From contig NZ_JACCCY010000001.1 in NCBI RefSeq assembly GCF_013409575.1, positions 988,501 to 1,052,500 of the forward strand: DNA of 64,000 bases. The letters are read 5' to 3'. Below the pieces are notes generated by a model. The model did no database searches. It was not told the origin of the DNA and saw nothing but the letters and a program-made list of their open reading frames with translations. Positions 1 through 64,000 of the stretch are shown here, piece after piece. Source of the DNA: Macellibacteroides fermentans (GTDB taxonomy: Bacteria; Bacteroidota; Bacteroidia; Bacteroidales; Tannerellaceae). The position numbers and the translations under genes are program-made. Within the stretch, counting starts at the first letter, position 1, and each line of letters starts with the position of its first letter.

Positions 1-1
1 G

Positions 2-1003
2 GCTGTTAAACTGGAAAGCTCTGCGTCTGCCAATATTTTGTTCGAATGGGAACAGGCCAAAGCAGAAGACGGTGGTCTGGTGATGTACGAAGTAGCATTC
101 GACGTAGAGGGCGGCGACTTCTCTAAACCTATCTACAAACTTACATCAGACAACAATGGTACTTACAATTATGCCACTGTTACTCACAAAACATTGAATA
201 AGATCGGTGCGCTGGCAGGATTGAACTCTTCGGAAACAGGTAATATCATCTGGACCGTATTTTCGTCCAAAGGGGTGAATGAGGTAAAAGCCGAAGAGGT
301 AAGAACCATGACTATTACACGTCTGGCTGGTTTTGCAGAGGTTCCTACCGATGTATATGTTACCGGTGAAGGTTCTGAAGGCGGTGCTGATTTGTCGAAA
401 GCCATTAAATTCAAGGCTGTTGCCAACGGAGAATTCGAAATTTACACCAAGCTTACTGCCGGAAAGAAATATCATTTTGCCGATGGTACCAATGCAGCTG
501 CCAAGACCTATTTCGCTGATGGCGAGGTATTAAAAGAAAACGGAGAGAGCACAGTGGCTAAAACGGGTGTGTACCGTATCAATCTGGACTTCACTACCGG
601 TGCGGTTGTTTATACCGAAATCAGCAAGATGGAAATCTTCTTCGCTCCTACAAACTCATACCTGTTTGAACTGCCTTATGTTGGTCAGGGTGTTTGGAAA
701 GCAGCGAGTCAGCCTATTACATTCAAGCAAGAAGGATGGGGACGCGACGAACGTTATAAATTCCGTATGACTGTAAAAGAAGGTACTGAATTTGAATGGT
801 TCGGAAGTGTTAACGGAGATAATTCTCGTCCTAACAACTCAACGCCCGAATCATTCTGGTACATGGTACCGGTTTCGGGTGATCAATGGAATAATTGCTT
901 CAAGTTTGCCGGCGAAATTGACAACAGCCTGAGTGATGTCAGCGTTGTTTTCCAGGCAGACAACAGTTATACTCACATCATTAAAAAAGTAGGTGATCAA
1001 TAA
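2..1003 (+). CDS. SusE-like outer membrane glycan-binding protein (5' partial)
   Basis: The reading frame is open from base 2, so the start and lipoprotein signal lie before the window; the TTG at 38 is only an internal codon. The first 100 or so visible residues match the SusE N-terminal domain pattern, with SSASANILFEWEQA followed by a beta-rich Ig-like module. The C-terminal part, from about residue 200, resembles the starch-binding-like modules of SusE/SusF proteins. By family knowledge such proteins sit on the cell surface and hold glycans for a SusC/SusD porin. It directly precedes two GH76 genes and a GH125 gene on the same strand, so the ligand is probably alpha-mannan. That ligand is inferred from context, not read from the binding site. 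Confidence 0.8.
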   Translation, partial: AVKLESSASANILFEWEQAKAEDGGLVMYEVAFDVEGGDFSKPIYKLTSDNNGTYNYATVTHKTLNKIGALAGLNSSETGNIIWTVFSSKGVNEVKAEEVRTMTITRLAGFAEVPTDVYVTGEGSEGGADLSKAIKFKAVANGEFEIYTKLTAGKKYHFADGTNAAAKTYFADGEVLKENGESTVAKTGVYRINLDFTTGAVVYTEISKMEIFFAPTNSYLFELPYVGQGVWKAASQPITFKQEGWGRDERYKFRMTVKEGTEFEWFGSVNGDNSRPNNSTPESFWYMVPVSGDQWNNCFKFAGEIDNSLSDVSVVFQADNSYTHIIKKVGDQ

Positions 1004-1014
1004 CAGTAAACAAG

Positions 1015-1040
1015 CCGCCCGGAAAAACCATTCCGGGCGG
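1015..1040 (+). other. Intercistronic stem-loop
   Basis: CCGCCCGGAA (1015-1024) pairs perfectly with TTCCGGGCGG (1031-1040) across a 6-base loop. It lies between the susE-like stop and the first GH76 start. No T-run follows, so it is more likely an mRNA processing or stabilising hairpin that sets different levels of binding protein and enzymes than a full terminator. Confidence 0.6.
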
Positions 1041-1067
1041 ACTTATCATCCTAAAAAGTATATACAC

Positions 1068-2201
1068 ATGAAAAATATTCTATTCTATTCATTATCCATC
1101 TTTTTGCTTTCCTCTTGTGGAAAAATAAATGATATACCCTTGAACGATCCAAACGATGTGGCTGTAAACTGGACTGCAGCAGCAGACAGCAGCAGTCAGT
1201 CTCTGGCCAATGGCTTCTGGAATTCGGGTGGTTCTTACTTCAACTACAATAACAGCGGCAATACAGACTTTCATTACTGGCCGCAGGCTCACGGACTCGA
1301 TGTGCTGGTAGATGCTTATTCGCGCACGGGGAACGCTGTTTATAAGAACGAGATAGACCAATGGTTTACAGGTGTCAAAATTAAAAACGGCAATACCTTT
1401 TATAACAATTTCTACGATGATATGGAGTGGAACGCACTTGCCATGTTACGTGCTTACAATGCCACAAAAGATGAAAAATTCAAAACCGCTGCTTTAGATG
1501 TCTGGAGCAATATCCAGACCGGATGGAATTCTACCATGAATGGAGGAATCGCCTGGAAAAAAGATCAGCTTTATTACAAGAATACCCCCGCCAATGCTCC
1601 CGCCTGTATTTTAGCCGCCCGTTTATATAAACAGTTTAACGGTGCAAGCGACCTGGAATGGTCGAAGAAAATTTACGCATGGATGAAAGAACATTTATTT
1701 GAAGCTGGTACCGGATTTGTGTACGATGGTATAAACCGTGAAAACAACGGTGCAAAAGACAACTGGAAGTTTACCTACAACCAGGGAACATTCTTAGGTG
1801 CAGCCCTCGAATTATACAACATCACTGGCGAAAAGGTCTATTTGAATGATGCCATCAAGGCAGCCGACTATGCCCTTAACAGCAATGTAAACAGCAACGA
1901 CCGTATTTTACAAAGTGAAGGCTCCGGAGACGGTGGTCTGTTTAAAGGAATCTTTGTCAGGTATTTTACACAGCTCATTCTTTGTCCCGGACTGGAAGAC
2001 GGAACGCGTAACCGGTATGTACGATTTATGGAGCACAATGCAAAAACATTGTGGAATGAAGGTACGAACAAAACCGGTGTGTTGTTTGGTCCGTATTGGA
2101 AAACAAAACCCAATGCACAAACCGGACTTACAGAGCAACTAAGTGGCTGTATGCTGATGGAATCAATGGCACTTTTAAAAGAAAAATCAGTAATTAAATA
2201 G
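1068..2201 (+). CDS. GH76 family lipoprotein, probable endo-alpha-1,6-mannanase
   Basis: The protein has 377 residues from the ATG at 1068. That start is chosen because it begins a lipoprotein signal (hydrophobic stretch, LSSC, lipidated Cys17); the frame is open further upstream but that part is not signal-like. The GH76 core has the paired catalytic aspartates in FYDDMEWNAL (Asp117-Asp118) and the repeated alpha-helical pattern of an (alpha/alpha)6 barrel. Family members cut the alpha-1,6-mannan backbone of yeast mannan. A Cys-anchored form fits the outer membrane or periplasm. It is followed 29 bp later by a second GH76 and then GH125, a typical mannan-degrading set. Endo specificity is inferred from the family. 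Confidence 0.88.
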   Translation: MKNILFYSLSIFLLSSCGKINDIPLNDPNDVAVNWTAAADSSSQSLANGFWNSGGSYFNYNNSGNTDFHYWPQAHGLDVLVDAYSRTGNAVYKNEIDQWFTGVKIKNGNTFYNNFYDDMEWNALAMLRAYNATKDEKFKTAALDVWSNIQTGWNSTMNGGIAWKKDQLYYKNTPANAPACILAARLYKQFNGASDLEWSKKIYAWMKEHLFEAGTGFVYDGINRENNGAKDNWKFTYNQGTFLGAALELYNITGEKVYLNDAIKAADYALNSNVNSNDRILQSEGSGDGGLFKGIFVRYFTQLILCPGLEDGTRNRYVRFMEHNAKTLWNEGTNKTGVLFGPYWKTKPNAQTGLTEQLSGCMLMESMALLKEKSVIK

Positions 2202-2230
2202 TTGTGTTAAATCTTTAGAACAGAGTGATT

Positions 2231-3430
2231 ATGAAAGTTAAAGTACTTAGTCTTGCATTTCTTTGCCTACCCTTTTTGATAGGAGGTTGTGCTACACGGA
2301 AGACATCCGACAAAACCAGCGATCTTTCCGTAGCCGATTCGTTGCTTACCAACATCCTATCTCTTTACAATGTAGAAAAACACGGATTATTGTCGGAAAC
2401 CTACCCCGTAAATCCAGACAACCAGGTTACTTATCTGGCCGAAGGAAGCGAACAAAAGAAAGGTCAGGAAGTCTCTTTTCTATGGCCCTATTCGGGTATG
2501 CTGTCAGGATGCGTTTCTCTTTATAAGACAACGGGAAATCAGAAGTATAAGGAAATACTTGAAAAACAGATTCTACCCGGACTGGAACAATATTGGGATA
2601 ACATCCGCGAACCGTTCTGCTACCAGTCGTACCCCATGTTCAATGGTAAAAGCGACCGTTTTTACGACGATAACGATTGGATCGCCATTGATTTCTGCGA
2701 TTACTACGAACTGACAAAAGAACCCGCCTATCTTGAAAAGGCAGAGGCCCTGCACAAGTATATCTACAGCGGATGGTCGGACGAACTGGGTGGAGGTATT
2801 TTCTGGTGTGAGCAACAGCGTGTTTCAAAAAACACCTGCTCCAACGCTCCGGCTACAGTGCTTTGCATGAAACTTTACAAACTCACGAATAAAGCCGAAT
2901 ACCTGGATTGGGCTAAAAAAACCTATGCGTGGACCAAGCAACATCTGTGCGATACAACCGATTATGTATATTGGGATAACATCGCTCTGGACGGCAAAGT
3001 GGCTACTCAGAAGTATACCTATAACAGCGGACAAATGATTCAGGCCGGTGTTCTTTTATACAAAGAAACCGGAGATGAAACTTATTTGCAGGATGCGCAA
3101 CGTACGGCAAAGGGATCTTTCGAACATTTTACATCCAGACACCGGCTTTCGGATGGAAAAGAGGTCCTTTTCTACACAAGTTCACCGTGGTTTAACGTAA
3201 TCATGTTCCGCGGACTTAAAGCTTTGTACGAAGTAGACGGTAACGCGCTTTATGTAAACACCATGGCAGAAAATGCCCGTTATGCGTGGGCAAATACCCG
3301 CGACGAGAACGGATTACTCGGTCACGACTGGTCCGGACAAAAAACTAAAAAATACAAATGGTTGCTGGATAACGCTTGTATGCTCGAACTATTCTCGGAA
3401 ATGAGCGAACTTCCATCTGTAAAATTATAA
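2231..3430 (+). CDS. GH76 family lipoprotein, second alpha-1,6-mannanase-like enzyme
   Basis: 399 residues from the ATG at 2231; an in-frame GTG at 2225 is a less likely start. The lipobox IGGC puts the lipidated residue at Cys20. The GH76 aspartate pair lies in [12 protein letters not shown] (Asp146-Asp147), and the [17 protein letters not shown] segment aligns with the KKDQLYYKNTPANAPA region of the upstream paralogue. The two copies are clearly diverged, so they probably differ in chain length preference or location (surface versus periplasm), as in known mannan loci. It sits in one operon with the neighbours on either side. Confidence 0.87.
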
Positions 3431-3476
3431 CTTTGCAGAGAATAACCATATTTTTCAATTCTAATAATAAGATAAG

Positions 3477-4916
3477 ATGACTTCCAGAAGAAATTTCATC
3501 AAAGCCGGTGCTTTTTCGGTAGCCGGTTTGTTAGTAGGCCAACATTCCTTTGCTGTACCCGGTATGCCGGAAACAACACCTTATGTTTGCAAACGTCCGC
3601 TTCCGGGTGCCCGTAATTTTACATCCAAAGCAGTCGAAGAGGCCATTGCCGCCACAAAAAAGCAGATTAAAGATCCGAAATTGGCATGGATGTTTGAAAA
3701 CTGTTTCCCTAACACGTTAGATACAACCTGCGAACATAAAATGGTAAACGGCAAACCCGATACGTTTGTTATCACCGGAGATATTCACGCCATGTGGCTG
3801 CGTGACTCTTCTGCACAGGTTTTCCCTTATATCACCTTCGCAAAAAAGGATAAGGCTTTGCAAACGATGCTGGCAGGGGTGATCTATCGTCAGACTAAAT
3901 GTATTCTGATCGACCCGTATGCCAACGGCTTCAACGAAGGCCCCACCGGCAGCGAATGGGAAAGCGATAAGACCGATATGAAGAAAGAGTTGCACGAACG
4001 CAAATGGGAAATCGACTCTCTTTGTTATCCCATCAGACTTGCTTACAACTACTGGAAAAATACAAACGATACCAGTGTTTTCGATGCCGAATGGGAAAAA
4101 GCAATGGAAACCGTCTATAAAACATTTGTAGAGCAGCAACGCAAAGACAATCTGGGCCCCTATAAATTTACACGCGTAACCGACCGTCAGGGCGACACGC
4201 TCCTTAATTTCGGATACGGAAGTCCGGTTAAGCCGGTTGGATTGATCGTATCCTCTTTCCGTCCATCAGACGATGCCTCCCTGTTTGGCTTCCTGATTCC
4301 CTCCAATCTGTTTGCCGTTACTTCGCTAAGACAAGTAGCCGAGATTATGCGGAAGGTACGCAACAACGGTTCATTTGCCGGAAAATGCGAAGCCTTAGCC
4401 AACGAAGTAGAGGCAGCAGTAAAGAAATACGGTATCTGCGAGCATCCTGAATTCGGTAAAGTATATGCCTTTGAAGTAGACGGCTTCGGCAGCCGTGTAT
4501 TCATGGACGATGCCAATGTTCCAAGCTTGCTGGCCCTCCCCTATCTGGGCTGCGTGGAATTAAACGACCCCATCTACCAGAACACACGGAAAATGGTTCT
4601 GAGCGATTCCAACCCCTATTTCTTTAAAGGAAAAGCAGGCGAAGGAATCGGTGGTCCGCATATTGGTTTCGACTATGTATGGCCGATGAGCATTGTGATG
4701 CGTGCCAACACATCCACCGATATGGCAGAGATCAGGAAGTGTGTTCAGATGCTACGCGATACAGATGGCGGCACAGGCTTTATGCACGAATCATTCCATA
4801 AAGACAACGCGGCCGACTTTACCCGTTCGTGGTTTGCCTGGGCGAATACGCTGTTTGGCGAACTGATCTACCGCCTGGTAAACGAAGGAAAACTGGATGC
4901 GATCAAAGTATCGTAA
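3477..4916 (+). CDS. GH125 exo-alpha-1,6-mannosidase
   Basis: 479 residues starting at the ATG at 3477. The N-terminus SRRNFIK followed by a hydrophobic run matches the Tat signal consensus (S-R-R-x-F-x-K), so export folded to the periplasm is expected. The GH125 signature TGDIHAMWLRDSSAQV is at residues 100-115, with further family blocks FNEGPTGSEWESDKT and ERKWEIDSLCYPIRLAY. Family members remove single alpha-1,6-linked mannoses from mannooligosaccharides, which fits products of the two GH76 enzymes upstream. It is the last gene of the operon; a strong terminator follows. Confidence 0.9.
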   Translation: MTSRRNFIKAGAFSVAGLLVGQHSFAVPGMPETTPYVCKRPLPGARNFTSKAVEEAIAATKKQIKDPKLAWMFENCFPNTLDTTCEHKMVNGKPDTFVITGDIHAMWLRDSSAQVFPYITFAKKDKALQTMLAGVIYRQTKCILIDPYANGFNEGPTGSEWESDKTDMKKELHERKWEIDSLCYPIRLAYNYWKNTNDTSVFDAEWEKAMETVYKTFVEQQRKDNLGPYKFTRVTDRQGDTLLNFGYGSPVKPVGLIVSSFRPSDDASLFGFLIPSNLFAVTSLRQVAEIMRKVRNNGSFAGKCEALANEVEAAVKKYGICEHPEFGKVYAFEVDGFGSRVFMDDANVPSLLALPYLGCVELNDPIYQNTRKMVLSDSNPYFFKGKAGEGIGGPHIGFDYVWPMSIVMRANTSTDMAEIRKCVQMLRDTDGGTGFMHESFHKDNAADFTRSWFAWANTLFGELIYRLVNEGKLDAIKVS

Positions 4917-4958
4917 AACCGATATCCCGATTTAAAAGAATTCTCAATTTCTACATAT

Positions 4959-4994
4959 AAAGAGAGCTAAGCTTAATTGTTTGGCTCTCTTTTT
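4959..4994 (+). terminator. Rho-independent terminator of the mannan operon
   Basis: AAAGAGAGC (4959-4967) pairs with GCTCTCTTT (4984-4992) and runs into a T-tract. It lies 43 bp after the GH125 stop and closes the plus-strand operon. Confidence 0.8.
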
Positions 4995-5107
4995 ATATAA
5001 CACTACCTATTTTACTAAATAAACAATCGTAAGATTATACAGATAAAGATATCTTGACAGAAATTTAGTGTGGGAAATACAGTAATAACCCGCTGAAATT
5101 AAATTAT

Positions 5108-5143
5108 AAAAAGTAAAGGGGGCGGGTCAAAAGGCCCGCCCCC
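5108..5143 (-). terminator. Terminator of the minus-strand susC/susD operon
   Basis: GGGGGCGGG (5118-5126) pairs with CCCGCCCCC (5135-5143). Read on the minus strand the stem is followed by CTTTACTTTTTATAA, so it ends transcripts arriving from the SusD gene at 5181. It faces the terminator of the convergent mannan operon. Confidence 0.75.
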
Positions 5144-5180
5144 GATAGGTTAGTTTACATTATTAGGTATTAGATATGAA

Positions 5181-7067
5181 TTACCACCCAGGATTCTGCA
5201 CCAGACTGGGCGTTCTTTTAATCTCGTCATCCATAATAGGGAAAAGATAATGACGAGGCGCTACAAATACGCGATCTTCAATTTTGTAGCGTTCCATTCT
5301 GTATTTTTTACCATTGATCACAATCTTTCCATTCGCATCTTCAACAGGTCTCATCCCATGAATTGCGCGCTGACATTTTGGATATGGCCAATAATTAGCA
5401 CCTTGCGCCATCCATTGAGTCTCCTTAGCCAGTTCGGTAGAGCTACTTGGTTCAAGATACAATCTTGAAGTCCAGATACGGTTGTTTTCATAAAACAACT
5501 CAACACGACGTTCCCGTTGAATATATTGATTCATTAACTCCTTGCTACCCAAAACGCTTGGAGGCATTGGGGCCATCCATGATCTGGCACGAACCTGGTT
5601 GATAAGATCATATATTTCCTGAGTAGGACCAGTTGTCTCATTCACCGCTTCTGCATAGATATAGATGAACTCAGGCAATCTCCAGATAGCAGGACCGTTG
5701 ATAATAAATCCCTGATCACGGTTCCAACCTTCCTTAAAGAATTTACGCAGATAATAACCTGTTGTTGTAGCGTTACTTCCACCGATACGATTATTTCCTT
5801 CAGCCGTATTAATCTGTGAATTCTTGAAAACAGCCCCATGATACATTATATCACGATGGAATCTCGGGTCACGCTTTACACTTGCATACGGATTTGCATC
5901 ATCGTATCCATCGGTGGTTGCTCTATCAGCATATACAGGATAACCATAACCGTCCGGACCGATATACTCATATTCGTCCACTTGTTCCTGAACAGGCATC
6001 TGACGAGAAGAACCTTGAGAAGTAGGTGGATAACAGTCACCCTGCCAACCTTCACTCTTGTCGCGTGTAACAAACCATACCCATTCACCCATAATTGAAT
6101 TCATGTCGTAGTACATGTTCCAAAGGCGTTTGTAAACCTTCGATCCATTTTCATCTTTACCCCGGTCATTTTTAAACGTTTCGTTATCAGCATCCCCTGT
6201 ATAGAGTGTATAACGGGCTGCTCCATCCACTTTAAAATCAAGGAGAGCTTTAGAAGCCACCTTTGCAGCCTCCCATCGTTTCTTATCATAGGTATATTCG
6301 GCTTTAAACTGGCGGGTATCATCCGGCATAGTACCACCGTTCCACATTGGGGTAGCAGCCATCCAGCGTACAATGGCCTTCAATCCAAGACAAGCACCTT
6401 TTTCTACACGGCCAAAATCTGTACTTAACCATCTGTCAGGAACACGGCTATAGGCAGAATCTGCATCAGCACAAATTTTCTCTACCAAAGCATGATAAGA
6501 TTCCTTTTTAAAATCCATGCTTCCTTGCGGATCAATGGTATGATCAATGTAAGGAACTTCACCATACATTCTGATCAATAAGTAGTGGAAGTAGGCTCTA
6601 AAAAAATAAACTTCACCAATCCGTTTTTCTAAATCTCCTGGATTGAGAATATTATCAGGGGTATTGTACTTTCGCACACCTTCCAGGATAACGTTTGCCT
6701 TACGGATATTATCATATAAATCCCACCAATACTGTCCACAGCTACTTCTGTCGGGCATCCCCATAGACGACCAACCTCCGGCATTAAATACGTTTGTCAA
6801 ACTTTTTTCTGCCGTTGATCCTTCACATTCATCCGTTACAGGAGCTGTTGAGAAGTGATTAAAGAATACCAGGGGACGATTGGCAAACTTAGCTCGCTCA
6901 TATACTTTGGTTACCAATCCATCTACCTTATTATAACGTTCAAATACCTGCTGTTCATTCATTTTATCATCAGGCTTTTTGTCCAAAAAGTCATCGCTGC
7001 ATGAATTCATCACCAGACATAGGATGAACCCAAGTAAAAAACTAATATTTTTCATACTATATTTCAT
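5181..7067 (-). CDS. SusD/RagB-like outer membrane lipoprotein
   Basis: 628 residues. The signal peptide ends in a lipobox-like MNSC followed by SDDFLDKKPDD, the usual opening of RagB/SusD proteins (Cys23 from the first Met; a second possible start is Met5 at 7055). The middle contains TPR-like helices and the C-terminal block RVELFYENNRIWTSRLYLEP and ends NPGW, as expected for the SusD family. It forms a lid over the partner SusC barrel encoded just upstream (13-bp gap) and binds the imported glycan. No enzyme lies beside it in the window, so the substrate cannot be named. The convergent mannan genes are on the other strand and separately terminated. Confidence 0.92.
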   Translation of the reverse strand: MKYSMKNISFLLGFILCLVMNSCSDDFLDKKPDDKMNEQQVFERYNKVDGLVTKVYERAKFANRPLVFFNHFSTAPVTDECEGSTAEKSLTNVFNAGGWSSMGMPDRSSCGQYWWDLYDNIRKANVILEGVRKYNTPDNILNPGDLEKRIGEVYFFRAYFHYLLIRMYGEVPYIDHTIDPQGSMDFKKESYHALVEKICADADSAYSRVPDRWLSTDFGRVEKGACLGLKAIVRWMAATPMWNGGTMPDDTRQFKAEYTYDKKRWEAAKVASKALLDFKVDGAARYTLYTGDADNETFKNDRGKDENGSKVYKRLWNMYYDMNSIMGEWVWFVTRDKSEGWQGDCYPPTSQGSSRQMPVQEQVDEYEYIGPDGYGYPVYADRATTDGYDDANPYASVKRDPRFHRDIMYHGAVFKNSQINTAEGNNRIGGSNATTTGYYLRKFFKEGWNRDQGFIINGPAIWRLPEFIYIYAEAVNETTGPTQEIYDLINQVRARSWMAPMPPSVLGSKELMNQYIQRERRVELFYENNRIWTSRLYLEPSSSTELAKETQWMAQGANYWPYPKCQRAIHGMRPVEDANGKIVINGKKYRMERYKIEDRVFVAPRHYLFPIMDDEIKRTPSLVQNPGW

Positions 7068-7080
7068 ATTGATTTATAGA

Positions 7081-10000
7081 TTAATAAGTAATATCTATTC
7101 CAAAGTTAAATACCCGTTGGATTGGATACCAACTACCATTACCATCGCCAGTTTCAGGATCTACATCAACATCATCCAAGCCATCAAATGTTAGTAAATT
7201 GAGTCCCTGTATGTAAATACGCACATTTTGTAAACCTGCAATACGAATTGTACTTTTTGGCAAAGTATATCCTATTTCAACATTCTTTAAACGTACATAT
7301 GACGCGTCGTATAAAAACAAACTGCTAGAAGCATTCTTATTATTGTCATTATTGGTTGAATGTAATGCTGGATATGTAGCAGTTTCTGCCGTTTCCGGCG
7401 TCCATCTGTTCAAGTGCATTTTTTTAACTTTACCATACTTGTCGCTATCAAACAACGGGAAATCGTAAACAGCTGGTCCGTTCAATAATACACTTGCGTT
7501 GGTAGCTCCCTGGAACAAGAAGCTCATATCAAGGCCTTTGTACTGGAATCCGATAGGAAGACCAAACATAATTTCGGGGGTACGAGGATTACCCATCGCT
7601 GTTTTGTCTCCTAAATCATTAATTTTTCCATCCTTATTTAAGTCCTTATACACAACATCTCCTGGAATCAGCGGCCCCCACTGCTGGAAACCAGTACCAT
7701 TATTCATGGCATTCAATTTATCCGCCTCAGCCTGATCCCTAACAAAATGATCCACAACATAGACAAAATGCTCATCCACTCGCTTACCGGTTGCTGCACG
7801 ATATGAATTTTCACGATAAATTTCATTCATAAAAACAATTTTGTTTCTTGCGAATGTAAAGTTCGGTTTCAGATAATAACGGAAGTCTTTCCCAATTTTA
7901 CCGTTCCATCCAATTTCGAAGTCGATACCGTGGTTATCAACGATACCTGAATTGATATAAGGTGCATCTTTACCTACGATATCAGGAAAACCTAACTTAT
8001 CTCCACCAGACAAGCTTGTAATAATGTCGTAACGATGTTCGTTAAAGAAATCGACAGAGAATGTTAGTTTTTCATTCAGGAATGCAGCATCAAGTCCAAT
8101 ATTCATTTTTCTTGATTTCTCCCATGTCAAACTTGGATTTGCAAGAGCTCCCTCCTGTACACCTCCTACGGCATCTATATCAAAGCCATTTTGACCAAAT
8201 CGATACCCACCACTGTTTTCAAAGAACTGGAGGTATGTGAATCGTTGAGAGATTTTATCACTACCAACCAAACCATAAGAACCTCTGATCTTCAGATTAT
8301 CCAACCACTTGTTAGTACCTTTCATAAATCCTTCACGAGAAATTACCCAACCAACAGAACCTGCAGGAAAAATACCATATCTATTACCAGGAGCAAAGTT
8401 CTCAGAACCGTTATAACCAATATTAAATTCAGCAAGGTACTTATTATCATACGCGTAGGTTGCTCTACCTGTTAAACCTTGATAACGATATTCAACATCA
8501 TCGTTGTATGAACGAATTGACCTATTAAACAATGCCATTGCACTCACATCGTGTTTACCGAATGAGTTCAGGTAATCTAATTTAAGCTGATAATAGGTTC
8601 TTCCTTGAGAAGCATTTTGCGAAAAATCATTTTTGAGTGTCTGATCAACCTGATATTTATTCCCTGTTTTATATTCACCCTGGTAATGGCCTGGAGTCAT
8701 GTAGATATCCATCCCATCTTTTGGCATAAAAGTCGCATATCCGGGATACTCTTTATAACCCTCTTTATAGGTTTCTACTATTCTCTTAATCCATCGACCT
8801 TCTTCCGCATCGTAAGAGAATACCCCTTCAATCTTCAAACCTTTTGTAATAAAGTCAAGCTTATGTCCTAAAGAAAAGGATCCATTCAAAAATGTTTTCT
8901 TTTCATTCAGATACCCTGTTCTTGATAATTCACCCAAAAGGTTCCATCTATGTTGCTGGTCACCATATAACATTGTGCCATTATTGTTTGCTAAATAAAC
9001 TTCATTTAGAGGATTCCCATTATTCTCTACAATAATAGGCAGATATGACGGTTGAGTATTACATATTTCCACTACTCTGCTAGCTGTTGTTCCGGGAGCA
9101 TTTCTGTCTGTGATCCGAGCGGCAAGGTCAATCTTCGCATAGAAATTCTTAGTAATATCGACGTCCACATTCGCTCTGAAATTATATCTCTTAAATACAG
9201 CCTGTGTACTATACATGGCAAGATCCGTATGTTTATAGTTTCCGGATTGATTGAAGTAATTGGCCATTACAAAATAGCGGGCCCTTTCAGATCCACCACG
9301 GATTGATAAACTGTAATCCTCCTGTGTTCCGGGTTTAAAAGCATAATCAAAATAATCCCAGTTATACCCCAGACCGTCCGAGTTATCACCTTTAGCTTTT
9401 CTAAAATTAGCTATGGCTTCATCCGTAAACAAATTTAATTTAGAAGGGTCTAACCCTTTGCTATCATTCAGGATTGCTTCGTTGTACAACGTAGCATAGT
9501 CGGCAGATCCCAAATATTCGGGGAATTTAACCGGACTGTTTGTACCTATGGATGCTTTAAAGTTTACGGTAGCACGCTCCTGAGCTTTACCTCTTTTGGT
9601 ACTGATAATTATTACACCGTTAGCTCCGCGGATACCATAAGGTGCGGTAGCCGAAGCATCTTTTAGGATGGTAAAGGTTTCAATTTCTTCGGCAGACAGG
9701 TAACTCATGTCACGTTCTACCCCGTCAACGATCACGATGGGCGATTTATCTCCATACGTACCAAAACCGCGAATCTTAATATCCGCTCTATCCACACCCG
9801 GTTCACCACCGCTAAACTGGTTCACCATCAAACCCGGCATACGACCGGCCAAGGCATTATTCAAGTTGGCCGTTGGGCTTTGCTTCAAATCTTTGGTAGT
9901 AATGGTTGATACAGAACCGGTGATGGTAGCTTTTTTCTGGGTGGTATAACCCACTACAACAACTTCTTCCAGCGCTTTACTATCTTCAACCAACGTCACA

Positions 10001-10629
10001 TTAATAACTTTCTTACCCTCTAATTTCACCTCTTTAGGCTGAAATCCAACATAAGAAAATATTAAAGTAGCATTGGCATAAGGAACTTCTACGGTAAATT
10101 TACCGTCCAGGTCGGTTATAGTTCCGGATTGAGCTCCTTTAACCATTACGTTTACCCCAACTAAGGGATCTCCCAGGTTATCTCTTACCTGACCGGTAAT
10201 TTTACTATTTTGCTGTTCTACAGCCACAATAGGAGATTTTTTTTCTGCAGGGAGAAGTACCACCTGGTTTTCAGTAATCTTATAGGCACACTCTTTACCT
10301 GCGAGTAACAGATTCAGCGCTTCCTCAAGCGTGATTTTATCTGTATGAGCTGTTACTCTTTCTTTGTCATTCAAAACATTGTTCGAATAAATAATACTCA
10401 CCCCATATTGCTTTCTCAATTGTTCGAAAGCTTCGTAAAGCGTCGCATTTGTTATAGACAGGGTTACTTGCGACTTCAACACATTGGCACTTATTGATAA
10501 AACACTTAATGACAGAAGGCCGATAGCAACGCATCTCCTCCATTTCCATCTACTCAGATCCAGGAAGGTCTGAGAAAAAGTCCAATGGCTTTTCATTCTA
10601 TTAAAAAATAGATTCAGGTTGTTAGACAT
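7081..10629 (-). CDS. SusC/RagA-like TonB-dependent outer membrane transporter with STN domain
   Basis: 1182 residues. The order is an N-terminal extension with a hydrophobic segment (about 33-50), an STN domain (about 52-125), a CarboxypepD_reg-like beta-sandwich (about 142-220), the SusC motif EEVVVVGYTTQKKATITGSV, a plug with KDASATAPYGIRGANGVIIIST, and a long beta-barrel ending in FNFGIDITY. The STN domain is the part that signals to a FecR-type anti-sigma factor. The next two genes upstream are exactly a FecR protein and an ECF sigma factor, so this transporter is probably self-induced by its ligand. The ligand is unknown. Confidence 0.93.
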   Translation of the reverse strand: MSNNLNLFFNRMKSHWTFSQTFLDLSRWKWRRCVAIGLLSLSVLSISANVLKSQVTLSITNATLYEAFEQLRKQYGVSIIYSNNVLNDKERVTAHTDKITLEEALNLLLAGKECAYKITENQVVLLPAEKKSPIVAVEQQNSKITGQVRDNLGDPLVGVNVMVKGAQSGTITDLDGKFTVEVPYANATLIFSYVGFQPKEVKLEGKKVINVTLVEDSKALEEVVVVGYTTQKKATITGSVSTITTKDLKQSPTANLNNALAGRMPGLMVNQFSGGEPGVDRADIKIRGFGTYGDKSPIVIVDGVERDMSYLSAEEIETFTILKDASATAPYGIRGANGVIIISTKRGKAQERATVNFKASIGTNSPVKFPEYLGSADYATLYNEAILNDSKGLDPSKLNLFTDEAIANFRKAKGDNSDGLGYNWDYFDYAFKPGTQEDYSLSIRGGSERARYFVMANYFNQSGNYKHTDLAMYSTQAVFKRYNFRANVDVDITKNFYAKIDLAARITDRNAPGTTASRVVEICNTQPSYLPIIVENNGNPLNEVYLANNNGTMLYGDQQHRWNLLGELSRTGYLNEKKTFLNGSFSLGHKLDFITKGLKIEGVFSYDAEEGRWIKRIVETYKEGYKEYPGYATFMPKDGMDIYMTPGHYQGEYKTGNKYQVDQTLKNDFSQNASQGRTYYQLKLDYLNSFGKHDVSAMALFNRSIRSYNDDVEYRYQGLTGRATYAYDNKYLAEFNIGYNGSENFAPGNRYGIFPAGSVGWVISREGFMKGTNKWLDNLKIRGSYGLVGSDKISQRFTYLQFFENSGGYRFGQNGFDIDAVGGVQEGALANPSLTWEKSRKMNIGLDAAFLNEKLTFSVDFFNEHRYDIITSLSGGDKLGFPDIVGKDAPYINSGIVDNHGIDFEIGWNGKIGKDFRYYLKPNFTFARNKIVFMNEIYRENSYRAATGKRVDEHFVYVVDHFVRDQAEADKLNAMNNGTGFQQWGPLIPGDVVYKDLNKDGKINDLGDKTAMGNPRTPEIMFGLPIGFQYKGLDMSFLFQGATNASVLLNGPAVYDFPLFDSDKYGKVKKMHLNRWTPETAETATYPALHSTNNDNNKNASSSLFLYDASYVRLKNVEIGYTLPKSTIRIAGLQNVRIYIQGLNLLTFDGLDDVDVDPETGDGNGSWYPIQRVFNFGIDITY

Positions 10630-10662
10630 AATAAAAAGATTAAATTAATACTGGATTTAGAA

Positions 10663-11796
10663 TTATTTATTAACAGTTAACTGATACATATTTGATCGAT
10701 TCAAATGATTGTCGGGAACAAGAATTGACATTAATACATCCAAAGTCTCCTCCGGAGTATTTTTAAGATTTAAGTTTCCTGTTACCTGATATGTGAGATA
10801 TTTCGGGTTTTTCAGATTAACATTGATATTGTATATTTTCTCTAATTTTCTTAATACAGACTCCATTCTCTCTTCTTTGAAGCGTAGGCGTCCATCTTTC
10901 CATGAAATATAGTCAGCCACATCTACTTTCCTTATCTGTTCAGTTCGGGTACTTTCAGAATATACATAGTATTGGTTGGGCTCAATTTCAATTTGTCTTT
11001 CATTGCCATTTAATGCAATACGTCCATTAACAAGCACTGTCTCGAACTTTTTGGATTCTTTATCCACGGACACATTAAATTGTGTACCTAAAACCTCGAT
11101 GGTTTTATAAGCCGTTTTAACCTGAAATTTGATGTCTTTCGACTTACGGACATCAAAATAAGCTTCGCCGTCCAGGTAGACTTCACGAACAGATCCGCTA
11201 AATTCGGAAGGGTAAATTAATGTTGAACCCGCATTTAAAAAGACCAGGGTACCATCGGCTAAGATAAGTTTGGATCGTTTACCATATGGAATATGAAGCG
11301 TATTGAGCACTTTGGAATCTGTATCCTTTTCAATTTGAAGCGTATCATTAACAATGATAGCTGCTTTTTTCTGATAATCCACATCGGCTGTTTCGTCGGC
11401 TAGTTTCAGTTTCGTGTCTGAACCTTGCATCAACGTAATCTCTTTTCCGGAAGGAATATTTTTTAACAGAGCTTCGTAATCGTATTCGGGAGTGCGATTA
11501 AAATAGGGATAAACAAAAACAAACAGCAGAATAGCAGCTGCACACGATGCGATCGTTGCGATCGCCCCATACCAATTCCGGCGGATACGTGGGGCTTTAA
11601 CCTGATGCATGATGGAGCGTACGCAGGCTTCATTTAGCTCTGTCGTTTTATCCATTTCGATAGCGGTCCAAAGAGATTGCAAACGAACAAACGCAGCCTT
11701 GTTTTCTTCGGACTGCTCAATCCATTGCAAAACCAATCTGGCCTCTTCACCTTCACATTTCCGTTCTAAAAATCGAATAAGTAACTTCTCTTCCAT
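10663..11796 (-). CDS. FecR-family anti-sigma factor / transmembrane signal transducer
   Basis: 377 residues. The cytoplasmic N-terminus (about 1-80) holds helices expected to bind the sigma factor. One membrane segment lies at about residues 83-105 (IATIASCAAAILLFVFVYPY). The periplasmic part carries the FecR domain (IPYGKRSKLILADGTLVFLN, then GEAYFDV) and a C-terminal STN-like or DUF4974 region (RMESVLRKLEKIYNINV). It should receive the signal from the STN domain of the adjacent SusC and release the ECF sigma factor encoded 82 bp upstream. Gene order sigma-fecR-susC-susD is standard for such systems. Confidence 0.9.
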   Translation of the reverse strand: MEEKLLIRFLERKCEGEEARLVLQWIEQSEENKAAFVRLQSLWTAIEMDKTTELNEACVRSIMHQVKAPRIRRNWYGAIATIASCAAAILLFVFVYPYFNRTPEYDYEALLKNIPSGKEITLMQGSDTKLKLADETADVDYQKKAAIIVNDTLQIEKDTDSKVLNTLHIPYGKRSKLILADGTLVFLNAGSTLIYPSEFSGSVREVYLDGEAYFDVRKSKDIKFQVKTAYKTIEVLGTQFNVSVDKESKKFETVLVNGRIALNGNERQIEIEPNQYYVYSESTRTEQIRKVDVADYISWKDGRLRFKEERMESVLRKLEKIYNINVNLKNPKYLTYQVTGNLNLKNTPEETLDVLMSILVPDNHLNRSNMYQLTVNK

Positions 11797-11878
11797 CTAT
11801 ACATTCTTTTTCTCTATACAGAAGAACAGTTTATTTGAGTTTTACCCTAGTGAAAAAATTAAAAAAATTCACTTTTTT

Positions 11879-12463
11879 TTAAATAATAAATCGAATAAGA
11901 AAAATCCAGATCCAGTATTCCTGGGGAAGTTCCTCTTTTAGAATCTGTAAAGCTTTGGAAATGTGATACTCTACTGTTTTCTGGGATATGTTTTTTGTTT
12001 CAGCGATTTGTTGATTTTTTAAACCATCGTAGCGGCTCAGCATAAAAATCTCCCGTGTTTTATCCGGTAATTTGCTTAAGGCCCTTTCAATGGCTTTATG
12101 AAGATCTTCCGATTCTACAATCTGCGAAGCCTCGTCTTGCAACACATACAGATTGGCCCGCTGATAAATTGTCTCGTCGTCTATCTCTTCAATATATAAC
12201 TGACGGATGCGGGTCTGCTCCAATAAATTAAGGCACTTGTTTCGCAGCACCACCATCAGGTAAGTAATCAGATTTGTGTTATCTTTTAAGATTGCACGGT
12301 TGTTCCATAATACCAGGAAAGTATCCTGAACCAGCTCCTGCGATGTCTCATTATTTTGCGTATAAATCAAGGCAAATTTAAACATACGAGGCCAGTATTC
12401 GCGCACAATCTGCTCGAACACCTTTTCATTTCCATCCTGTAATTGCTTAATAATCAAATTCAT
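11879..12463 (-). CDS. ECF sigma factor (RpoE-like, Bacteroidetes type)
   Basis: 194 residues with sigma region 2 (about 10-75; ELVQDTFLVLWNNR) and region 4 (about 125-180; LPDKTREIFMLSRYDGLKNQQIA, then KTVEYHISKAL helix-turn-helix). It lacks regions 1 and 3, as ECF factors do. It is expected to direct RNA polymerase to the susC promoter once freed by the FecR protein downstream. The C-terminus ends in a hydrophobic tail (WIWIFLIRFII), which is unusual but seen in some family members. Confidence 0.9.
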   Translation of the reverse strand: MNLIIKQLQDGNEKVFEQIVREYWPRMFKFALIYTQNNETSQELVQDTFLVLWNNRAILKDNTNLITYLMVVLRNKCLNLLEQTRIRQLYIEEIDDETIYQRANLYVLQDEASQIVESEDLHKAIERALSKLPDKTREIFMLSRYDGLKNQQIAETKNISQKTVEYHISKALQILKEELPQEYWIWIFLIRFII

Positions 12464-12838
12464 TGAACACGATTCAAATTACAAATAGTTGATCTTAAAA
12501 TTAAAGCAGAAAACTTACCACTACAATCTGAGGGACACACTCCCTTTACAACCATAGGAATGTTTATAATGCGGCAAAGATAAAGAATAAAACAAAAATT
12601 CACCTAACAAATGTGAATCTTATGCTAAATACCCATTTAAAAAGCGCATAGACCTTAGAGTGTTTTAGGTTCAAAGATTTACTATTATTATAATATTTAT
12701 ACCACAGAAAAGCACTAACTTTTGGGCAAAATAAACTATGGGTGCAAACAGTTCTTACAAAAGAAGACCGCATAGATATACTTGACCGTGAATGATAATA
12801 TTAGAAAAAACATATAAATATGGAAATAAATCAGATAA
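12464..12838 (-). promoter_or_regulatory. Intergenic region with a candidate sigma-gene promoter
   Basis: No credible gene is seen over these 375 bp. On the minus strand a TATCTTTG box at 12582-12575 fits the Bacteroides -7 consensus TAnnTTTG. A TTTG at 12611-12608 could be the -33 element, but the 25-base spacing is longer than the usual 19-21. The rest is AT-rich and without obvious structure. A short open frame (ATG at 12820, 24 codons) reads into the next feature out of frame and may be a relic. Confidence 0.35.
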
Positions 12839-13042
12839 GTGCCGAAGTCTCTGGACATAGACGTTGTGACGATTATGCCCCAAGGAACAAGTGAGGAATT
12901 TTGTGATGTGGACATACCGTTAGACGAGCTTGACACTACGCTTCATTGCCACTCATTATATTATTATGATGATGTGTTTCAAAAGGACGAGACATTTATA
13001 TTTTCAGGAACTTATCCAAATCAACTTAGAAAGTGGAAATAA
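12839..13042 (+). CDS. Small unknown protein overlapping the MBL-fold gene
   Basis: A 67-codon frame starting at a GTG directly after an in-frame stop; an ATG at codon 13 is an alternative start. It contains acidic and aromatic segments (DVDIPLDEL, SLYYYDDVFQKDETF) and ends TYPNQLRKWK. Its stop overlaps the GTG start of the MBL-fold gene by 10 bp, which suggests translational coupling. An overlapping short frame starting at 12820 (MEINQISAEVSGHRR) ends inside it, so a frameshifted longer ancestor is possible. I do not recognise a family. Confidence 0.4.
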   Translation: MPKSLDIDVVTIMPQGTSEEFCDVDIPLDELDTTLHCHSLYYYDDVFQKDETFIFSGTYPNQLRKWK

Positions 13043-14301
13043 TCATTCATCGCGGAGCAACTCAGATAGGTGGCTCTGTAACAGAATACAGGTACAACGG
13101 CTGGCGGCTGTTTGTTGATTTCGGAGAACAGTTGCCGGGTACTCCTGTCTACGTGCAGCTTGATATGGAAGGACTTACTAAAGGCGATCTTTCAAAGAGT
13201 GCCATGCTCATCACGCACTATCATGGCGACCATATTGGCAACATTCATCAGATTCCCATGGAGATTCCTGTATTTATGGGTAAATTGGGAATTGAGATTC
13301 AGAAGATAACATCCAATCATCTGAAAGAGGTTGACCGAAAGCAAGCGTGTTTACTTGAACGCCTTAACAAGGCAATTCCTTTTGAGGCAGGTACGGCTTT
13401 TGAATTTGGACCATTCGAGATAATGCCGATAGTTATAGACCACTCTGCATTTGATGCCTGCGCTTTCAAAATTAAGACCGATGATACAAGTGTATTTCAT
13501 ACCGGTGATTTTCGCACACACGGATTTCGTAGTGGAAAATTCCTTAAAGCGATTGATAAATACATAGGAAAGGTTGATTATGTGATTTGCGAAGGCACAA
13601 ATGTAAAGCGTTCGGATGCTGCTTTACAGTCAGAACACGATTTACAGAAACAACTGGAGGCGGAGTTTTGGCAGTATAAATTCAACATCGTTTATTTGTC
13701 CTCAACAAATATCGACCGTTTATTCTCGCTATATCATGCCGCATTACGGATTGGAATTCCCTTCATTGTTGATTCGCATCAAAAACGGATAATGGATGCA
13801 GTGGTCAAGAGCGACCATATTTGGGCAAAGTCAAGTCTCTATAAATATGGGAAATGTAAGCCTATGGTCTTGAAATATGACAAGGATAATCCGGGGGAAC
13901 ATCTTATTAGTGAGAAATTCATTGCTTTCCTTAAACAAAAAGGATATGTATTGATAGCCAGAAGCAACCCGCGATTCGACCATCTCATTGACAAAATGCC
14001 GGGTGAGTCCAAACAATGTTACCTCTCTATGTGGAACGGATATGTAAGCAATCCGGCATCGCCATCCTATAACAAAGAGCTTGCGGCAGCACTGGGAAAG
14101 GGATATCTTTATCGCCATACCAGCGGTCATTGCGATATGAAAAACCTTCGTAAGCTCTTTGTACAGCTTTCCCCCAAAGCGATCATTCCTATTCATACCG
14201 ATGCACCGGAGGCATTTGCCAAACTCTTCAACGACCAATGGCCGGTACGCCTTCTGCAAGACGGCGATTTGTTTATCTTACACTCTAAGAAACTTTTCTG
14301 A
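13033..14301 (+). CDS. Metallo-beta-lactamase-fold hydrolase, RNase J/beta-CASP-like
   Basis: 422 residues from a GTG start that overlaps the preceding small frame. The metal-binding motif THYHGDHIG is at residues 61-69 (His62, His64, Asp66, His67). HTGDFRTHG near residue 157 supplies the next metal ligand, and HTSGHCDMKNL plus IPIHTDAPEAF near the C-terminus match the late motifs of RNase J-like beta-CASP proteins. Such enzymes process RNA, but substrate cannot be fixed here, and this protein is shorter than RNase J (about 550 residues). It is flanked by a chimeric remnant and a transposon, so it may be part of an accessory module. Confidence 0.75.
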   Translation: MEIIIHRGATQIGGSVTEYRYNGWRLFVDFGEQLPGTPVYVQLDMEGLTKGDLSKSAMLITHYHGDHIGNIHQIPMEIPVFMGKLGIEIQKITSNHLKEVDRKQACLLERLNKAIPFEAGTAFEFGPFEIMPIVIDHSAFDACAFKIKTDDTSVFHTGDFRTHGFRSGKFLKAIDKYIGKVDYVICEGTNVKRSDAALQSEHDLQKQLEAEFWQYKFNIVYLSSTNIDRLFSLYHAALRIGIPFIVDSHQKRIMDAVVKSDHIWAKSSLYKYGKCKPMVLKYDKDNPGEHLISEKFIAFLKQKGYVLIARSNPRFDHLIDKMPGESKQCYLSMWNGYVSNPASPSYNKELAAALGKGYLYRHTSGHCDMKNLRKLFVQLSPKAIIPIHTDAPEAFAKLFNDQWPVRLLQDGDLFILHSKKLF

Positions 14302-14534
14302 TGAAAATACTTCACATATCGGATCCTCTCGGACGACATGCAGAACTGACTAATCTGCCCGAAGATGAAGATAGAAACTACTTCTTGATTGAGATTCCGT
14401 GTCGGGTGGGGTTTGACAAAAAGAATGGTCCTACAAATGGTCCTTTAAATGGTCCTTTAACAGAGAAGGAGTTATCTGTTCTTTTTGAGATTTCAATTTT
14501 GGTTGATTTAGTAATATCAACCGTTTTAAGTTGA
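14301..14534 (+). pseudogene. Chimeric gene remnant: phosphoesterase start joined to an AlbA_2/RecG-like tail
   Basis: A 77-codon frame whose ATG overlaps the stop of the MBL-fold gene. The first 20 residues (MKILHISDPLGRHAELTNLP) look like the start of a calcineurin-like phosphoesterase, but the usual metal-binding D-x-H is changed to DPL. From about residue 25 the text changes to YFLIEIPCRVGFDKK followed by NGPTNGPLNGPLTEKE, a linker and C-terminal style typical of AlbA_2/RecG-like transcriptional regulators. The NGP repeats come from three 12-bp DNA repeats at 14424-14459. It is far too short for either family, so it is best read as a deletion product. The junction is inferred. Confidence 0.5.
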
Positions 14535-14585
14535 TAAAATTGTTTTCGGCATACGGATATGACATAAATTTCCATTTCTACACAT

Positions 14586-14592
14586 ATAACTA
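14586..14592. repeat. Left copy of 7-bp target duplication of the composite transposon
   Basis: ATAACTA directly abuts the left inverted repeat of the first IS copy. The same 7 bp follow the right inverted repeat of the second IS copy at 24445-24451. The inner flanks do not match each other or these, so the duplication belongs to the whole 14593-24444 unit. Confidence 0.7.
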
Positions 14593-15613
14593 ACCCGTTG
14601 GCGGAATTAAATTAGTGCATATTTAATTTGTCCAATGGGTTTGTTATTAATCTTGTTTATATATTGAAGGATTGTAAGTGCACTAATTTTCCCCGTAATT
14701 CTGGTAAACAATCCTTCTGTTTGTTTTGCGTAATTTCTGATTATCATAAATTGATCGCATAATTGTGCAAAAAGCGTTTCAACCCTTTTCCTTGCTTTAG
14801 CAAATGGACTAAATACAGGTTTCCAATCTTTTTGATTCGACCGATATGGAACTTCCAACTTGATATTAGCTTTTTCAAATAAATCAAGTTGTATGGCTGC
14901 TCCAATATATCCACGATCACCGATGATGGTGCAATTCTGAAAGTTACACTTTACGTCTTTCAAATAATGAATGTCGTGAACACTCGCCTTTGTCAGGTCA
15001 AAAGAGTGTATGACACCGCTCAACCCACAGAGAGAATGTAATTTATATCCGTAATAATGTTTACCCTGTGAAGCACAATAGCCATAATTGGGAGCTTTAT
15101 CATAATTATTCTTTCCCATTTTACAACGTTTTGACCTTATGGGACGACAGACTTCAATTGGCATAGAATCAATACAGAAAATAGCTTCTCCACCATCAAC
15201 TTTTGATGCAATTCTTTCACGCACCTGATTACATAAGCCGATAGTGAGCTTCCTGCGATCATTATATTGACGACGGGATATGAGAGAAGAAAAATCATCT
15301 TTGTATTCATTTAATTTAGAAAACAAAAAGCTTTCACTATCTATACCTATTGATTCGGCAGCAAGGCTTAAACTGATCACTTCTAAGTCAGAGAACTTCG
15401 GGACGACTCCTCTGCGAGGTATATTCCCTTTTTCGTTTACTAAATCACCAGAAAACATCTTGCATATATCAAGAAATTTAGCGAATATTGCATATAAGTT
15501 GTGCATAATTGAGCTGTATATTAATAGTTTGATCACCATTAAAATACTAATAATCAATGATATGCACAACTTATTTCCTGACATTTTTTAGTGAATTAAT
15601 TCCGCCAACGGGT
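14593..15613 (-). mobile_element. IS982-family insertion sequence, left copy
   Basis: A 1021-bp element with terminal inverted repeats ACCCGTTGGCGGAATTAA at 14593-14610 and its complement at 15596-15613. It holds one transposase gene on the minus strand. Reading base by base, I find no difference from the copy at 23424-24444, which suggests recent duplication or ongoing homogenisation. Confidence 0.92.
14607..15584 (-). CDS. IS982-family transposase (left copy)
   Basis: 325 residues from the first ATG; Met27 (start at 15506) would give the roughly 300 residues usual for the family and begins MHNLYAIFAKF, so the first 26 residues may be untranslated. A DDE catalytic triad is visible: Asp139 in FCIDSMPIEVC, Asp223 in IIGDRGYIG and Glu269 in RKRVETLFAQLCDQF. 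The surrounding blocks (KFSDLEVISLSLAAES, VPYRSNQKDW, ALTILQYIN) are IS982-like. It appears intact, so the element may still be active. Confidence 0.92.
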   Translation of the reverse strand: MSGNKLCISLIISILMVIKLLIYSSIMHNLYAIFAKFLDICKMFSGDLVNEKGNIPRRGVVPKFSDLEVISLSLAAESIGIDSESFLFSKLNEYKDDFSSLISRRQYNDRRKLTIGLCNQVRERIASKVDGGEAIFCIDSMPIEVCRPIRSKRCKMGKNNYDKAPNYGYCASQGKHYYGYKLHSLCGLSGVIHSFDLTKASVHDIHYLKDVKCNFQNCTIIGDRGYIGAAIQLDLFEKANIKLEVPYRSNQKDWKPVFSPFAKARKRVETLFAQLCDQFMIIRNYAKQTEGLFTRITGKISALTILQYINKINNKPIGQIKYALI

Positions 15614-15628
15614 AATAAATATAATATC

Positions 15629-16546
15629 TTATAAAGTTGTGAAGATAGATTTCTGATTAAAGTTTTCTGTAAATGGTACTTCTTTTCTTGAAATATATTC
15701 GACTGGAGTTTTCCCCGTAAAATCTTTAAATTCTTTGAGGAAATGGTTGTAGTCATAGTAACCATTAGCTATTGCTACATTCAACAGATCATCTGGTTCA
15801 GCATGTAAGTTTAGATATGCTGAGATGAATCGTTGTAATTGTATGTATTCTTTAGGAGTAAGCCCCATATACTTGGAGAAATTCCGCTCCAGCCATTTGT
15901 AACTGGCCCCAATCTCTTTAATTACATTAGCTACGGAGATTTGTCCCTTAGTTTGATTGATTAGCTCAACAGCAGAATTTAATAAACCTATTCTGTCCTT
16001 TGTTGTAATTAGGCTCTTTATGTATAATTCGACTACAGTAATCTTGTTATCAATGGAATCTGTGGCAAATACTTGATTAAGTAACTCTCTATCAAAATTT
16101 ATCTCCGTAAATGTTGCAATATTCCTGCATTTGAAAAAAGAAGGCTGTAAGTTGAACAGTTTATGAAAATATTCAGGTTTAAATCTTATAATCAGAATAT
16201 AGTCTAAGTCTTCAAGATATCTCACATAGACTTTCTTCATTACACCTGCATCAATCCAACCCGATTTCACAATGTTTTCTTTACCATCAATATTAATGCG
16301 AGCCTTATTGTTTCTATCAGGAAATAGCATAATTGAAGGGGAGCCATCATTAAAAATCCAATGATCTGTTTTATTATCAATATCATAAAACAAATAGAAA
16401 CCTTCGATATAGTCAATACATACCTCCGATGGAGATTTCCTGATCCAGTATTCTCCATTAGAAGATATTCTTTCCTGTTGAATAATTTCTTTTAAAAAGT
16501 TGATTGGCATAATGGGTACAAAGATATGCATAATGTTCAACGACAA
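15629..16546 (-). CDS. AraC-family transcriptional regulator
   Basis: 305 residues from the first ATG; Met6 (16531) and Met13 (16510) are alternative starts and no ribosome site separates them. The N-terminal 170 residues form a cupin-like sensing domain (DYIEGFYLFYDIDNKTDHWIF). The C-terminal double helix-turn-helix spans about 200-290 (ASYKWLERNFSKYMGLTPKEY, then NVAIANGYYDYNHFLKEFKDFTGKTP). The stop lies 16 bp from the IS end. It diverges from the truncated map gene, and it is a candidate regulator of the efflux operon further along, although only position supports that. Confidence 0.85.
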   Translation of the reverse strand: MSLNIMHIFVPIMPINFLKEIIQQERISSNGEYWIRKSPSEVCIDYIEGFYLFYDIDNKTDHWIFNDGSPSIMLFPDRNNKARINIDGKENIVKSGWIDAGVMKKVYVRYLEDLDYILIIRFKPEYFHKLFNLQPSFFKCRNIATFTEINFDRELLNQVFATDSIDNKITVVELYIKSLITTKDRIGLLNSAVELINQTKGQISVANVIKEIGASYKWLERNFSKYMGLTPKEYIQLQRFISAYLNLHAEPDDLLNVAIANGYYDYNHFLKEFKDFTGKTPVEYISRKEVPFTENFNQKSIFTTL

Positions 16547-16596
16547 TGAGTTTACGATATGTCTAATTTATACTATGACCGGATTTTTCTTAGTTA

Positions 16597-16604
16597 TAAC
16601 TTTG
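16597..16604 (+). promoter_or_regulatory. Candidate -7 box upstream of the map remnant
   Basis: TAACTTTG matches the Bacteroides -7 consensus TAnnTTTG and lies 14 bases before the ATG at 16618. No clear -33 TTTG is present. It lies in the divergent region between the AraC gene and the map remnant. Confidence 0.35.
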
Positions 16605-16617
16605 CATTAAAAATGAT

Positions 16618-16875
16618 ATGATAGTACAGACAGATGAAGATTTGAATGGTATTCAAGAAATTAGTGACATTGTTGCCATCACATTGAAACAAATGAGAGA
16701 ATATGCCAGAATAGGTATGACTACAAAAGAATTGGATAATTATGGAGCAGGAATACTTAAAAGTTATGGAGCTAAATCAGCTCCATTTGTAACATATAAG
16801 TTCCCGGGATGGACTTGCATAAGTATTAATAATGAAATGGCACACGGTATTTCTTCCTCAAGAATCTGTATATAA
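16618..16875 (+). pseudogene. map: Truncated type I methionine aminopeptidase
   Basis: 85 codons matching the N-terminal third of MetAP type I (GMTTKELDNYGAGILKSYGAKSAPFVTYKFPG, then CISINNEMAHGI). The normal protein is about 250 residues, with five metal ligands in the missing part. The frame ends SSRICI and stop just after the NNEMAHGI block. Without the metal site it cannot be an active aminopeptidase. It has an apparently intact promoter and start, so the break looks like a deletion or recombination inside the transposon cargo. The following 258 bp (16876-17133) hold no recognisable remainder. Confidence 0.75.
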
Positions 16876-17133
16876 GGATAAGTAAGATTGTCAATGCTTA
16901 TATCAATAAATACTTTTCTTACAATTTAAAATTTACCTTAAGTCTAGGTTATGAACACACTACAATATTAGAAGACAATAAAGACTATTCAATAAACATT
17001 AAACATTGTCGATTTTCTATTATTCTCTATGTCAATCCCTATTGTATTTTGATGAGAATTGGAATAGTTTTAAGGAAAAATAGATCAGTAGTTTAACTCT
17101 GAATCATTATTTCTTTGCATTTAGAAAAATGAT

Positions 17134-17880
17134 TTGCAGATGTATATAAATGCTATCGGATATTACAGAAGAGAAGATTGCTTGAAAAACAATATCAAGC
17201 ACGAAATGCAGACTCGGGAAGAAGACATCCGATCTTACCACAATGCGATAATCCATTCGTTGCCACACCTTCCATATGATCTGACAGCAATAGATCTGAT
17301 CATATTCATGTCGGATACAGGAGCCGATGAGATCCTCTGTTTTATAAAAAAAGAGTTTAAATCATTGAATATAAATATATTAACAGCACTTTCAGACTCC
17401 ACCATAATCAATTCTATTGAATTGATTAATTCATATTTTTTATCGAAGTTGTCAAACAAAGCATTACTGATTTACGTAGCAGAAGAGGTTGTCACTTGTT
17501 TCTTCTCGAATGAAAAGGTTGCAGCGAAAGAAGGTCGGGTGATCAGTATTTCTCATGCCCCTATCGAGCACAAACGATCAAGATTTTTATACATGAGTTA
17601 TGCCAATTCGATGTTGGAAATGAATGGATACTTTCTTTCCGATTTATCTTACTTAATATTTAATGATTCGACGGATAAAGTAATCAGAAATGCCATTAAT
17701 TCTTTAAATATTCCGGAAGATAAGGTTTTAGTAAATACAGATAAACCAATAAGTAAACCCATTGACTCATTTTTAGCTTTAGCCCAAAACTATAAAAACT
17801 TTAAAACAAATGATCTTATTTATATCCTCGTTTTCAGGGAGCGTATCCTCATGGGTTCGTTCCTGTTGGAAATAGAATAA
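17134..17880 (+). CDS. Degenerate KAS III-like (thiolase-fold) protein heading the efflux operon
   Basis: 248 residues. The order of segments follows a beta-ketoacyl-ACP synthase III: a DLTAIDLIIFMSDTGADEI strand-turn-helix like the KAS DIDLIIVATSTPD region, then ALLIYVAEEV, and a C-terminal VIRNAINSLNIPEDKVLVNTD followed by DLIYILVFRERILMGSFLLE, matching the KAS ending. It is about 75 residues shorter than KAS III (about 320), and the catalytic Cys region (normally C-S/A-G) and the H-Q-A-N motif are not found (FNDSTDKV replaces HQANKR). So it is probably non-catalytic, a partner or substrate binder. It lies 17 bp before tolC. Homology is inferred by pattern, not alignment. Confidence 0.5.
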   Translation: MQMYINAIGYYRREDCLKNNIKHEMQTREEDIRSYHNAIIHSLPHLPYDLTAIDLIIFMSDTGADEILCFIKKEFKSLNINILTALSDSTIINSIELINSYFLSKLSNKALLIYVAEEVVTCFFSNEKVAAKEGRVISISHAPIEHKRSRFLYMSYANSMLEMNGYFLSDLSYLIFNDSTDKVIRNAINSLNIPEDKVLVNTDKPISKPIDSFLALAQNYKNFKTNDLIYILVFRERILMGSFLLEIE

Positions 17881-17897
17881 ACATTATATTTTGAAAT

Positions 17898-19274
17898 ATG
17901 CATAGAATAAAAAATATGAAAAGATTATCACTATTTATTGTTACCACACTATTCTTCAATACATTTATTATGGCACAAGATAATATACTAACGCTGGATG
18001 AATGTATTAGGATAGGAATAGAGAATAACTTGTTGCTTAAAAGCCAATCGGAAGAAATCCGAAAAGCCGGCTACGAACACTCCGCAAGCCGGACCAAATT
18101 ATTACCTGTAATCAACGGCTTTGGAAATTTTACAAATAATGTAGATGTAGGTACCAGTGTTACTGATGGATCCCGGATGGGAACCATGTTAGGGATAGAT
18201 ATGCCCTATATGACAACACAAGGCTTGAGATACAATACCTCGGTAGGGGCACAACTCTCAATGCCTTTATATAACCAAACCCTCTATACCAGTATCTCTA
18301 TAGCTGAAAAGATGAAAGAACTGACACACTATTCATACGAAAAGGCGAAAGAAGATATTACCATCGAAATATGCAAAATATATTATTTGGCACAAACAAC
18401 TGTTGAGCAAATCCGGCTGACGGATGAAAATATAGATCGCCTGAAAGCATTGGCCGATATAACCCGTGCCTTCTTTGACAACGGTATGGCGATGGATGTG
18501 GATCTGAAACGTGTTAATATCAATATAGAGAACCTAACCGTACAGCGCGAAAATGCAAAAGCAATGTACCAACAGCAACTGAATTTACTGAAATATATAT
18601 TGGATCTGCCTTTAGAGTCTGATTTTGGACTCGTATATGTCAGTGCTGACGAAATGACTGTGCCTGAATTGTCCGGTTTATCGAAAGATCTGAACGAGTT
18701 TAAAATACTCTACTCACAAAAAAATATAGTCGAAAAACAAAAGAAAGCTATTAATCAGGGCTACATTCCCACATTATCATTAGTGGGGCAGTTATCCTAT
18801 ACGAACTATACCGATCATTTTGATAATTATTTCCATTCCAATAGCTCTAACAGCCTGAATAAATGGTACAATTCTTTTTATTGGGGCGTATCTCTCAATA
18901 TCCCGATTTTTGACGGATTCAGCAAACGGATGAATCGAAAAAAAGCAAATTCGGACTATATAAAAATAAGATTTCAGATTGAAGATACGGAGAAAAAAAT
19001 GCAAACACAATATGATAATACAATTAATGACTGGCTGAATAATTATAGGAATTACACCAAACAAAAAGACAATTATTCGTTGGCCGGGGATGTATATAAA
19101 GTTACAGCCGACAGATATAAAGAAGGAATAGTATCGATGACTGAACTATTGCAGGATGAGATGAGGCTGACCGATGCGCAGAATAACTTTATCAATGCAC
19201 ATTATAGTTGTAGGATTACCGAGTTGCAGCTGTTGAAGTTGACAGGCAAGCTGGACGAGCTTTCAATCAAATAA
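17898..19274 (+). CDS. TolC-family outer membrane efflux channel
   Basis: 458 residues from ATG 17898 (Met7 at 17916 is a possible start). A signal peptide runs to about IMAQ, then TLDECIRIGIENNLLLKSQSEEIRKAGYE, the standard opening of outer membrane efflux proteins. Two OEP repeats with long amphipathic helices follow. Members form trimeric channels through the outer membrane and periplasm. The next genes encode a membrane fusion protein and an MFS pump, so the three make a tripartite exporter of EmrAB-TolC type. Confidence 0.9.
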   Translation: MHRIKNMKRLSLFIVTTLFFNTFIMAQDNILTLDECIRIGIENNLLLKSQSEEIRKAGYEHSASRTKLLPVINGFGNFTNNVDVGTSVTDGSRMGTMLGIDMPYMTTQGLRYNTSVGAQLSMPLYNQTLYTSISIAEKMKELTHYSYEKAKEDITIEICKIYYLAQTTVEQIRLTDENIDRLKALADITRAFFDNGMAMDVDLKRVNINIENLTVQRENAKAMYQQQLNLLKYILDLPLESDFGLVYVSADEMTVPELSGLSKDLNEFKILYSQKNIVEKQKKAINQGYIPTLSLVGQLSYTNYTDHFDNYFHSNSSNSLNKWYNSFYWGVSLNIPIFDGFSKRMNRKKANSDYIKIRFQIEDTEKKMQTQYDNTINDWLNNYRNYTKQKDNYSLAGDVYKVTADRYKEGIVSMTELLQDEMRLTDAQNNFINAHYSCRITELQLLKLTGKLDELSIK

Positions 19275-19301
19275 ATTCCGTTTAATATAAAAAAAAATCA
19301 T

Positions 19302-20381
19302 ATGTCAGAATCAAGCAATCATAAAAAAGAATTGAGGAAATTAAGGATATTACGTACCACCCGTTGGTTTCTGAGTGCAATAGGATTAGTTATTATAGCC
19401 GTGGGAATCTATTTTGCAATTGATTTATTTCTCAATTTTAAAAGTAATGAGGTAACAAATGATGCTCAGGTAGAGCAATATGTTTCTCCCATCAATGTAA
19501 AAGTTCCCGGATATATCCATAAAATTTATTTTACCGAACATCAGTTTGTAAAAAAAGGAGATACGCTGCTTGTCATAGACGATCGCGAATACCAAATAAG
19601 GCTAAAAGAAGCCGAAGCATCTTTGCAAGATGCAATGGCAGGTTCACAAGTTATAGATGCCAGTGTAAATACATCGAAAAGTAATATTATTGTTTTCGAT
19701 TCTAACATCGAAGAAACGGAAGCAAGGTTGAGAAAATTAGAAACCGATTATACGAGGTATCAGAATCTATTGTCTCGGAATGCAACTACACCGATACAAG
19801 TAGAACAAATAAAAACAGATTTAGATGCTACAACTGCCCGTTTGAATGCACTCAAACAACAGAAAAGGACAGCAGAATCGTCGTCCGACGAAGTGCAGAA
19901 ACGCAGAGGAAACTCAGAGGCTTCCATTCTGCGCGCTTCGGCGGCATTGGACATGGCTAAGCTCAACCTGTCATATACCGTTATAACTGCTCCCTGTGAC
20001 GGATTTTTAGGACGCAGGGCATTGAAGGAAGGACAATTAGTCAATGCAGGACAAAACATGACATACATCATTCCCAATACCCAAAAGTGGATAGTGGCAA
20101 ACTTTAAAGAAACACAAGTTAAGAATCTGTATATAGGACAAGAGGTGATTATTATGATTGATGCATTTGACAAGAAAGAGTTCAAAGGAAAAGTTACAGA
20201 AATATCCAATGCCACCGGAGCAAAATATTCGCTGGTGCCGGCTGATAATTCAACGGGTAATTTCGTAAAAATACAACAGCGGATTCCGATACGTATCGAA
20301 TTTGAGAATCTGTCGTCCGAAGATAATATGAAGTTAGCCGCCGGAATGATGGCCGTAGTAAATGCAAAAGTGAAAAAATGA
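19302..20381 (+). CDS. HlyD/EmrA-family membrane fusion protein
   Basis: 359 residues with a short cytoplasmic N-terminus, one membrane anchor at about residues 22-46, a lipoyl-like half-motif (VSPINVKVPGYIHKIYF), a periplasmic coiled-coil hairpin (about 100-210) and the second lipoyl half plus beta-barrel (VITAPCDGFLGRRALKEGQLV). It bridges the inner membrane pump and TolC. Its last codons overlap the MFS gene start by 4 bp (ATGA), so the two are translationally coupled. Confidence 0.9.
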   Translation: MSESSNHKKELRKLRILRTTRWFLSAIGLVIIAVGIYFAIDLFLNFKSNEVTNDAQVEQYVSPINVKVPGYIHKIYFTEHQFVKKGDTLLVIDDREYQIRLKEAEASLQDAMAGSQVIDASVNTSKSNIIVFDSNIEETEARLRKLETDYTRYQNLLSRNATTPIQVEQIKTDLDATTARLNALKQQKRTAESSSDEVQKRRGNSEASILRASAALDMAKLNLSYTVITAPCDGFLGRRALKEGQLVNAGQNMTYIIPNTQKWIVANFKETQVKNLYIGQEVIIMIDAFDKKEFKGKVTEISNATGAKYSLVPADNSTGNFVKIQQRIPIRIEFENLSSEDNMKLAAGMMAVVNAKVKK

Positions 20382-22033
20382 AAAGATCGAATTTCCCTTT
20401 TCATAGCTGGGTTCCTAAACCGCTGGGCATATTTATTTATATTCTCATGTTTGTCCCCGCTTTATTTATCAGTGGAGCTTACACAAGTAATGTAGGCGAA
20501 ATGGTAGGCAGCCTGGGCATCATGACCGAACATATACAGTATGCCAATTTTGCCACAGCCGTGGGGATGGTTGTTTTTACGCCGTTCACAATTCTGTTTC
20601 TGGAAATAAGGCGCTCCAAAATGACTTATCTGTTGGGACTGACGGTTTTGGTTATAATAAGTTATATCTGTGCCCAAACAACTTCGATACCAATGCTTAT
20701 GATATGTAGTTTTTTTACAGGATTCATCCGTATAATACTTATATTCAATACATTGTTCGGTCTGCTGGGCTATATAGCGGGAAGAGACATCGTACCATTA
20801 CTGAAACCTTCGACAGAGCAGAGACCTGAAGAAATGGAAGAGAAATTCGAAAAAATAAAGGCGATGGCATTGCCTTTTTTATACTTGTTCTTTTTGACGG
20901 TAGGCCAGCTCGGCTCATTTGTTACTGCATGGTTAGCCTTTAGCTTTCAGTGGCAGTATGTGTACTATTTCATGATTGCAATAGCTCTTATTTGCCTCTT
21001 ACTGGTAGAAGTCACCATGGTCTATCAGAAAAGAATAAAGCCCATACGCCTGACTCTGATTAAATTTGGAGATACCGTATGTGCCTCATTGTTATTATTA
21101 TCATTTAGTTTCATTTTTATATATGGTAAAACACTGGATTGGTTCGATAGTCCGCTGATAAATTACTCTTTAATTATATTGTTTATATCTACCGGTGTAT
21201 TTCTCATTTTAGAAATATATAGCAAGCGACCTTATTTAGACTTAAAGATATTCTCTTTCCGGAATGTCGTCATAGCATTGTCAGTGTTTATTATGCTCAT
21301 GGTATTGAATTCCAGCTCGATGCTAGTGAGCACATTTGTCGGTATATCAATGAAAATCGATAATTGGCAAAATGCAGTATTAAGCAATTACAGTTTGGTG
21401 GGGTATGTGATTGGAGCCATAATTGCTTTTTTGATGGCAAAGTGGAATATGCACTTCAAATACATCTTTAGCATAGGTTTCCTGTGTATAACAATCGCTG
21501 CGGCATACATGTATTTTCAGGTACAAAGTATGGGATTATACGAAAATATGATTTTCCCTGTTATCATTCGTTCAGCAGGTATGCTTATTCTTTATGCTAT
21601 GGCGGGTATATGGGGGATGCGCAAATTAAATATGGCGTACCTCACTACCTGGATATTTGTAATGCTGGCCTTTCGTTCGGTTATAGGACCGGTCTTAGGC
21701 ACATCTTTATACACAAATACACTGAATGAAAAGCAGTTGTATTATGTCAGCCGATTGTCGCAAAATGTAGATATGCTTAATCCTGAAATTGCAGGAACGT
21801 TTACGCAAACCCAAATGGGCAGTATGCAACAAGGCAAAAGTGTAGAAGATGCTCAGATAATGGCGACACAATCGGTAAAAGGGCGGATACAGATCCAAGC
21901 CACTTTGGCGGCATTGAAAGAGATATCGGGTTGGACTATTTACGGTGGAGTTGCCTGTATCGTTGTCGTTCTTCTGATACCTTATTCACATCATAGGCAG
22001 GATAAGAAAAAGAAGAAGACAGAAATTAACTGA
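20378..22033 (+). CDS. EmrB-like MFS exporter (DHA2 type)
   Basis: 551 residues with about 14 hydrophobic segments, as expected for DHA2 drug:H+ antiporters such as EmrB. It starts inside the stop of the EmrA-like gene. The C-terminus is basic (RQDKKKKKTEIN). The substrate is unknown; EmrB-type pumps export hydrophobic compounds and weak acids. The 3' end overlaps the convergent AraC gene by 8 bp. Confidence 0.88.
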   Translation: MKRSNFPFHSWVPKPLGIFIYILMFVPALFISGAYTSNVGEMVGSLGIMTEHIQYANFATAVGMVVFTPFTILFLEIRRSKMTYLLGLTVLVIISYICAQTTSIPMLMICSFFTGFIRIILIFNTLFGLLGYIAGRDIVPLLKPSTEQRPEEMEEKFEKIKAMALPFLYLFFLTVGQLGSFVTAWLAFSFQWQYVYYFMIAIALICLLLVEVTMVYQKRIKPIRLTLIKFGDTVCASLLLLSFSFIFIYGKTLDWFDSPLINYSLIILFISTGVFLILEIYSKRPYLDLKIFSFRNVVIALSVFIMLMVLNSSSMLVSTFVGISMKIDNWQNAVLSNYSLVGYVIGAIIAFLMAKWNMHFKYIFSIGFLCITIAAAYMYFQVQSMGLYENMIFPVIIRSAGMLILYAMAGIWGMRKLNMAYLTTWIFVMLAFRSVIGPVLGTSLYTNTLNEKQLYYVSRLSQNVDMLNPEIAGTFTQTQMGSMQQGKSVEDAQIMATQSVKGRIQIQATLAALKEISGWTIYGGVACIVVVLLIPYSHHRQDKKKKKTEIN

Positions 22034-22892
22034 TACGGTATTCTTTAGGTGTCATACCTGTATGTTTCTTGAAATATTTGGCAAAGAAAGACGGATTGGT
22101 GAAATTAAGTGTATCTGAGATTTGTAATATCGTTAAATCCGAATTCTTCAGTTGTGCTTTCGCATCTAAGATTACCGCTTCATTTATCAGATCCAGAGCA
22201 GACTTTCCTCTAACTTCTTTTATTGCAACACTTAGGTATTTGGCTGATATACATAATTTATCGGCATAGAAGGAGATTATTCTTTCTTCTCTGTAGTTCT
22301 TCAAGAGACATTGTATAAATTGATGGTATATCGTTTCCTTTCGGTTTCGTATTCCTTTGTCGTCACCGTGTTTACTGCTTTTTTTTAGTTTGATTTCCCA
22401 TATCCGTAATAGTCCGTAAATGAGAGTTGACATCAGGCCTTGGATGACTTCTGTTGCAGGATTAGATTGCTGTCTTTCATATATCCTCTGAAATATCTTA
22501 CAATAATCCAAGAATAAATCTCGGTCTGCTTTCGATTCGATATTTAATACGGGATTATCCATAATAGTAGATAAATGAGGCATTATCGACTGGATCAGGC
22601 CTATATTATTAATATATCCCGGTATCATGACCAGATAGTATGCATCGAATTCATCACTATAATTATTCATCTGAATGATGCTATTCGGGAAAACGGTGAC
22701 TATCGATTCTTCAGTAATTGTGTAATTCTCCAAATTAATAGACATATCACATCTTCCTTTAAGGATAATCATAAATAGTCCGGCGTTTAATCTGGCGGGG
22801 TATTTATATTTCTCTATTTGCTCTTTATTCAGATTGGAATAAAAAGAAAACTCTTTGGGTAATACCACAGAGCGTATATTCTGAATTTTCAT
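22026..22892 (-). CDS. AraC-family transcriptional regulator, convergent with the efflux operon
   Basis: 288 residues. The N-terminal cupin-like domain (about 1-130, LNAGLFMIILKGRCDMSINLE) should bind a small molecule. The C-terminal AraC DNA-binding domain (about 185-285) has the blocks ISFYADKLCISAKYLSVAIKEVRGKSALD and LNFTNPSFFAKYFKKHTGMTPKEY. Its place at the end of the pump operon, convergent and overlapping, suggests it controls export, but the first AraC gene in the transposon is an equal candidate. Confidence 0.87.
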   Translation of the reverse strand: MKIQNIRSVVLPKEFSFYSNLNKEQIEKYKYPARLNAGLFMIILKGRCDMSINLENYTITEESIVTVFPNSIIQMNNYSDEFDAYYLVMIPGYINNIGLIQSIMPHLSTIMDNPVLNIESKADRDLFLDYCKIFQRIYERQQSNPATEVIQGLMSTLIYGLLRIWEIKLKKSSKHGDDKGIRNRKETIYHQFIQCLLKNYREERIISFYADKLCISAKYLSVAIKEVRGKSALDLINEAVILDAKAQLKNSDLTILQISDTLNFTNPSFFAKYFKKHTGMTPKEYRIS

Positions 22893-23165
22893 TATTAGAA
22901 ATTTGAATTAATCATCAAAGATATATTTTCTTCTCATAATAATTTACATCAATTATGTAAAGAACCTTTGCATATACAAAATATATCCAGCAAAGAATAG
23001 AAACATCTAAATCAAAAATCGGAAATTAACTGCAAAATCAATAATAAGTAAAAGACAAAATTTAATGTCGTATTTTAAAATTATAACTAACAGAGCTATA
23101 TTTGGATGGACCATAAATAGTTCTGCAGACTTAAAAATTAAAATATTTATATTTCCGCCTTTATA

Positions 23166-23405
23166 TTATTTTTTTTTAATAAGTAGGAGCCTACTCCCGA
23201 TAAGCTGTCCGGTTATAGCCAATCCTATAAAAAGCGGAATTGCTATTTTAGGTGTATCTAACCAAATTCGCAAAGGTATAATTAATGGTATGGAGGCGTG
23301 TATCATAACCCACCACATGATTGTCATTTTTTTGAATCGTGCCCGATACTTTCCAAGGATTATATTGATACTCAATGCTGAGACAGCAACAATTAATATA
23401 TTCAC
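23166..23405 (-). CDS. Small conserved-looking membrane protein
   Basis: 79 residues with three hydrophobic segments (starting MNILIVAVSALSINI; a middle MWWVMIHASIPLIIPLRIW; a last IAIPLFIGLAITGQLIGSR) and a basic tail. The pattern resembles a small Bacteroidales membrane protein of unknown function that I recognise only loosely. Its start lies 18 bp from the right IS copy, so its native promoter is probably lost and it would need transcription out of the IS. The opposite-strand frame through the same DNA lacks any protein-like pattern. The 272 bp between this gene region and the AraC gene (22893-23165) hold nothing I can name. Confidence 0.55.
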   Translation of the reverse strand: MNILIVAVSALSINIILGKYRARFKKMTIMWWVMIHASIPLIIPLRIWLDTPKIAIPLFIGLAITGQLIGSRLLLIKKK

Positions 23406-23423
23406 TTTGATTTATTTTTGTAA

Positions 23424-24444
23424 ACCCGTTGGCGGAATTAAATTAGTGCATATTTAATTTGTCCAATGGGTTTGTTATTAATCTTGTTTATATATTGAAG
23501 GATTGTAAGTGCACTAATTTTCCCCGTAATTCTGGTAAACAATCCTTCTGTTTGTTTTGCGTAATTTCTGATTATCATAAATTGATCGCATAATTGTGCA
23601 AAAAGCGTTTCAACCCTTTTCCTTGCTTTAGCAAATGGACTAAATACAGGTTTCCAATCTTTTTGATTCGACCGATATGGAACTTCCAACTTGATATTAG
23701 CTTTTTCAAATAAATCAAGTTGTATGGCTGCTCCAATATATCCACGATCACCGATGATGGTGCAATTCTGAAAGTTACACTTTACGTCTTTCAAATAATG
23801 AATGTCGTGAACACTCGCCTTTGTCAGGTCAAAAGAGTGTATGACACCGCTCAACCCACAGAGAGAATGTAATTTATATCCGTAATAATGTTTACCCTGT
23901 GAAGCACAATAGCCATAATTGGGAGCTTTATCATAATTATTCTTTCCCATTTTACAACGTTTTGACCTTATGGGACGACAGACTTCAATTGGCATAGAAT
24001 CAATACAGAAAATAGCTTCTCCACCATCAACTTTTGATGCAATTCTTTCACGCACCTGATTACATAAGCCGATAGTGAGCTTCCTGCGATCATTATATTG
24101 ACGACGGGATATGAGAGAAGAAAAATCATCTTTGTATTCATTTAATTTAGAAAACAAAAAGCTTTCACTATCTATACCTATTGATTCGGCAGCAAGGCTT
24201 AAACTGATCACTTCTAAGTCAGAGAACTTCGGGACGACTCCTCTGCGAGGTATATTCCCTTTTTCGTTTACTAAATCACCAGAAAACATCTTGCATATAT
24301 CAAGAAATTTAGCGAATATTGCATATAAGTTGTGCATAATTGAGCTGTATATTAATAGTTTGATCACCATTAAAATACTAATAATCAATGATATGCACAA
24401 CTTATTTCCTGACATTTTTTAGTGAATTAATTCCGCCAACGGGT
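23424..24444 (-). mobile_element. IS982-family insertion sequence, right copy
   Basis: 1021 bp with inverted repeats at 23424-23441 and 24427-24444, apparently identical to the left copy at 14593-15613 and in the same orientation. Right flank is ATAACTA (24445-24451), matching the left flank of the left copy; its own left flank (TTTTTGTAA) does not match. Confidence 0.92.
23438..24415 (-). CDS. IS982-family transposase (right copy)
   Basis: The same 325-residue protein as the left copy, residue for residue, with Asp139, Asp223 and Glu269 as the presumed DDE triad and the same alternative start at Met27 (24337). Two intact transposase genes mean either end, or the whole unit, could in principle be mobilised. 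Confidence 0.92.
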   Translation of the reverse strand: MSGNKLCISLIISILMVIKLLIYSSIMHNLYAIFAKFLDICKMFSGDLVNEKGNIPRRGVVPKFSDLEVISLSLAAESIGIDSESFLFSKLNEYKDDFSSLISRRQYNDRRKLTIGLCNQVRERIASKVDGGEAIFCIDSMPIEVCRPIRSKRCKMGKNNYDKAPNYGYCASQGKHYYGYKLHSLCGLSGVIHSFDLTKASVHDIHYLKDVKCNFQNCTIIGDRGYIGAAIQLDLFEKANIKLEVPYRSNQKDWKPVFSPFAKARKRVETLFAQLCDQFMIIRNYAKQTEGLFTRITGKISALTILQYINKINNKPIGQIKYALI

Positions 24445-24451
24445 ATAACTA
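24445..24451. repeat. Right copy of 7-bp target duplication of the composite transposon
   Basis: ATAACTA follows the right inverted repeat of the second IS copy and equals 14586-14592. The target sequence before insertion was AT-rich intergenic DNA. Confidence 0.7.
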
Positions 24452-24756
24452 ATATTTATATACAATAACCTTTGAATATTGAATAAATAACATTCAAACA
24501 AACTAAAATTGAAAAAAGTCCCACTCTCACGAGCCGGACTCTTCTTAAACTCTCCTTTATCTCTTAATATGTCAAAAAAACTAATTAAAAACACTAGAAA
24601 TACCCATTGCAAATATAAGAGTTATTTTTCCTTTCGCAACTAATTATACAATGTTTCATAGCAGACTGTTTAATTTGGATAATCCATTTATTAAACTATT
24701 TGCGCGTTGCGCGAACATTTTTATATACGTAAATCCCCAGCCTGCTATGTTGGATT
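24452..24756. other. Intergenic region beside the transposon
   Basis: About 300 AT-rich bases with no credible gene. A weak stem (AGTCC near 24517 with GGACT near 24536) could end minus-strand transcripts from the small Cys-rich gene. A direct repeat TTGCGCG occurs twice near 24700-24716. Nothing stronger is seen. Confidence 0.3.
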
Positions 24757-25050
24757 CTAAACCAGCAACTTATACAGGTAACTGGTTCCGGCAACTGCTA
24801 TCAAACACCAGCCAAGCAGGTTGGCGGCTCCGTATTGCTCTGAGACACCGGGGTATCCGGTGGTGGCTTCTGACTGAGGGTTACAATTACACCCAGTGCA
24901 GCCAGGGCAATCTCCTTTTCTTCCATTACAAGTGCCAGGAGGATAAGGATCTTCAGGAACGTGAGGGTAGATTTTTTGCTGTTTCCTTTTCCGAAAAAAG
25001 CAGCTTGCCACTACCAAAATAAATTCAATGATCTGTTTTACTTGTTTCAT
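24757..25050 (-). CDS. Small Cys-rich protein with two hydrophobic ends, unknown function
   Basis: 97 residues. The N-terminus MKQVKQIIEFILVVASCFF is membrane-like and followed by basic residues. The middle is rich in Cys, Gly and Pro (PPGTCNGRKGDCPGCTGCNC). The C-terminus LLGWCLIAVAGTSYLYKLLV is again hydrophobic. An AGAAAG stretch precedes the ATG. It follows the HU and GH73 genes, a slot where short one-membrane-segment proteins are often found in Bacteroides, but the Cys-rich extension is unusual. Whether it is translated is uncertain; the other strand also has an open frame here without recognisable pattern. Confidence 0.4.
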   Translation of the reverse strand: MKQVKQIIEFILVVASCFFRKRKQQKIYPHVPEDPYPPGTCNGRKGDCPGCTGCNCNPQSEATTGYPGVSEQYGAANLLGWCLIAVAGTSYLYKLLV

Positions 25051-25240
25051 CTTTCTGTTTGTTTTAAGGGGTTTGTATTGAGAATCGTTTGTTTAATGCT
25101 TAGGGAAGCACCATCCTGGAGACGGATCTATTTCCAAAACAGAACCTCTATTGATATTTGTATACTACCTAAATAGCAATGTATACCATCCGGTTCCTTT
25201 TTCAATAGGGTGTACCAATAATAAGTTAAGACTCTTGCGC

Positions 25241-25702
25241 TTACTCCGGAAACTGCAGCGCTATCAACCGGCTCATGGTGGCGGATAGCTTTACCAGCAG
25301 CATCTTGTAGTTTTGGCGGTTGTCGCCGTTTACCTCGCTGATGTAGCGGCTGTAGGCTATCTCCTGGGCATAGGCAGCAGGAACGTTGCTTACGTTGCAG
25401 GCAGAGGCATAGGATGAGCGCAGCAGGCGGGCCATATCCAGTATGCCGCTTCTGGCATCGGGGTAGCTCCGGTAGGTAAGTCCCTTTTCGCAAAGCTGCA
25501 CTTTGGTGCCCGGCCAGAACTCGGACGGTTTGCCGAAGCCCGTCAAGCCACCGAAGTTAAAGTGCTCCTTACACAGCACCGACTCGCCCCATCCCGTTTC
25601 GATGGCGATCTGGGCCAGCAACACCACCGGGTTAATGCCATATTTTATTCCCGCCTCCTTTACCTGGGGGTAATAACTCTGTACAAATATTTCTTTCAAC
25701 AT
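25241..25702 (-). CDS. GH73-like peptidoglycan glucosaminidase
   Basis: 153 residues, no signal peptide. The N-terminal half carries the glucosaminidase pattern GINPVVLLAQIAIETGWGES, with the presumed catalytic glutamate at Glu35, then HFNFGGLTGFGKPS and a YRSYPDARSGILDMARLL segment typical of FlgJ/LytG-type GH73 enzymes. Such enzymes cut between GlcNAc and MurNAc. It is short for the family but seems complete. In Bacteroides, a peptidoglycan hydrolase, an HU-like protein and DUF4248 often occur together beside capsule or mobile regions; here the hydrolase is a glucosaminidase rather than an amidase. Confidence 0.8.
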   Translation of the reverse strand: MLKEIFVQSYYPQVKEAGIKYGINPVVLLAQIAIETGWGESVLCKEHFNFGGLTGFGKPSEFWPGTKVQLCEKGLTYRSYPDARSGILDMARLLRSSYASACNVSNVPAAYAQEIAYSRYISEVNGDNRQNYKMLLVKLSATMSRLIALQFPE

Positions 25703-25761
25703 ATTGATATCTTGTTTGTTTCTAAATCTTGTAATTCAAAATTGAGATTTGTGCATACAAA

Positions 25762-25796
25762 ATTGCACCCCCGGAACCTGCATCCGGGGGTGCAAT
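25762..25796 (-). terminator. Hairpin after the HU-like gene
   Basis: ATTGCACCCCCGGA (25762-25775) pairs with TCCGGGGGTGCAAT (25783-25796), a perfect 14-bp stem. On the minus strand it is followed by TTTGTATG. It lies between the HU-like stop and the GH73 start, so it may partly separate their expression. Confidence 0.7.
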
Positions 25797-25802
25797 GAAG
25801 AA

Positions 25803-26240
25803 TTAATACACGTGCTCTTTGTCGCACTGCTCCGTTACGGTAACCGTAACCGTGGGCAATTTCTCGAACTTGGCGTTGTTGGTCACTTCGCGCAACAGGA
25901 TACCCGGCTTGAAGATAATACGCGGTTTTTTGAACATCGAAGTGTTGAACTCCTCTTCCGTTGAAGCTCCTACAGAGCCGGCTACCATGCGAAAATTTCC
26001 AAAATTGCCCATGCTCACAACCGTTCCAGCCTGCAGCCTCTCAGTAAGAATATAGATCAGCCCTTCCAGCACCAGCATCACGTCGCCGCGTGATGCGGTA
26101 CTGTGTGCAGCGATTGCGTCGCACAATTTGTTCAGGTCCATTTTCGAAGTGGTACGAGTGGATCCGTATACCAGTTTACTACCTACAGGAGCGTCTTTCT
26201 CCATGTTTCTGCGCTTGATTAAAGAATAAGATAATGCCAT
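25803..26240 (-). CDS. HU-family DNA-binding protein (long Bacteroides type)
   Basis: 145 residues from the ATG at 26240. That start is chosen because MALSYSLIKRRNMEKD is the usual opening of this HU-like family; the frame is open further upstream but reads as low-complexity DNA. The core DLNKLCDAIAAHSTASRGDVMLVLEGLIYIL and MGNFGNFRMVAGSVG are the HU dimer and arm regions, followed by IIFKPGILLREVTNNAKFEKL. It would bend or wrap DNA as a dimer. It diverges from the DUF4248 gene and probably heads a unit with the GH73 and Cys-rich genes. Confidence 0.85.
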   Translation of the reverse strand: MALSYSLIKRRNMEKDAPVGSKLVYGSTRTTSKMDLNKLCDAIAAHSTASRGDVMLVLEGLIYILTERLQAGTVVSMGNFGNFRMVAGSVGASTEEEFNTSMFKKPRIIFKPGILLREVTNNAKFEKLPTVTVTVTEQCDKEHVY

Positions 26241-26595
26241 ACTTGTTTTGTTTTTTAAGGGTTTATAAAACTTGTTTTCGTTACGTAACAATGCAAATGT
26301 ACGACCAGCACATCCCCGTTTGGCGCGGTTTGTCCGCCAACGTCCCGATAGGGCGCGATAACGCGCGATGTTTCCCGATAGCTTACAAACAGCTTCACGA
26401 AAACCTCCCGAACAAGTAAAAATCATGACACTTACAAGTTATTTTTATGCGAAAAATGTTTGGTTATATGGAAAGATAGGAGTATATTTGATTATTATTT
26501 AATTATTGAATTTAATTCACTTTAAATCTGATTTTTACTATGAAAAGTAAGCTTTTTAATCAAAACTATATAACTTCAAATACATCAATATACAG
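26241..26595. promoter_or_regulatory. Divergent intergenic region between HU-like and DUF4248 genes
   Basis: 355 bp without a gene. The part 26320-26390 is unusually GC-rich for this window and contains the direct repeat CCCGATAG twice and the near-palindrome GCGCGATAACGCGC between them. The half nearest DUF4248 is AT-rich and should hold its promoter. No exact TAnnTTTG box was identified. Confidence 0.3.
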
Positions 26596-26820
26596 ATGAA
26601 AGACCAATCCCTACCCATCCATCCCTACGGGTGGAACGAGCTGGCGCAATTATATTCGCCCGCTTTGAGCAGTTCGGCACAGAATAAACAGCTGCTCCGG
26701 TGGATACAGAACCACCCCCAACTACGTGACGAACTGGCCCGCGAAGGCTGGGTGAAGGGAACCCGAAGGCTCACTTCCATGCAGGTACGAATCATTGTAG
26801 CCTATCTGGGAGAACCATGA
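26596..26820 (+). CDS. DUF4248 protein
   Basis: 74 residues: an opening of PIHPYGWNELAQLYSP, then NKQLLRWIQNHPQLRDEL, and TRRLTSMQVRIIVAYLGEP at the end. This is the DUF4248 pattern, a small helical protein known from Bacteroides next to HU-like and peptidoglycan hydrolase genes. The fold looks like a small DNA-binding helical domain, but function is not established. The GC-rich stem CCCCCGAAAAGGGGG (26826-26840) just after the stop may end the transcript. Confidence 0.75.
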   Translation: MKDQSLPIHPYGWNELAQLYSPALSSSAQNKQLLRWIQNHPQLRDELAREGWVKGTRRLTSMQVRIIVAYLGEP

Positions 26821-27200
26821 GCCTGCCCCCGAAAAGGGGGCCTCCGGCAATTCCCTGTTATCCTCAAAACAAAGCGGTAACAGCGTAAAATCTCAGGTGT
26901 GAACAACCAATTTTTCAGGTACTTTTTGAGTAAAATGTCATAACATTTTAAACAAAAAGAGTATACATTTTTGTCAAAATGTACCTGCAAATTTTGTCCT
27001 TAACAGAACCGTTTTCACACCGAAGTTCCGACCTGTTTCGCCTCATTTAAAGTTAAGTTATAACTCTAAAAGACACAACAACGCTACCAATGGGCAGCTA
27101 TTTTAAAACCATGTATAACACTCACAATAAATCACTTGCAAAATTCATATAAGCAAGTAAGAGTTGTCAGTTACATGTTAATCTTTGAAATTTACAAACC
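26821..27200. promoter_or_regulatory. Intergenic region with two related palindromes
   Basis: No gene is supported here. TAAAATGT-CATA-ACATTTTA (26931-26950) and TACATTTT-TGTC-AAAATGTA (26964-26983) are two perfect 8-bp-arm palindromes built from the same AAAATGT half-site. A longer inverted pair GGTGTGAA (about 26896) and TTCACACC (about 27012) surrounds them. They look like operator sites for a dimeric regulator acting on the gene at 27201 or on DUF4248; the regulator is unknown. Confidence 0.4.
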
Positions 27201-27719
27201 ATGATTATTGAAATTGATTTTCTCAACGATCAAAAAAAATATGTTGAGCAAATTTGCGGTACTAAGAACATTACGTTCAAACGTTTTTACGATGTAGTTT
27301 CCACCTTCGAAGACGAGATGGATATAGTCTGTTCGATTACCAACCTGGTAAGCAACGAAGAAGTAAGAAATTCACGCAGATGGAAAACCTTTTGCCGGCT
27401 GTTTGACGAAACCTACAAAGAGCGAATCCGGCTATTTTGGATACTTAAACATACCGAAACCGAGAGTATGATTATTAAACCGGAATGCAAAAAGATGCTT
27501 ATCCTGTTCATTGCCTCGTTATGGAAATTAAAACTATTCAACAACGGTTCGGTTGATCAGTTAATCCATACCTGCAACGAATACTTTGACCTTCGGATCG
27601 ACAAAGAAAAGATCAAACAAGAATTCTACAAATTAGATGTTTCTATGGCTGAAATGGTTGTTCAAGCGATGAATTCGGTGATTGAAAAAAACAAATTTAA
27701 GCTAAAACTCGACGAATAG
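27201..27719 (+). CDS. Unknown helical protein
   Basis: 172 residues, soluble, no signal peptide, rich in charged and aromatic residues. It opens MIIEIDFLNDQKKYVEQICG and appears mostly helical; ECKKMLILFIASLWKLKLF is the most hydrophobic stretch. It ends with basic KKNKFKLKLDE-like text. I do not recognise a family. It sits alone between the DUF4248 gene and the helicase/primase module, after a region with palindromes. Confidence 0.6.
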   Translation: MIIEIDFLNDQKKYVEQICGTKNITFKRFYDVVSTFEDEMDIVCSITNLVSNEEVRNSRRWKTFCRLFDETYKERIRLFWILKHTETESMIIKPECKKMLILFIASLWKLKLFNNGSVDQLIHTCNEYFDLRIDKEKIKQEFYKLDVSMAEMVVQAMNSVIEKNKFKLKLDE

Positions 27720-27746
27720 TATGTTAAGAAACATGTTTTAGCGATA

Positions 27747-27856
27747 TTATCAGTTAATTCAACAACGGATTTTTGCCTGAAAAACGACTTTTTTAGGCCT
27801 CTTAAAGACTGATAACTTGGAGATTAAACAGTCACTAAAGGGTCAAAAATCCGTTG
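27747..27856. repeat. Nested inverted repeats upstream of the replication module
   Basis: CAACGGATTTTTG (27763-27775) is perfectly inverted as CAAAAATCCGTTG (27844-27856). TTATCAGT (27747-27754) is inverted as ACTGATAA (27808-27815). The arms are interleaved rather than simply nested, so two alternative folds are possible. The stretch is non-coding and could be a structured RNA, a recombination site or part of a replication origin. Confidence 0.5.
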
Positions 27857-28123
27857 TCATTTCAGCTTTTGTTTATGCCGAAATGCAATTTTAACTTTGC
27901 AGCTGTGATTATTTACAAGCCAAAATTTGTTGAATCACACAACGAAATGCGAAACAAATCTCCTCCGCTTTTGGATGCGATTTAACCAAAGCCCGGCCGG
28001 ATGGCAAAACAAATCCGGAAAGACAATAGCGATTGTCTGAAGCATTTATCAGTAATGGAAAGTCTTTGAATTCCGGTTTTTTTTAAAAGAGTATTTGAAT
28101 ATGCATAATATATTTAAGAAGAA

Positions 28124-28198
28124 GGGGACATTCTTGGGGACATTTTTCCGCTGAAACCCGCTTCAATCCAAGAAAACATGGGGACATCCTTGGGGACA
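28124..28198. repeat. Iteron-like 12-bp repeats (GGGGACAnnCTT type)
   Basis: GGGGACA occurs four times at 28124, 28136, 28180 and 28192. Within each pair the period is exactly 12 bp (GGGGACATTCTT then GGGGACATTTTT; GGGGACATCCTT then GGGGACAATTAA), and the pairs start 56 bp apart. The last repeat ends 40 bp before the winged-helix-like gene, which is followed by a DnaB-like helicase and a primase. This is the layout of origin iterons or autoregulatory operators of a replication initiator. The rest of 27720-28237 holds no gene. Confidence 0.55.
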
Positions 28199-28237
28199 AT
28201 TAATTAAAAAAACAAATGATTAACAAAAATCGATACG

Positions 28238-28798
28238 ATGAAAAAGTTTTACACTATGGAAAATTTTCTGAAAAGCGGGTACTACAACATACCCCGTGTG
28301 ATTGTGGATAACGAGCAGAGCAGCTGCGAAAAAACAGCACTCAGAGCAAGGATCCTCAGTTACTTCTACCAAAAAGTCTATTTTGCAAAGGGAGAAGTAA
28401 CGTTCAACGGAAGGAGATATGTTTGTTTCAGAGGCGAATTTATAGCCAGACAAGTAGAACTGGCCGAATATTTCAATCTGGATCGCAAGCAATGGAACCG
28501 CATCATGACCGATTTCCAAAGTGAAAGCATACTGAAAATCGAACGCGTAAGGGGCGGATCCCGCTTCTCCATAGTGGGGTACGACTGCATTGTGGGTAAG
28601 AAAAGTGCCCAGTACAAGCAGGCAAACGGAGGTGATAAAGCAGCAGAAGAGGCAGCTCCTAAAGCCAAGAAGGCGAAACTGGGAGTCTCGGTAGAGAACT
28701 ACTACCCCGAGCATCATGTAAAGGGTTGCTACATTCCAAAGCTGGAAATTGATTTAAGTAAAATACCTGAATTTCAGGACAAAAACACGGATAAGTAA
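28238..28798 (+). CDS. Possible winged-helix replication or regulatory protein
   Basis: 186 residues. The middle RRYVCFRGEFIARQVELAEYFNLDRKQWNRIMTDFQSESILKIERVRGGSRFSIVGYD reads like a winged helix: helix, helix-turn-helix, then a beta wing. This arrangement is common in phage and plasmid replication proteins. It lies directly after the 12-bp repeats and 144 bp before the DnaB-like gene, so it may bind those repeats and load the helicase. That role is inferred from order only. The C-terminal 60 residues are Ala/Lys-rich and then acidic. The start at MKKFYTMENF is supported by position; Met7 is an alternative. Confidence 0.55.
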   Translation: MKKFYTMENFLKSGYYNIPRVIVDNEQSSCEKTALRARILSYFYQKVYFAKGEVTFNGRRYVCFRGEFIARQVELAEYFNLDRKQWNRIMTDFQSESILKIERVRGGSRFSIVGYDCIVGKKSAQYKQANGGDKAAEEAAPKAKKAKLGVSVENYYPEHHVKGCYIPKLEIDLSKIPEFQDKNTDK

Positions 28799-28941
28799 TT
28801 GCGAAAAAAACCATCTTCCGATGGATACTCTGCAGGTTGAATATCGGAAGGTAAATGTAAATAAAACAAAAACAGGAAAAAACGAAAGGCAGGGAGGCGC
28901 GACCAGGCAATTTGTTACTACTGAAACAAAACAGAATTATT

Positions 28942-30276
28942 ATGAAAACAGAAAATATTGGATTCAAAAACGAACTCAGTTTCGTTTGTGCTCTCCTTAC
29001 CGGAGCAGCCGAAAGCAGTCAGGTTTACCCACGCGTTACAGAAGAAATGCTTACAAGCCGCGAACTGGCTTTGATCTACAAAGGAATTATCGAGCTTTTC
29101 AACAAAGGGAAAGCCATGGACTACACCCTGTTGGAGCACGAGATGCGTGCCCTGGACCACGAGCTATATGCCGAGATGAACGGACTAAATTACGTGGGGG
29201 ACGGACTTCTTTCTGTAGTGGACGATGTTCACGTTACCACCTATGCCGACCTGATTGTGGAAGAGTACCAACGTAACAGTCTGCGTCTGCTGGCTATGGA
29301 GATATCCGGCAAGTGCGGCAGCAGGGACATTCCGGTAGAGCAAATCCTACAGTTGGCAAACAGTAAGCTGGAAGAGATTGCCGGCATGGGTGTAAACAGC
29401 ACCAGTACCCGACAGATCAGTGAAATCGGTCAGGAGGTGGTTGCCCGCCACACCCGATTGTTGGAGAATGGCGGTACTTCGGTAGGTTATTCCACCGGCC
29501 TTAAAGGAATGGACGATATTATGGGCGGCTTTATGAGGGGCGAGGTTACCATTGCTTCGGCGCTTACCTCCCACGGCAAAACGGCTATTTCTCTTTTCAT
29601 GGCCGTTCAGATTGCTCTTAAAAAAATACCGGTTTATATCATCTCATTGGAGATGAGCATGGAACAGTTATACGGTCGTATCCTGATGTCCATGTCGGAC
29701 ATTTCGCCGGAGAACCTGCGTATGCACGGACTCACCGAAACAGAGATTGCCGTGGCCAAAAGCCTGAACGAAGATACGCTGCGGAAACTTCCCATCTACA
29801 TCGATTACATTGCAGCAGCACGCCCCGAAGATATCCGCGCCAAAGTAAAGCTGGCACGCAAGCGCAAGCAATGTGACTTCCTGATTCTGGACTATATCAA
29901 CCAGTTGGATACAGGCCATGCTCAAGGCGAGAACCTGGCTACATCACTGGGCCACGCCATGAAGCGCATCAAGGATCTGGCAGTAGAGGAAAACATCCCA
30001 GCCTTAGTTTTGGCACAGATGAACCGCGAGATTGAGAAGCGGAACGACAACTATAAGCACAAGCTGAGCGACCTGCGCGACTCCGGGGTGCTGGAGCAGG
30101 CGGCGGATGTGGTATTCTTTATCAACCGCCCCGAGCTGCAGGGCAATGGCAAAGGCGAAGATGGCGAATCCATGGTGGGTATCGGCACCATCAACATCCT
30201 GAAGAACCGTAACGGTGCCACCGGTACAACGAAGTTTCGCTATAATAACCACATGACCCGCATCTCCGACTATTAA
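28942..30276 (+). CDS. DnaB-like replicative helicase
   Basis: 444 residues from the ATG at 28942 (upstream codons in frame are not protein-like). The N-terminal DnaB domain (ENIGFKNELSFVCALLTGAAES onward, about 1-120) is followed by the RecA-like motor with Walker A SHGKTAISLF (near 205), Walker B CDFLILDYINQLD and the DnaB motif HKLSDLRDSGVLEQAADVV. It unwinds DNA at forks as a hexamer. It differs from a chromosomal DnaB in lacking the conserved GRPSMGKT form of Walker A (here ALTSHGKT), and it is paired with a dedicated primase 6 bp downstream, which points to a mobile replicon. Confidence 0.88.
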   Translation: MKTENIGFKNELSFVCALLTGAAESSQVYPRVTEEMLTSRELALIYKGIIELFNKGKAMDYTLLEHEMRALDHELYAEMNGLNYVGDGLLSVVDDVHVTTYADLIVEEYQRNSLRLLAMEISGKCGSRDIPVEQILQLANSKLEEIAGMGVNSTSTRQISEIGQEVVARHTRLLENGGTSVGYSTGLKGMDDIMGGFMRGEVTIASALTSHGKTAISLFMAVQIALKKIPVYIISLEMSMEQLYGRILMSMSDISPENLRMHGLTETEIAVAKSLNEDTLRKLPIYIDYIAAARPEDIRAKVKLARKRKQCDFLILDYINQLDTGHAQGENLATSLGHAMKRIKDLAVEENIPALVLAQMNREIEKRNDNYKHKLSDLRDSGVLEQAADVVFFINRPELQGNGKGEDGESMVGIGTINILKNRNGATGTTKFRYNNHMTRISDY

Positions 30277-30281
30277 GCATC

Positions 30282-31727
30282 ATGAACGACAACAGCAAAG
30301 AAGAGATAGCGAAGCTGAAGGAGGCCCTGAACATCGAAGATGTGATAGGTACCTACGTTGAACTGGAGTACAAATTAGGAGGTAAGTGTTTAGGATTATG
30401 CCCTTTTCACGACGACTCCACCCCCTCCATGCACGTACACACCGGAAAGCAGATCTTTAAATGTTTTGCCTGCAACGAAGGCGGTGATGTGATCGCCTTT
30501 ATCAGCAAAATAAAATCGTGCACCTTTGCCGAGGCTGTTAATCTGTTGCGCCAGGAATGGTGCAACGGATCAACCCCTCCGCCACAACACATCGAGCGAA
30601 GGGAAAAGGCCAGGGCACAGAAGCCCGCCGCTACACCGGCGCAGCTTGCCGCCATGGAAGCCGACAACGTGAAGTTCATGCGGTCGATGTATGGACATCA
30701 TCCTGCCCTGGCCCGTATACATGAGGTAAAGTTGGACGACCACAGCTGGATGGATGGCAATAAATACCACCCCGATTGCGACGGCATTACCCAAGCCTAT
30801 GTAGATTTTGAGGTAAGTCAGGCAAAAAGTACGGTGCCCGGCGCGTTCAAAGCCATGAGGGGACGGATTGTATTCCCCATCCGCGACGAAAACAACCGGC
30901 TGGTTGCCTTTGCAGGACGAACCACCCAAACCATCACGGACGAAAACAGGAGTTACACCCCTAAATACGTAAACAGCCAAACAAGCGACCTGTACAACAA
31001 AAGCCGCACTCTGTACGGTTTGCATCTGGCTGGGGAACCCATACGGACAGAGACCTTTGTCTTCCTGACCGAAGGATACAAAGATACGTTGGCCATGGTG
31101 GCAGCAGGCTTTAAGAACACCGTTGCCCAGTGCGGCGCCGCCTTTACCGACGATCATGCCGAACTGCTGAAGCGTTACACCAAACGCGTAGCCGTATTGA
31201 TGGATGCCGACGACCGCGGACGCGAGATAGCAGCCGCAGCCATTGCCGTACTCCATCGCCACGGCATGCAAACCAGCGAGTTACTCCTCCCCCCCGGCGA
31301 AGATCCCGATTCCCTCTTCCGCCGCATAGGAAAACAAGCCTTCCGCACCATCGTTGCAGAATCCCAACTTACCGGACACCTGCAAGCACTTAAGGAAAGC
31401 ACCGGAATGGATCTGGCAAGTTTTGCAACCTCTAATCAGTCGAGTACAATTGGAGGTTCATTAGGTACAGAAGGAACCGGAAACCAAGAAGTAATCCGGA
31501 TGAACAGTGAGGAAACGACCGATTTGAGTTTATTGCAAAGCGATCGCCCCCGGCTGATGGCCCGGGAGCAGGAACTGCAACACCAAATGCGAAAACTGGG
31601 AAGCAAACGTTTCCTTTTCGGTCAGGGACCAGAGCGAATGCAGATCAACACCGAGTTGATGAAGCTCCGCTCCCAACTCTCCGAAGTAAGCAAACAACTA
31701 AACAGACCCGTAGTCTGGTATAAATAA
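30282..31727 (+). CDS. DnaG-like DNA primase (CHC2 zinc finger + Toprim)
   Basis: 481 residues. The N-terminal zinc finger uses Cys40, His43, Cys61 and Cys64 (CPFH and CFAC). A DnaG-type core follows (RGRIVFPIRDENNRLVAFAGR), and a Toprim fold has TEGYKD near residue 260 and MDADDRGRE near 305, the acidic metal-binding residues. The C-terminal 100 residues are coiled and unlike the DnaB-binding domain of chromosomal DnaG. It forms an operon with the helicase (6-bp gap). A chromosomal housekeeping role is unlikely given this pairing and the reduced C-terminus. Confidence 0.87.
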   Translation: MNDNSKEEIAKLKEALNIEDVIGTYVELEYKLGGKCLGLCPFHDDSTPSMHVHTGKQIFKCFACNEGGDVIAFISKIKSCTFAEAVNLLRQEWCNGSTPPPQHIERREKARAQKPAATPAQLAAMEADNVKFMRSMYGHHPALARIHEVKLDDHSWMDGNKYHPDCDGITQAYVDFEVSQAKSTVPGAFKAMRGRIVFPIRDENNRLVAFAGRTTQTITDENRSYTPKYVNSQTSDLYNKSRTLYGLHLAGEPIRTETFVFLTEGYKDTLAMVAAGFKNTVAQCGAAFTDDHAELLKRYTKRVAVLMDADDRGREIAAAAIAVLHRHGMQTSELLLPPGEDPDSLFRRIGKQAFRTIVAESQLTGHLQALKESTGMDLASFATSNQSSTIGGSLGTEGTGNQEVIRMNSEETTDLSLLQSDRPRLMAREQELQHQMRKLGSKRFLFGQGPERMQINTELMKLRSQLSEVSKQLNRPVVWYK

Positions 31728-31792
31728 AAAAGGCACCGGTCGGGTAAAATCTAACAATATCAGAAATTACAACACCCCGGCCGGTTGCCTTT
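31728..31792. terminator. Bidirectional terminator between primase and hsdR
   Basis: AAAGGCACCGGTCGGG (from 31729) pairs with CCCGGCCGGTTGCCTTT (ending 31792) with one bulge and one G-T pair, across a loop of about 30 bases. T and A tracts lie on both sides. It separates the plus-strand replication module from the minus-strand restriction operon, whose last gene ends at 31817. Confidence 0.6.
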
Positions 31793-31816
31793 GTATTAAT
31801 AGAGTTTGGCTCAGCC

Positions 31817-34800
31817 TTAAAAGTTATTTTTGTATTTAACAGTAGATTCTGCAACCTGATTAATATATTCTTTATCTGTTTCCATCACATACAATTTACT
31901 ACCCAGCTCAGTCTCATAAAAGAGTGAATCGGAAGAGTTGTCTGTCCATTCTTCGCATTGCTTGAGAACCACCTCCATTGCATTTTCGGACTCTTCAGGT
32001 GGATACTTATATTTTTTCAATAATCGTTTTACAAGTCTTCGCATACCAGCTCTGGCTCCTTCCTTTTTTTGCCAGTCGATTGTTCGGTTTTTACGTAGCA
32101 TATCCGTAAGTTCCTTTGTCATCTCAACTAAAATATCATGAGAATAAAAATCCATAACAGCTCTTGGCTTAGTCAACGCGTCGTAAAAAGCTTTTTCTTC
32201 TGCATTGAGACCCAATTTATTTCGTTCCGACTCGGACTCCGAAATCTCTTTCGCTAATTTGAGCAGCTCCTGTATAACCTCTTCATTGGTAAGCATCCCT
32301 TTCAGGTAGTTGGATAAAGCCTGATTCAATAAATCAGAAAACTTTTCCGATTGAACAAGATTGGTTTTTTTGTACATCGAAACCCGTTCGGCCAATAGTT
32401 TTTTAAGTAATTCTATGGCTATGTTTTTCTCTTTCATCTTAGAGATTTCCTCCAGAAATGCGGTATCGAATAAAGAGAACTCTGCTTTTACATCCGAAAA
32501 CAGGTTGATAATACCTTGACTTCTCACACTCTGTTTCAGCAACTCGCCAATACGTTCGTTAATCTCTTTTTTCGATACTTTGCCCTTTCCAGTCATTCGG
32601 GAAAGCAATGTACGAACCGTTTCAAAGAAAGCAGCTTCAAATCTATATTTCTCATCCAATAAACTACGACACAGCGTAATCGCATCATGTAATAGTTTTG
32701 CTTCTTTCAAAAATGATACCTTTTGGGCTTCTTTATCAGGTGCAATAATAAAGTTTACACCACCTTTTATAAGTTGCGCCCTGTCGTAATCACTTCCTTT
32801 CTGGAAAAGACTATAATCATAACCATGAAAGATATCACGGCAAATTTCGAGCTTCTCTTTAAACTTGATAAACGCGGTATCCTTTATATCTTGATTTCCA
32901 TAATTCTCTCTATCCCGTCTGGTATAATCGCGCATAGCATCCTTCAATGCTTTAGCTATACCGATATAATCCACAACAAGACCACCAGATTTATCTTGAA
33001 AAATTCTATTTACGCGAGCAATAGCTTGCATAAGATTATGCCCCTTCATGGGTTTAAAAACATACATTGTGGCAAGAGAAGGCACATCAAAACCTGTTAA
33101 CCACATATCAACCACGATTGCAATTTTCAGAGGATCGTCATTGTTTTTAAATTTCTTTGCCAGCTCCTTTTTATAAAACTTATTGCCAATAATAGCATTC
33201 CATTCTTCAGGATCTTTATTCCCTCCGGTCATTACAACCTTTACTTTTTCCGTCCAATCAGGTCTGATTTCTAATATTTTATAATATATATCAATTGCTA
33301 TAGCCCTTGAATAAGCCACAATCATAGCTTTACCTGTTAATTCATACTGACGATTTTCTTCGTAATGCCTGATAATATCCCTACAAAGAGAATCTATGGT
33401 TTCGGGTGCTCCCAGGATAGCTTCTATGTGTGATAATTCACGCTTACTTTTTTCAATCTGCTCTTTCTCTGCACCTTCATCAGCCAAAAGATCATATTCC
33501 TCATCTATTATTTTTAAAGTTTGATCATCCAGGTTGAGATTAATTACTCTAGACTCGTAATAGACTGGGCAGGTTGCACCATCCTCCACAGCTTGAGTCA
33601 TGTCGTAAACATCAATATAATTACCAAATACCTCCTGAGTATCTCTGTCTCTCGTTGAAATGGGAGTTCCTGTAAATCCTATATACGAAGCGTTGGGAAG
33701 CGAATCGTGAATAATACGGGCAGTTCCAATGGATACTTTACCTGTTTGCGGATCGATTTTTTCTTCGAAACCATATTGCCCCCGATGCGCTTCGTCCGTT
33801 ATTACAATGATATTTTTTCTTTCAGATAAAGGTTCGCTGGACTCTTCAAACTTCTGCATCGTAGTAAAAATAATACCATTAGCCTCACGTCCTAAAAGCA
33901 ACTTCTTAAGATGTTCTCTATTCTTTGCCCGAATGGGTGTTTGACGTAAGAATTGCCTACATGTAGAAAATTGAGTATAAAGCTGATCATCCAAATCATT
34001 TCTATCTGTAATAACAACTATGGTAGGTTGCGAAAAGGTAGTTTGAAGTAAATGAGCGTAAAAGACCATAGAAAGAGATTTCCCACTACCTTGTGTATGC
34101 CAGAACACACCGATTTTACCATCAGACTCGACCGCTATCTTCGTCCTTTCAATAGCTTTATTTACAGCAAAATATTGATGATAACCCGATAGAATCTTGA
34201 ATGATTCATTCTTATCATCTTTCGAAAAACAAATGAAGTTCTTTATTATATCAAGAAAACGGTCTTTCTTAAAAATACCCTCAAAGAAGGTATCGTAATC
34301 GGCGTATTCGGTACTTTCGTAGCTCCCATCTTTAGTTTTCCACTCCATATAGCGATCTTCTTTGCTTGTTATAGTTCCCGCCTTGGAACAGCTCATGTCG
34401 CTCATTACACAAAATGCGTTATACACGAACAAAGAGGGTATTTCGTGCATATAATTTTTTAATTGCCTGTAAGCTTCGGAGACATCTGTGTTTTCACGGG
34501 ATGGCGATTTAAGTTCGGCAATAACCAAAGGAAGTCCATTTACAAAAACAATTATATCCGCACGTTTTTCCGACTTTTCCACATGCACCCATTGATTCAT
34601 CACCTGGAATGTGTTTTTGTGGATCTTGTCAAAATCTACTAAATAAATAATGTCATGACGCTGCTCTTTCCCGTCATAATACGACACCTCTATACCATGC
34701 TGCAGATAATCCGTAAAATGCTCGTTACGTTTGGCCAAGCTGCCTGTATCTATGTCTTTTAGTTTTGTAACAGCTTCGTAAATAGCAATTTGTGGTTTTT

Positions 34801-34954
34801 CTGGATTTACATCATAAAGACTCTGAAACAATTGTTCCTCGTAAAAAGGCACATAATAATCTCGCTCAATATAGGGAGCATACAAATGCTTATATCCCAA
34901 TTGTTGGAATAATTGAATAAGCGCTTGTTCGTAATTGTTTTCTGTAAATGACAT
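31817..34954 (-). CDS. hsdR: Type I restriction enzyme R subunit
   Basis: 1045 residues. The N-terminal HSDR_N nuclease domain has a PD-(D/E)xK-type site (Asp133 in RADIIVFVNG; Glu147 and Lys149 in VIAELKSP). The SF2 motor follows with Walker A QGSGKS (288-293) and the DEAH box TDEAH (386-390), then GFTGTPIS and the helicase C-terminal block ATMYVFKPMKGHNLMQAIARVNR. The C-terminus should contact the methylase complex. It translocates DNA and cleaves unmodified DNA at a distance. It appears full length with all motifs present. It is the last gene of the operon. Confidence 0.95.
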   Translation of the reverse strand: MSFTENNYEQALIQLFQQLGYKHLYAPYIERDYYVPFYEEQLFQSLYDVNPEKPQIAIYEAVTKLKDIDTGSLAKRNEHFTDYLQHGIEVSYYDGKEQRHDIIYLVDFDKIHKNTFQVMNQWVHVEKSEKRADIIVFVNGLPLVIAELKSPSRENTDVSEAYRQLKNYMHEIPSLFVYNAFCVMSDMSCSKAGTITSKEDRYMEWKTKDGSYESTEYADYDTFFEGIFKKDRFLDIIKNFICFSKDDKNESFKILSGYHQYFAVNKAIERTKIAVESDGKIGVFWHTQGSGKSLSMVFYAHLLQTTFSQPTIVVITDRNDLDDQLYTQFSTCRQFLRQTPIRAKNREHLKKLLLGREANGIIFTTMQKFEESSEPLSERKNIIVITDEAHRGQYGFEEKIDPQTGKVSIGTARIIHDSLPNASYIGFTGTPISTRDRDTQEVFGNYIDVYDMTQAVEDGATCPVYYESRVINLNLDDQTLKIIDEEYDLLADEGAEKEQIEKSKRELSHIEAILGAPETIDSLCRDIIRHYEENRQYELTGKAMIVAYSRAIAIDIYYKILEIRPDWTEKVKVVMTGGNKDPEEWNAIIGNKFYKKELAKKFKNNDDPLKIAIVVDMWLTGFDVPSLATMYVFKPMKGHNLMQAIARVNRIFQDKSGGLVVDYIGIAKALKDAMRDYTRRDRENYGNQDIKDTAFIKFKEKLEICRDIFHGYDYSLFQKGSDYDRAQLIKGGVNFIIAPDKEAQKVSFLKEAKLLHDAITLCRSLLDEKYRFEAAFFETVRTLLSRMTGKGKVSKKEINERIGELLKQSVRSQGIINLFSDVKAEFSLFDTAFLEEISKMKEKNIAIELLKKLLAERVSMYKKTNLVQSEKFSDLLNQALSNYLKGMLTNEEVIQELLKLAKEISESESERNKLGLNAEEKAFYDALTKPRAVMDFYSHDILVEMTKELTDMLRKNRTIDWQKKEGARAGMRRLVKRLLKKYKYPPEESENAMEVVLKQCEEWTDNSSDSLFYETELGSKLYVMETDKEYINQVAESTVKYKNNF

Positions 34955-34960
34955 GGTATT

Positions 34961-35590
34961 TTATTTTTCGACTTTTGTTTCCAAATAATTCAAATATTCT
35001 TCTCTGTAAGCCTCATAATCTTGCTGATACATTGCTTCAGAGGCAGACAGTGTTAAGAATCCAATTACAAGAGGATTTGCATCGTCAAAATATTCATTGA
35101 ATTGGTCACAATCTTCATAATGAATCCGACTGTCTTTTTTCGGATTATTATGAGTCATGTAATAGTGTAAAATAAAACCACCAATTACATCTGTGATTTT
35201 GTAAATGAATAGAGACATTGTAGAGTCAACGGAAATGTTCTTTATATCCTGGCTATGGGATGCAAATCCAGAATTATTCCTTATTTCTGCAATGACCTGA
35301 GCAACCGAAGCAATTCTTCTTGCCAATTCACAAAGTTTTTCCTTGTGGTTATACGAATTAATTACTAAAACTTCAATGGTTTGTCTTACAAGCTCTTGAA
35401 ATTTAATATCATCTTTATATATGTAGGCCTTATTTGTCAGAATAGTCTTACATATTCCCTCAATCAAACTTTTACAAGTTTCAATACACAATGCAGGATT
35501 CATTTCAATATTGTTAACTATTGTATCTGCGTGTGTATTAAACGTGTCAAAACTCGGCATTTTAGAAATATGTTCTCTTATCCAAAACAT
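34961..35590 (-). CDS. Abi_C-type abortive infection protein
   Basis: 209 residues. The block NPALCIETCKSLIEGICKTILTNK followed by a region ending EIRNNSGFASHSQDIK matches the C-terminal domain of abortive infection proteins (Abi_C), where the R-N-x-x-G...H-G/S motif is typical. It is 6 bp from hsdR and abuts the half hsdS gene (35591). Such proteins are found with type I restriction systems; they probably act on RNA or shut cells down upon phage infection. The biochemical activity is not established here. Confidence 0.72.
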   Translation of the reverse strand: MFWIREHISKMPSFDTFNTHADTIVNNIEMNPALCIETCKSLIEGICKTILTNKAYIYKDDIKFQELVRQTIEVLVINSYNHKEKLCELARRIASVAQVIAEIRNNSGFASHSQDIKNISVDSTMSLFIYKITDVIGGFILHYYMTHNNPKKDSRIHYEDCDQFNEYFDDANPLVIGFLTLSASEAMYQQDYEAYREEYLNYLETKVEK

Positions 35591-36064
35591 TCAATTAAAG
35601 ATTAAATTATCATTTATCCGGCGATTGAGTTCGATTTTATCGTCTATGGATTTTAATATTGATACTATCTTTTTCTGTCTTTGAATTTTCTTGTAAAATT
35701 TTACTTTTATTGGATGGATATGATTGCGATTTAATGTTGGTACTGCACTACCACCACCAAATGAAGAAAGAGGTAATGTTCTAAGTAAATAATATAAATA
35801 TTCAGGGTCATTACCCTTAAAATCATCTACATACAAAACTGTATTATGAGCCCAACATTTATTATAAATATACGGAGTGCCTATATTACCACTTCTCCCA
35901 ATTGTAATACATGGATAAATTGATGTTTCTTTATTATGATATCCTATTATGCCGTTTGAACCTGCAACTGGGATATTTCCCTTTTGCACTTTAGACTTAG
36001 GTAAATCATGACCACGTCTAAAATTCAAAATATCGCCGAGACTTTTTTCTACTACATCGCCCAT
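35591..36064 (-). CDS. hsdS: Half hsdS: first target recognition domain only
   Basis: 157 residues: one target recognition domain (GDILNFRRGHDLPKSKVQKG, YHNKETSIYPCITIGRSGNIG) and the start of the central helix SIDDKIELNRRINDNL, after which it reads IFN and stops. The break falls exactly in the sequence that is shared with the full hsdS at 36743 and with the other half at 37953. A normal HsdS has about 400 residues with two recognition domains. A single half can sometimes dimerise, but more likely this is a silent cassette. Confidence 0.85.
   Translation of the reverse strand: MGDVVEKSLGDILNFRRGHDLPKSKVQKGNIPVAGSNGIIGYHNKETSIYPCITIGRSGNIGTPYIYNKCWAHNTVLYVDDFKGNDPEYLYYLLRTLPLSSFGGGSAVPTLNRNHIHPIKVKFYKKIQRQKKIVSILKSIDDKIELNRRINDNLIFN
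35604..35615 (-). repeat. Shared recombination-core sequence in half hsdS (C copy)
   Basis: AAATTATCATTT on the plus strand, coding NDNL on the minus strand. Identity with the full hsdS (37413-37424) extends only to the right, through about 35 bp encoding DKIELNRRIND. The same core also occurs at 38641-38652. Confidence 0.75.
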
Positions 36065-36075
36065 TTTAATTCTTA

Positions 36076-36732
36076 TTATTTTCGTGGTATATTTCTTTTT
36101 AACTTTTTTGTTTCAACTTTTAGTGCGTCTTCTCTAAAAAGGCTTTCAATAATATCCAACACCTTATTTACTTCCTCCAATTCAGCAATATAGCCTCTAT
36201 GAGCGGCTGCATTTCCATATTCCAAGGCAACCGATAAAAAATCTTTTTGGACTTGAGTTATGAAATTCTGTTCAAGAAGTTTTTCCAATTTATTTTTAAA
36301 AGTTCCTACATCTCCTATTTTCTCCACAATATATAAATCCAAAAGTGTTCTTGCTCCTATTAATGGTAAAGTAATGTTACCACAATTTAGGGAAGTATAT
36401 ACTTCTCTAAATAAGCCAATATAATTTATTTTAAGATTTACAATCCATTTAGGAATATCTCGAACTTGATTATTGGGATATGTAAGGATAATTTCGTCTT
36501 CTATGCGCGGATCTTTGCGCTCATAAACATTTAGATTAATTTTCTTACAGCCACAACACTCTGTAATTTCGTATATATTAGCAACTATTGTAAAAAAACT
36601 ATTAAGTTTATTCCCATTTTTATCGTACCCAATTATCTCAGGAGAGTCTAAGACACCTTTATTAAATATTACTTTTTGTTGAGTTTTGCATTTGCAATTA
36701 TAACAGTATATACTTTTTATTTTCTCTTCCAT
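36076..36732 (-). CDS. DUF4145 protein within the restriction operon
   Basis: 218 residues. Two CxxC-like pairs near the start (YCYNCKCKTQ) and near residue 58 (ECCGCKK) suggest a zinc ribbon. The C-terminal half, LIGARTLLDLYIVEKIGDVGTF followed by a helix and YGNAAAHRGY, is the DUF4145 pattern, often found in or beside type I restriction systems and other defence loci. Its start shares a 61-bp repeat with the start of the full hsdS. Function is unknown; an anti-phage role is inferred from context. Confidence 0.7.
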   Translation of the reverse strand: MEEKIKSIYCYNCKCKTQQKVIFNKGVLDSPEIIGYDKNGNKLNSFFTIVANIYEITECCGCKKINLNVYERKDPRIEDEIILTYPNNQVRDIPKWIVNLKINYIGLFREVYTSLNCGNITLPLIGARTLLDLYIVEKIGDVGTFKNKLEKLLEQNFITQVQKDFLSVALEYGNAAAHRGYIAELEEVNKVLDIIESLFREDALKVETKKLKRNIPRK

Positions 36733-36784
36733 AAATGAGAATTTAGCAGTTTAAATCGTTAATTTTTATCTCTCCGGACATCAG
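36724..36784 (-). repeat. 61-bp direct repeat at the end of the full hsdS
   Basis: This 61-bp stretch covers the last codons of hsdS (GEIKINDLNC), the gap and the first codons of the DUF4145 gene (MEE). It recurs at 37934-37994 with one mismatch that I can see (cc-g versus cc-a). The full hsdS lies exactly between the two copies. Confidence 0.85.
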
Positions 36785-37942
36785 CTTGGGGAGGATAGAA
36801 TCTCGTAAATTAGTTAATACAACTGTTTCTGTTTCCTTTGTAGATATTGTTTTCTTTAAAGTAGTATCTTTTACTTGAAATTTGCACCAAATATCAAATG
36901 GGGGAACTAGTATTAACTTATTATCTAATCCTCCCTTATCTAATGCTTGTCCCTCTCTTGCCGCAGTTCCAATCAAATCATTAAAATAACTTATTTTTGA
37001 TTCCATATAATATTTTAAGTATAGTGGATTTATAACGTTATCATCTATACTATAAATATTGTATGCAGAACTCACACCTCCTATTTCGTCAAGCATAATT
37101 CCCCAATTCAATATTTCACGACTCATTCCAAAAACCAAATTGAATTTTCTTAGAACTTTATTTTTTGATGTACTACTACTTAATTGTTTCTTATATTTTC
37201 CAGAGCGTGGGATAATTCCATTATTAGTAACAGAGTATTCAGGCAATGATCCTGCAAGAACTTTTTCAGTAAAAGGTGTTATGAATGAACTTAAAGTAAC
37301 AACTCTCCATCCCTCAGGTATCATCCCAAGCTCGGAATCTACGAATTTACCATCTTTGAATGGATCAAAGTCAACGAACCAAGACTTGAATAAAGCCTGT
37401 GCCTGCTGCTCTAAATTATCATTTATCCGGCGATTGAGTTCGATTTTGTTATCGAGAGAAGATAGAATTTCAGATATCCTTAGTTGAATTTCATAAGATG
37501 GATATGAAACAAGAACTTCTTTAAGCTCAGATTGTTTGATACCTGTAACCGTTGTTCCTGTTTCCCTAGCACATAACCTTGAATGACCTATGTTGGATAA
37601 AAAATAGTATTTTAGATATTTATTATCTAAAATACCATTTTTTCCTCTAAGACAAACTGTCCTCTGTGCCAATGCTATCTTTCTATCATCAAGTTGGGCA
37701 ACTTCACCTAGTGGAGCTTCAGTTGTCAAAACTACATCGCCTTCTTTTGGAAGACCTCGAACCATCCAACTATCATAATTATCTTCTGCTATATATTCCG
37801 TAGGAGTCTCAATTCTACCATTTTTAATAATTTTAGCAGTAATAAGAGGGACTCCTGATTCCGTTTTAACAGGTGTCTTTCCTCTATAATCGATTAATTG
37901 GTCCAGTAAATCGATTAATTTATCTTCTTTCCACTCTTCCAT
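36743..37942 (-). CDS. hsdS: Type I restriction specificity subunit, full length
   Basis: 399 residues with two target recognition domains separated by a conserved helix. TRD1 (about 1-160) starts WKEDKLIDLLDQLIDYRGK. The central spacer LDNKIELNRRINDNLEQQAQ is followed by ALFKSWFVDFDPFKDGKF. TRD2 (about 210-370) follows, and the C-terminal helix ends LRDSILPKLMSGEIKINDLNC. It selects the DNA target for both methylation and cleavage. It is the only complete hsdS in the window, so it is presumably the one in use. Direct repeats flank it, so it behaves as a cassette. Confidence 0.93.
   Translation of the reverse strand: MEEWKEDKLIDLLDQLIDYRGKTPVKTESGVPLITAKIIKNGRIETPTEYIAEDNYDSWMVRGLPKEGDVVLTTEAPLGEVAQLDDRKIALAQRTVCLRGKNGILDNKYLKYYFLSNIGHSRLCARETGTTVTGIKQSELKEVLVSYPSYEIQLRISEILSSLDNKIELNRRINDNLEQQAQALFKSWFVDFDPFKDGKFVDSELGMIPEGWRVVTLSSFITPFTEKVLAGSLPEYSVTNNGIIPRSGKYKKQLSSSTSKNKVLRKFNLVFGMSREILNWGIMLDEIGGVSSAYNIYSIDDNVINPLYLKYYMESKISYFNDLIGTAAREGQALDKGGLDNKLILVPPFDIWCKFQVKDTTLKKTISTKETETVVLTNLRDSILPKLMSGEIKINDLNC
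37413..37424 (-). repeat. Shared recombination-core sequence in full hsdS (A copy)
   Basis: AAATTATCATTT on the plus strand. Here identity extends both ways: to the right it matches the 35604 copy, to the left (coding EQQAQALFKSWF) it matches the 38641 copy. So this gene holds the unbroken form of the junction that is broken in the two half genes. Confidence 0.75.
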
Positions 37943-37994
37943 AAATGAGAATTTAGCAGTTTAAATCGTTAATTTTTATCTCTCCAGACATCAG
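37934..37994 (-). repeat. 61-bp direct repeat at the end of the upstream half hsdS
   Basis: Partner of 36724-36784. It covers the last codons of the half hsdS at 37953 and the first codons of the full hsdS. Recombination between the two copies would remove exactly one full hsdS gene. Confidence 0.85.
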
Positions 37995-38711
37995 TTTAGG
38001 TAAAAGAGAATCACGTAAAAAAGATAATTCCTTGTTTTCTTGTCTTAAATAATGTATTTTATCTAAGATTGGATTCACTATTTTGCAGAGCTCGGTGATT
38101 ACATCTACATTAATGGCCAATTTGAGATTTAATGAATCTTCTAAGTGAAAACGTTGATGACTTCCAGTAGCACCATTAACGAGACTCATAATAGAATTAT
38201 AAAACCCATCGCTAGATATTACTGAGTAAACAAATGAATATTTACCAGGATCCTTAGCTTGATATGGTATAAACTCTGTTGAGCAGACAGAATTTAGATC
38301 TACTTTATGCGTAAACCAAATACGCTTAATTCTCGGATTCAATTTAGAAAATAGAGTAGTATAGTCATTCAATATAAACTTATTGCTCTTGATGTCAGTT
38401 CCTAGCTGTATTTCAGGAGTAAGACCATTATCAAATGCAGGCAAACTGTAATGAACAAAAGTTTTGCTTAAGTTCTTTTGGGGATTAATGCTATCTTTTT
38501 CAATGACTACTATATCTCTTAGAGTTGCAACATTCCATCCCTCAGGTATCATCCCAAGCTCAGAATCTACGAAATTACCATCTTTGAACGGCTCAAAGTC
38601 AACAAACCAGGACTTGAATAAAGCCTGTGCCTGCTGCTCTAAATTATCATTTCTCACTTTCTTTAAGGAAAAATGAATAGTGTGTTTATATGTTGAGTTA
38701 CAAACAATCAT
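37953..38711 (-). CDS. hsdS: Half hsdS: central helix plus second target recognition domain
   Basis: 252 residues. The first 20 (MIVCNSTYKHTIHFSLKKVR) are unlike HsdS and come from the sequence beside the recombinase. From NDNLEQQAQALFKSWFVDFEPFK onward it matches the full gene's central region, then carries a different TRD2 (about 60-220) and the shared end KLMSGEIKINDLNC. It lacks TRD1. Its ATG lies 2 bp from the recombinase stop. It would complement the 35591 half at the shared core. Confidence 0.85.
   Translation of the reverse strand: MIVCNSTYKHTIHFSLKKVRNDNLEQQAQALFKSWFVDFEPFKDGNFVDSELGMIPEGWNVATLRDIVVIEKDSINPQKNLSKTFVHYSLPAFDNGLTPEIQLGTDIKSNKFILNDYTTLFSKLNPRIKRIWFTHKVDLNSVCSTEFIPYQAKDPGKYSFVYSVISSDGFYNSIMSLVNGATGSHQRFHLEDSLNLKLAINVDVITELCKIVNPILDKIHYLRQENKELSFLRDSLLPKLMSGEIKINDLNC
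38641..38652 (-). repeat. Shared recombination-core sequence in upstream half hsdS (B copy)
   Basis: AAATTATCATTT on the plus strand. Identity with the full hsdS extends only to the left; to the right the sequence becomes CTCACTTTCTTTAAGG, unrelated to hsdS. This is the other outer edge of the split gene, 3.04 kb from the 35604 copy and in the same orientation. Confidence 0.75.
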
Positions 38712-38713
38712 AA

Positions 38714-39706
38714 TCAGTAGATGTATTTACGATGCGATAATTTCACATTAGTTTGATTAACCATGGCATAGTGCATCGTGGTGTCTATTTTCACATGCCC
38801 TAATAATAGTTGAACTTGTTCTACGGGCATTCCTTTATCAATTGCCATTGTAGCCAGAGTACGACGGAATTTATGTGGATGTAATCGGTTGATTTTAAGT
38901 TTTCTACCAATATTACGAAGACGCATCTCCACTCCTGATATCTGTAAGCGAGCATGAGGTTTAGCTAATGAAACAAACAAGGCAGGATTTCTATCTTTGC
39001 GAGATTTAAGATATTGTTGTAAATGTATTTTCGTTCGCGCATTGAAATAAACCATTCGCTCTTTATTTCCTTTACCGAAAACAACACACTCGCGTTCTTG
39101 AAAATTAATGTCGCTTCTGTTTAATTTTACAAGTTCTCCAACACGTATTCCTGTAGAAGATAGCAGATCGATGATTGCCAAATCACGGATTTGGGTACAG
39201 CTATCCCGAAGCATTTCTAACGATTCATCACTTAATACTTCCTTAATTTGTGTCCCTGTCTTAACCTTATGAATTCGCCTGACTGGACTTTTCAGGATAT
39301 AATCCTCTTCTTCCAACCATGCAAAGAATGAAGAAAAGATACGACGTATATTATCTATTGTTACTTTGCTGGATTTCCGTTTACTCTGAAATACAGCCAA
39401 ATAAGCCCGAATATCCTCTGTAGTATAATCGGCTACATTTTTAGGCATCCCGTTAAATAAATGACGAATAGTTGAGTCGTAATATTTTATCGTTTTTAGA
39501 GAACATCCTTCAACCTGTTTCGCTGATAAGAAAATTTCGAGCAATCTGGAATTTGAAGCAAAATCTTCATGCACAGTTTCTCCATCAACAACAACTTCAT
39601 ATTTACTAAGTATTTGTAATAATGAAGTGCTGAGTTGTGCAGTTTGTTCAAATGTTAAAACTCCAGACATAGCATTCTCAATTTCGTTAATCAGTTTTTC
39701 TTTCAT
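38714..39706 (-). CDS. Tyrosine recombinase in the hsd locus
   Basis: 330 residues. A SAM-like N-terminal DNA-binding domain (about 50-140) is followed by the catalytic domain with Arg188 (TGIRVGEL), Lys212 (GKGNKER), His278 and Arg281 (HPHKFRRT), His304 (LLGHV) and the nucleophile Tyr313 (MHYAMV). All catalytic residues are present. Recombinases of this type sit in many Bacteroidales type I loci and shuffle hsdS domains. It lies between hsdM and the hsdS cassettes, so it is the natural candidate for acting on the AAATTATCATTT cores. Its targets are inferred. Confidence 0.9.
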   Translation of the reverse strand: MKEKLINEIENAMSGVLTFEQTAQLSTSLLQILSKYEVVVDGETVHEDFASNSRLLEIFLSAKQVEGCSLKTIKYYDSTIRHLFNGMPKNVADYTTEDIRAYLAVFQSKRKSSKVTIDNIRRIFSSFFAWLEEEDYILKSPVRRIHKVKTGTQIKEVLSDESLEMLRDSCTQIRDLAIIDLLSSTGIRVGELVKLNRSDINFQERECVVFGKGNKERMVYFNARTKIHLQQYLKSRKDRNPALFVSLAKPHARLQISGVEMRLRNIGRKLKINRLHPHKFRRTLATMAIDKGMPVEQVQLLLGHVKIDTTMHYAMVNQTNVKLSHRKYIY

Positions 39707-39760
39707 ATTTCTTTAATTTTAAAATAAGTATATAAAATTGAAGAAATTATGAATCTCTTA

Positions 39761-41287
39761 TTATATAGTAAACCCAATGCTCTTCAATTGTTTTCTAATT
39801 TCATCTTCCAGCTCGTGAGATTTTTCAAAGAGTCCCGATAATTCACTGGTAAGTCGATCCATCTTTATCTCGAATGGTTCTCCGTCATCTTCTACATCTG
39901 CAATACCAACATAACGACCCGGGGTAAGGATATAATCCTGCTTAGCAACTTCGCTTAATGGAACAACTGCGCAGAATCCCTTTTCATCTTCCAATGTTCC
40001 TTCATTAAATGAAGTGAATGTATCAGCAATTTTTTGAATATCTCCTATTTCTCCGTTCTCCATATCGTCTGAGTCGGTAAGCTCACGAAGTTTACGGGTA
40101 ATCATCGTCCCCATATTACGAGCATCAACAAAAAGGATTTTTCCTTTTTGTTTTTTCTGACGATTTATAAACCATAATGAAACCGGAATTCCTGTTGTAT
40201 AAAATAACTGAGGTGGTAGAGCTACAATACCTTCTATTAGGTCTGCTTTAATAATATTTTCTCTTATTGTTCCTTCGCCTCCGGTCTGGGAGGATAACGA
40301 ACCGTTTGCTAATACCATTCCCATTTTACCTCTGGGAGACAAATGGTGAATCATATGCTGCATCCATGCGAAGTTAGCATTACCAGCAGGCGGTATTCCA
40401 AACTTCCAGCGTACATCTTCCTGAAGTTTATCAGCCCCCCAATCACTAAGATTAAATGGAGGATTGGCCAAAATAAAGTCGGCTTTTAAGGTAGGATGTT
40501 GATCATCGAAAAATGTATCGGCATTAAATTTTCCCAAATCTGCTTCTATTCCATGAATCGCTAGATTCATATGAGCCATTTTCCATGTTGTTGGATTGCT
40601 GTCTTGACCGAAGACAGAGATATCATTAATATTTCCCTGGTGATTTTCTATAAATTTCACCGACTGAACAAACATACCTCCAGATCCACATGCAGGGTCG
40701 TATACACGACCACTAAATGGTTTTATCACTTCTATCAATGTCTTTACAATACAAGCTGGTGTATAAAACTCTCCTGCCAGTTTACCTTCTGCTTCGGCAA
40801 ATTTTGATAAACAATATTCATAGGTACGGCCCAAAATATCTTTATTACCATGCTCATGCATTTGAACATTGGAAAATAAATCCACCACATTACCTAATCT
40901 TCTTTTATCCAATTCCGGACGAGCAAAGTTTTTAGGGAGTATTCCTTTCAGGCGATTATTTTCTTTTTCAATTAAACGCATGGCGTCGTCTATAACCATA
41001 CCAATTTCTGCAGTGTGTGCTGCTTCAGAAATTACACTCCAGCGGGCTTCTTGCGGTACAAAGAAAATATTCTCCGAAGTATATTCATCTTTATCTTCTT
41101 GAAAGCCATCTCCTTCGTCAATCAATTCCTGATATCTCGCTTCAAACCGGTCTGAAATATATTTCAAAAATATTAGTCCAAGTACAACAGATTTATATTC
41201 TGAAGCATCCAAATTACCTCTCAACAAGTCTGCTGCTTTCCAAATTTCTTTCTCGAACCCAATCTCTACGGTATTATTTTTGGCCAT
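39761..41287 (-). CDS. hsdM: Type I DNA methyltransferase M subunit
   Basis: 508 residues. The N-terminal HsdM_N domain (about 5-140) precedes the N6-adenine methylase domain with the SAM-binding motif DPACGSGGMF (197-206) and catalytic NPPF (275-278). The EFYTP block at 173-177 is typical. The C-terminal helices pair with HsdS. It methylates adenine in the target set by HsdS and protects host DNA. It is the first gene of the operon. It appears intact. Confidence 0.95.
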   Translation of the reverse strand: MAKNNTVEIGFEKEIWKAADLLRGNLDASEYKSVVLGLIFLKYISDRFEARYQELIDEGDGFQEDKDEYTSENIFFVPQEARWSVISEAAHTAEIGMVIDDAMRLIEKENNRLKGILPKNFARPELDKRRLGNVVDLFSNVQMHEHGNKDILGRTYEYCLSKFAEAEGKLAGEFYTPACIVKTLIEVIKPFSGRVYDPACGSGGMFVQSVKFIENHQGNINDISVFGQDSNPTTWKMAHMNLAIHGIEADLGKFNADTFFDDQHPTLKADFILANPPFNLSDWGADKLQEDVRWKFGIPPAGNANFAWMQHMIHHLSPRGKMGMVLANGSLSSQTGGEGTIRENIIKADLIEGIVALPPQLFYTTGIPVSLWFINRQKKQKGKILFVDARNMGTMITRKLRELTDSDDMENGEIGDIQKIADTFTSFNEGTLEDEKGFCAVVPLSEVAKQDYILTPGRYVGIADVEDDGEPFEIKMDRLTSELSGLFEKSHELEDEIRKQLKSIGFTI

Positions 41288-41690
41288 AATTATTTGACTA
41301 TAATCTATTTATTTTTTCTATTGATATTTACATGCTCAAACAGTCTTAGCAGATTTCTAAACACTTATTCAATGATTAAATTAGGATAGAACTCTATTAA
41401 ATCATTCATTAGATTTATTACTTGACTGTATTATAAATAGCAAATATAGAAAGAATACTGGATAATTATAATAAAATAATAATTTATATATCAAATCTTT
41501 CTGAAAACTGCTTTAGAATAAATTAGCTTTATTATTCCGTTTTGGAATAGATGTTTTTTTAATAATCAATAATCTATTAAATATTATTGTCTATTTTTGT
41601 AAAGAATCAATGCATTGTTTATGGTAATGAAATACTGAAACACTAAAATAAAAAACTATTATACTAAAACTACAATAAAAACAGATTGCG
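41288..41690. promoter_or_regulatory. Divergent promoter region between hsdM and the unknown gene
   Basis: 403 very AT-rich bases without a gene. On the minus strand a TATATTTG box at 41448-41441 fits the -7 consensus and would give hsdM a leader of about 150 bases. On the plus strand TATTTTTG at 41592-41599 could serve the gene at 41691. Neither has a clear -33 TTTG at the usual spacing. Confidence 0.4.
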
Positions 41691-42329
41691 ATGTCACGAT
41701 TAAGCGACTTATACAAAGCAATGGAAACGTTGCGTAAGGAAGGGCTTTCATTAAACGAAGACCTTGAAAAACAAGTGAATGAATTGGAAGAGAATATTAT
41801 CAAAAAAGAGATTCTTCCAATTGTAACAGAAACTATAGCTCCGGCACTTAAGCAGGTACAGCGAGAATTGGTACTGGTAGTCGACTATGTACCTGGTTCG
41901 CCAATTAGCGTGCACTTGTCTCGTAAACGCAACTTTGCAGCTGAATTTGCTGATGCGAAAGAGATTCTTCCTGATCCGCAGGTTGTTCACAAGGAGATTG
42001 GAAAGACTGGTCCGAAAGGCGAGATCGCTCCCGCTACACGATTAAGAATCACCTTTGCCGATGGCAGTGTTATTCAAGAAAAGAATGCAGCTGAAACATT
42101 CCGTAAATTTGTTATGGAGGTTGGCCCGGACCGTGTCCGTTCGTTAGGTATGAAGCAGAATAAAGTTCCTTTGATATCCAATACACTTGATGAAAAATAC
42201 AAAAGAACGCAGAAGTCCGTTGGTAACGGTTGGTACTTAATAACCAATAGCAATACACTAACAAAGAAACGAGATATTGAGCGAATAGCTTCAAAGTTTG
42301 GTATAAAAGTAAAAGTTGAAGTTATTTAG
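41691..42329 (+). CDS. Unknown protein beside the restriction locus
   Basis: 212 residues. An N-terminal coiled coil (about 1-55: KAMETLRKEGLSLNEDLEKQVNELEENIIKKE) is followed by a basic beta-rich core (VHLSRKRNFAAEFADAKEI) and a C-terminal half with FRKFVMEVGPDRVRSLG, NGWYLITNSNTLTKKRDIERIA and KVKVEVI. The C-terminal pattern (helix, then a strand with NGWYLITNSN) seems a small conserved domain often seen near restriction genes, but I cannot name it. It is transcribed away from hsdM and converges with the HTH gene, overlapping it by 8 bp. Confidence 0.7.
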   Translation: MSRLSDLYKAMETLRKEGLSLNEDLEKQVNELEENIIKKEILPIVTETIAPALKQVQRELVLVVDYVPGSPISVHLSRKRNFAAEFADAKEILPDPQVVHKEIGKTGPKGEIAPATRLRITFADGSVIQEKNAAETFRKFVMEVGPDRVRSLGMKQNKVPLISNTLDEKYKRTQKSVGNGWYLITNSNTLTKKRDIERIASKFGIKVKVEVI

Positions 42330-42549
42330 ATTCAAGCAGTTTTTGTCTGTCCATGGGTACCGGACCGAGTTGCATTCCCATAAGTTTTAACACCTGGTTT
42401 ACCTTATCCATCTTCAGTGTTTCTTTTCCCTGTTCCAGTTCGCGCAAAAATCGGATACCTACACCGGCTTTCTGTGCAAACTCTTCACGTGATAAACCCA
42501 GCGATTTCCGCTTTGCTTTCACAAATTCGTTTAATGGAAGATTATTCAT
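42322..42549 (-). CDS. HipB-like XRE-family repressor without a HipA partner
   Basis: 75 residues from the ATG at 42549. That start is preferred because an operator-like palindrome and a -7 box lie just upstream; a Met codon at 42591 would put both inside the gene. The XRE helix-turn-helix spans about 5-60 (LNEFVKAKRKSLGLSREEFAQKAGVGIRFLRELEQGKETL), and the ending VLKLMGMQLGPVP is typical of HipB/Y4mF antitoxins. These normally precede a HipA-like kinase toxin; here none follows on the strand, because the gene ends at the convergent unknown gene. It probably represses its own promoter. Confidence 0.8.
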   Translation of the reverse strand: MNNLPLNEFVKAKRKSLGLSREEFAQKAGVGIRFLRELEQGKETLKMDKVNQVLKLMGMQLGPVPMDRQKLLESK

Positions 42550-42556
42550 ATTCAAT

Positions 42557-42649
42557 ACCTTTTCGGGTACAAATATAAGATTATTATTCAATAATAGACC
42601 CTTTCGGGTGTTATTTCGTGATTATACGGAGAATAACACCCGAAAGGGT
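42557..42649. promoter_or_regulatory. Three operator-like palindromes around the repressor promoter
   Basis: ACCTTTTCGGGT (42557-42568), ACCCTTTCGGGT (42598-42609) and ACCCGAAAGGGT (42638-42649) share the form ACC-n6-GGT. The last two extend to a perfect 18-bp inverted repeat (42598-42615 with 42632-42649). A TATATTTG -7 box for the repressor (minus strand, 42577-42570) lies between the first and second sites, so binding would block the promoter. The large hairpin may also end transcripts from the salvage operon, whose last gene stops at 42664. Confidence 0.6.
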
Positions 42650-42663
42650 ATCTTATTATTGCT

Positions 42664-43854
42664 TTATTTCACAATAGAGCCGGCTACAATGTTGGCTATC
42701 AACGAGCGGAGGCGTACTACGCTGCCTTTGTCGGCGGGGTGGACTGCGTTGGTTAGCAGGATCACGGCCGTGTCGGTGTAGGGGTCTATTATAAAGGAGG
42801 TGCCTGTATAGCCGGTATGGCCGTAGGTGTAGGAGCTGAACAGATCGCCGGTATTGGAGGCATAGGGTGAGAAAATGTCCCAGCCCAGGGTGCGGCCCAG
42901 TGAGCTTACTTCGCGGGGTACGGTGCGCATGGCGCAGACGGTCTGGGGTCCCAGGATGCGCTTCTTGTGGTATTCGCCGCCGTTAAGCAGTGCAGCTGCC
43001 AGGATGGCAAGGTCGTCGGCAGTGGAGAATACGCCGGCATTGCCGGAGATGCCTCCGTTCATGATGCGTGCCAGCGGGTCGTGTACGTCGCCTTTCAACA
43101 CGGATCCGTCCGGTTGCTTTTCGGTGGCTGCGCAGCGGTCGCGTAATTGGCCGGTGGGGAGGTAGTCGGTGCTGTTCATCTCAAGAACGTCGAAGATGTG
43201 CTTTTTGGCAAAGGCTCGCAGGTTGGTTCCCGATGCGGTTTCGATGATCCGTTGCAGCGTGATGTAATTGAGGCAGCTGTATTGAAAGGCTGTTTTGGGA
43301 GCAAAGTCTCGTCTGCAGCCGGCTATGTATTCGATGAGTCCGGCCGGGTTGGGTGCTCCGTAGGTTGCTTTCAATTCGGTTACGCTGGCATAGGGTGGCA
43401 GTCCCGAGGTGTGGGTGAGCAGGTCCACCACTTTGATGTTCACGGTGTTGCCTTTGGCATCGGTCCAGGGTTTGAAGCCGGGGATGTACAGACTTACGTT
43501 GTCTTGCAGGCGGATCTTGCCCTGCTCGATCAGCACCAGGGTGCTGATGGCCGTGGAGACCGATTTACTTACGGATGCGAGGTCGAATACGGTACTTTCT
43601 TCCATCTGAAGCGTATCGGGGTAGACCTGCCGGTTTCCGTAGGCTTTGATGTAGGCCATCTTTCCATGCCGGACCACCGCCAGCACGGCTCCCGGGATTT
43701 CGTGTTTATCGATGGCCTGGTGTATCACCTGGTCGGCATAGATAAATTTAGCAGGGTCCATCCCTACTTTGTCGGGACGGGTACGCTGCAAAGGTTGTGC
43801 CTGCAATTGTAATGCAAGCACAACCAATCCTAATCCAATGAAGTACTTCTTCAT
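42664..43854 (-). CDS. Exported serine hydrolase of the beta-lactamase/esterase family
   Basis: 396 residues from the ATG at 43854, chosen for its ribosome site AGGAG 6 bases upstream and its signal peptide (MKKYFIGLGLVVLALQLQAQ). The SxxK motif is Ser94-Val-Ser-Lys97. The second motif reads YSCLN (192-196), where class C enzymes have Y-x-N, and HTGYTGT is the third. Substrates are probably cell-wall peptides or esters rather than antibiotics. It is the last gene of the MurNAc salvage cluster, 20 bp after the phosphoesterase fusion, so a periplasmic role in muropeptide trimming is plausible. Confidence 0.82.
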   Translation of the reverse strand: MKKYFIGLGLVVLALQLQAQPLQRTRPDKVGMDPAKFIYADQVIHQAIDKHEIPGAVLAVVRHGKMAYIKAYGNRQVYPDTLQMEESTVFDLASVSKSVSTAISTLVLIEQGKIRLQDNVSLYIPGFKPWTDAKGNTVNIKVVDLLTHTSGLPPYASVTELKATYGAPNPAGLIEYIAGCRRDFAPKTAFQYSCLNYITLQRIIETASGTNLRAFAKKHIFDVLEMNSTDYLPTGQLRDRCAATEKQPDGSVLKGDVHDPLARIMNGGISGNAGVFSTADDLAILAAALLNGGEYHKKRILGPQTVCAMRTVPREVSSLGRTLGWDIFSPYASNTGDLFSSYTYGHTGYTGTSFIIDPYTDTAVILLTNAVHPADKGSVVRLRSLIANIVAGSIVK

Positions 43855-43874
43855 ATCTCCTGTATTGTTGGTGT

Positions 43875-45695
43875 TTATTTGGTACCGGCTTCCAGCAGTC
43901 CTACGGTGCCGTCGGAGCTTGTAAACAGGCAACGGTTCTTGCTTAGGGGTACAACGGTACTGATAAGGGAGTTGCCTACTTTATATTTCCAGAGCAGCTT
44001 GCCCGATTTTGCCTCTACGGCAAACAGGAGTCCGCTTCGTGTACTGCCAAAAACAACGCCCTCTTTTTCCACAGGCATGGAGGGGGCATGTTCGTACCCG
44101 AAACCTACGTTGCAGGCCCACAGCTGCTTTACCTCCGGTCCGGTTGCATAGCACACCAGACTGTCTTGCATGGTTTTGCTGTAGAGCTGTTTCGAGTTGG
44201 CCGACAGACCGATGGTTTCGCGTACGACCGACTGCTTGGTACGCCAGACGGTCTTTCCGCTCTGCAGGTCGATGGCACTCATCACCCGGTCGGGGGCGGT
44301 TACATACACATTGCCTGCCGCTGCCACGGGCCATACGGCGGCCGGTGAGAAATGCATACGGGTAAGGCCGGCATCCCACGACCAGAGTTTACGGCCGGTT
44401 GCCTTTTCGAGGGCATACAGGTTGTTGTCCCATGCTCCGAATATCACTTTGTCGCCATACACCAGCGGTTTGGTCTCGATGTATCCTTTCACGCCGGTGA
44501 ATTCCCATTGAAGCCGACCGGTTTTTACGTCTATCGCATAGAAGGATCCGCTGCTTCCGCCTACATAGGCTATCCCTTTCCGGATAGTCACCGCCCCAAG
44601 CACTGCCTTGGGTGTTTCCATCTTCCAGCGTAATTGTCCGCTTTTGGCGTCTACTCCGTAGATGGATGCATCGGCAGAACCGAATACCACCACGCCGTTG
44701 CCGGCATCGGGGGTGCCTACGATACGTGCGTTACTTTTGAATGTCCACTTCAGCTTACCCTCCTTCAGGGTGTAGCACGAGAGATCGCCTAAATCGTCGC
44801 CCACATACACGGAGTTGTTGTATACCACGGGGGATGAGTAGATGCCTTTTCCGGTGGCGGCCGACCAACCCATTTTTACCTGGGGATAGCTTTTATTTAC
44901 AGAGAAATCGGGACGTTTATACAAAGACACACCCGCCCACCGTTTGGGTTCGCCGCCGATGGTCTGTTCAGATACAACGATGGAATCGTTGGTTACCTGG
45001 TAGATGGAATAGCCACCTGCGTCCGCTTTCGCCCGCAGGGTGGAACGGTTGAGCAGTCCCGGTATCCCGTCGTAGAACAGCTGTCGGTTGCTATGGTAAT
45101 GACCTCCCAGTACAACTTTGATATTGAACGGACGCACGGCATCGGTCACCTCGTACCAATTGTCCACGTCGCCATCCTGCAGGGGATAATGGGATACCAG
45201 TATCACCGGCTTCTCTGCTCCTGCCTTGGTAAGCTCCTGTTTGAGCCATGAGATATCCTGCGGGGCCACATGGCCGTCGGCCATACGCATCACCGGACCC
45301 GAATTAAATCCCAGGAACAGGTATCCGTTGTGTTCGAATCGAAAGCGATCGGCCCCGAATACCTTGTTGAAATCGGTACAGCCGGACTCGCTCCACTTGG
45401 TTTCGTGGTTGCCGGATGTTATGTAGTAGGGAACCTTCAGCTTGTCGAGGAGGGACTTTGCCTTTTGCAACGAGGCCAGGTCTCCCTCTTCGGTGATATC
45501 GCCGGAAACAAGTACGAAGTCGATTCCGGATGTAGCATTCACCTGATCCACGGCACGCTGCAGGTCCTCCACAGCGGGAGTGGAATGGGTGATGTGCAGA
45601 TCGGTGAACAACGCAAAACGAAAATCCTTTGCCTGAACAAATAAGATGCTCAGGCATAGAATCAAAATATAGGGTATACGTCTCATGAGGTTCAT
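43875..45695 (-). CDS. Calcineurin-like phosphoesterase fused to a PQQ-type beta-propeller
   Basis: 606 residues with a signal peptide ending near VQAKD. The phosphoesterase domain (about 22-260) shows TDLHI, SGDITEEGD, SGNHETKW, VSHYPLQDGD and GGHYHSNR, so all metal ligands are present. From about 275 to the end there are PQQ/BamB-like blade repeats (VYVGDDLGDLSCYTLKEGKLKWTF and similar, about seven). It is exported. Its ATG overlaps the murQ stop by 4 bp (ATGA), so it is made together with MurQ although the two act in different compartments. The substrate is unknown; a phosphorylated cell-wall fragment or teichoic-type polymer is a guess from context. Confidence 0.85.
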   Translation of the reverse strand: MNLMRRIPYILILCLSILFVQAKDFRFALFTDLHITHSTPAVEDLQRAVDQVNATSGIDFVLVSGDITEEGDLASLQKAKSLLDKLKVPYYITSGNHETKWSESGCTDFNKVFGADRFRFEHNGYLFLGFNSGPVMRMADGHVAPQDISWLKQELTKAGAEKPVILVSHYPLQDGDVDNWYEVTDAVRPFNIKVVLGGHYHSNRQLFYDGIPGLLNRSTLRAKADAGGYSIYQVTNDSIVVSEQTIGGEPKRWAGVSLYKRPDFSVNKSYPQVKMGWSAATGKGIYSSPVVYNNSVYVGDDLGDLSCYTLKEGKLKWTFKSNARIVGTPDAGNGVVVFGSADASIYGVDAKSGQLRWKMETPKAVLGAVTIRKGIAYVGGSSGSFYAIDVKTGRLQWEFTGVKGYIETKPLVYGDKVIFGAWDNNLYALEKATGRKLWSWDAGLTRMHFSPAAVWPVAAAGNVYVTAPDRVMSAIDLQSGKTVWRTKQSVVRETIGLSANSKQLYSKTMQDSLVCYATGPEVKQLWACNVGFGYEHAPSMPVEKEGVVFGSTRSGLLFAVEAKSGKLLWKYKVGNSLISTVVPLSKNRCLFTSSDGTVGLLEAGTK

Positions 45696-46516
45696 CCTTT
45701 ATTATTTTCGCGATAGGCATCCACCGCATTCTTTACCGAACCATACATAAGGAGCAGGCGTTGGGACTGGTCGTACTCCAGATTAAGTTCTTCCATCACC
45801 ATGCGTGTACCCCGGTCCACCAACTTCTGGTTGCTCAGCTGCATGTTCACCATGCGGTTGCCCTTTACCCGGCCCAGCTTGATCATGGTGGTGGTGGTGA
45901 TCATGTTCAGGATCATCTTCTGTCCCGTTCCGGATTTCATGCGGGAACTGCCTGTAACGAACTCCGGACCTACAATCATTTCGATTGGGATCTCAGCCTC
46001 TTTGGAAATGGGAGAATCGGGGTTGCTGCTTATGGAAGCGGTAAGGATTCCATGGGCCCGTGCATTACGTAAAGCGCCCAGCACATAGGGTGTGGTACCC
46101 GAGGCGGCAATACCGATAACCGTATCTTTTTCGTTTATGTGACGTTCCTGCAGCTCGATCCAGCCACGCTCCGCATCGTCTTCGGCATTCTCCACCGGAT
46201 TACGGAGGGCCACATCTCCACCGGCGATAAGTCCCACTACCAACGTAGGGGGCATGCCGAAGGTGGGCGGAATCTCGGAGGCGTCTAATACCCCCAGGCG
46301 TCCGCTGGTGCCGGCACCCATATAGAAAATACGTCCCCCCTGCTTCATGCGGGGAACAATCTGCGAAACCAGTTTCTCTATCTGCGGAATCACTTTCTGT
46401 ACGGCAAGTGCCACACGCTGATCTTCGGCGTTAATCTCCTGTAATAGTTCCAGTACCGACTTCTTTTCCAGGTCGTCGTACAAGGAGGGTTGTTCTGTTA
46501 TTTTTACAAAAGCCAT
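45692..46516 (-). CDS. murQ: N-acetylmuramic acid 6-phosphate etherase
   Basis: 274 residues with the SIS fold: FYMGAGTSGRLGVLDASEIPPTFG (residues 64-87, with Glu81 in the catalytic position), NPVENAEDD near 106-114, and IAASGTTPYVLGAL and GSSRMKSGTGQK further on. MurQ removes D-lactate from MurNAc-6-P to give GlcNAc-6-P, in the cytoplasm. It is slightly short of the E. coli enzyme (298), but all motifs are present. It lies between the kinase gene and the phosphoesterase fusion. Confidence 0.95.
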   Translation of the reverse strand: MAFVKITEQPSLYDDLEKKSVLELLQEINAEDQRVALAVQKVIPQIEKLVSQIVPRMKQGGRIFYMGAGTSGRLGVLDASEIPPTFGMPPTLVVGLIAGGDVALRNPVENAEDDAERGWIELQERHINEKDTVIGIAASGTTPYVLGALRNARAHGILTASISSNPDSPISKEAEIPIEMIVGPEFVTGSSRMKSGTGQKMILNMITTTTMIKLGRVKGNRMVNMQLSNQKLVDRGTRMVMEELNLEYDQSQRLLLMYGSVKNAVDAYRENNKG

Positions 46517-46528
46517 CTGTTGTCCAAT

Positions 46529-47368
46529 TTAATTTTTTTCTGAATGATAGGAAATAAGTCCGTCCATGGGACTCTGCATAATGGTGCCGAGCTGTATGCC
46601 GGTCTCCGCCGCTGCCTCTTCCAATACGTTTCTGTAATACCAGGCCACGGATCCGATGAGATGAACCGGGTTATGCTGATAGTCGTACTGTTTTACGTTG
46701 CGGTTGAAAAAGGCTTTGAAGGCATTGAGCACCAGCGAATGTACTTCGGGCACATCGAGGTGCGCCACCAGGAAAGGCGATACACTGGCCAGGAACCGGT
46801 TGGGGAAAGGCTTTTTGTAGACTCTCTCCAGTATGATGGCCGGTGTTAATTCGTACTTAGCCAGGAATTCTTCTTTCAATGCGGCCGGCATCTGGTTCTT
46901 GAGGATATCGCCCACCAGCAGTTTGCCCAGTACCGCACCGCTCCCTTCGTCGCCCAGGATGAATCCCAGCGGCGATACGTTGCTTACAATCTCCTTCCCA
47001 TCGTAAAAACAGGAGTTGGATCCGGTGCCCATGATGCAGGCGATACCCGGCTTTCTGCCGCACAAGCCTCGGGCGGCACCCAACATATCGCTGCCTACCT
47101 CGATGGGTACATCCAGGTGGCGTGCTATCGCCTTGCGTACAATTTCATTCTTTTCGGGGAAAGCGCAACCGGCTCCGTAGAACCATACGGCTTCCACCCT
47201 GGCTGCCTCTATAAAAGGCAGCAGGTTCTGCTCTACCTCGCTGCTGATTTCATCTTCAGTCTGAAAAAAGGGATTGGTCCCTTTCGTGAAGACCTGCTTA
47301 ACCAGCGTCCCCTTATCAACCAGGCACCAATCGGTTTTAGTTGAACCACTATCTGCTATCAGTATCAT
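46529..47368 (-). CDS. murK: BadF/BcrA-type sugar kinase, probable MurNAc/GlcNAc kinase
   Basis: 279 residues of the ASKHA fold: MILIADSGSTKTDW (phosphate loop 1), GTGSNSCFYDGKE (loop 2) and LGDEGSGAVLGKLL. Short kinases of this family phosphorylate GlcNAc or MurNAc at C6. Its place directly before murQ (13-bp gap) makes MurNAc the likely substrate, as in the murTKQ operon of Tannerella forsythia. GlcNAc as an alternative cannot be excluded. Confidence 0.85.
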   Translation of the reverse strand: MILIADSGSTKTDWCLVDKGTLVKQVFTKGTNPFFQTEDEISSEVEQNLLPFIEAARVEAVWFYGAGCAFPEKNEIVRKAIARHLDVPIEVGSDMLGAARGLCGRKPGIACIMGTGSNSCFYDGKEIVSNVSPLGFILGDEGSGAVLGKLLVGDILKNQMPAALKEEFLAKYELTPAIILERVYKKPFPNRFLASVSPFLVAHLDVPEVHSLVLNAFKAFFNRNVKQYDYQHNPVHLIGSVAWYYRNVLEEAAAETGIQLGTIMQSPMDGLISYHSEKN

Positions 47369-47391
47369 ATCTGTCTGTCTTATTTATCTCT

Positions 47392-48630
47392 TTATTTATA
47401 GAGATAATATTTTTTTGAAAGTTTCTTAAATGCCTCCACATCTTTGTTCCAATAGGCTTGCATGTCTTCGAAGCGGTTGTTTTTGGCAAACAGCAGACGG
47501 ATCTGGTTGCTGCCGGACACTTTGTCGAACATATCGAAGCGTTTTTCGTTGGCGTTGGCGAAGACTGCTTTATCGGGATATAGCTGGGCGATCACCTGCA
47601 TGACATAAAACTGAATCTCGGACAGGTTGGCCTTCTGGTAATCGGTAAGATGTACCTGTACCCCTTGCATCTGTGTGCCTACTCCTACGGAATAGAAGGG
47701 TTTAAGGTGCATGGGACGGAAGTGAACGCCCGGCAGATTGAGTTTATTGAGTGCCGAAGCAAACTCTTCCGCCTTGATCCAATCGGCTGCAAACATCTGG
47801 AAAGGGATGGTGTATCCTACGCCGATGGAAAGATAACCCAGCTCGCCTACGATGCCGGACACCGGATAGAAAAAGGCCGAATGGGCATGGGGGATGTGGG
47901 GCGACGACGGGATCCATTGCAATCCGGTCTGCGTATAATCCATCTTGCGCTTCCATCCTTTCATCTTCACTACCGTTAGTTTACATTGCTTGGCAAGCAT
48001 GTTTTCTTCGTTGAGCATCTGTGCCAACTCGCCACAGGTAAGGCCATAGAGGTAAGGAATCTTGAACTGGCTTACAAAAGAGATGTATCCATCTTCGGCC
48101 AGATTACCCTCCACCTTGAGTCCCCCCAGGGGATTGGGTCTGTCGAGCACCACAAATTCGATATTGTTTTCGGCTGCGGCTTCCATAGCCAGTCCCATCG
48201 TACTGATGTAGGTGAACGAACGGCAACCGATATCCTGGATATCGTAGACCAGCACATCGATCCCCTTCAGCATATCGGGGGTAGCCTTGCGGGTTTTGCC
48301 ATAGAGCGAACCTACGGGAAGGCCGGTGGTGGGATCGGAAGAGTTGTCCACATGATCGCCTGCATGGACATCGCCGCGCACGCCGTGTTCCGGACCGAAC
48401 AGCGCTACCAGATTTACATTGGGAGCTTCATGCAGAATATCGATGGTGGATTTGAGCTGGTTGTCCACTCCGGTAGGATTGGTGATCAGGCCCACTCTTT
48501 TCCCCTCCAATAGCTTGAAATTACTATTTTTAAGAACCTCTATTCCTGTCTGGATTCTTATTTTCTGAGCAAATGCCGTTCCCGCAAAAAACGGGATCAT
48601 AGCAAGTAGGATGTATTTTATAACTTTCAT
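47392..48630 (-). CDS. namZ: NamZ-type exo-beta-N-acetylmuramidase (DUF1343/GH171), copy 1
   Basis: 412 residues with a signal peptide ending TAFAQ. DUF1343 motifs are LEGKRVGLITNPTGVD, LFGPEHGVRGDVHAGDHVD, VLVYDIQDIGCRSFTYISTM and LDRPNPLGG. Family members release MurNAc from the non-reducing end of peptidoglycan chains. It should work in the periplasm on imported fragments. The start overlaps the stop of the MFS gene upstream by one base. A second, diverged copy lies at 56916. Confidence 0.88.
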   Translation of the reverse strand: MKVIKYILLAMIPFFAGTAFAQKIRIQTGIEVLKNSNFKLLEGKRVGLITNPTGVDNQLKSTIDILHEAPNVNLVALFGPEHGVRGDVHAGDHVDNSSDPTTGLPVGSLYGKTRKATPDMLKGIDVLVYDIQDIGCRSFTYISTMGLAMEAAAENNIEFVVLDRPNPLGGLKVEGNLAEDGYISFVSQFKIPYLYGLTCGELAQMLNEENMLAKQCKLTVVKMKGWKRKMDYTQTGLQWIPSSPHIPHAHSAFFYPVSGIVGELGYLSIGVGYTIPFQMFAADWIKAEEFASALNKLNLPGVHFRPMHLKPFYSVGVGTQMQGVQVHLTDYQKANLSEIQFYVMQVIAQLYPDKAVFANANEKRFDMFDKVSGSNQIRLLFAKNNRFEDMQAYWNKDVEAFKKLSKKYYLYK

Positions 48631-49907
48631 TATTCTTTCTGTTTTTTAGCAAAATTAGGATCCACTTTAAGGAAGGCCGTAACCACCAGGGTTCCGATAC
48701 AGCAGATCATCACCCAGATGAAGAAGTTTTCGTAACCCAGCTGTTCCTGCAACCACCCGGCAGCCATGCCCGGCAACATCATTCCCAGTGCCATGAATGC
48801 GGTACAGATGGCATAGTGGGCTGTTTTGTGCTCGCCGTCCGAGAAATAGATCATGTATAACATATAGGCTGTGAATCCGAATCCGTATCCGAACTGCTCG
48901 ATGAACACACAAAGATTGATTACCCAAAAGCTTTCCGGTTGAACGCTGGCCAGGTATACGAAGGCTATATTCGGCAAAGAGATGATTAACGCCATAGGCC
49001 ATAACCATTTTTTCAATCCACCTCTTGAAGCGAGGATACCTCCCAGAATTCCACCTATGGTAAGTCCGATGATACCGATGGTACCATACGTCAGCCCGAT
49101 TTCGGTGGTTGTAAGTCCCAGTCCCCCTACTTCGCGCGGGTCGATCAGGAATGGAGTGATCAGCTTAACCAGCTGCGCTTCGGGAAAACGGTAGAACAAC
49201 ATAAACAGAATGGCGATGGCTACCTGTTTCTTCTTGAAGAAGGAGGCGAAAGTGGCAAAAAACTCTTTCATCAGATTGGAGGCTGTAACCGTAACCGACG
49301 GCTTGTCTGAAGCGGGCTTAGGCAGTATAAATTTGTGATACAGGCAAAAGGCGATGAACAGACCTGCCATGATGAAGAAGGTGATGGACCACGACATAGG
49401 TATCTTGCCGGTGCTGGTTTCCAGTGCGCCGGCAATCATAACCAGGATACCTTGTCCGGCTATGGTCGAAATACGGTAGAACGTGCTGCGGATTCCCACA
49501 AAGAAGGCCTGTTCATGCGGTTCGAGGGCCAGCATGTAATACCCGTCGGCAGCGATATCGTGGGTGGCGGAGCTGAAAGCGACCAGCCAGAATACGGCTA
49601 ACGAGGCCTGAAAGAAAAAATCCGTTGGAAGCGTAAAGGCTACTCCCGCCAATCCTGCACCTACCAACATCTGCATCGTAACAACCCACCACCGTTTTGT
49701 TTTCAGTAAATCTACAAACGGACTCCAGAATGGTTTGATTACCCACGGCAGATAGAGCCAGCTTGTGTACAGGGCGATGTCGGTATTGGATATACCCAGG
49801 CGCTTATACATGATTACAGAAATGGTCATAACGGCGACATAAGGTAGTCCTTGTGCAAAATACAAGGTGGGTACCCACGCCCAGGGTGAAACTTGTTTAT
49901 TTTTCAT
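48630..49907 (-). CDS. AmpG-like MFS transporter
   Basis: 425 residues with about 12 membrane segments. The opening PWAWVPTLYFAQGLPYVAVMTISVIMYKRLG and LPWVIKPFWSPFVD match AmpG-type permeases, which import anhydromuropeptides or amino sugars into the cytoplasm. In this operon it probably brings in MurNAc or GlcNAc-MurNAc for the kinase. The SSS symporter at 55415 could share that role, and the sequence does not tell which is which. Confidence 0.82.
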   Translation of the reverse strand: MKNKQVSPWAWVPTLYFAQGLPYVAVMTISVIMYKRLGISNTDIALYTSWLYLPWVIKPFWSPFVDLLKTKRWWVVTMQMLVGAGLAGVAFTLPTDFFFQASLAVFWLVAFSSATHDIAADGYYMLALEPHEQAFFVGIRSTFYRISTIAGQGILVMIAGALETSTGKIPMSWSITFFIMAGLFIAFCLYHKFILPKPASDKPSVTVTASNLMKEFFATFASFFKKKQVAIAILFMLFYRFPEAQLVKLITPFLIDPREVGGLGLTTTEIGLTYGTIGIIGLTIGGILGGILASRGGLKKWLWPMALIISLPNIAFVYLASVQPESFWVINLCVFIEQFGYGFGFTAYMLYMIYFSDGEHKTAHYAICTAFMALGMMLPGMAAGWLQEQLGYENFFIWVMICCIGTLVVTAFLKVDPNFAKKQKE

Positions 49908-49936
49908 GACTTAAGCTTTAAGATTCGGAAGTACAC

Positions 49937-50884
49937 TCAGGCGTCGACCTGCAGTGACTTCGTAAGTTTATGTATTATTTCTTGAATTCCGGCTTCACTC
50001 AGGCAGACTTCCTGAAGGATCTCCCGGATATGGTGTGAGGTTATTTTCTCGTAATCCTTGGCCTGAGGAGTGATGAAAACCCCACCAAGGTCCACCGAAG
50101 CGGGACTGATCAGCAGATTTCCGTCTCCTTCCTTGAAATAGCATGCCGGACGATGAAGTGTTCTTGGCATCACACAGAGAATCCATTGTCCGTCTTCCAC
50201 CCAGGCCAGCAGATTCATCATCGGCTCTGCCTCTGTTCCGGTGTCCATCAGCGAATAAATACGGTCGAATAATCCGGTGATCGCAGCTGCGTTGTCTCCG
50301 GTAAGTACCAGCATCGGGACCGGATATCCTTTTAATGCATATACACTGGTGCCGTTGTGACGGACAGCAGGCTCGCCGGCAGCACGCCGCCAATCGGCTT
50401 CCACAGGCAGGAACCCTTTGTTTCCGGCCTGGAAGTGGATATGATCCGGAGCAGATGCACCGCATTTGGGACCGTTGTAGAACAATACAAAATCGGATAA
50501 CAGCGCTGCAAGCTCCAGCATAACTGTCAGCCGCCCGTGTATCAGCTGGTCTTCGTGCTTTACCGCAGGGATGGTGAAATGTTGTTCGAATATGGGGAAC
50601 GGATTCACCAGGATGCTGTAGCCTTCGCCGAATGGAAGAGCCTTCTGCTGGGCAGGCAGGTTTTGCTTACAAAGGAAGCAAGGCCGTTCCTGAATGGCTT
50701 TGGCATCTACGTTGGCTGCCGAAGAGCGGATACGGGCCGGATTGAACTGCACCCGGAAGGTGTAGCCGTTAACATCCAGCTCCTTCGACTGCACCTCGCG
50801 GAGAGCCTCATAGCCCGTACGGGCCATGGGCCAGGATATCAGCTGTTCTGCCAGTAATTCTTTTACCGTTTGATTGGAAACCAT
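49937..50884 (-). CDS. DUF4922 protein, GalT/HIT-like nucleotidyltransferase fold
   Basis: 315 residues from the ATG at 50884 (an upstream in-frame Met at 50932 would overlap the preceding gene). A CxxC pair (Cys69-Cys72, CFLCK) may bind zinc. The block GYSILVNPFPIFEQHFTI resembles the GalT/Ap4A phosphorylase substrate region. His148-x-His150-x-Gln152 (HIHFQ) matches the HIT-like nucleotide-transfer motif. It starts 5 bp after the GT2 stop. The likely chemistry is nucleotide transfer to, or phosphorolysis of, a sugar-nucleotide, but its role in a peptidoglycan salvage operon is not established. Confidence 0.72.
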   Translation of the reverse strand: MVSNQTVKELLAEQLISWPMARTGYEALREVQSKELDVNGYTFRVQFNPARIRSSAANVDAKAIQERPCFLCKQNLPAQQKALPFGEGYSILVNPFPIFEQHFTIPAVKHEDQLIHGRLTVMLELAALLSDFVLFYNGPKCGASAPDHIHFQAGNKGFLPVEADWRRAAGEPAVRHNGTSVYALKGYPVPMLVLTGDNAAAITGLFDRIYSLMDTGTEAEPMMNLLAWVEDGQWILCVMPRTLHRPACYFKEGDGNLLISPASVDLGGVFITPQAKDYEKITSHHIREILQEVCLSEAGIQEIIHKLTKSLQVDA

Positions 50885-50889
50885 AGTTG

Positions 50890-52350
50890 TTATTTTCGGT
50901 TGTTCAACGCAATACGGGCCTGTAATTCCCACGTACGGATACGATCCTTGTAGGTATTATGTCCATTCATCTTTACTACATCCAGCGATGCATCGGAATT
51001 ATCTTCCCATCGGCGGCACATATATACGACGTCGTACACACGGCCGATCTGATAGTGACGGGAGAAGTTTAGTCCCAGTGCATAATCTTCGCCATAGCTG
51101 GTGTTTGGCACCTTTATCTCCCGGAGAACGGGGGTATAGAAAGCACGTGGCGCTCCCAGTCCATTGATACGCAGGGCATTGTTACGGCCATTTTCGGGTG
51201 TCCACTCTTTGTGATCGATAATACCCGGTGCAATCATGTTCATATTGAAATCGGTCATCATATAGGTACCTACCACCATGGCACAGTTCTGTTCGTAGAA
51301 GGCGTTGACCATCTTTTGCAGGGTGTTCTCGTCGCTGTAAACATCGTCGCTGTCCAGCTGCACGGCAAATTTACCGCACATGGGATGATGTACCCCGGCA
51401 TTCCAGCAACCTCCGATACCCAGATCTTTCCGTTCCGGAATCAGATGGATCAAACGGGAGTCTGAAGCAAATTCGTCGATCGCTTCGGAAGTTCCGTCGG
51501 TGGAATAATTATCAATCACAATGAGGTTGAATTTGAAGGTAGTCTTCTGATTCAGGACCGAGCGTATGGCATCTTTAATGGTACGGATACGGTTTCTGAC
51601 CGGGATGATTACGGACGCCTCAAATTCAAAGTCGCCTGCATTGAATTCAATTTGTCTGAATTCCGGAGCCAGGTATCCGCCGATGGCCTTAAGGTGTTGC
51701 GTACAGGCCTCTTCCATCTCGATCTGCACGGCCCGATTTTTAGGATCCACATAGTCGAAGATCTTTTCGCCGCTTTTACGTGTATCCTGCTCTGCTTCCG
51801 AATAAAGATATTCGTTGATGTGAACCAGGGATGCTTTCTGAGAGGCTTTGAGTCGCAAGTCGTAAAGTCCGGCAAACTGGTAATCGGCAGTCATCTGCGC
51901 CACAGCCTCTTTCAATACACTGGTATTATAGATGAGGACAGACCCGAAATTAAAGTCGTCGCGCAGACTTCCCTGCTGGTAAGAAATAACGGGATTATTT
52001 TTGGCAGTTCTGTTGGTTACGATATAATGGTCGGCATACACCATTCCGGCAGCCGAATCATCTGCAATATGCAACATACGCTCTAGTGCGAACATACCTA
52101 ACTCCAGCGAAGTATACTTTGTATACAGCATGGTATAGTCGGCATCCGCAAGCGCAGCTATTTTACGGACAGCATCGGTGGAATTCAGCGATTGTACAGG
52201 AACAACCGTACAACCTTCCGGAGCATCCGATACTGTTTCGGTTGCTAATAAATATATTTTGGATACCAAATCCGATTCTTTCAGTCCTTTAACCGTGTGT
52301 GCAACCTGTGCAGCATCCTGGAACGGTACAAAGCAGTTAATTCTTTTCAT
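50890..52350 (-). CDS. Family 2 glycosyltransferase with an extra N-terminal domain
   Basis: 486 residues. The GT-A domain is at about 244-470 (FEASVIIPVRNRIRTIKDAIRSVLNQ, VIDNYSTDGTSE, and the DxD-like QLDSDDVYSDE at 331-341). The first 240 residues form a separate domain that has a GT-like look (NCFVPFQDAAQVAHTVKGL, then ALADADYTMLYTKY and MVYADHYIVTN) but no clear DxD, so it may be a degenerate second transferase domain. No membrane segment is seen, so it acts in the cytoplasm. Its acceptor is unknown; it is paired with the DUF4922 gene downstream. Confidence 0.82.
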   Translation of the reverse strand: MKRINCFVPFQDAAQVAHTVKGLKESDLVSKIYLLATETVSDAPEGCTVVPVQSLNSTDAVRKIAALADADYTMLYTKYTSLELGMFALERMLHIADDSAAGMVYADHYIVTNRTAKNNPVISYQQGSLRDDFNFGSVLIYNTSVLKEAVAQMTADYQFAGLYDLRLKASQKASLVHINEYLYSEAEQDTRKSGEKIFDYVDPKNRAVQIEMEEACTQHLKAIGGYLAPEFRQIEFNAGDFEFEASVIIPVRNRIRTIKDAIRSVLNQKTTFKFNLIVIDNYSTDGTSEAIDEFASDSRLIHLIPERKDLGIGGCWNAGVHHPMCGKFAVQLDSDDVYSDENTLQKMVNAFYEQNCAMVVGTYMMTDFNMNMIAPGIIDHKEWTPENGRNNALRINGLGAPRAFYTPVLREIKVPNTSYGEDYALGLNFSRHYQIGRVYDVVYMCRRWEDNSDASLDVVKMNGHNTYKDRIRTWELQARIALNNRK

Positions 52351-52397
52351 TTCAATTCAGTTTTATAATCTATACTACTATTTTCTATTTCAATATG

Positions 52398-55300
52398 TTA
52401 TTTGGACGACATAAAAAGTAAAATGTCTGCCATCAGTTTATCACGTTGCTCGTCCGACTTAAGGGTCTCGATAGGGAAACCCAATACGCAGGTTTTATAT
52501 TTTCCTTTATAGGCAACACCTGCACTCAGATTGTTTTCGCTGTATCGATAAATAGTAAAGCAGGCCGGATCGGCAGGTTCGATTGCGTCGGGCGACTCCA
52601 CCACATACGAATGCTCGTTCAACTCGTTGTAAAACACATAGTGGCCTGAAATCATCCGGAAAGGAGACTGTACACTTTTAACTTCGCCGGTTACAGAAGC
52701 CTGTCCGGTACGCCAGTTATATTTAAGTACTTTCTTTGCGAAATCCAGATCCTGTACGTTCACCTCACCGTTGTCCCATAGATCGGTTCCCACGTAGGCT
52801 CCGCTTACAAGCACATTACCTCCCTGATTGCAATAGGCGGTGATGGTTTGTTGCATCTCGGCAGGAAATGTCTTAAACTGAGAATCAAATACGCCACGAC
52901 CTATTTGGGTCTGACGTTCTTTGCCCAGAATCAGGTCTACAACTGGGTATTCCGTTAGATTAACCTTGCCGGATCCTACAGATTCATCACTGGAGGATAC
53001 GAATGAATACCCGGCCTTTACGATAGACTGTCCGTGCAAAGCAGGATAATCGAAGCTGTTTCCGGCAATCACCTTAGTTTCGTAGTTTGCACGGCTGGCT
53101 CCAAAGCCAGGAGCATCATCGTCGGTCCAAGGTTTGGAACGACGGAATTCATACTGACTTCCAATAAAACTGATATCGTTCAAGTAGGGGACGCCATGAT
53201 CTTTGGGATCGTAGAACCCTGCGATACTATCCGCGACAAAGTCGGCCGGTCCGCTTACCCGGTCGAACCCATTAACGACCAGCACCACCCCTTTCTCATC
53301 TTTTACACGGCACGCCGAAAGAACTTCGGATGGGAAACTCTCCCCTCCCTCATTCAGAGCGGTCACTTTATAGCTATAGATAATCCCGGGCTCCTGATGC
53401 AGCCTGATCTTATTGGATGTAACCACCACTCCGTTATCGAAATCGGCGTCACCCTTACGCGTATATAGTATATATTTGTTGGCCACAGCGGTAGGCTCCA
53501 GCGAATCGCGGACGGCCTGCCAGCCAAGCTCCACCTCTTCGGCACCTGTAAAACGGACATTGAAATGGTCGACAGGCAAGGGTTGAACCACAAAGGGCTG
53601 GTTGTACTGCAAGGCGATAAATTTAAGCATCCCTTTATAGATAGCCCGACTTACCGTAAAGCGGAAACGAGGATCGAGTCCGTAACGCATATCCGCAAAA
53701 TTCTGATGCGAGAGCAGCTCCAGCAGCATGGTGGGGACTCTGGGGGTACGTGCCTCAAAATAGGACTGGTTCCACATACCTCTTCTCGACCAGGCAGGCT
53801 CGTACAGGCTGCGGATATCCTTCACAATTTCTGTCTGGATCAAATCCGTCAGATCTCTTGAAACATAACGCGAAGCCTTATTCCCGAAGGTTTCGTCTCC
53901 CTCCTTGGTAAAGAAGATACCCAACGTTCCGATAATAGAATCATTCAGGGTAGTCCCGGCATCTGTATGGAACGCAAAAGCCAGATCAACCGGAATATTT
54001 AGCCCTTTTTCTTTTGGTGCAACGCTTGAACCTCCCGAAAGATAATTCACCCAGACGCCTCTGCTCTTATAATCATCCGTATAGTCGTTTACCCCTTTGC
54101 TTTGTGTATATACCGTGTCCGGAAAGCCTGCATACTGCAACCAATACCGGGCGCCTTCGGTAAAGCGGGGATAGCCGCTCACTTCGTATTGATAAGGTAT
54201 GGAAAGCTGACTCTGAAGCACTTTCGGTCCGGAGTTGTCGGAGCTTTTCGTGTTCTCCGATACGATACCCGAATTGTTCACTTTACGTGCAATGGTACCA
54301 TATCCGCCTCCTATTTTCACACCGTCTGCCGTAACAATACGGTTGTTTTTAGACGAAAGATTGGAGAGTTGAACCTTACAAGACTCGTTCATTCCTTGGT
54401 CGAACATGAAATGCCCCAGGTATATCCAGGTGCCGCCTCCCATTTGCTGGTTCACACGGAACTGGCTCTTTCCGCCCTTATGGTAGACCGTATATAAGGC
54501 ATCTTCGGTGCTTTCCGGTAAAGTCTTGTAAGATACATATACAGCATACCTACCTGCTTTTGATAAGAAAGGAATCCATTCGGCCAGGCTCTCTTTTCCT
54601 TTCTTACGGGTAACCGTTTGCCGGAATGTACCGTCCTGAAACGGGTTATCAGTCTCAATATACTGATCTTTCAGCATCGCAAACCCTTTACCAAATCCGA
54701 CCGACCAGGGCTTGTCTCCCTGAATCTCTTTGTAAACGGATGAATGGGTCGCTTTGTCGTTATCTACAATCACTTCAAGTGTCTGCGTATCTCTTTCTCT
54801 GGGCAACAAGACATTGGCGCCTGCATTTTCGAGCATGGGTACCAGGAATGGAAGTACATAGCTTTGTGTATATAAATCTTCTACCGTTTGAAAAATACGG
54901 GCCCGTTGCCACTCCCAACGGTTTAATTTTTGTTCAAAATAAAAACCGTGACTTTGCCAAAGGGCTATATGTTTGTTACGTAATCCTTTTTCTGCTTTAA
55001 ATGGTTTAGACAACGCAGTAACTAAAGGTTTGTCCACTTTATTGCGGAAAGTATATTTTCTGGATTGACCGGTAACCAGATTTTCGATGGGTTGATTATC
55101 GGTCACCAATTCCACTTTATAACTGGCATAGGACGAAGGAAGAATATTCCGGATCGAATCATAGACAACCTCAACACGTTGTTGTGTAAAGGGAATATAC
55201 GAACAGTTTACAGAGGCAACCACCCGGACCTTTTTTGCTTTATCGAGGATGGTAAGCGAATCTACCGTAATCTTTCCTATAGCCAGCTCACCCGACACAT

Positions 55301-55418
55301 GCGAATTAAGAAAACGGGCGATGGACTGCCGGGTTGCCAAAGATCCATTCTGCGCAGTTAAAGATCCGATGCTAACCAGCAGTAACAGGATCAAGCTATG
55401 ACAAATATTCTTTTTCAT
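52398..55418 (-). CDS. N-acetylmuramoyl-L-alanine amidase-like exported enzyme with golvesin-like domain
   Basis: 1006 residues with a signal peptide (to about residue 22, LTAQ). Amidase_3-type residues are spread over the protein: WQSHG with His157, Glu180, His484 in AFHTDAGT and Glu567 in MLLELLSHQN. A golvesin-like beta-sandwich (about 240-375, RYAVYVSYKTL and GGGTWIYLGHF) is inserted in between, and a fibronectin III-like stretch (about 590-690) and a flavodoxin-like tail follow. Such enzymes strip stem peptides from peptidoglycan. The insert probably binds the glycan. Its stop is close to the GT2 gene; its start overlaps the SSS stop by 4 bp. Confidence 0.78.
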   Translation of the reverse strand: MKKNICHSLILLLLVSIGSLTAQNGSLATRQSIARFLNSHVSGELAIGKITVDSLTILDKAKKVRVVASVNCSYIPFTQQRVEVVYDSIRNILPSSYASYKVELVTDNQPIENLVTGQSRKYTFRNKVDKPLVTALSKPFKAEKGLRNKHIALWQSHGFYFEQKLNRWEWQRARIFQTVEDLYTQSYVLPFLVPMLENAGANVLLPRERDTQTLEVIVDNDKATHSSVYKEIQGDKPWSVGFGKGFAMLKDQYIETDNPFQDGTFRQTVTRKKGKESLAEWIPFLSKAGRYAVYVSYKTLPESTEDALYTVYHKGGKSQFRVNQQMGGGTWIYLGHFMFDQGMNESCKVQLSNLSSKNNRIVTADGVKIGGGYGTIARKVNNSGIVSENTKSSDNSGPKVLQSQLSIPYQYEVSGYPRFTEGARYWLQYAGFPDTVYTQSKGVNDYTDDYKSRGVWVNYLSGGSSVAPKEKGLNIPVDLAFAFHTDAGTTLNDSIIGTLGIFFTKEGDETFGNKASRYVSRDLTDLIQTEIVKDIRSLYEPAWSRRGMWNQSYFEARTPRVPTMLLELLSHQNFADMRYGLDPRFRFTVSRAIYKGMLKFIALQYNQPFVVQPLPVDHFNVRFTGAEEVELGWQAVRDSLEPTAVANKYILYTRKGDADFDNGVVVTSNKIRLHQEPGIIYSYKVTALNEGGESFPSEVLSACRVKDEKGVVLVVNGFDRVSGPADFVADSIAGFYDPKDHGVPYLNDISFIGSQYEFRRSKPWTDDDAPGFGASRANYETKVIAGNSFDYPALHGQSIVKAGYSFVSSSDESVGSGKVNLTEYPVVDLILGKERQTQIGRGVFDSQFKTFPAEMQQTITAYCNQGGNVLVSGAYVGTDLWDNGEVNVQDLDFAKKVLKYNWRTGQASVTGEVKSVQSPFRMISGHYVFYNELNEHSYVVESPDAIEPADPACFTIYRYSENNLSAGVAYKGKYKTCVLGFPIETLKSDEQRDKLMADILLFMSSK

Positions 55419-56875
55419 GGTTGTACTTTTCCTTTTTTAATAAATAAACAAAGTCCGACAAACGTGAACAGGGCATTGATGATAAGCAGTTCATAACTGA
55501 ATGAATACCCGTTAAACCATTTTTCCGAATTCAAATCCACCATCAGACAAAACAGGGGGGAAAGAATAGCAACCAGGGGAATATACTTGTCCTTCACAGC
55601 CTTTTTTGTAAAGATACCGAACGCGAACAATCCGAGAATGGGTCCGTATGTATAACTGGCCAGAATGTAGACGGCATCGATAACACTGGTATTGTTGAGT
55701 GCGTTTACAACGACGATAACCAGCCCCATGACAAACGCCATCCCGATATGGACTTTTTTTCTTGATCTGGCTGCCTCTTCGTCGGTATGTTTCTTTAGAG
55801 TACCTAATATGTCGACCGTAAAAGAGGTGGTCAGCGCCGTTAAAGCTGAACCGGCAGCCGAATAGGCTGAAGAGATCAACCCTACGATAAACAAGATCCC
55901 CACAATTGTTGGGAAATATCCCTGCGTGGCGATCATCGGAAATAATTCGTCTGATTTTGCAGGGAGTGCAATATTTTTAGCCTGAACATATATGTAGAGA
56001 AGGACTCCCAACATGAGAAACATGGCAATCACGATAAATTGAAAGATAACGCTGGTAACCATATTCTTTTGAGAATCGGCCGGATTCTTACAGCTCAGAT
56101 TCCGTTGCATCATATCCTGATCCAATCCGGTCATGGCTATAACAGTGAATACTCCAGCCAGAAATTGTTTCCAGAAGAATCGTTTGTCATTCACTTCGTC
56201 GAAGAAAAACACCTTGGAATAATCATTATCAGTAACGGCTCTAACCATTCCCATGAAATCCAACTGCAGATCGGATGCGATGAAAGTTATACAAAGAACA
56301 ACAGAGATAATAAGGCAGCAGGTTTTTAATGTGTCTGTCCAGATCAGGACCTTTACTCCACCGTTGAATGTGTAAAGCCAAACCAACGCAACCGTAAAAA
56401 ATACGTTCAGTATAAATGGAAGGTGTATGGGGTCGAATACCAGCAACTGTAACACGACACAAACCAGGAACAACCGGACGGAGGCTCCTAACATTTTGGA
56501 AATAAAAAAGAACCATGCTCCTGTTTTATAGGTGGAGATGCCAAAGCGGTTTTCAAGATATTCATAGATAGAAACCACCTTGAGTTTATAAAACAAAGGA
56601 ATTAAAGCATAAGCAATCAACAAGGTTCCGGCAATAAAGCCGAGCACCATTTGTAAGTAAGAAAAGTTATTTACCGCCACCCAGCCGGGTACCGAAATAA
56701 AAGTCACTCCCGAAATACTGGAACCGATCATTGCAAAGGCAACAACATACCACGAAGATTTTCTGTTTCCAATAAAGAAACCTTGGTTATCGGCATGTCT
56801 GCCGGCCAGCCATGAGATTGCAAATAATACAATAAAATAGACAGCAATCGTAGCCAATACAAGAAATGGAGTCAT
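55415..56875 (-). CDS. Sodium:solute symporter (SSS family)
   Basis: 486 residues with about 13 hydrophobic segments and the SSS blocks IGNRKSSWYVVAFAMIGSSISGVTFISVPGW and GTLLIAYALIPLFYKLKVVSIYEYLENRFG. It would move a small solute such as an amino sugar with Na+ across the inner membrane. In the MurNAc operon it is a candidate for the MurT-type importer, alongside the AmpG-like MFS protein. Its stop overlaps the amidase start by 4 bp (ATGA). Confidence 0.85.
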   Translation of the reverse strand: MTPFLVLATIAVYFIVLFAISWLAGRHADNQGFFIGNRKSSWYVVAFAMIGSSISGVTFISVPGWVAVNNFSYLQMVLGFIAGTLLIAYALIPLFYKLKVVSIYEYLENRFGISTYKTGAWFFFISKMLGASVRLFLVCVVLQLLVFDPIHLPFILNVFFTVALVWLYTFNGGVKVLIWTDTLKTCCLIISVVLCITFIASDLQLDFMGMVRAVTDNDYSKVFFFDEVNDKRFFWKQFLAGVFTVIAMTGLDQDMMQRNLSCKNPADSQKNMVTSVIFQFIVIAMFLMLGVLLYIYVQAKNIALPAKSDELFPMIATQGYFPTIVGILFIVGLISSAYSAAGSALTALTTSFTVDILGTLKKHTDEEAARSRKKVHIGMAFVMGLVIVVVNALNNTSVIDAVYILASYTYGPILGLFAFGIFTKKAVKDKYIPLVAILSPLFCLMVDLNSEKWFNGYSFSYELLIINALFTFVGLCLFIKKGKVQP

Positions 56876-56915
56876 TGTGTTAGATTTAAATGATATTAGA
56901 ATTTAATTAGTCCGA

Positions 56916-58082
56916 TTACTCTTGATATAAAAGATAAGGCGCTCGCTGCTTTTTGAATTTTTCAACATCATCCGACCACTTTTTCTTAATTTCATCAGCA
57001 GAACATCCATCTTTTATCATCTCTCTGACGTAACTTACACCTATAAGCTTCTCAAAGAAAGATCTGAAAAAATGATCTCCCATATTCAAGTTGGTATAAG
57101 CATCAATCAGGTAGGTCAAATCTACACCTTTTTTCCATATATCAGAATCGGAAAGGTTACTTAAATCTACTCCATAACAAATTTTGTTGAGCTGCGGAGG
57201 ATTCTTTGCTCCGGGAATACTTCGGGGAGTAAAACTAAAAGAATAGGAAAGCATATTGGGGTGTCCGTATACCAAAAACGGTTTGTCGGTTCCTCTTCCC
57301 AGACTTACCGGTGTAGCTTCAAAGTAACAGGTGGAAGGATACATGTAAACCGCCTTCATAGTGGGTAGATTGGGTGAAGGAGGAATGGGTAACTGATACA
57401 TGGTCTGGTGGGTATAATTTTTACACTTGATTACGGATATGTCGCAAATACGTCCTTCCGGAAGCCATTTTTCGCCATTCACCATCATTGCCAGTTCTCC
57501 TAACGTCATTCCATGAACAACCGGAATAGGCAGCCAGCCCACACCCGACTTATACTTCATATCCAGAATCGGACCATCTACATAGTGTCCGTTCGGATTA
57601 GGCCGGTCAAGAATTATCATTTTTTTCTGCGACTCTGCACAGGCATCCATCATACGTACCATGGTAGCATAATAGGTATAAAATCGTAAGCCTACATCCT
57701 GCAGGTCAAATACCAATACATCAAACAGAGACATTGATTTTACAGATGGTTTTCCGGTATCTCCGTCATAAAGAGAAAGAATGGGAATCCCGGTTTTCTC
57801 ATCCACCGAACTCGATACATGTTCGCCGGCATCTGCATTCCCTCTGAAGCCATGTTCAGGAGAAAAAATACAAACTACATTAAAATCTTTACGTTTCAAC
57901 AAATCCACCAGATGTTCATTTCCGACCATGCCTGTATGATTGGATAATACAGCGATACGCTTGCCCTTTAACAAAGGAAAATACTCATTGGTAGCTTCTG
58001 CACCGACTGCTACAGGCTTTGTCTGTGCACAGCAGACCATCCATCCTATACAAAAAACAATGGTTACTATTATTCTATTCAT
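56916..58082 (-). CDS. NamZ-type exo-beta-N-acetylmuramidase (DUF1343/GH171), copy 2
   Basis: 388 residues. An N-terminal hydrophobic segment ends MVCCAQ, either a signal-peptidase I site or a poor lipobox. Motifs parallel copy 1: LKGKRIAVLSNHTGMVG, FSPEHGFRGNADAGEHV, VLVFDLQDVGLRFYTYYATM and LDRPNPNGH. It is well diverged from copy 1. A different localisation or substrate (crosslinked versus peptide-free chains) is possible. It is the first gene after the susC/susD pair, following a hairpin terminator. Confidence 0.87.
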   Translation of the reverse strand: MNRIIVTIVFCIGWMVCCAQTKPVAVGAEATNEYFPLLKGKRIAVLSNHTGMVGNEHLVDLLKRKDFNVVCIFSPEHGFRGNADAGEHVSSSVDEKTGIPILSLYDGDTGKPSVKSMSLFDVLVFDLQDVGLRFYTYYATMVRMMDACAESQKKMIILDRPNPNGHYVDGPILDMKYKSGVGWLPIPVVHGMTLGELAMMVNGEKWLPEGRICDISVIKCKNYTHQTMYQLPIPPSPNLPTMKAVYMYPSTCYFEATPVSLGRGTDKPFLVYGHPNMLSYSFSFTPRSIPGAKNPPQLNKICYGVDLSNLSDSDIWKKGVDLTYLIDAYTNLNMGDHFFRSFFEKLIGVSYVREMIKDGCSADEIKKKWSDDVEKFKKQRAPYLLYQE

Positions 58083-58107
58083 GATTCAACAACTTTGTGG
58101 AAAGTTA

Positions 58108-58144
58108 TAAAAAGGGGGTAGCCTCTTCTGGAGTGACTACCCCC
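58108..58144 (-). terminator. Terminator or attenuator between susD and the salvage enzymes
   Basis: GGGGGTAG (58114-58121) pairs with CTACCCCC (58137-58144); on the minus strand a T-run follows (TTTTTATAAC). It lies between the SusD gene (ends 58181) and the downstream enzyme genes, so it would allow much higher susC/susD levels than enzyme levels. All downstream genes are co-directional, so some read-through is likely. Confidence 0.7.
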
Positions 58145-58180
58145 CGCCTTTTTACATACTATTAAGATCTATATCTATTG

Positions 58181-60001
58181 TTAATTTGTCCATCCAGGGT
58201 TCTGAGACAACGTGAATCCTTTTTCTGCATAAGCATCAATTTGTCCCTGTCCAACAGGTGAAAGATAAACACGATCGGTAAACGCCTGACGATCCGAAGC
58301 ATTCTCAACATTGTAGAAGCCTACCATATCGTCTCCGTTAGTACCATTGTATACCACCACTGTTCCATCTCTTTTCGTAACCTTGAGCTTTCCTTTGTTA
58401 GAATCTTTTAAGAATGAAGGAAGATCGGTTTTGAAATTAATCCACGGACCTTTAAGGTTATCGCTGTACTTAGTACAATTCATATACTCGATTTTCTTCC
58501 AACGTTTGATATCCAACAGACGTGAATGTTCGAAAACAAATTCCATACGACGTTCGCGACGGATTTCCCAAATCAGTGCAGATACATCTGCATCACGGGC
58601 AGGATCTTCCGGAAGCGCAGCCAGTTTCATCGGGGCTGTTTTAGTTACCCCCTTATCTATGGCAACTTTATCCAAAGGTCTGTTTCTTATCTTGTTTACA
58701 GACAAGTCAAGATCTGCCTGTGTAACAGCTGCACCACCTAAAGTAGCCAATTCTGCTTTGGCCTCAATCCAGTTTAACAATACTTCGGCATAACGCATCA
58801 CCGGATAGTCATTGGTGTTTGTATTGCTCTTGTACTTATCCAATGTTGTATTGGACGGACCTTCGCGACTGATAAATTTACATGCATACAACAGTGTGGA
58901 TGAATTACCGACCGGTTTATCCCAGAAGGTTGCTTCAAAACGCGGGTCACGTGTTTTTACCATACTTGCAACATCCAATTTATCAGCATCAGGCAATGTT
59001 GAATTCTGGTACACCTTGCCATCGTTGCAAATAAATGCTTTTGCCAACGACAAGTTGGGTGCGGTTGTCTGACTTTCTTCAACATTCGAATATGATGCAA
59101 CACTGTGAGTAATGGATTGAGCAGCATCATAATGTCTGTACATGATACAATCCTTATTACCTTTCAAATCATCCGAACCGAAAAGAGATCTAAAATCGGT
59201 AACAATATCATACTTACCGCTACTCATTACGTATTGAGCAGCCTCGACTGCGAACTCAAGATATTTCTTAGCCCGTGTATTATCTGCTTTATGATATTTT
59301 TGCCATGTTCCTTCAAAAAGCATCCATCTTGCGATGAAAGAAGCCACAACGTAACGGTTCGCATACTGATCCCCATCATTAAGACGAACATTTGCAAAAG
59401 CATACTTGAAGTCATCGTATACTTTATCCATTACCTCACCACGAGGGGTACGGTCTTTGTACATCTCCTGTAAATCGTCTTCGGCCAAGACATGATCATA
59501 GTAAGGGATATCTCCAAATGAACCTACCAGTCCACTGTATTCCAATCCTCTGAAGAATCGGGCTATACCCATCCAATGACGATATTCTTCGTCAGTCAGC
59601 TTCGGTTTCGTTTTTGTTTCAATACGATCAATGAAGATATTGATAGAGCGCACTCTGCCGAAATACCATGACGGACCTTGATACTGAGTCATCCAGGCAC
59701 TGCTTGTTTTAGAAGCAGGAACATTTGTTTCAAAGTTTGACTGTACACCGACTGTGGTAAAGTCATCGCTAAATGTGTATCCTCTCAGTGGAGCATAATC
59801 GACTCCCCAGGCCGAGTTGTACCCTACAAAATAATTTGTATAATACTGATTTGCATACATGCGGAGGTTTTCAGCTCCTGTCCAGAAATTATCATCATTC
59901 ATTTCGGTAAGTTGCGGACGATCTAGAACATCGTCATTACAACCAGAGAAACCGACCGATATACATGCCGCAGAAAGTAATGTTATAATATATTTTTTCA
60001 T
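58181..60001 (-). CDS. SusD/RagB-like lipoprotein of the peptidoglycan salvage locus
   Basis: 606 residues. The lipobox-like GFSGC places the lipidated Cys at 21, followed by NDDVLDRPQL, typical of this family. The C-terminus shows EIRRERRMEFVFEHSRLLDIKRWKK and ends NPGWTN. It pairs with the SusC upstream (12-bp gap). Since all following genes concern peptidoglycan sugars, its ligand is probably a muropeptide or glycan fragment; this is inferred. Confidence 0.92.
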   Translation of the reverse strand: MKKYIITLLSAACISVGFSGCNDDVLDRPQLTEMNDDNFWTGAENLRMYANQYYTNYFVGYNSAWGVDYAPLRGYTFSDDFTTVGVQSNFETNVPASKTSSAWMTQYQGPSWYFGRVRSINIFIDRIETKTKPKLTDEEYRHWMGIARFFRGLEYSGLVGSFGDIPYYDHVLAEDDLQEMYKDRTPRGEVMDKVYDDFKYAFANVRLNDGDQYANRYVVASFIARWMLFEGTWQKYHKADNTRAKKYLEFAVEAAQYVMSSGKYDIVTDFRSLFGSDDLKGNKDCIMYRHYDAAQSITHSVASYSNVEESQTTAPNLSLAKAFICNDGKVYQNSTLPDADKLDVASMVKTRDPRFEATFWDKPVGNSSTLLYACKFISREGPSNTTLDKYKSNTNTNDYPVMRYAEVLLNWIEAKAELATLGGAAVTQADLDLSVNKIRNRPLDKVAIDKGVTKTAPMKLAALPEDPARDADVSALIWEIRRERRMEFVFEHSRLLDIKRWKKIEYMNCTKYSDNLKGPWINFKTDLPSFLKDSNKGKLKVTKRDGTVVVYNGTNGDDMVGFYNVENASDRQAFTDRVYLSPVGQGQIDAYAEKGFTLSQNPGWTN

Positions 60002-60013
60002 AATTTACCGAAT

Positions 60014-63000
60014 TTAAAATCCTAATTGCAGACCAAATGAAACACTCTTAAATGTTGGTGTACCTGTACCAGTTCTTCCAAGATTATAGTTGGTACTATT
60101 ATACATTGAATAACCGGAAATCGATTCTGGATCGATTGGCAGATCATTCAAATTGTCGAATGTCAAGAAGTTTTCCAACGAAACATACACTCTGGCATTG
60201 TTGATATAGGCTTTCTTTAACAGCGCTGAAGGCAAGGTGTAACCTACAGTCATATTTTTAACTCTTAAATAAGACATATCCAACAAGTAGCGTGACTGTA
60301 CCTGCAGGTTGTTACCCGAGTTAGAACCACCCATATTCCAAGGACGAGGATAGAAAGCATTGGTGCGATCTTCGCGCCAGAAATCGCCTGCAAATGCTTG
60401 CGGCATTGCACCGTCGGCAGTATTAAATCCTGGGATAGCTAAAGATCCACCTCCCCAAATTTCGCGCTTACCAACTCCCTGGAAGAATATTGATACATCA
60501 AAACCTTTATAATCGGCACCTAAACGCAAGCTATACTCGTAACGTGGTGTTGTATTTCCGATAACTTCCAGGTCACCATGATCTTTAACAGTGCTGGTAC
60601 CGTTATTCAGTTCTCCGTCGCCATTCAGATCAACAAACTTAACATCGCCCGGGCCAAAGAAGAAGGTTGAACTGTTCTGAAGATAAGGTTGATAAACTGG
60701 TTTTTCTCCGTTCTTTGATTTCAGCTTATAAACTGTTTTACCAGCATATTTAGCACTTTCCTCTTTTGACAATACAATCTTATATGGTTTACCGTTTGCA
60801 TCAAGCTCGAAGTCATCCATCTGATATAATCTGTCTGTACGGTATCCCCAGATTTCTCCGTAAGTTTTACCTTTATACCATTCATTCTCTTTAACTGATT
60901 CAACATCGGTGAGGTAATCCGTCACTTTTGTAACAGCGTCAGACACATTCAACGTAGCATTGATTCCCAATCCACTTTCGAAGCGATGATTGAAGTCGAT
61001 AGAAATTTCCCAACCATTGGTTCTAAGTGCTCCAAAATTCTGTTTTGGAGATGTAGTTCCATAGGTATCTGCAACCGGAGTTCCGGGAATAATCATGTCT
61101 TTTGTGTCACGACGATACCAGTCGAATGTCATTCCCAACTTATTGTCGAGGACACGTAAATCCAAACCTAAGTCTAATGTTTCGATGTTTTGCCATGAAA
61201 TAGATCTGGCAACCGCCGCAGGAGCATTAAAACCATAGAATTTAGTGCCTCCTGAACTTAACCAGGAAGAGTCAAAGCTATTCATGGTTGGCACATACAA
61301 ATTATTTGGAACAGTCTGGTCTCCGATTGATCCCCATGATCCTCTGAATTTCAACGTACTTAACATCGGTTTTGCCCATTCCATGAATGCCTCCTCACTG
61401 GCACGCCATCCGGCAGAGAATGAAGGATACCAACGCCATCTCAACTGATTAGGGAATTTAGAAGTTCCGTCGTAACGAATGTTGGCCTCGAGTAAATATC
61501 TGTCGTACAGAGTATAGTTTACACGTCCGAAATACCCAAGCTGAGCTTCCCACCAGTTACCACCATCGGTAGTCATCGCTCCATTTGCAAGTGAAAACTG
61601 AGGGTTGTTAATATCGATCAACTGTGTTCTAAGAGCCGAACTCATTGTTTCATCAAATGTAACCCGGTTGATACCTCCCATAAACTTAAATGAATGGATA
61701 TCATTCAAAGAAAGGTTATAGGTTGTAAACGCGTTCAATGTACTACGTTTGGTTCCATATTCTTTACGATAAATATGGTCTGGATTTGACCCTTTACCGG
61801 TATATTCAATATTTGCAAATTCATAGGCAGCAAGAGCTCCGGGAGTAGATGCATCAACCAATTGTCCGGCAGCATTAACATATACCTGCTTACCAGCCTC
61901 ATCCAATCGTTTGGTTGGAACTGCCCATGTATTACCGGCAGAATAGCGTGTACCCGGACGAGTCGTAGTCTCGCCTTCATTAGCATAGGTATAATCGGCA
62001 TCGACTGTCCAATCTTTTGTAATATTGATTGTCGCCCCAATATTAATATTGGTATAGTTATTAAGTATATTCGCCGTATTTGCCTGACTTGATTCAGATG
62101 CTGGCCCTCTTAATGCAACTCCCTGATCATCGTAACCGATAGGCATAGTCGGTCCCCAACGATAAAGGTATAACCATGGGTCGGCTGTCGTTGCGTTGGT
62201 TACATACGGATAGCGCTTATCTCTTTTTGAATACAATAAACCTCCGCGAACGGTTACATATTTATTCAATTCAGTGCTTAATCTTATTGATGCATTGTAT
62301 CTGGTAAAGTCGTCTTTCTTGGCTGGCTTCATCATACCATTCTGATTCAAATAGCCCAAACCGATATTATAAGACGTTTTGCCGCTCTTGCCATTCAGCG
62401 ATAAATTGTGGGTCTGAGATGGAGCCCATTCACGAATCATATAATCATACGGATCGTACGTTCTGTAACCATATTTTCTATTGGTAGCTGCATCAAATTC
62501 CCAATCACGACCATAAGTCATAGGATCATCAGCACCAATTGTACTTCCATATTGTTCTTTCCACGCTTTAGCTTTTTCCCAGCTTTCGCGGGTAACATAC
62601 CAGTTTAATGCGCCTACATAAGTGCTTCCCACTCTTTCGAAGGCGTTTACAGTATATTCCATTGCATCCACATCTCCCATGCGCATGTCTTTTGCTACAT
62701 TTTGCCAGGAGAAATTGTTTGAATAGCTGATATTAACACTTTCTGTCTTAGCACCTTTCTTAGTAGTAATCAAAATTACACCAAAGGCAGCCTTTGCACC
62801 ATAAATTGAAGATGATGCAGCGTCTTTAAGAACTGAAATTGTTTCAATATCATCTGGGTTAACCATTTGAATACTAGGAATCTCAACGTTATCCAACAGG
62901 ATTAACGGAGAAGAACCTCCCTGAATTGAACCGATTTGTCCACGAATTTTAATTAACGGGTCAGAACCAATTTCACCACTTGGAACAATAACTGAAAGAC

Positions 63001-63793
63001 CAGAAGAAGCTCCTTGCAAACCTCTACCTACGTCGGCTATTGGACGATTCTGCAATGCATCGCTAACATTAATATTAGAAACTGCTCCGGTAAGGTTCGC
63101 CTTTTTCTGAGAACCATAACCTACAACTACCACCTCTTCAATCAATTCGGAATCTTCCTTCATCTGAATTTTGATATCCTTACGGTTGGCAACAGAAACT
63201 GTTTGTGTCTGATAACCAATGTAAGAGACTACCAACGATCCATTGGAAGGAATTTCCAATGTAAACCGTCCATCAATATCCGTGATGGTACCATTGGTTG
63301 TTGATCCCTTCTCAAAGACATTTGCTCCGATAATAGGTTCCCCTGAAGCGTCTGATACAACACCTGTAACCCGGTTACCTGCTTGTGGCAGCACTTGAGC
63401 CTTATCGGCTTTTTTTGTGTTGGATAAAATAATATTCTTATCCATAACCTGATAAGACACATCGGTTCCATCAAACAACTCATTCAGAATTACAAATACA
63501 TTCTCTTTGGTTTTCTTGATGGAAACAACCCGCTTGGTATTAATCTGTTTGTTGTTATAAAAGAAATGGAAGTCTGATTGAGACTCAATCTTATCCAATA
63601 CATCCTGTACGGTTGCATTGGTTACCTCCAATGATAACGTAGTTGATTGCCCGTAGCTACTTGTGGCTTGAATCAATCCGATAGAAAGAAACAACATTAG
63701 AACTGTTAGTTTCATACATAATGGTATTTTATTCAGGATAATAATTGGTAATGTCACAACCCTATGGGGTTGGACTTCTAAATAATTTGTCAT
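60014..63793 (-). CDS. SusC/RagA-like TonB-dependent transporter with STN domain
   Basis: 1259 residues. Two starts are possible: the first Met at 63793, or Met27 at 63715 (MKLTVLMLFLSIGLIQ). The IPLCMKL arrangement is common in annotated SusC proteins with longer N-termini, so 63793 is kept. Order: signal segment, STN domain (about 50-120), regulatory beta-sandwich (about 140-215), the SusC box EEVVVVGYGSQKKANLTGAVSN, plug with KDAASSSIYGAKAAFGVILIT, and barrel ending FKSVSFGLQLGF. A STN domain hints at sigma/FecR control, but no such genes lie in the remaining 200 bp. It presumably imports peptidoglycan fragments. Confidence 0.92.
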   Translation of the reverse strand: MTNYLEVQPHRVVTLPIIILNKIPLCMKLTVLMLFLSIGLIQATSSYGQSTTLSLEVTNATVQDVLDKIESQSDFHFFYNNKQINTKRVVSIKKTKENVFVILNELFDGTDVSYQVMDKNIILSNTKKADKAQVLPQAGNRVTGVVSDASGEPIIGANVFEKGSTTNGTITDIDGRFTLEIPSNGSLVVSYIGYQTQTVSVANRKDIKIQMKEDSELIEEVVVVGYGSQKKANLTGAVSNINVSDALQNRPIADVGRGLQGASSGLSVIVPSGEIGSDPLIKIRGQIGSIQGGSSPLILLDNVEIPSIQMVNPDDIETISVLKDAASSSIYGAKAAFGVILITTKKGAKTESVNISYSNNFSWQNVAKDMRMGDVDAMEYTVNAFERVGSTYVGALNWYVTRESWEKAKAWKEQYGSTIGADDPMTYGRDWEFDAATNRKYGYRTYDPYDYMIREWAPSQTHNLSLNGKSGKTSYNIGLGYLNQNGMMKPAKKDDFTRYNASIRLSTELNKYVTVRGGLLYSKRDKRYPYVTNATTADPWLYLYRWGPTMPIGYDDQGVALRGPASESSQANTANILNNYTNINIGATINITKDWTVDADYTYANEGETTTRPGTRYSAGNTWAVPTKRLDEAGKQVYVNAAGQLVDASTPGALAAYEFANIEYTGKGSNPDHIYRKEYGTKRSTLNAFTTYNLSLNDIHSFKFMGGINRVTFDETMSSALRTQLIDINNPQFSLANGAMTTDGGNWWEAQLGYFGRVNYTLYDRYLLEANIRYDGTSKFPNQLRWRWYPSFSAGWRASEEAFMEWAKPMLSTLKFRGSWGSIGDQTVPNNLYVPTMNSFDSSWLSSGGTKFYGFNAPAAVARSISWQNIETLDLGLDLRVLDNKLGMTFDWYRRDTKDMIIPGTPVADTYGTTSPKQNFGALRTNGWEISIDFNHRFESGLGINATLNVSDAVTKVTDYLTDVESVKENEWYKGKTYGEIWGYRTDRLYQMDDFELDANGKPYKIVLSKEESAKYAGKTVYKLKSKNGEKPVYQPYLQNSSTFFFGPGDVKFVDLNGDGELNNGTSTVKDHGDLEVIGNTTPRYEYSLRLGADYKGFDVSIFFQGVGKREIWGGGSLAIPGFNTADGAMPQAFAGDFWREDRTNAFYPRPWNMGGSNSGNNLQVQSRYLLDMSYLRVKNMTVGYTLPSALLKKAYINNARVYVSLENFLTFDNLNDLPIDPESISGYSMYNSTNYNLGRTGTGTPTFKSVSFGLQLGF

Positions 63794-63906
63794 ATTTTTG
63801 TACGGATTTAAAGTTAGAAAATAATGATTGCTGAAATCTCGTCGCCAAACGAGTAAGCAATTGTTTCATACGGGGAAATACGCCAATATTTTCCCGTATG
63901 TTTTTT
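63793..63906 (+). ncRNA. Candidate antisense small RNA upstream of susC
   Basis: On the plus strand TATTTTTG (63793-63800) fits the -7 consensus, with TTGG at 63770-63773 exactly 19 bases upstream as a -33 element. CATACGGGGAAATA (63867-63880) pairs with TATTTTCCCGTATG (63887-63900; one G-T pair) and is followed by TTTTTTCTTTT, a textbook terminator. Together they outline an RNA of about 100 bases running opposite to the susC leader. Such antisense RNAs repressing polysaccharide loci are known in Bacteroides. No plus-strand gene precedes the terminator, so another use for it is hard to see. Expression is not shown. Confidence 0.45.
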
Positions 63907-64000
63907 CTTTTATGGTGAGCGTGTTTTCATTTCTTTTATTTTTCAGTTAAACAAATAGTCTCCACATTAATATAATTCCACTTTGCTACGTTCTTTCAAT
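63907..64000. other. Window-end intergenic region
   Basis: About 95 AT-rich bases upstream of the susC leader. The susC promoter should lie here or within 63800-63866 on the minus strand; near matches such as TATTTG near 63946 are seen, but no exact TAnnTTTG with a -33 box. No gene is supported. Confidence 0.3.

Follow-up and report, generated by a model that had tools for sequence, protein, structure and literature searches.

Type I specificity-gene cassettes at direct core sites beside a stationary tyrosine recombinase, a probable reshuffling array in Macellibacteroides fermentans and its relatives

The hsd locus and its repeated core

The window (the whole 64,000-nucleotide stretch of Macellibacteroides fermentans DNA that was analysed, whose first letter is position 1) carries a type I restriction-modification locus in which a complete hsdS and two hsdS halves lie between hsdR and a tyrosine recombinase gene, followed by hsdM. 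The features are listed here by position:

31817..34954, minus: hsdR, type I restriction subunit, 1045 aa (ORF; HSDR_N, SWI2_SNF2, T1RH-like_C)
34961..35590, minus: Abi_C-domain gene, between terminal core and hsdR (PF14355 2.8e-07; AbiJ 8.9e-06, PADLOC)
35591..36064, minus: N-half hsdS (N2), 157 aa, first target-recognition domain (ORF; PF01420 2.1e-16)
35603..35615, minus: terminal core, AAATGATAATTTA (exact search)
36076..36732, minus: DUF4145 protein, 218 aa, cargo gene of the second cassette (PF13643 4.1e-12)
36724..36818, minus: 95-nt tail repeat, copy 2, 88% alike
36733..36745, minus: tail site 2, TAAATTCTCATTT, where the full hsdS ends, ahead of the DUF4145 gene
36743..37942, minus: complete hsdS, N1 joined to C2, 399 aa (ORF; Methylase_S PF01420 1.9e-16; PADLOC Specificity_I 9.7e-72)
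37412..37424, minus: middle core, AAATGATAATTTA, inside the full hsdS (exact search)
37934..38028, minus: 95-nt tail repeat, copy 1, hsdS C-terminal codons plus tail site (position of the pneumococcal TER)
37943..37955, minus: tail site 1, TAAATTCTCATTT, an inverted core with a changed centre, overlapping the C-half stop and lying before the next ATG
37953..38711, minus: C-half hsdS (C1), 252 aa, leader, central conserved region and second target-recognition domain
38640..38652, minus: docking core (first core), AAATGATAATTTA (exact search and clade comparison)
38653..38711, minus: landing-pad mini-ORF leader, in frame with HsdS through the core
38714..39706, minus: tyrosine recombinase, 330 aa, outside the putatively excisable segment (ORF; Phage_integrase PF00589 8.3e-33)
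39761..41287, minus: hsdM, type I methyltransferase subunit, 508 aa (ORF; N6_Mtase PF02384 9.7e-105, HsdM_N)

The 64 kb contain exactly three copies of AAATTATCATTT, all on a single strand (35604-35615, 37413-37424 and 38641-38652), against a chance expectation of 0.05 and with three copies reached in 0 of 100 shuffles; in gene direction the core reads AAATGATAATTT(A) and encodes N-D-N-L within hsdS. A first-pass annotation had described the same core at both half genes and unbroken in the full hsdS, all in one orientation, which the three exact same-strand copies bear out, and its circle of about 3.04 kb bounded by the outer cores agrees with the 3,037 bp between their starts. Its statement that both halves meet at the core holds for the N-half, the ORF of which stops 7 residues past the start of the core codons, but not for the C-half, the ORF of which starts 59 nt upstream of the core in an in-frame leader, with the leader ATG 2 nt past the recombinase stop. 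The C-half is hsdS-like by phmmer/HMM against the window's hsdS and has no Pfam match of its own; only the middle hsdS is complete among the window's hsdS ORFs. Joined in a circle, 154 codons of the N-half and 228 codons of the C-half would read in one frame as a 382-aa hybrid HsdS, and by arithmetic on coordinates and translations the circle would hold all three genes previously assigned to it, namely the hybrid hsdS, the full hsdS and the DUF4145 cargo gene, for which a PADLOC scan returned no match.

The C sides of the first and middle cores share a direct repeat of 138 nt at 91%, the N sides of the middle and last cores one of 36 nt at 100%, and the first and last cores in the window show little similarity outside the core. 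The recombinase adjoining the array had been called complete, and its intact ORF (38714-39706) indeed contains a near-full PF00589 domain, with residues 164-318 covering profile positions 13-170 of 172; it aligns with XerD/XerA chains, including R, K, H, R, H and Y positions that we take to be the catalytic residues.

Array layout and site centres across the clade

The window recombinase falls in a mostly Bacteroidales clade of 47 rows that is well supported (support 100) and takes in records named Bacteroides, Phocaeicola, Prevotella, Dysgonomonas and Parabacteroides, whilst two TvrR-like rows fall outside this clade and are not sister to it, both recombinase trees being quick searches with SH-aLRT support only. 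Comparisons were run between species, each species being represented by a single genome. Over the hsdM-recombinase stretch the window is matched at 82-85% by the loci with the nearest recombinases (L023, L038 and L027), which do not match it upstream of that stretch; we therefore did not take them as same-species strains. A viral-contig scan gave five loci, one from the clade (L105), judged to be host DNA.

We examined 40 docking-core-type loci, 27 of which are complete from the docking core through to the terminal core, the other 13 being cut by contig ends or gaps (L099 is a cut clade locus). The clade follows one plan: hsdM, recombinase, docking core, k cassettes (each C-half, tail site, N-half), terminal core and hsdR, with k=2 in 22 of the complete arrays, k=3 in two, k=1 in one and k=0 in two. 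The recombinase precedes the docking core in the window and in the other docking-core loci; across the 37 loci showing a docking core, this lies 55-72 nt past the recombinase stop and the leader ATG is in frame in every case (37/37). The C-half reading frame of L050 ends 40 codons past the core. The Abi_C-domain gene stands at the equivalent place in a number of relatives, and some clade cassettes bear Fic, YhcG or AbiJ-like genes matching PADLOC defence-candidate models. Judged from these sequences, the split-ended array is the usual layout across the clade and not local decay.

The docking core and every other core of a locus have the same centre in 28/28 loci, though the centre varies between loci, a count for which the shuffle test leaves shared ancestry in and the four centre versions represent only few independent changes. 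Tail-site centres are unlike core centres in 37/37 loci (by one base in the window; by one base in 21/37 loci and two or three in the rest). The core patterns used for the 28-locus count, as for the layout, orientation and leader surveys, admit only some centres; an open-centre search pattern gave equal core centres in 25/26, and the one departure is a chance match, in a locus that is cut. Such a core-tail mismatch would be expected to forbid inversion, leaving direct excision. That the tail sites are mere start-codon context is doubtful, because the same DNA follows a non-hsdS gene, lying 3' of the YhcG cargo gene in L043.

Empty sites, moved cassettes and orientation

The deletion junction foretold by the first-pass annotation is the resident state in two relatives, the k=0 loci L048 and L053 (Prevotella micans and P. 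ihumii), which consist of docking left flank, core and terminal right flank with no hsdS between recombinase and hsdR; AAATGATAATTTAGA is absent throughout both genomes. The Abi_C gene of L048 has an early stop, and both empty sites may represent ancient deletions that are irreversible. Extra AAATGATAATTTAGA matches in G399 and in contig 2 of G397 proved to be unrelated sequence, and in G408 the reversed control pattern for AAATGATAATTTAGA also matched, once per strand.

Cassettes also differ in order between relatives. For example, Phocaeicola faecium and Bacteroides sp. ET71 (L037/L042) share cassettes in swapped order: L037 11060-13067 equals L042 13413-15420 at 99.1% and L037 13595-15964 equals L042 11060-13425 at 99.6%, versus 93.7% and 89.2% in the flanks. 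Of the four block edges, three coincide with core edges in both genomes and the fourth falls at an N-half start, where there is no core. In L177/L050 two N modules occupy swapped slots (99.7% over 633 bp, 90.9% over 1,466 bp) and both blocks end at the last core base. Members in differing slots occur in 16 of 25 shared-module clusters, and N/C mixing in 0/25; several other blocks shared between relatives keep the same slot or comprise cargo only. Some of the interspecies moves could have arisen by homologous recombination across the 138-nt and 95-nt repeats.

It is nonetheless improbable that RecA-dependent homologous recombination between conserved hsdS segments does the shuffling, with the recombinase incidental. 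The direct repeats of 138, 95 and 36 nt and the one L037/L042 edge away from the core would suit it, but the docking and terminal cores share little else in the window, yet their junction is present in L048 and L053; moreover, the centres of non-HsdS and HsdS-coding cores agree within each locus (28/28), and direct versus inverted layout tracks the recombinase tree. A static, decaying locus, in which a working hsdS is accompanied by two pseudogene fragments from old duplications and rearrangement has ended, has marginally poorer prospects still. Only the middle hsdS is complete, as such a locus would have it; however, the C-half and N-half ends recur throughout the clade, the leader frame is held in all 37 loci despite the 55-72 nt spacings, the L037/L042 cassettes are permuted at 99% identity, and the recombinase ORF and domain are intact.

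Core in both orientations was found in 0 of 26 informative clade loci (window included) versus 22 of 22 informative loci outside, the tree label 'I' covering 35 loci of which 13 are uninformative for orientation; the relatives outside the recombinase clade are invertons. In the window's own genome, an exact 21-mer search for core+GAGCAGCA gave no site beyond the first two cores of the hsdS locus, and thus no inverted cassettes elsewhere by that search. It is very improbable that the locus is a classical inverton, of the kind known from Bacteroides fragilis or pneumococcal ivr/cod, that happens to have all its copies in one direction or has its inverted partner elsewhere; although recombinase and core are homologous to inverton ones and the tail sites are inverted core-like copies, the orientation count, the tail centres and the genome search all speak against it. 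Excision and reinsertion or cassette exchange in place of inversion, as first suggested for this locus, is supported by the empty sites, the permuted cassettes and the 0/26 clade loci; neither a fixed arrangement in all relatives nor inverted cassettes elsewhere was found, within the limits of the search.

Proposed cassette shuffling and its relation to known systems

The anatomy, clade conservation, permuted cassettes, empty sites, equal core centres and differing tail centres are established at the level of sequence. Very probably, a stationary recombinase excises and reintegrates hsdS cassettes at direct 13-bp cores, reshuffling HsdS: the cassettes seem to leave as circles and to be reinserted in new orders, with the enzyme's DNA target changed or switched off. 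The stationary tyrosine recombinase would recognise the 13-bp core and presumably catalyse crossover of two direct cores, giving a circle of one or more cassettes, each made up of C-half, tail site, optional cargo and N-half; in this predicted intermediate the excised halves would pair as a hybrid gene. On re-entering one of the three cores (docking, middle or terminal), a circle would restore or alter the order, with order 1-2 giving N1-C2 (the present state) and order 2-1 giving N2-C1, whilst one or zero cassettes would leave no complete hsdS, and modification and restriction would therefore be off. The tail site forms a second, inverted site class with another centre, which would stop core-tail inversion; tail-by-tail exchange may be allowed, and N and C modules may thus be re-paired independently. 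Cargo genes would travel on the cassettes, and may be stabilisers or extra defence.

Our judgement is evenly divided on a broader reading, in which the site centre is a code choosing between inversion and excision: ancestral type I RM shufflers, with equal centres at midpoint core and inverted tail site, would invert, the sites of the Bacteroidales clade would have split into two mutually incompatible classes, and the diverged centres would have made an open, integron-like platform on which cassettes for specificity and defence are excised, reordered and swapped between species. Two classes were apparently reached independently in the tvr lineage. In the tvr comparison, identity to the L140/L142 recombinases is 63-64% over about 290-300 residues, and their loci L144/L145 look tvr-like, with centres that we read as CACA and CCCG between AAAT and ATTT, and with one tail copy in each of L144 and L145 having an altered right arm.

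Excision-reintegration driven by tvrR has been experimentally shown in pneumococcus, with circular intermediates and two direct-repeat types (PMC6265443). By analogy, the array works like pneumococcal tvr (SpnIV; TvrR), also a type I RM locus with a same-family tyrosine recombinase, two repeat classes at hsdS midpoint and tail (in the window, the cores and the 95-nt tail repeats, as direct copies), N and C modules that keep their positions, and Fic/Doc-type genes. Unlike tvr, whose circle holds the recombinase and toxin-antitoxin genes, the recombinase here would stay outside the circle, adjoining hsdM and followed by the docking core and landing-pad mini-ORF, and belongs outside the TvrR lineage; some cassettes carry defence-type cargo, and the tail sites read as inverted cores whereas tvr repeats are reported in one common orientation. 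With hsdS invertons (pneumococcal ivr/cod with PsrA; Bacteroidota L065, L075 and L080) the array shares a homologous recombinase and, at the midpoint of hsdS, the same 13-bp core, which has an inverted partner (located at the hsdS tail in loci examined closely); theirs, however, is an identical core in both orientations around the recombinase, as against uniformly direct cores and differing tail centres in this array. The likeness to integrons is an analogy of layout only, comprising a stationary recombinase gene by a docking site, a circularisable cassette array with order varying between relatives, and cassettes assumed to have no promoters of their own, but the core here lies within coding sequence, and the cassettes are circularly permuted, with genes formed across joins.

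The Bacteroides example named in the papers considered here is an inversion system, and direct arrays would escape the 2020 REBASE survey because its software looks for inverted repeats (PMC7394358). The array would carry excision-reintegration of type I specificity genes beyond pneumococci, into a mostly Bacteroidales clade, and would offer a testable rule, a matter of one base in many loci, for a shuffler's change from inverting to excising. It would also add an OFF state without any complete hsdS, and a route for Fic, YhcG or AbiJ-like genes into hsdMSR operons and between species.

Layout of the array in the window and its relatives

The locus runs along the minus strand from hsdM to hsdR, with a tyrosine recombinase gene and a set of complete and partial hsdS genes in between:

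41287-39761, minus strand: hsdM, first gene of the locus in reading direction
39706-38714, minus strand: tyrosine recombinase gene, next after hsdM
38711-37953, minus strand: C-half hsdS, next after the recombinase gene
37942-36743, minus strand: full hsdS, between the C-half hsdS and the DUF4145 gene
36732-36076, minus strand: DUF4145 gene, between the full hsdS and the N-half hsdS
36064-35591, minus strand: N-half hsdS, before the Abi_C-domain gene
35590-34961, minus strand: Abi_C-domain gene with a weak match to AbiJ, immediately downstream of the terminal core, with hsdR next
34954-31817, minus strand: hsdR, last gene of the locus

The three direct cores placed here by the first-pass annotation are borne out by the motif count: the 12-bp core occurs three times in the window, always direct, against 0.05 expected. 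The middle core lies inside the full hsdS, an hsdS half follows the first (docking) core and another precedes the last (terminal) core. The first and middle cores have 138 nt in common on their C side and the middle and last cores 36 nt on their N side; the first and last share little beyond the core itself. Several clade loci have an Abi_C-domain gene in this position, and it may belong functionally to the system. At 42590-42657 an inverted repeat of 26 nt (92%), with a loop of 16 nt, looks like a terminator.

Relatives, taken as the best 80 of 274 loci from a contig scan with the window recombinase, fell into two groups. The first, a clade made up of the window itself, L023-L067 except L065, and L099 (a cut locus), comes mostly from Bacteroidales records (L034 is a MAG labelled Clostridia), and wherever the contig reaches, its recombinase lies directly 3' of hsdM and every core is direct; the other 35 loci mostly have hsdS sequences flanking the recombinase on either side. 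In a census of core orientation with a single pattern, 26 of the 46 clade loci were informative, all 26 with one orientation and none with both (20 had no repeated core), whilst the same pattern gave 22 informative loci among the other 35, all 22 with both orientations and none with one (13 had no repeated core). L183 and L185, added after the census, also have cores in both orientations. In a recombinase tree built by a quick method the direct arrays form a single group (47 rows, support 100); the TvrR-like proteins encoded in L144 and L145 lie outside it. Ten loci inside this group (L055-L062, L064, L066) form a subgroup without a docking core; in L057 the pattern search found no tail site (the second kind of site) there, but the other nine have one at most 56 nt after the recombinase, a hint that docking may also take place at a tail site. 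In L055, two direct cores stand 63 bp apart.

L143, from the genus of L088 (Streptococcus), has the order hsdM, hsdS, hsdS, hsdR, recombinase, hsdS fragment, another layout within the same recombinase family. L100, from a Robinsoniella MAG, has a 3.6-kb head-to-tail direct repeat, 100% identical, holding recombinase and hsdS, either real or an assembly artefact, and in L097, whose contig is attributed to a Methanobacteriaceae archaeon MAG, a recombinase relative adjoins hsdS, by transfer or binning error.

The analysis covered forty loci of the docking-core type (the window, L023-L054, L063, L067, L105, L177, L179, L181 and L182), 27 of them with a complete array from docking to terminal core and 13 cut by contig ends or gaps. 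Each cassette consists of core, C-half, tail site, N-half and core, and some also carry cargo on one or the other side of the tail site. The complete arrays hold two cassettes in 22 loci, three in L032 and L051, one in L067 (Phocaeicola massiliensis, array 11049-16187, with IS66 genes and no complete hsdS at the locus) and none in L048 and L053. The docking core, visible in 37 of the 40, lies 55-72 nt after the recombinase stop. In all 37 a leader ATG, placed between 1 nt before and 13 nt after the end of this stop codon, opens a frame that runs through the core into HsdS; the C-half of L050 is broken, its frame stopping 40 codons past the core. Counted from the first core codon, the reading frame at the terminal core ends after 5-10 residues in 23 of 24 cases (47 in L027). 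With an in-frame leader and a short terminal frame, empty loci encode a mini-ORF (leader-NDNL-short tail), which we take to be the landing pad.

Two kinds of presumed recombination site

The core has the form AAAT-centre-ATTTA, the centre being positions 4-7. Within a locus the centre is equal at the docking core and all other cores in 28/28 loci, and between loci it takes four versions (21, 4, 2 and 1 loci); this pattern admits some centres only, and docking and middle cores compared again with open centres agree in 25 of 26 loci. The exception, L054, was set aside as a chance match because its contig ends before a middle core. Label shuffling reached the observed agreement in 0 of 100,000 trials, with shared ancestry uncorrected. 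HsdS coding gives the docking and terminal cores no reason to track the middle one, so shared recombination is the simplest cause of the equal centres.

The tail site is found where C-halves or cargo end, with an ATG directly 3' in 65 of 71 cases. In most loci its sequence is TAAATTCTCATTT; a Prevotella group has TAAATTCCCATTT. The equivalent place in L065, an inverton (the same core in both orientations), holds TAAATTATCATTT, the exact inverted core, from which the window tail site differs by one base. Both kinds of site are present in 37 of 50 clade loci, and core and tail centres differ in all 37 (68 tail sites), by one base in 21 loci and by two or three in 16. Tyrosine recombinases need equal site centres, as with heterospecific lox sites, so this mismatch would forbid core-tail inversion and leave direct core-core and perhaps tail-tail exchange. 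Tail-site DNA is also found 3' of non-HsdS cargo genes (L043 around 14082, L037 around 12158); the last codons of the L043 YhcG gene resemble an hsdS tail, hinting that cargo may have entered through recombination at tail sites.

Permuted cassettes and empty loci

L037 (Phocaeicola faecium) and L042 (Bacteroides sp. ET71), with flanks of 93.7% and 89.2% identity, carry blocks of 2,008 bp (99.1%) and 2,370 bp (99.6%) in reversed order; three of the four block edges fall on core edges in both genomes and the fourth at an N-half start. That the cassettes are more alike than the flanks also points to transfer between species. In L177 and L050 two N modules (99.7% and 90.9%) occupy swapped slots, and the last core base is where each block ends. 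Single modules sit in differing slots in L025/L026 (94.2%), L047/L049 (87.8%), L041/L046 (85.9%) and L105/L043 (90.5%). In one comparison 19 locus pairs shared blocks within the array (250 bp or longer, 85% identity or more), several of them cargo only or in the same slot (e.g. L046/L049). At 70% protein identity, 114 modules (two of them, in L041, touch an assembly gap) formed 25 clusters with at least two members, 16 of them with members in different slots (N 8/14, C 8/11) and nine without; none of the 25 mixes N with C modules. The window N1 module clusters with the terminal N module of L024 and the middle N module of L045 (72.7-74.8%).

The deletion junction predicted by the first-pass annotation exists as the resident state in other species. 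L053 (P. ihumii) reads hsdM, recombinase, docking left flank, core, terminal right flank, hsdR, and L048 (Prevotella micans) has the same order with an Abi_C remnant before hsdR. The L048 flanks have matches on both sides in L046, L049 and L050, and the L053 tail NDNLKLTA-stop resembles the NDNLKLIA-stop of L043 and L179. A search for AAATGATAATTTAGA, a pattern blind to loci with another centre, found no copy in the genomes of L048 and L053; it matched in 14 of 20 genomes or records, in G399 only at an unrelated place. On our reading the Abi_C gene of L048 has an early stop, so this locus may be decaying.

Cargo and known shuffling systems

Pfam was run on 20 chosen ORFs, including two (L032, L039) that are not part of an array but sit in the stretch from terminal core to hsdR. 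Inside arrays it identified Fic proteins in L037 (twice) and L050, DUF1016/YhcG nucleases in L043 and L056, AbiJ_NTD4 in L047 and L061, RhuM in L054 and IS66 genes in two ORFs of L067; eight of the 20 had no Pfam match. The best PADLOC models for five cargo proteins were PDC-S04 and PDC-S72 (Fic), PDC-S02 (YhcG) and PDC-S32 (AbiJ-like), and the window DUF4145 protein had no PADLOC match.

Excision-reintegration with circles was demonstrated at the pneumococcal tvr locus (Kwun et al. 2018, PMC6265443), which was named in 2014 (PMC4263131). Here, unlike in tvr, the recombinase lies outside the predicted circle and belongs to another lineage, so the locus is not a tvr member. In tvr-like L144 and L145, whose genes we infer from order, size and sequence to be tvrA, tvrT and tvrR, there are two site centres as in the direct-array clade: by our reading a tail repeat AAATCACAATTT (one copy per locus with an altered right arm) and a midpoint repeat AAATCCCGATTT. 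The tvr locus carries a Doc-like gene, and Fic genes sit inside some direct arrays (L037, L050); the Doc-like gene is reported to repress the recombinase gene (PMC6265443), and any similar role for array cargo is a guess.

Purified PsrA, the pneumococcal inverton recombinase, makes inversions in vitro (Li et al. 2020, PMC7096588), and Bacteroides fragilis is among the inversion systems listed in PMC6620402. REBASE was searched for inverted repeats in 2020 (PMC7394358), where the main text does not use 'direct repeat'. Within the literature titles and abstract openings searched, a coverage outside which most subscription journals and all bioRxiv preprints lie, there was no description of direct hsdS arrays in Bacteroidales. 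A review covers circular permutation and half-subunit HsdS (PMC3874165), which makes active HsdS half subunits conceivable.

Judged from its sites the window locus is not an inverton, and comparison gives good support to the reading that it would work in the manner of tvr excision-reintegration, in a layout resembling that of an integron. By its anatomy the window would hold a phase-variable type I RM locus, and the direct hsdS array, as is well supported by comparison among relatives, would be a variant on known type I RM shuffling.
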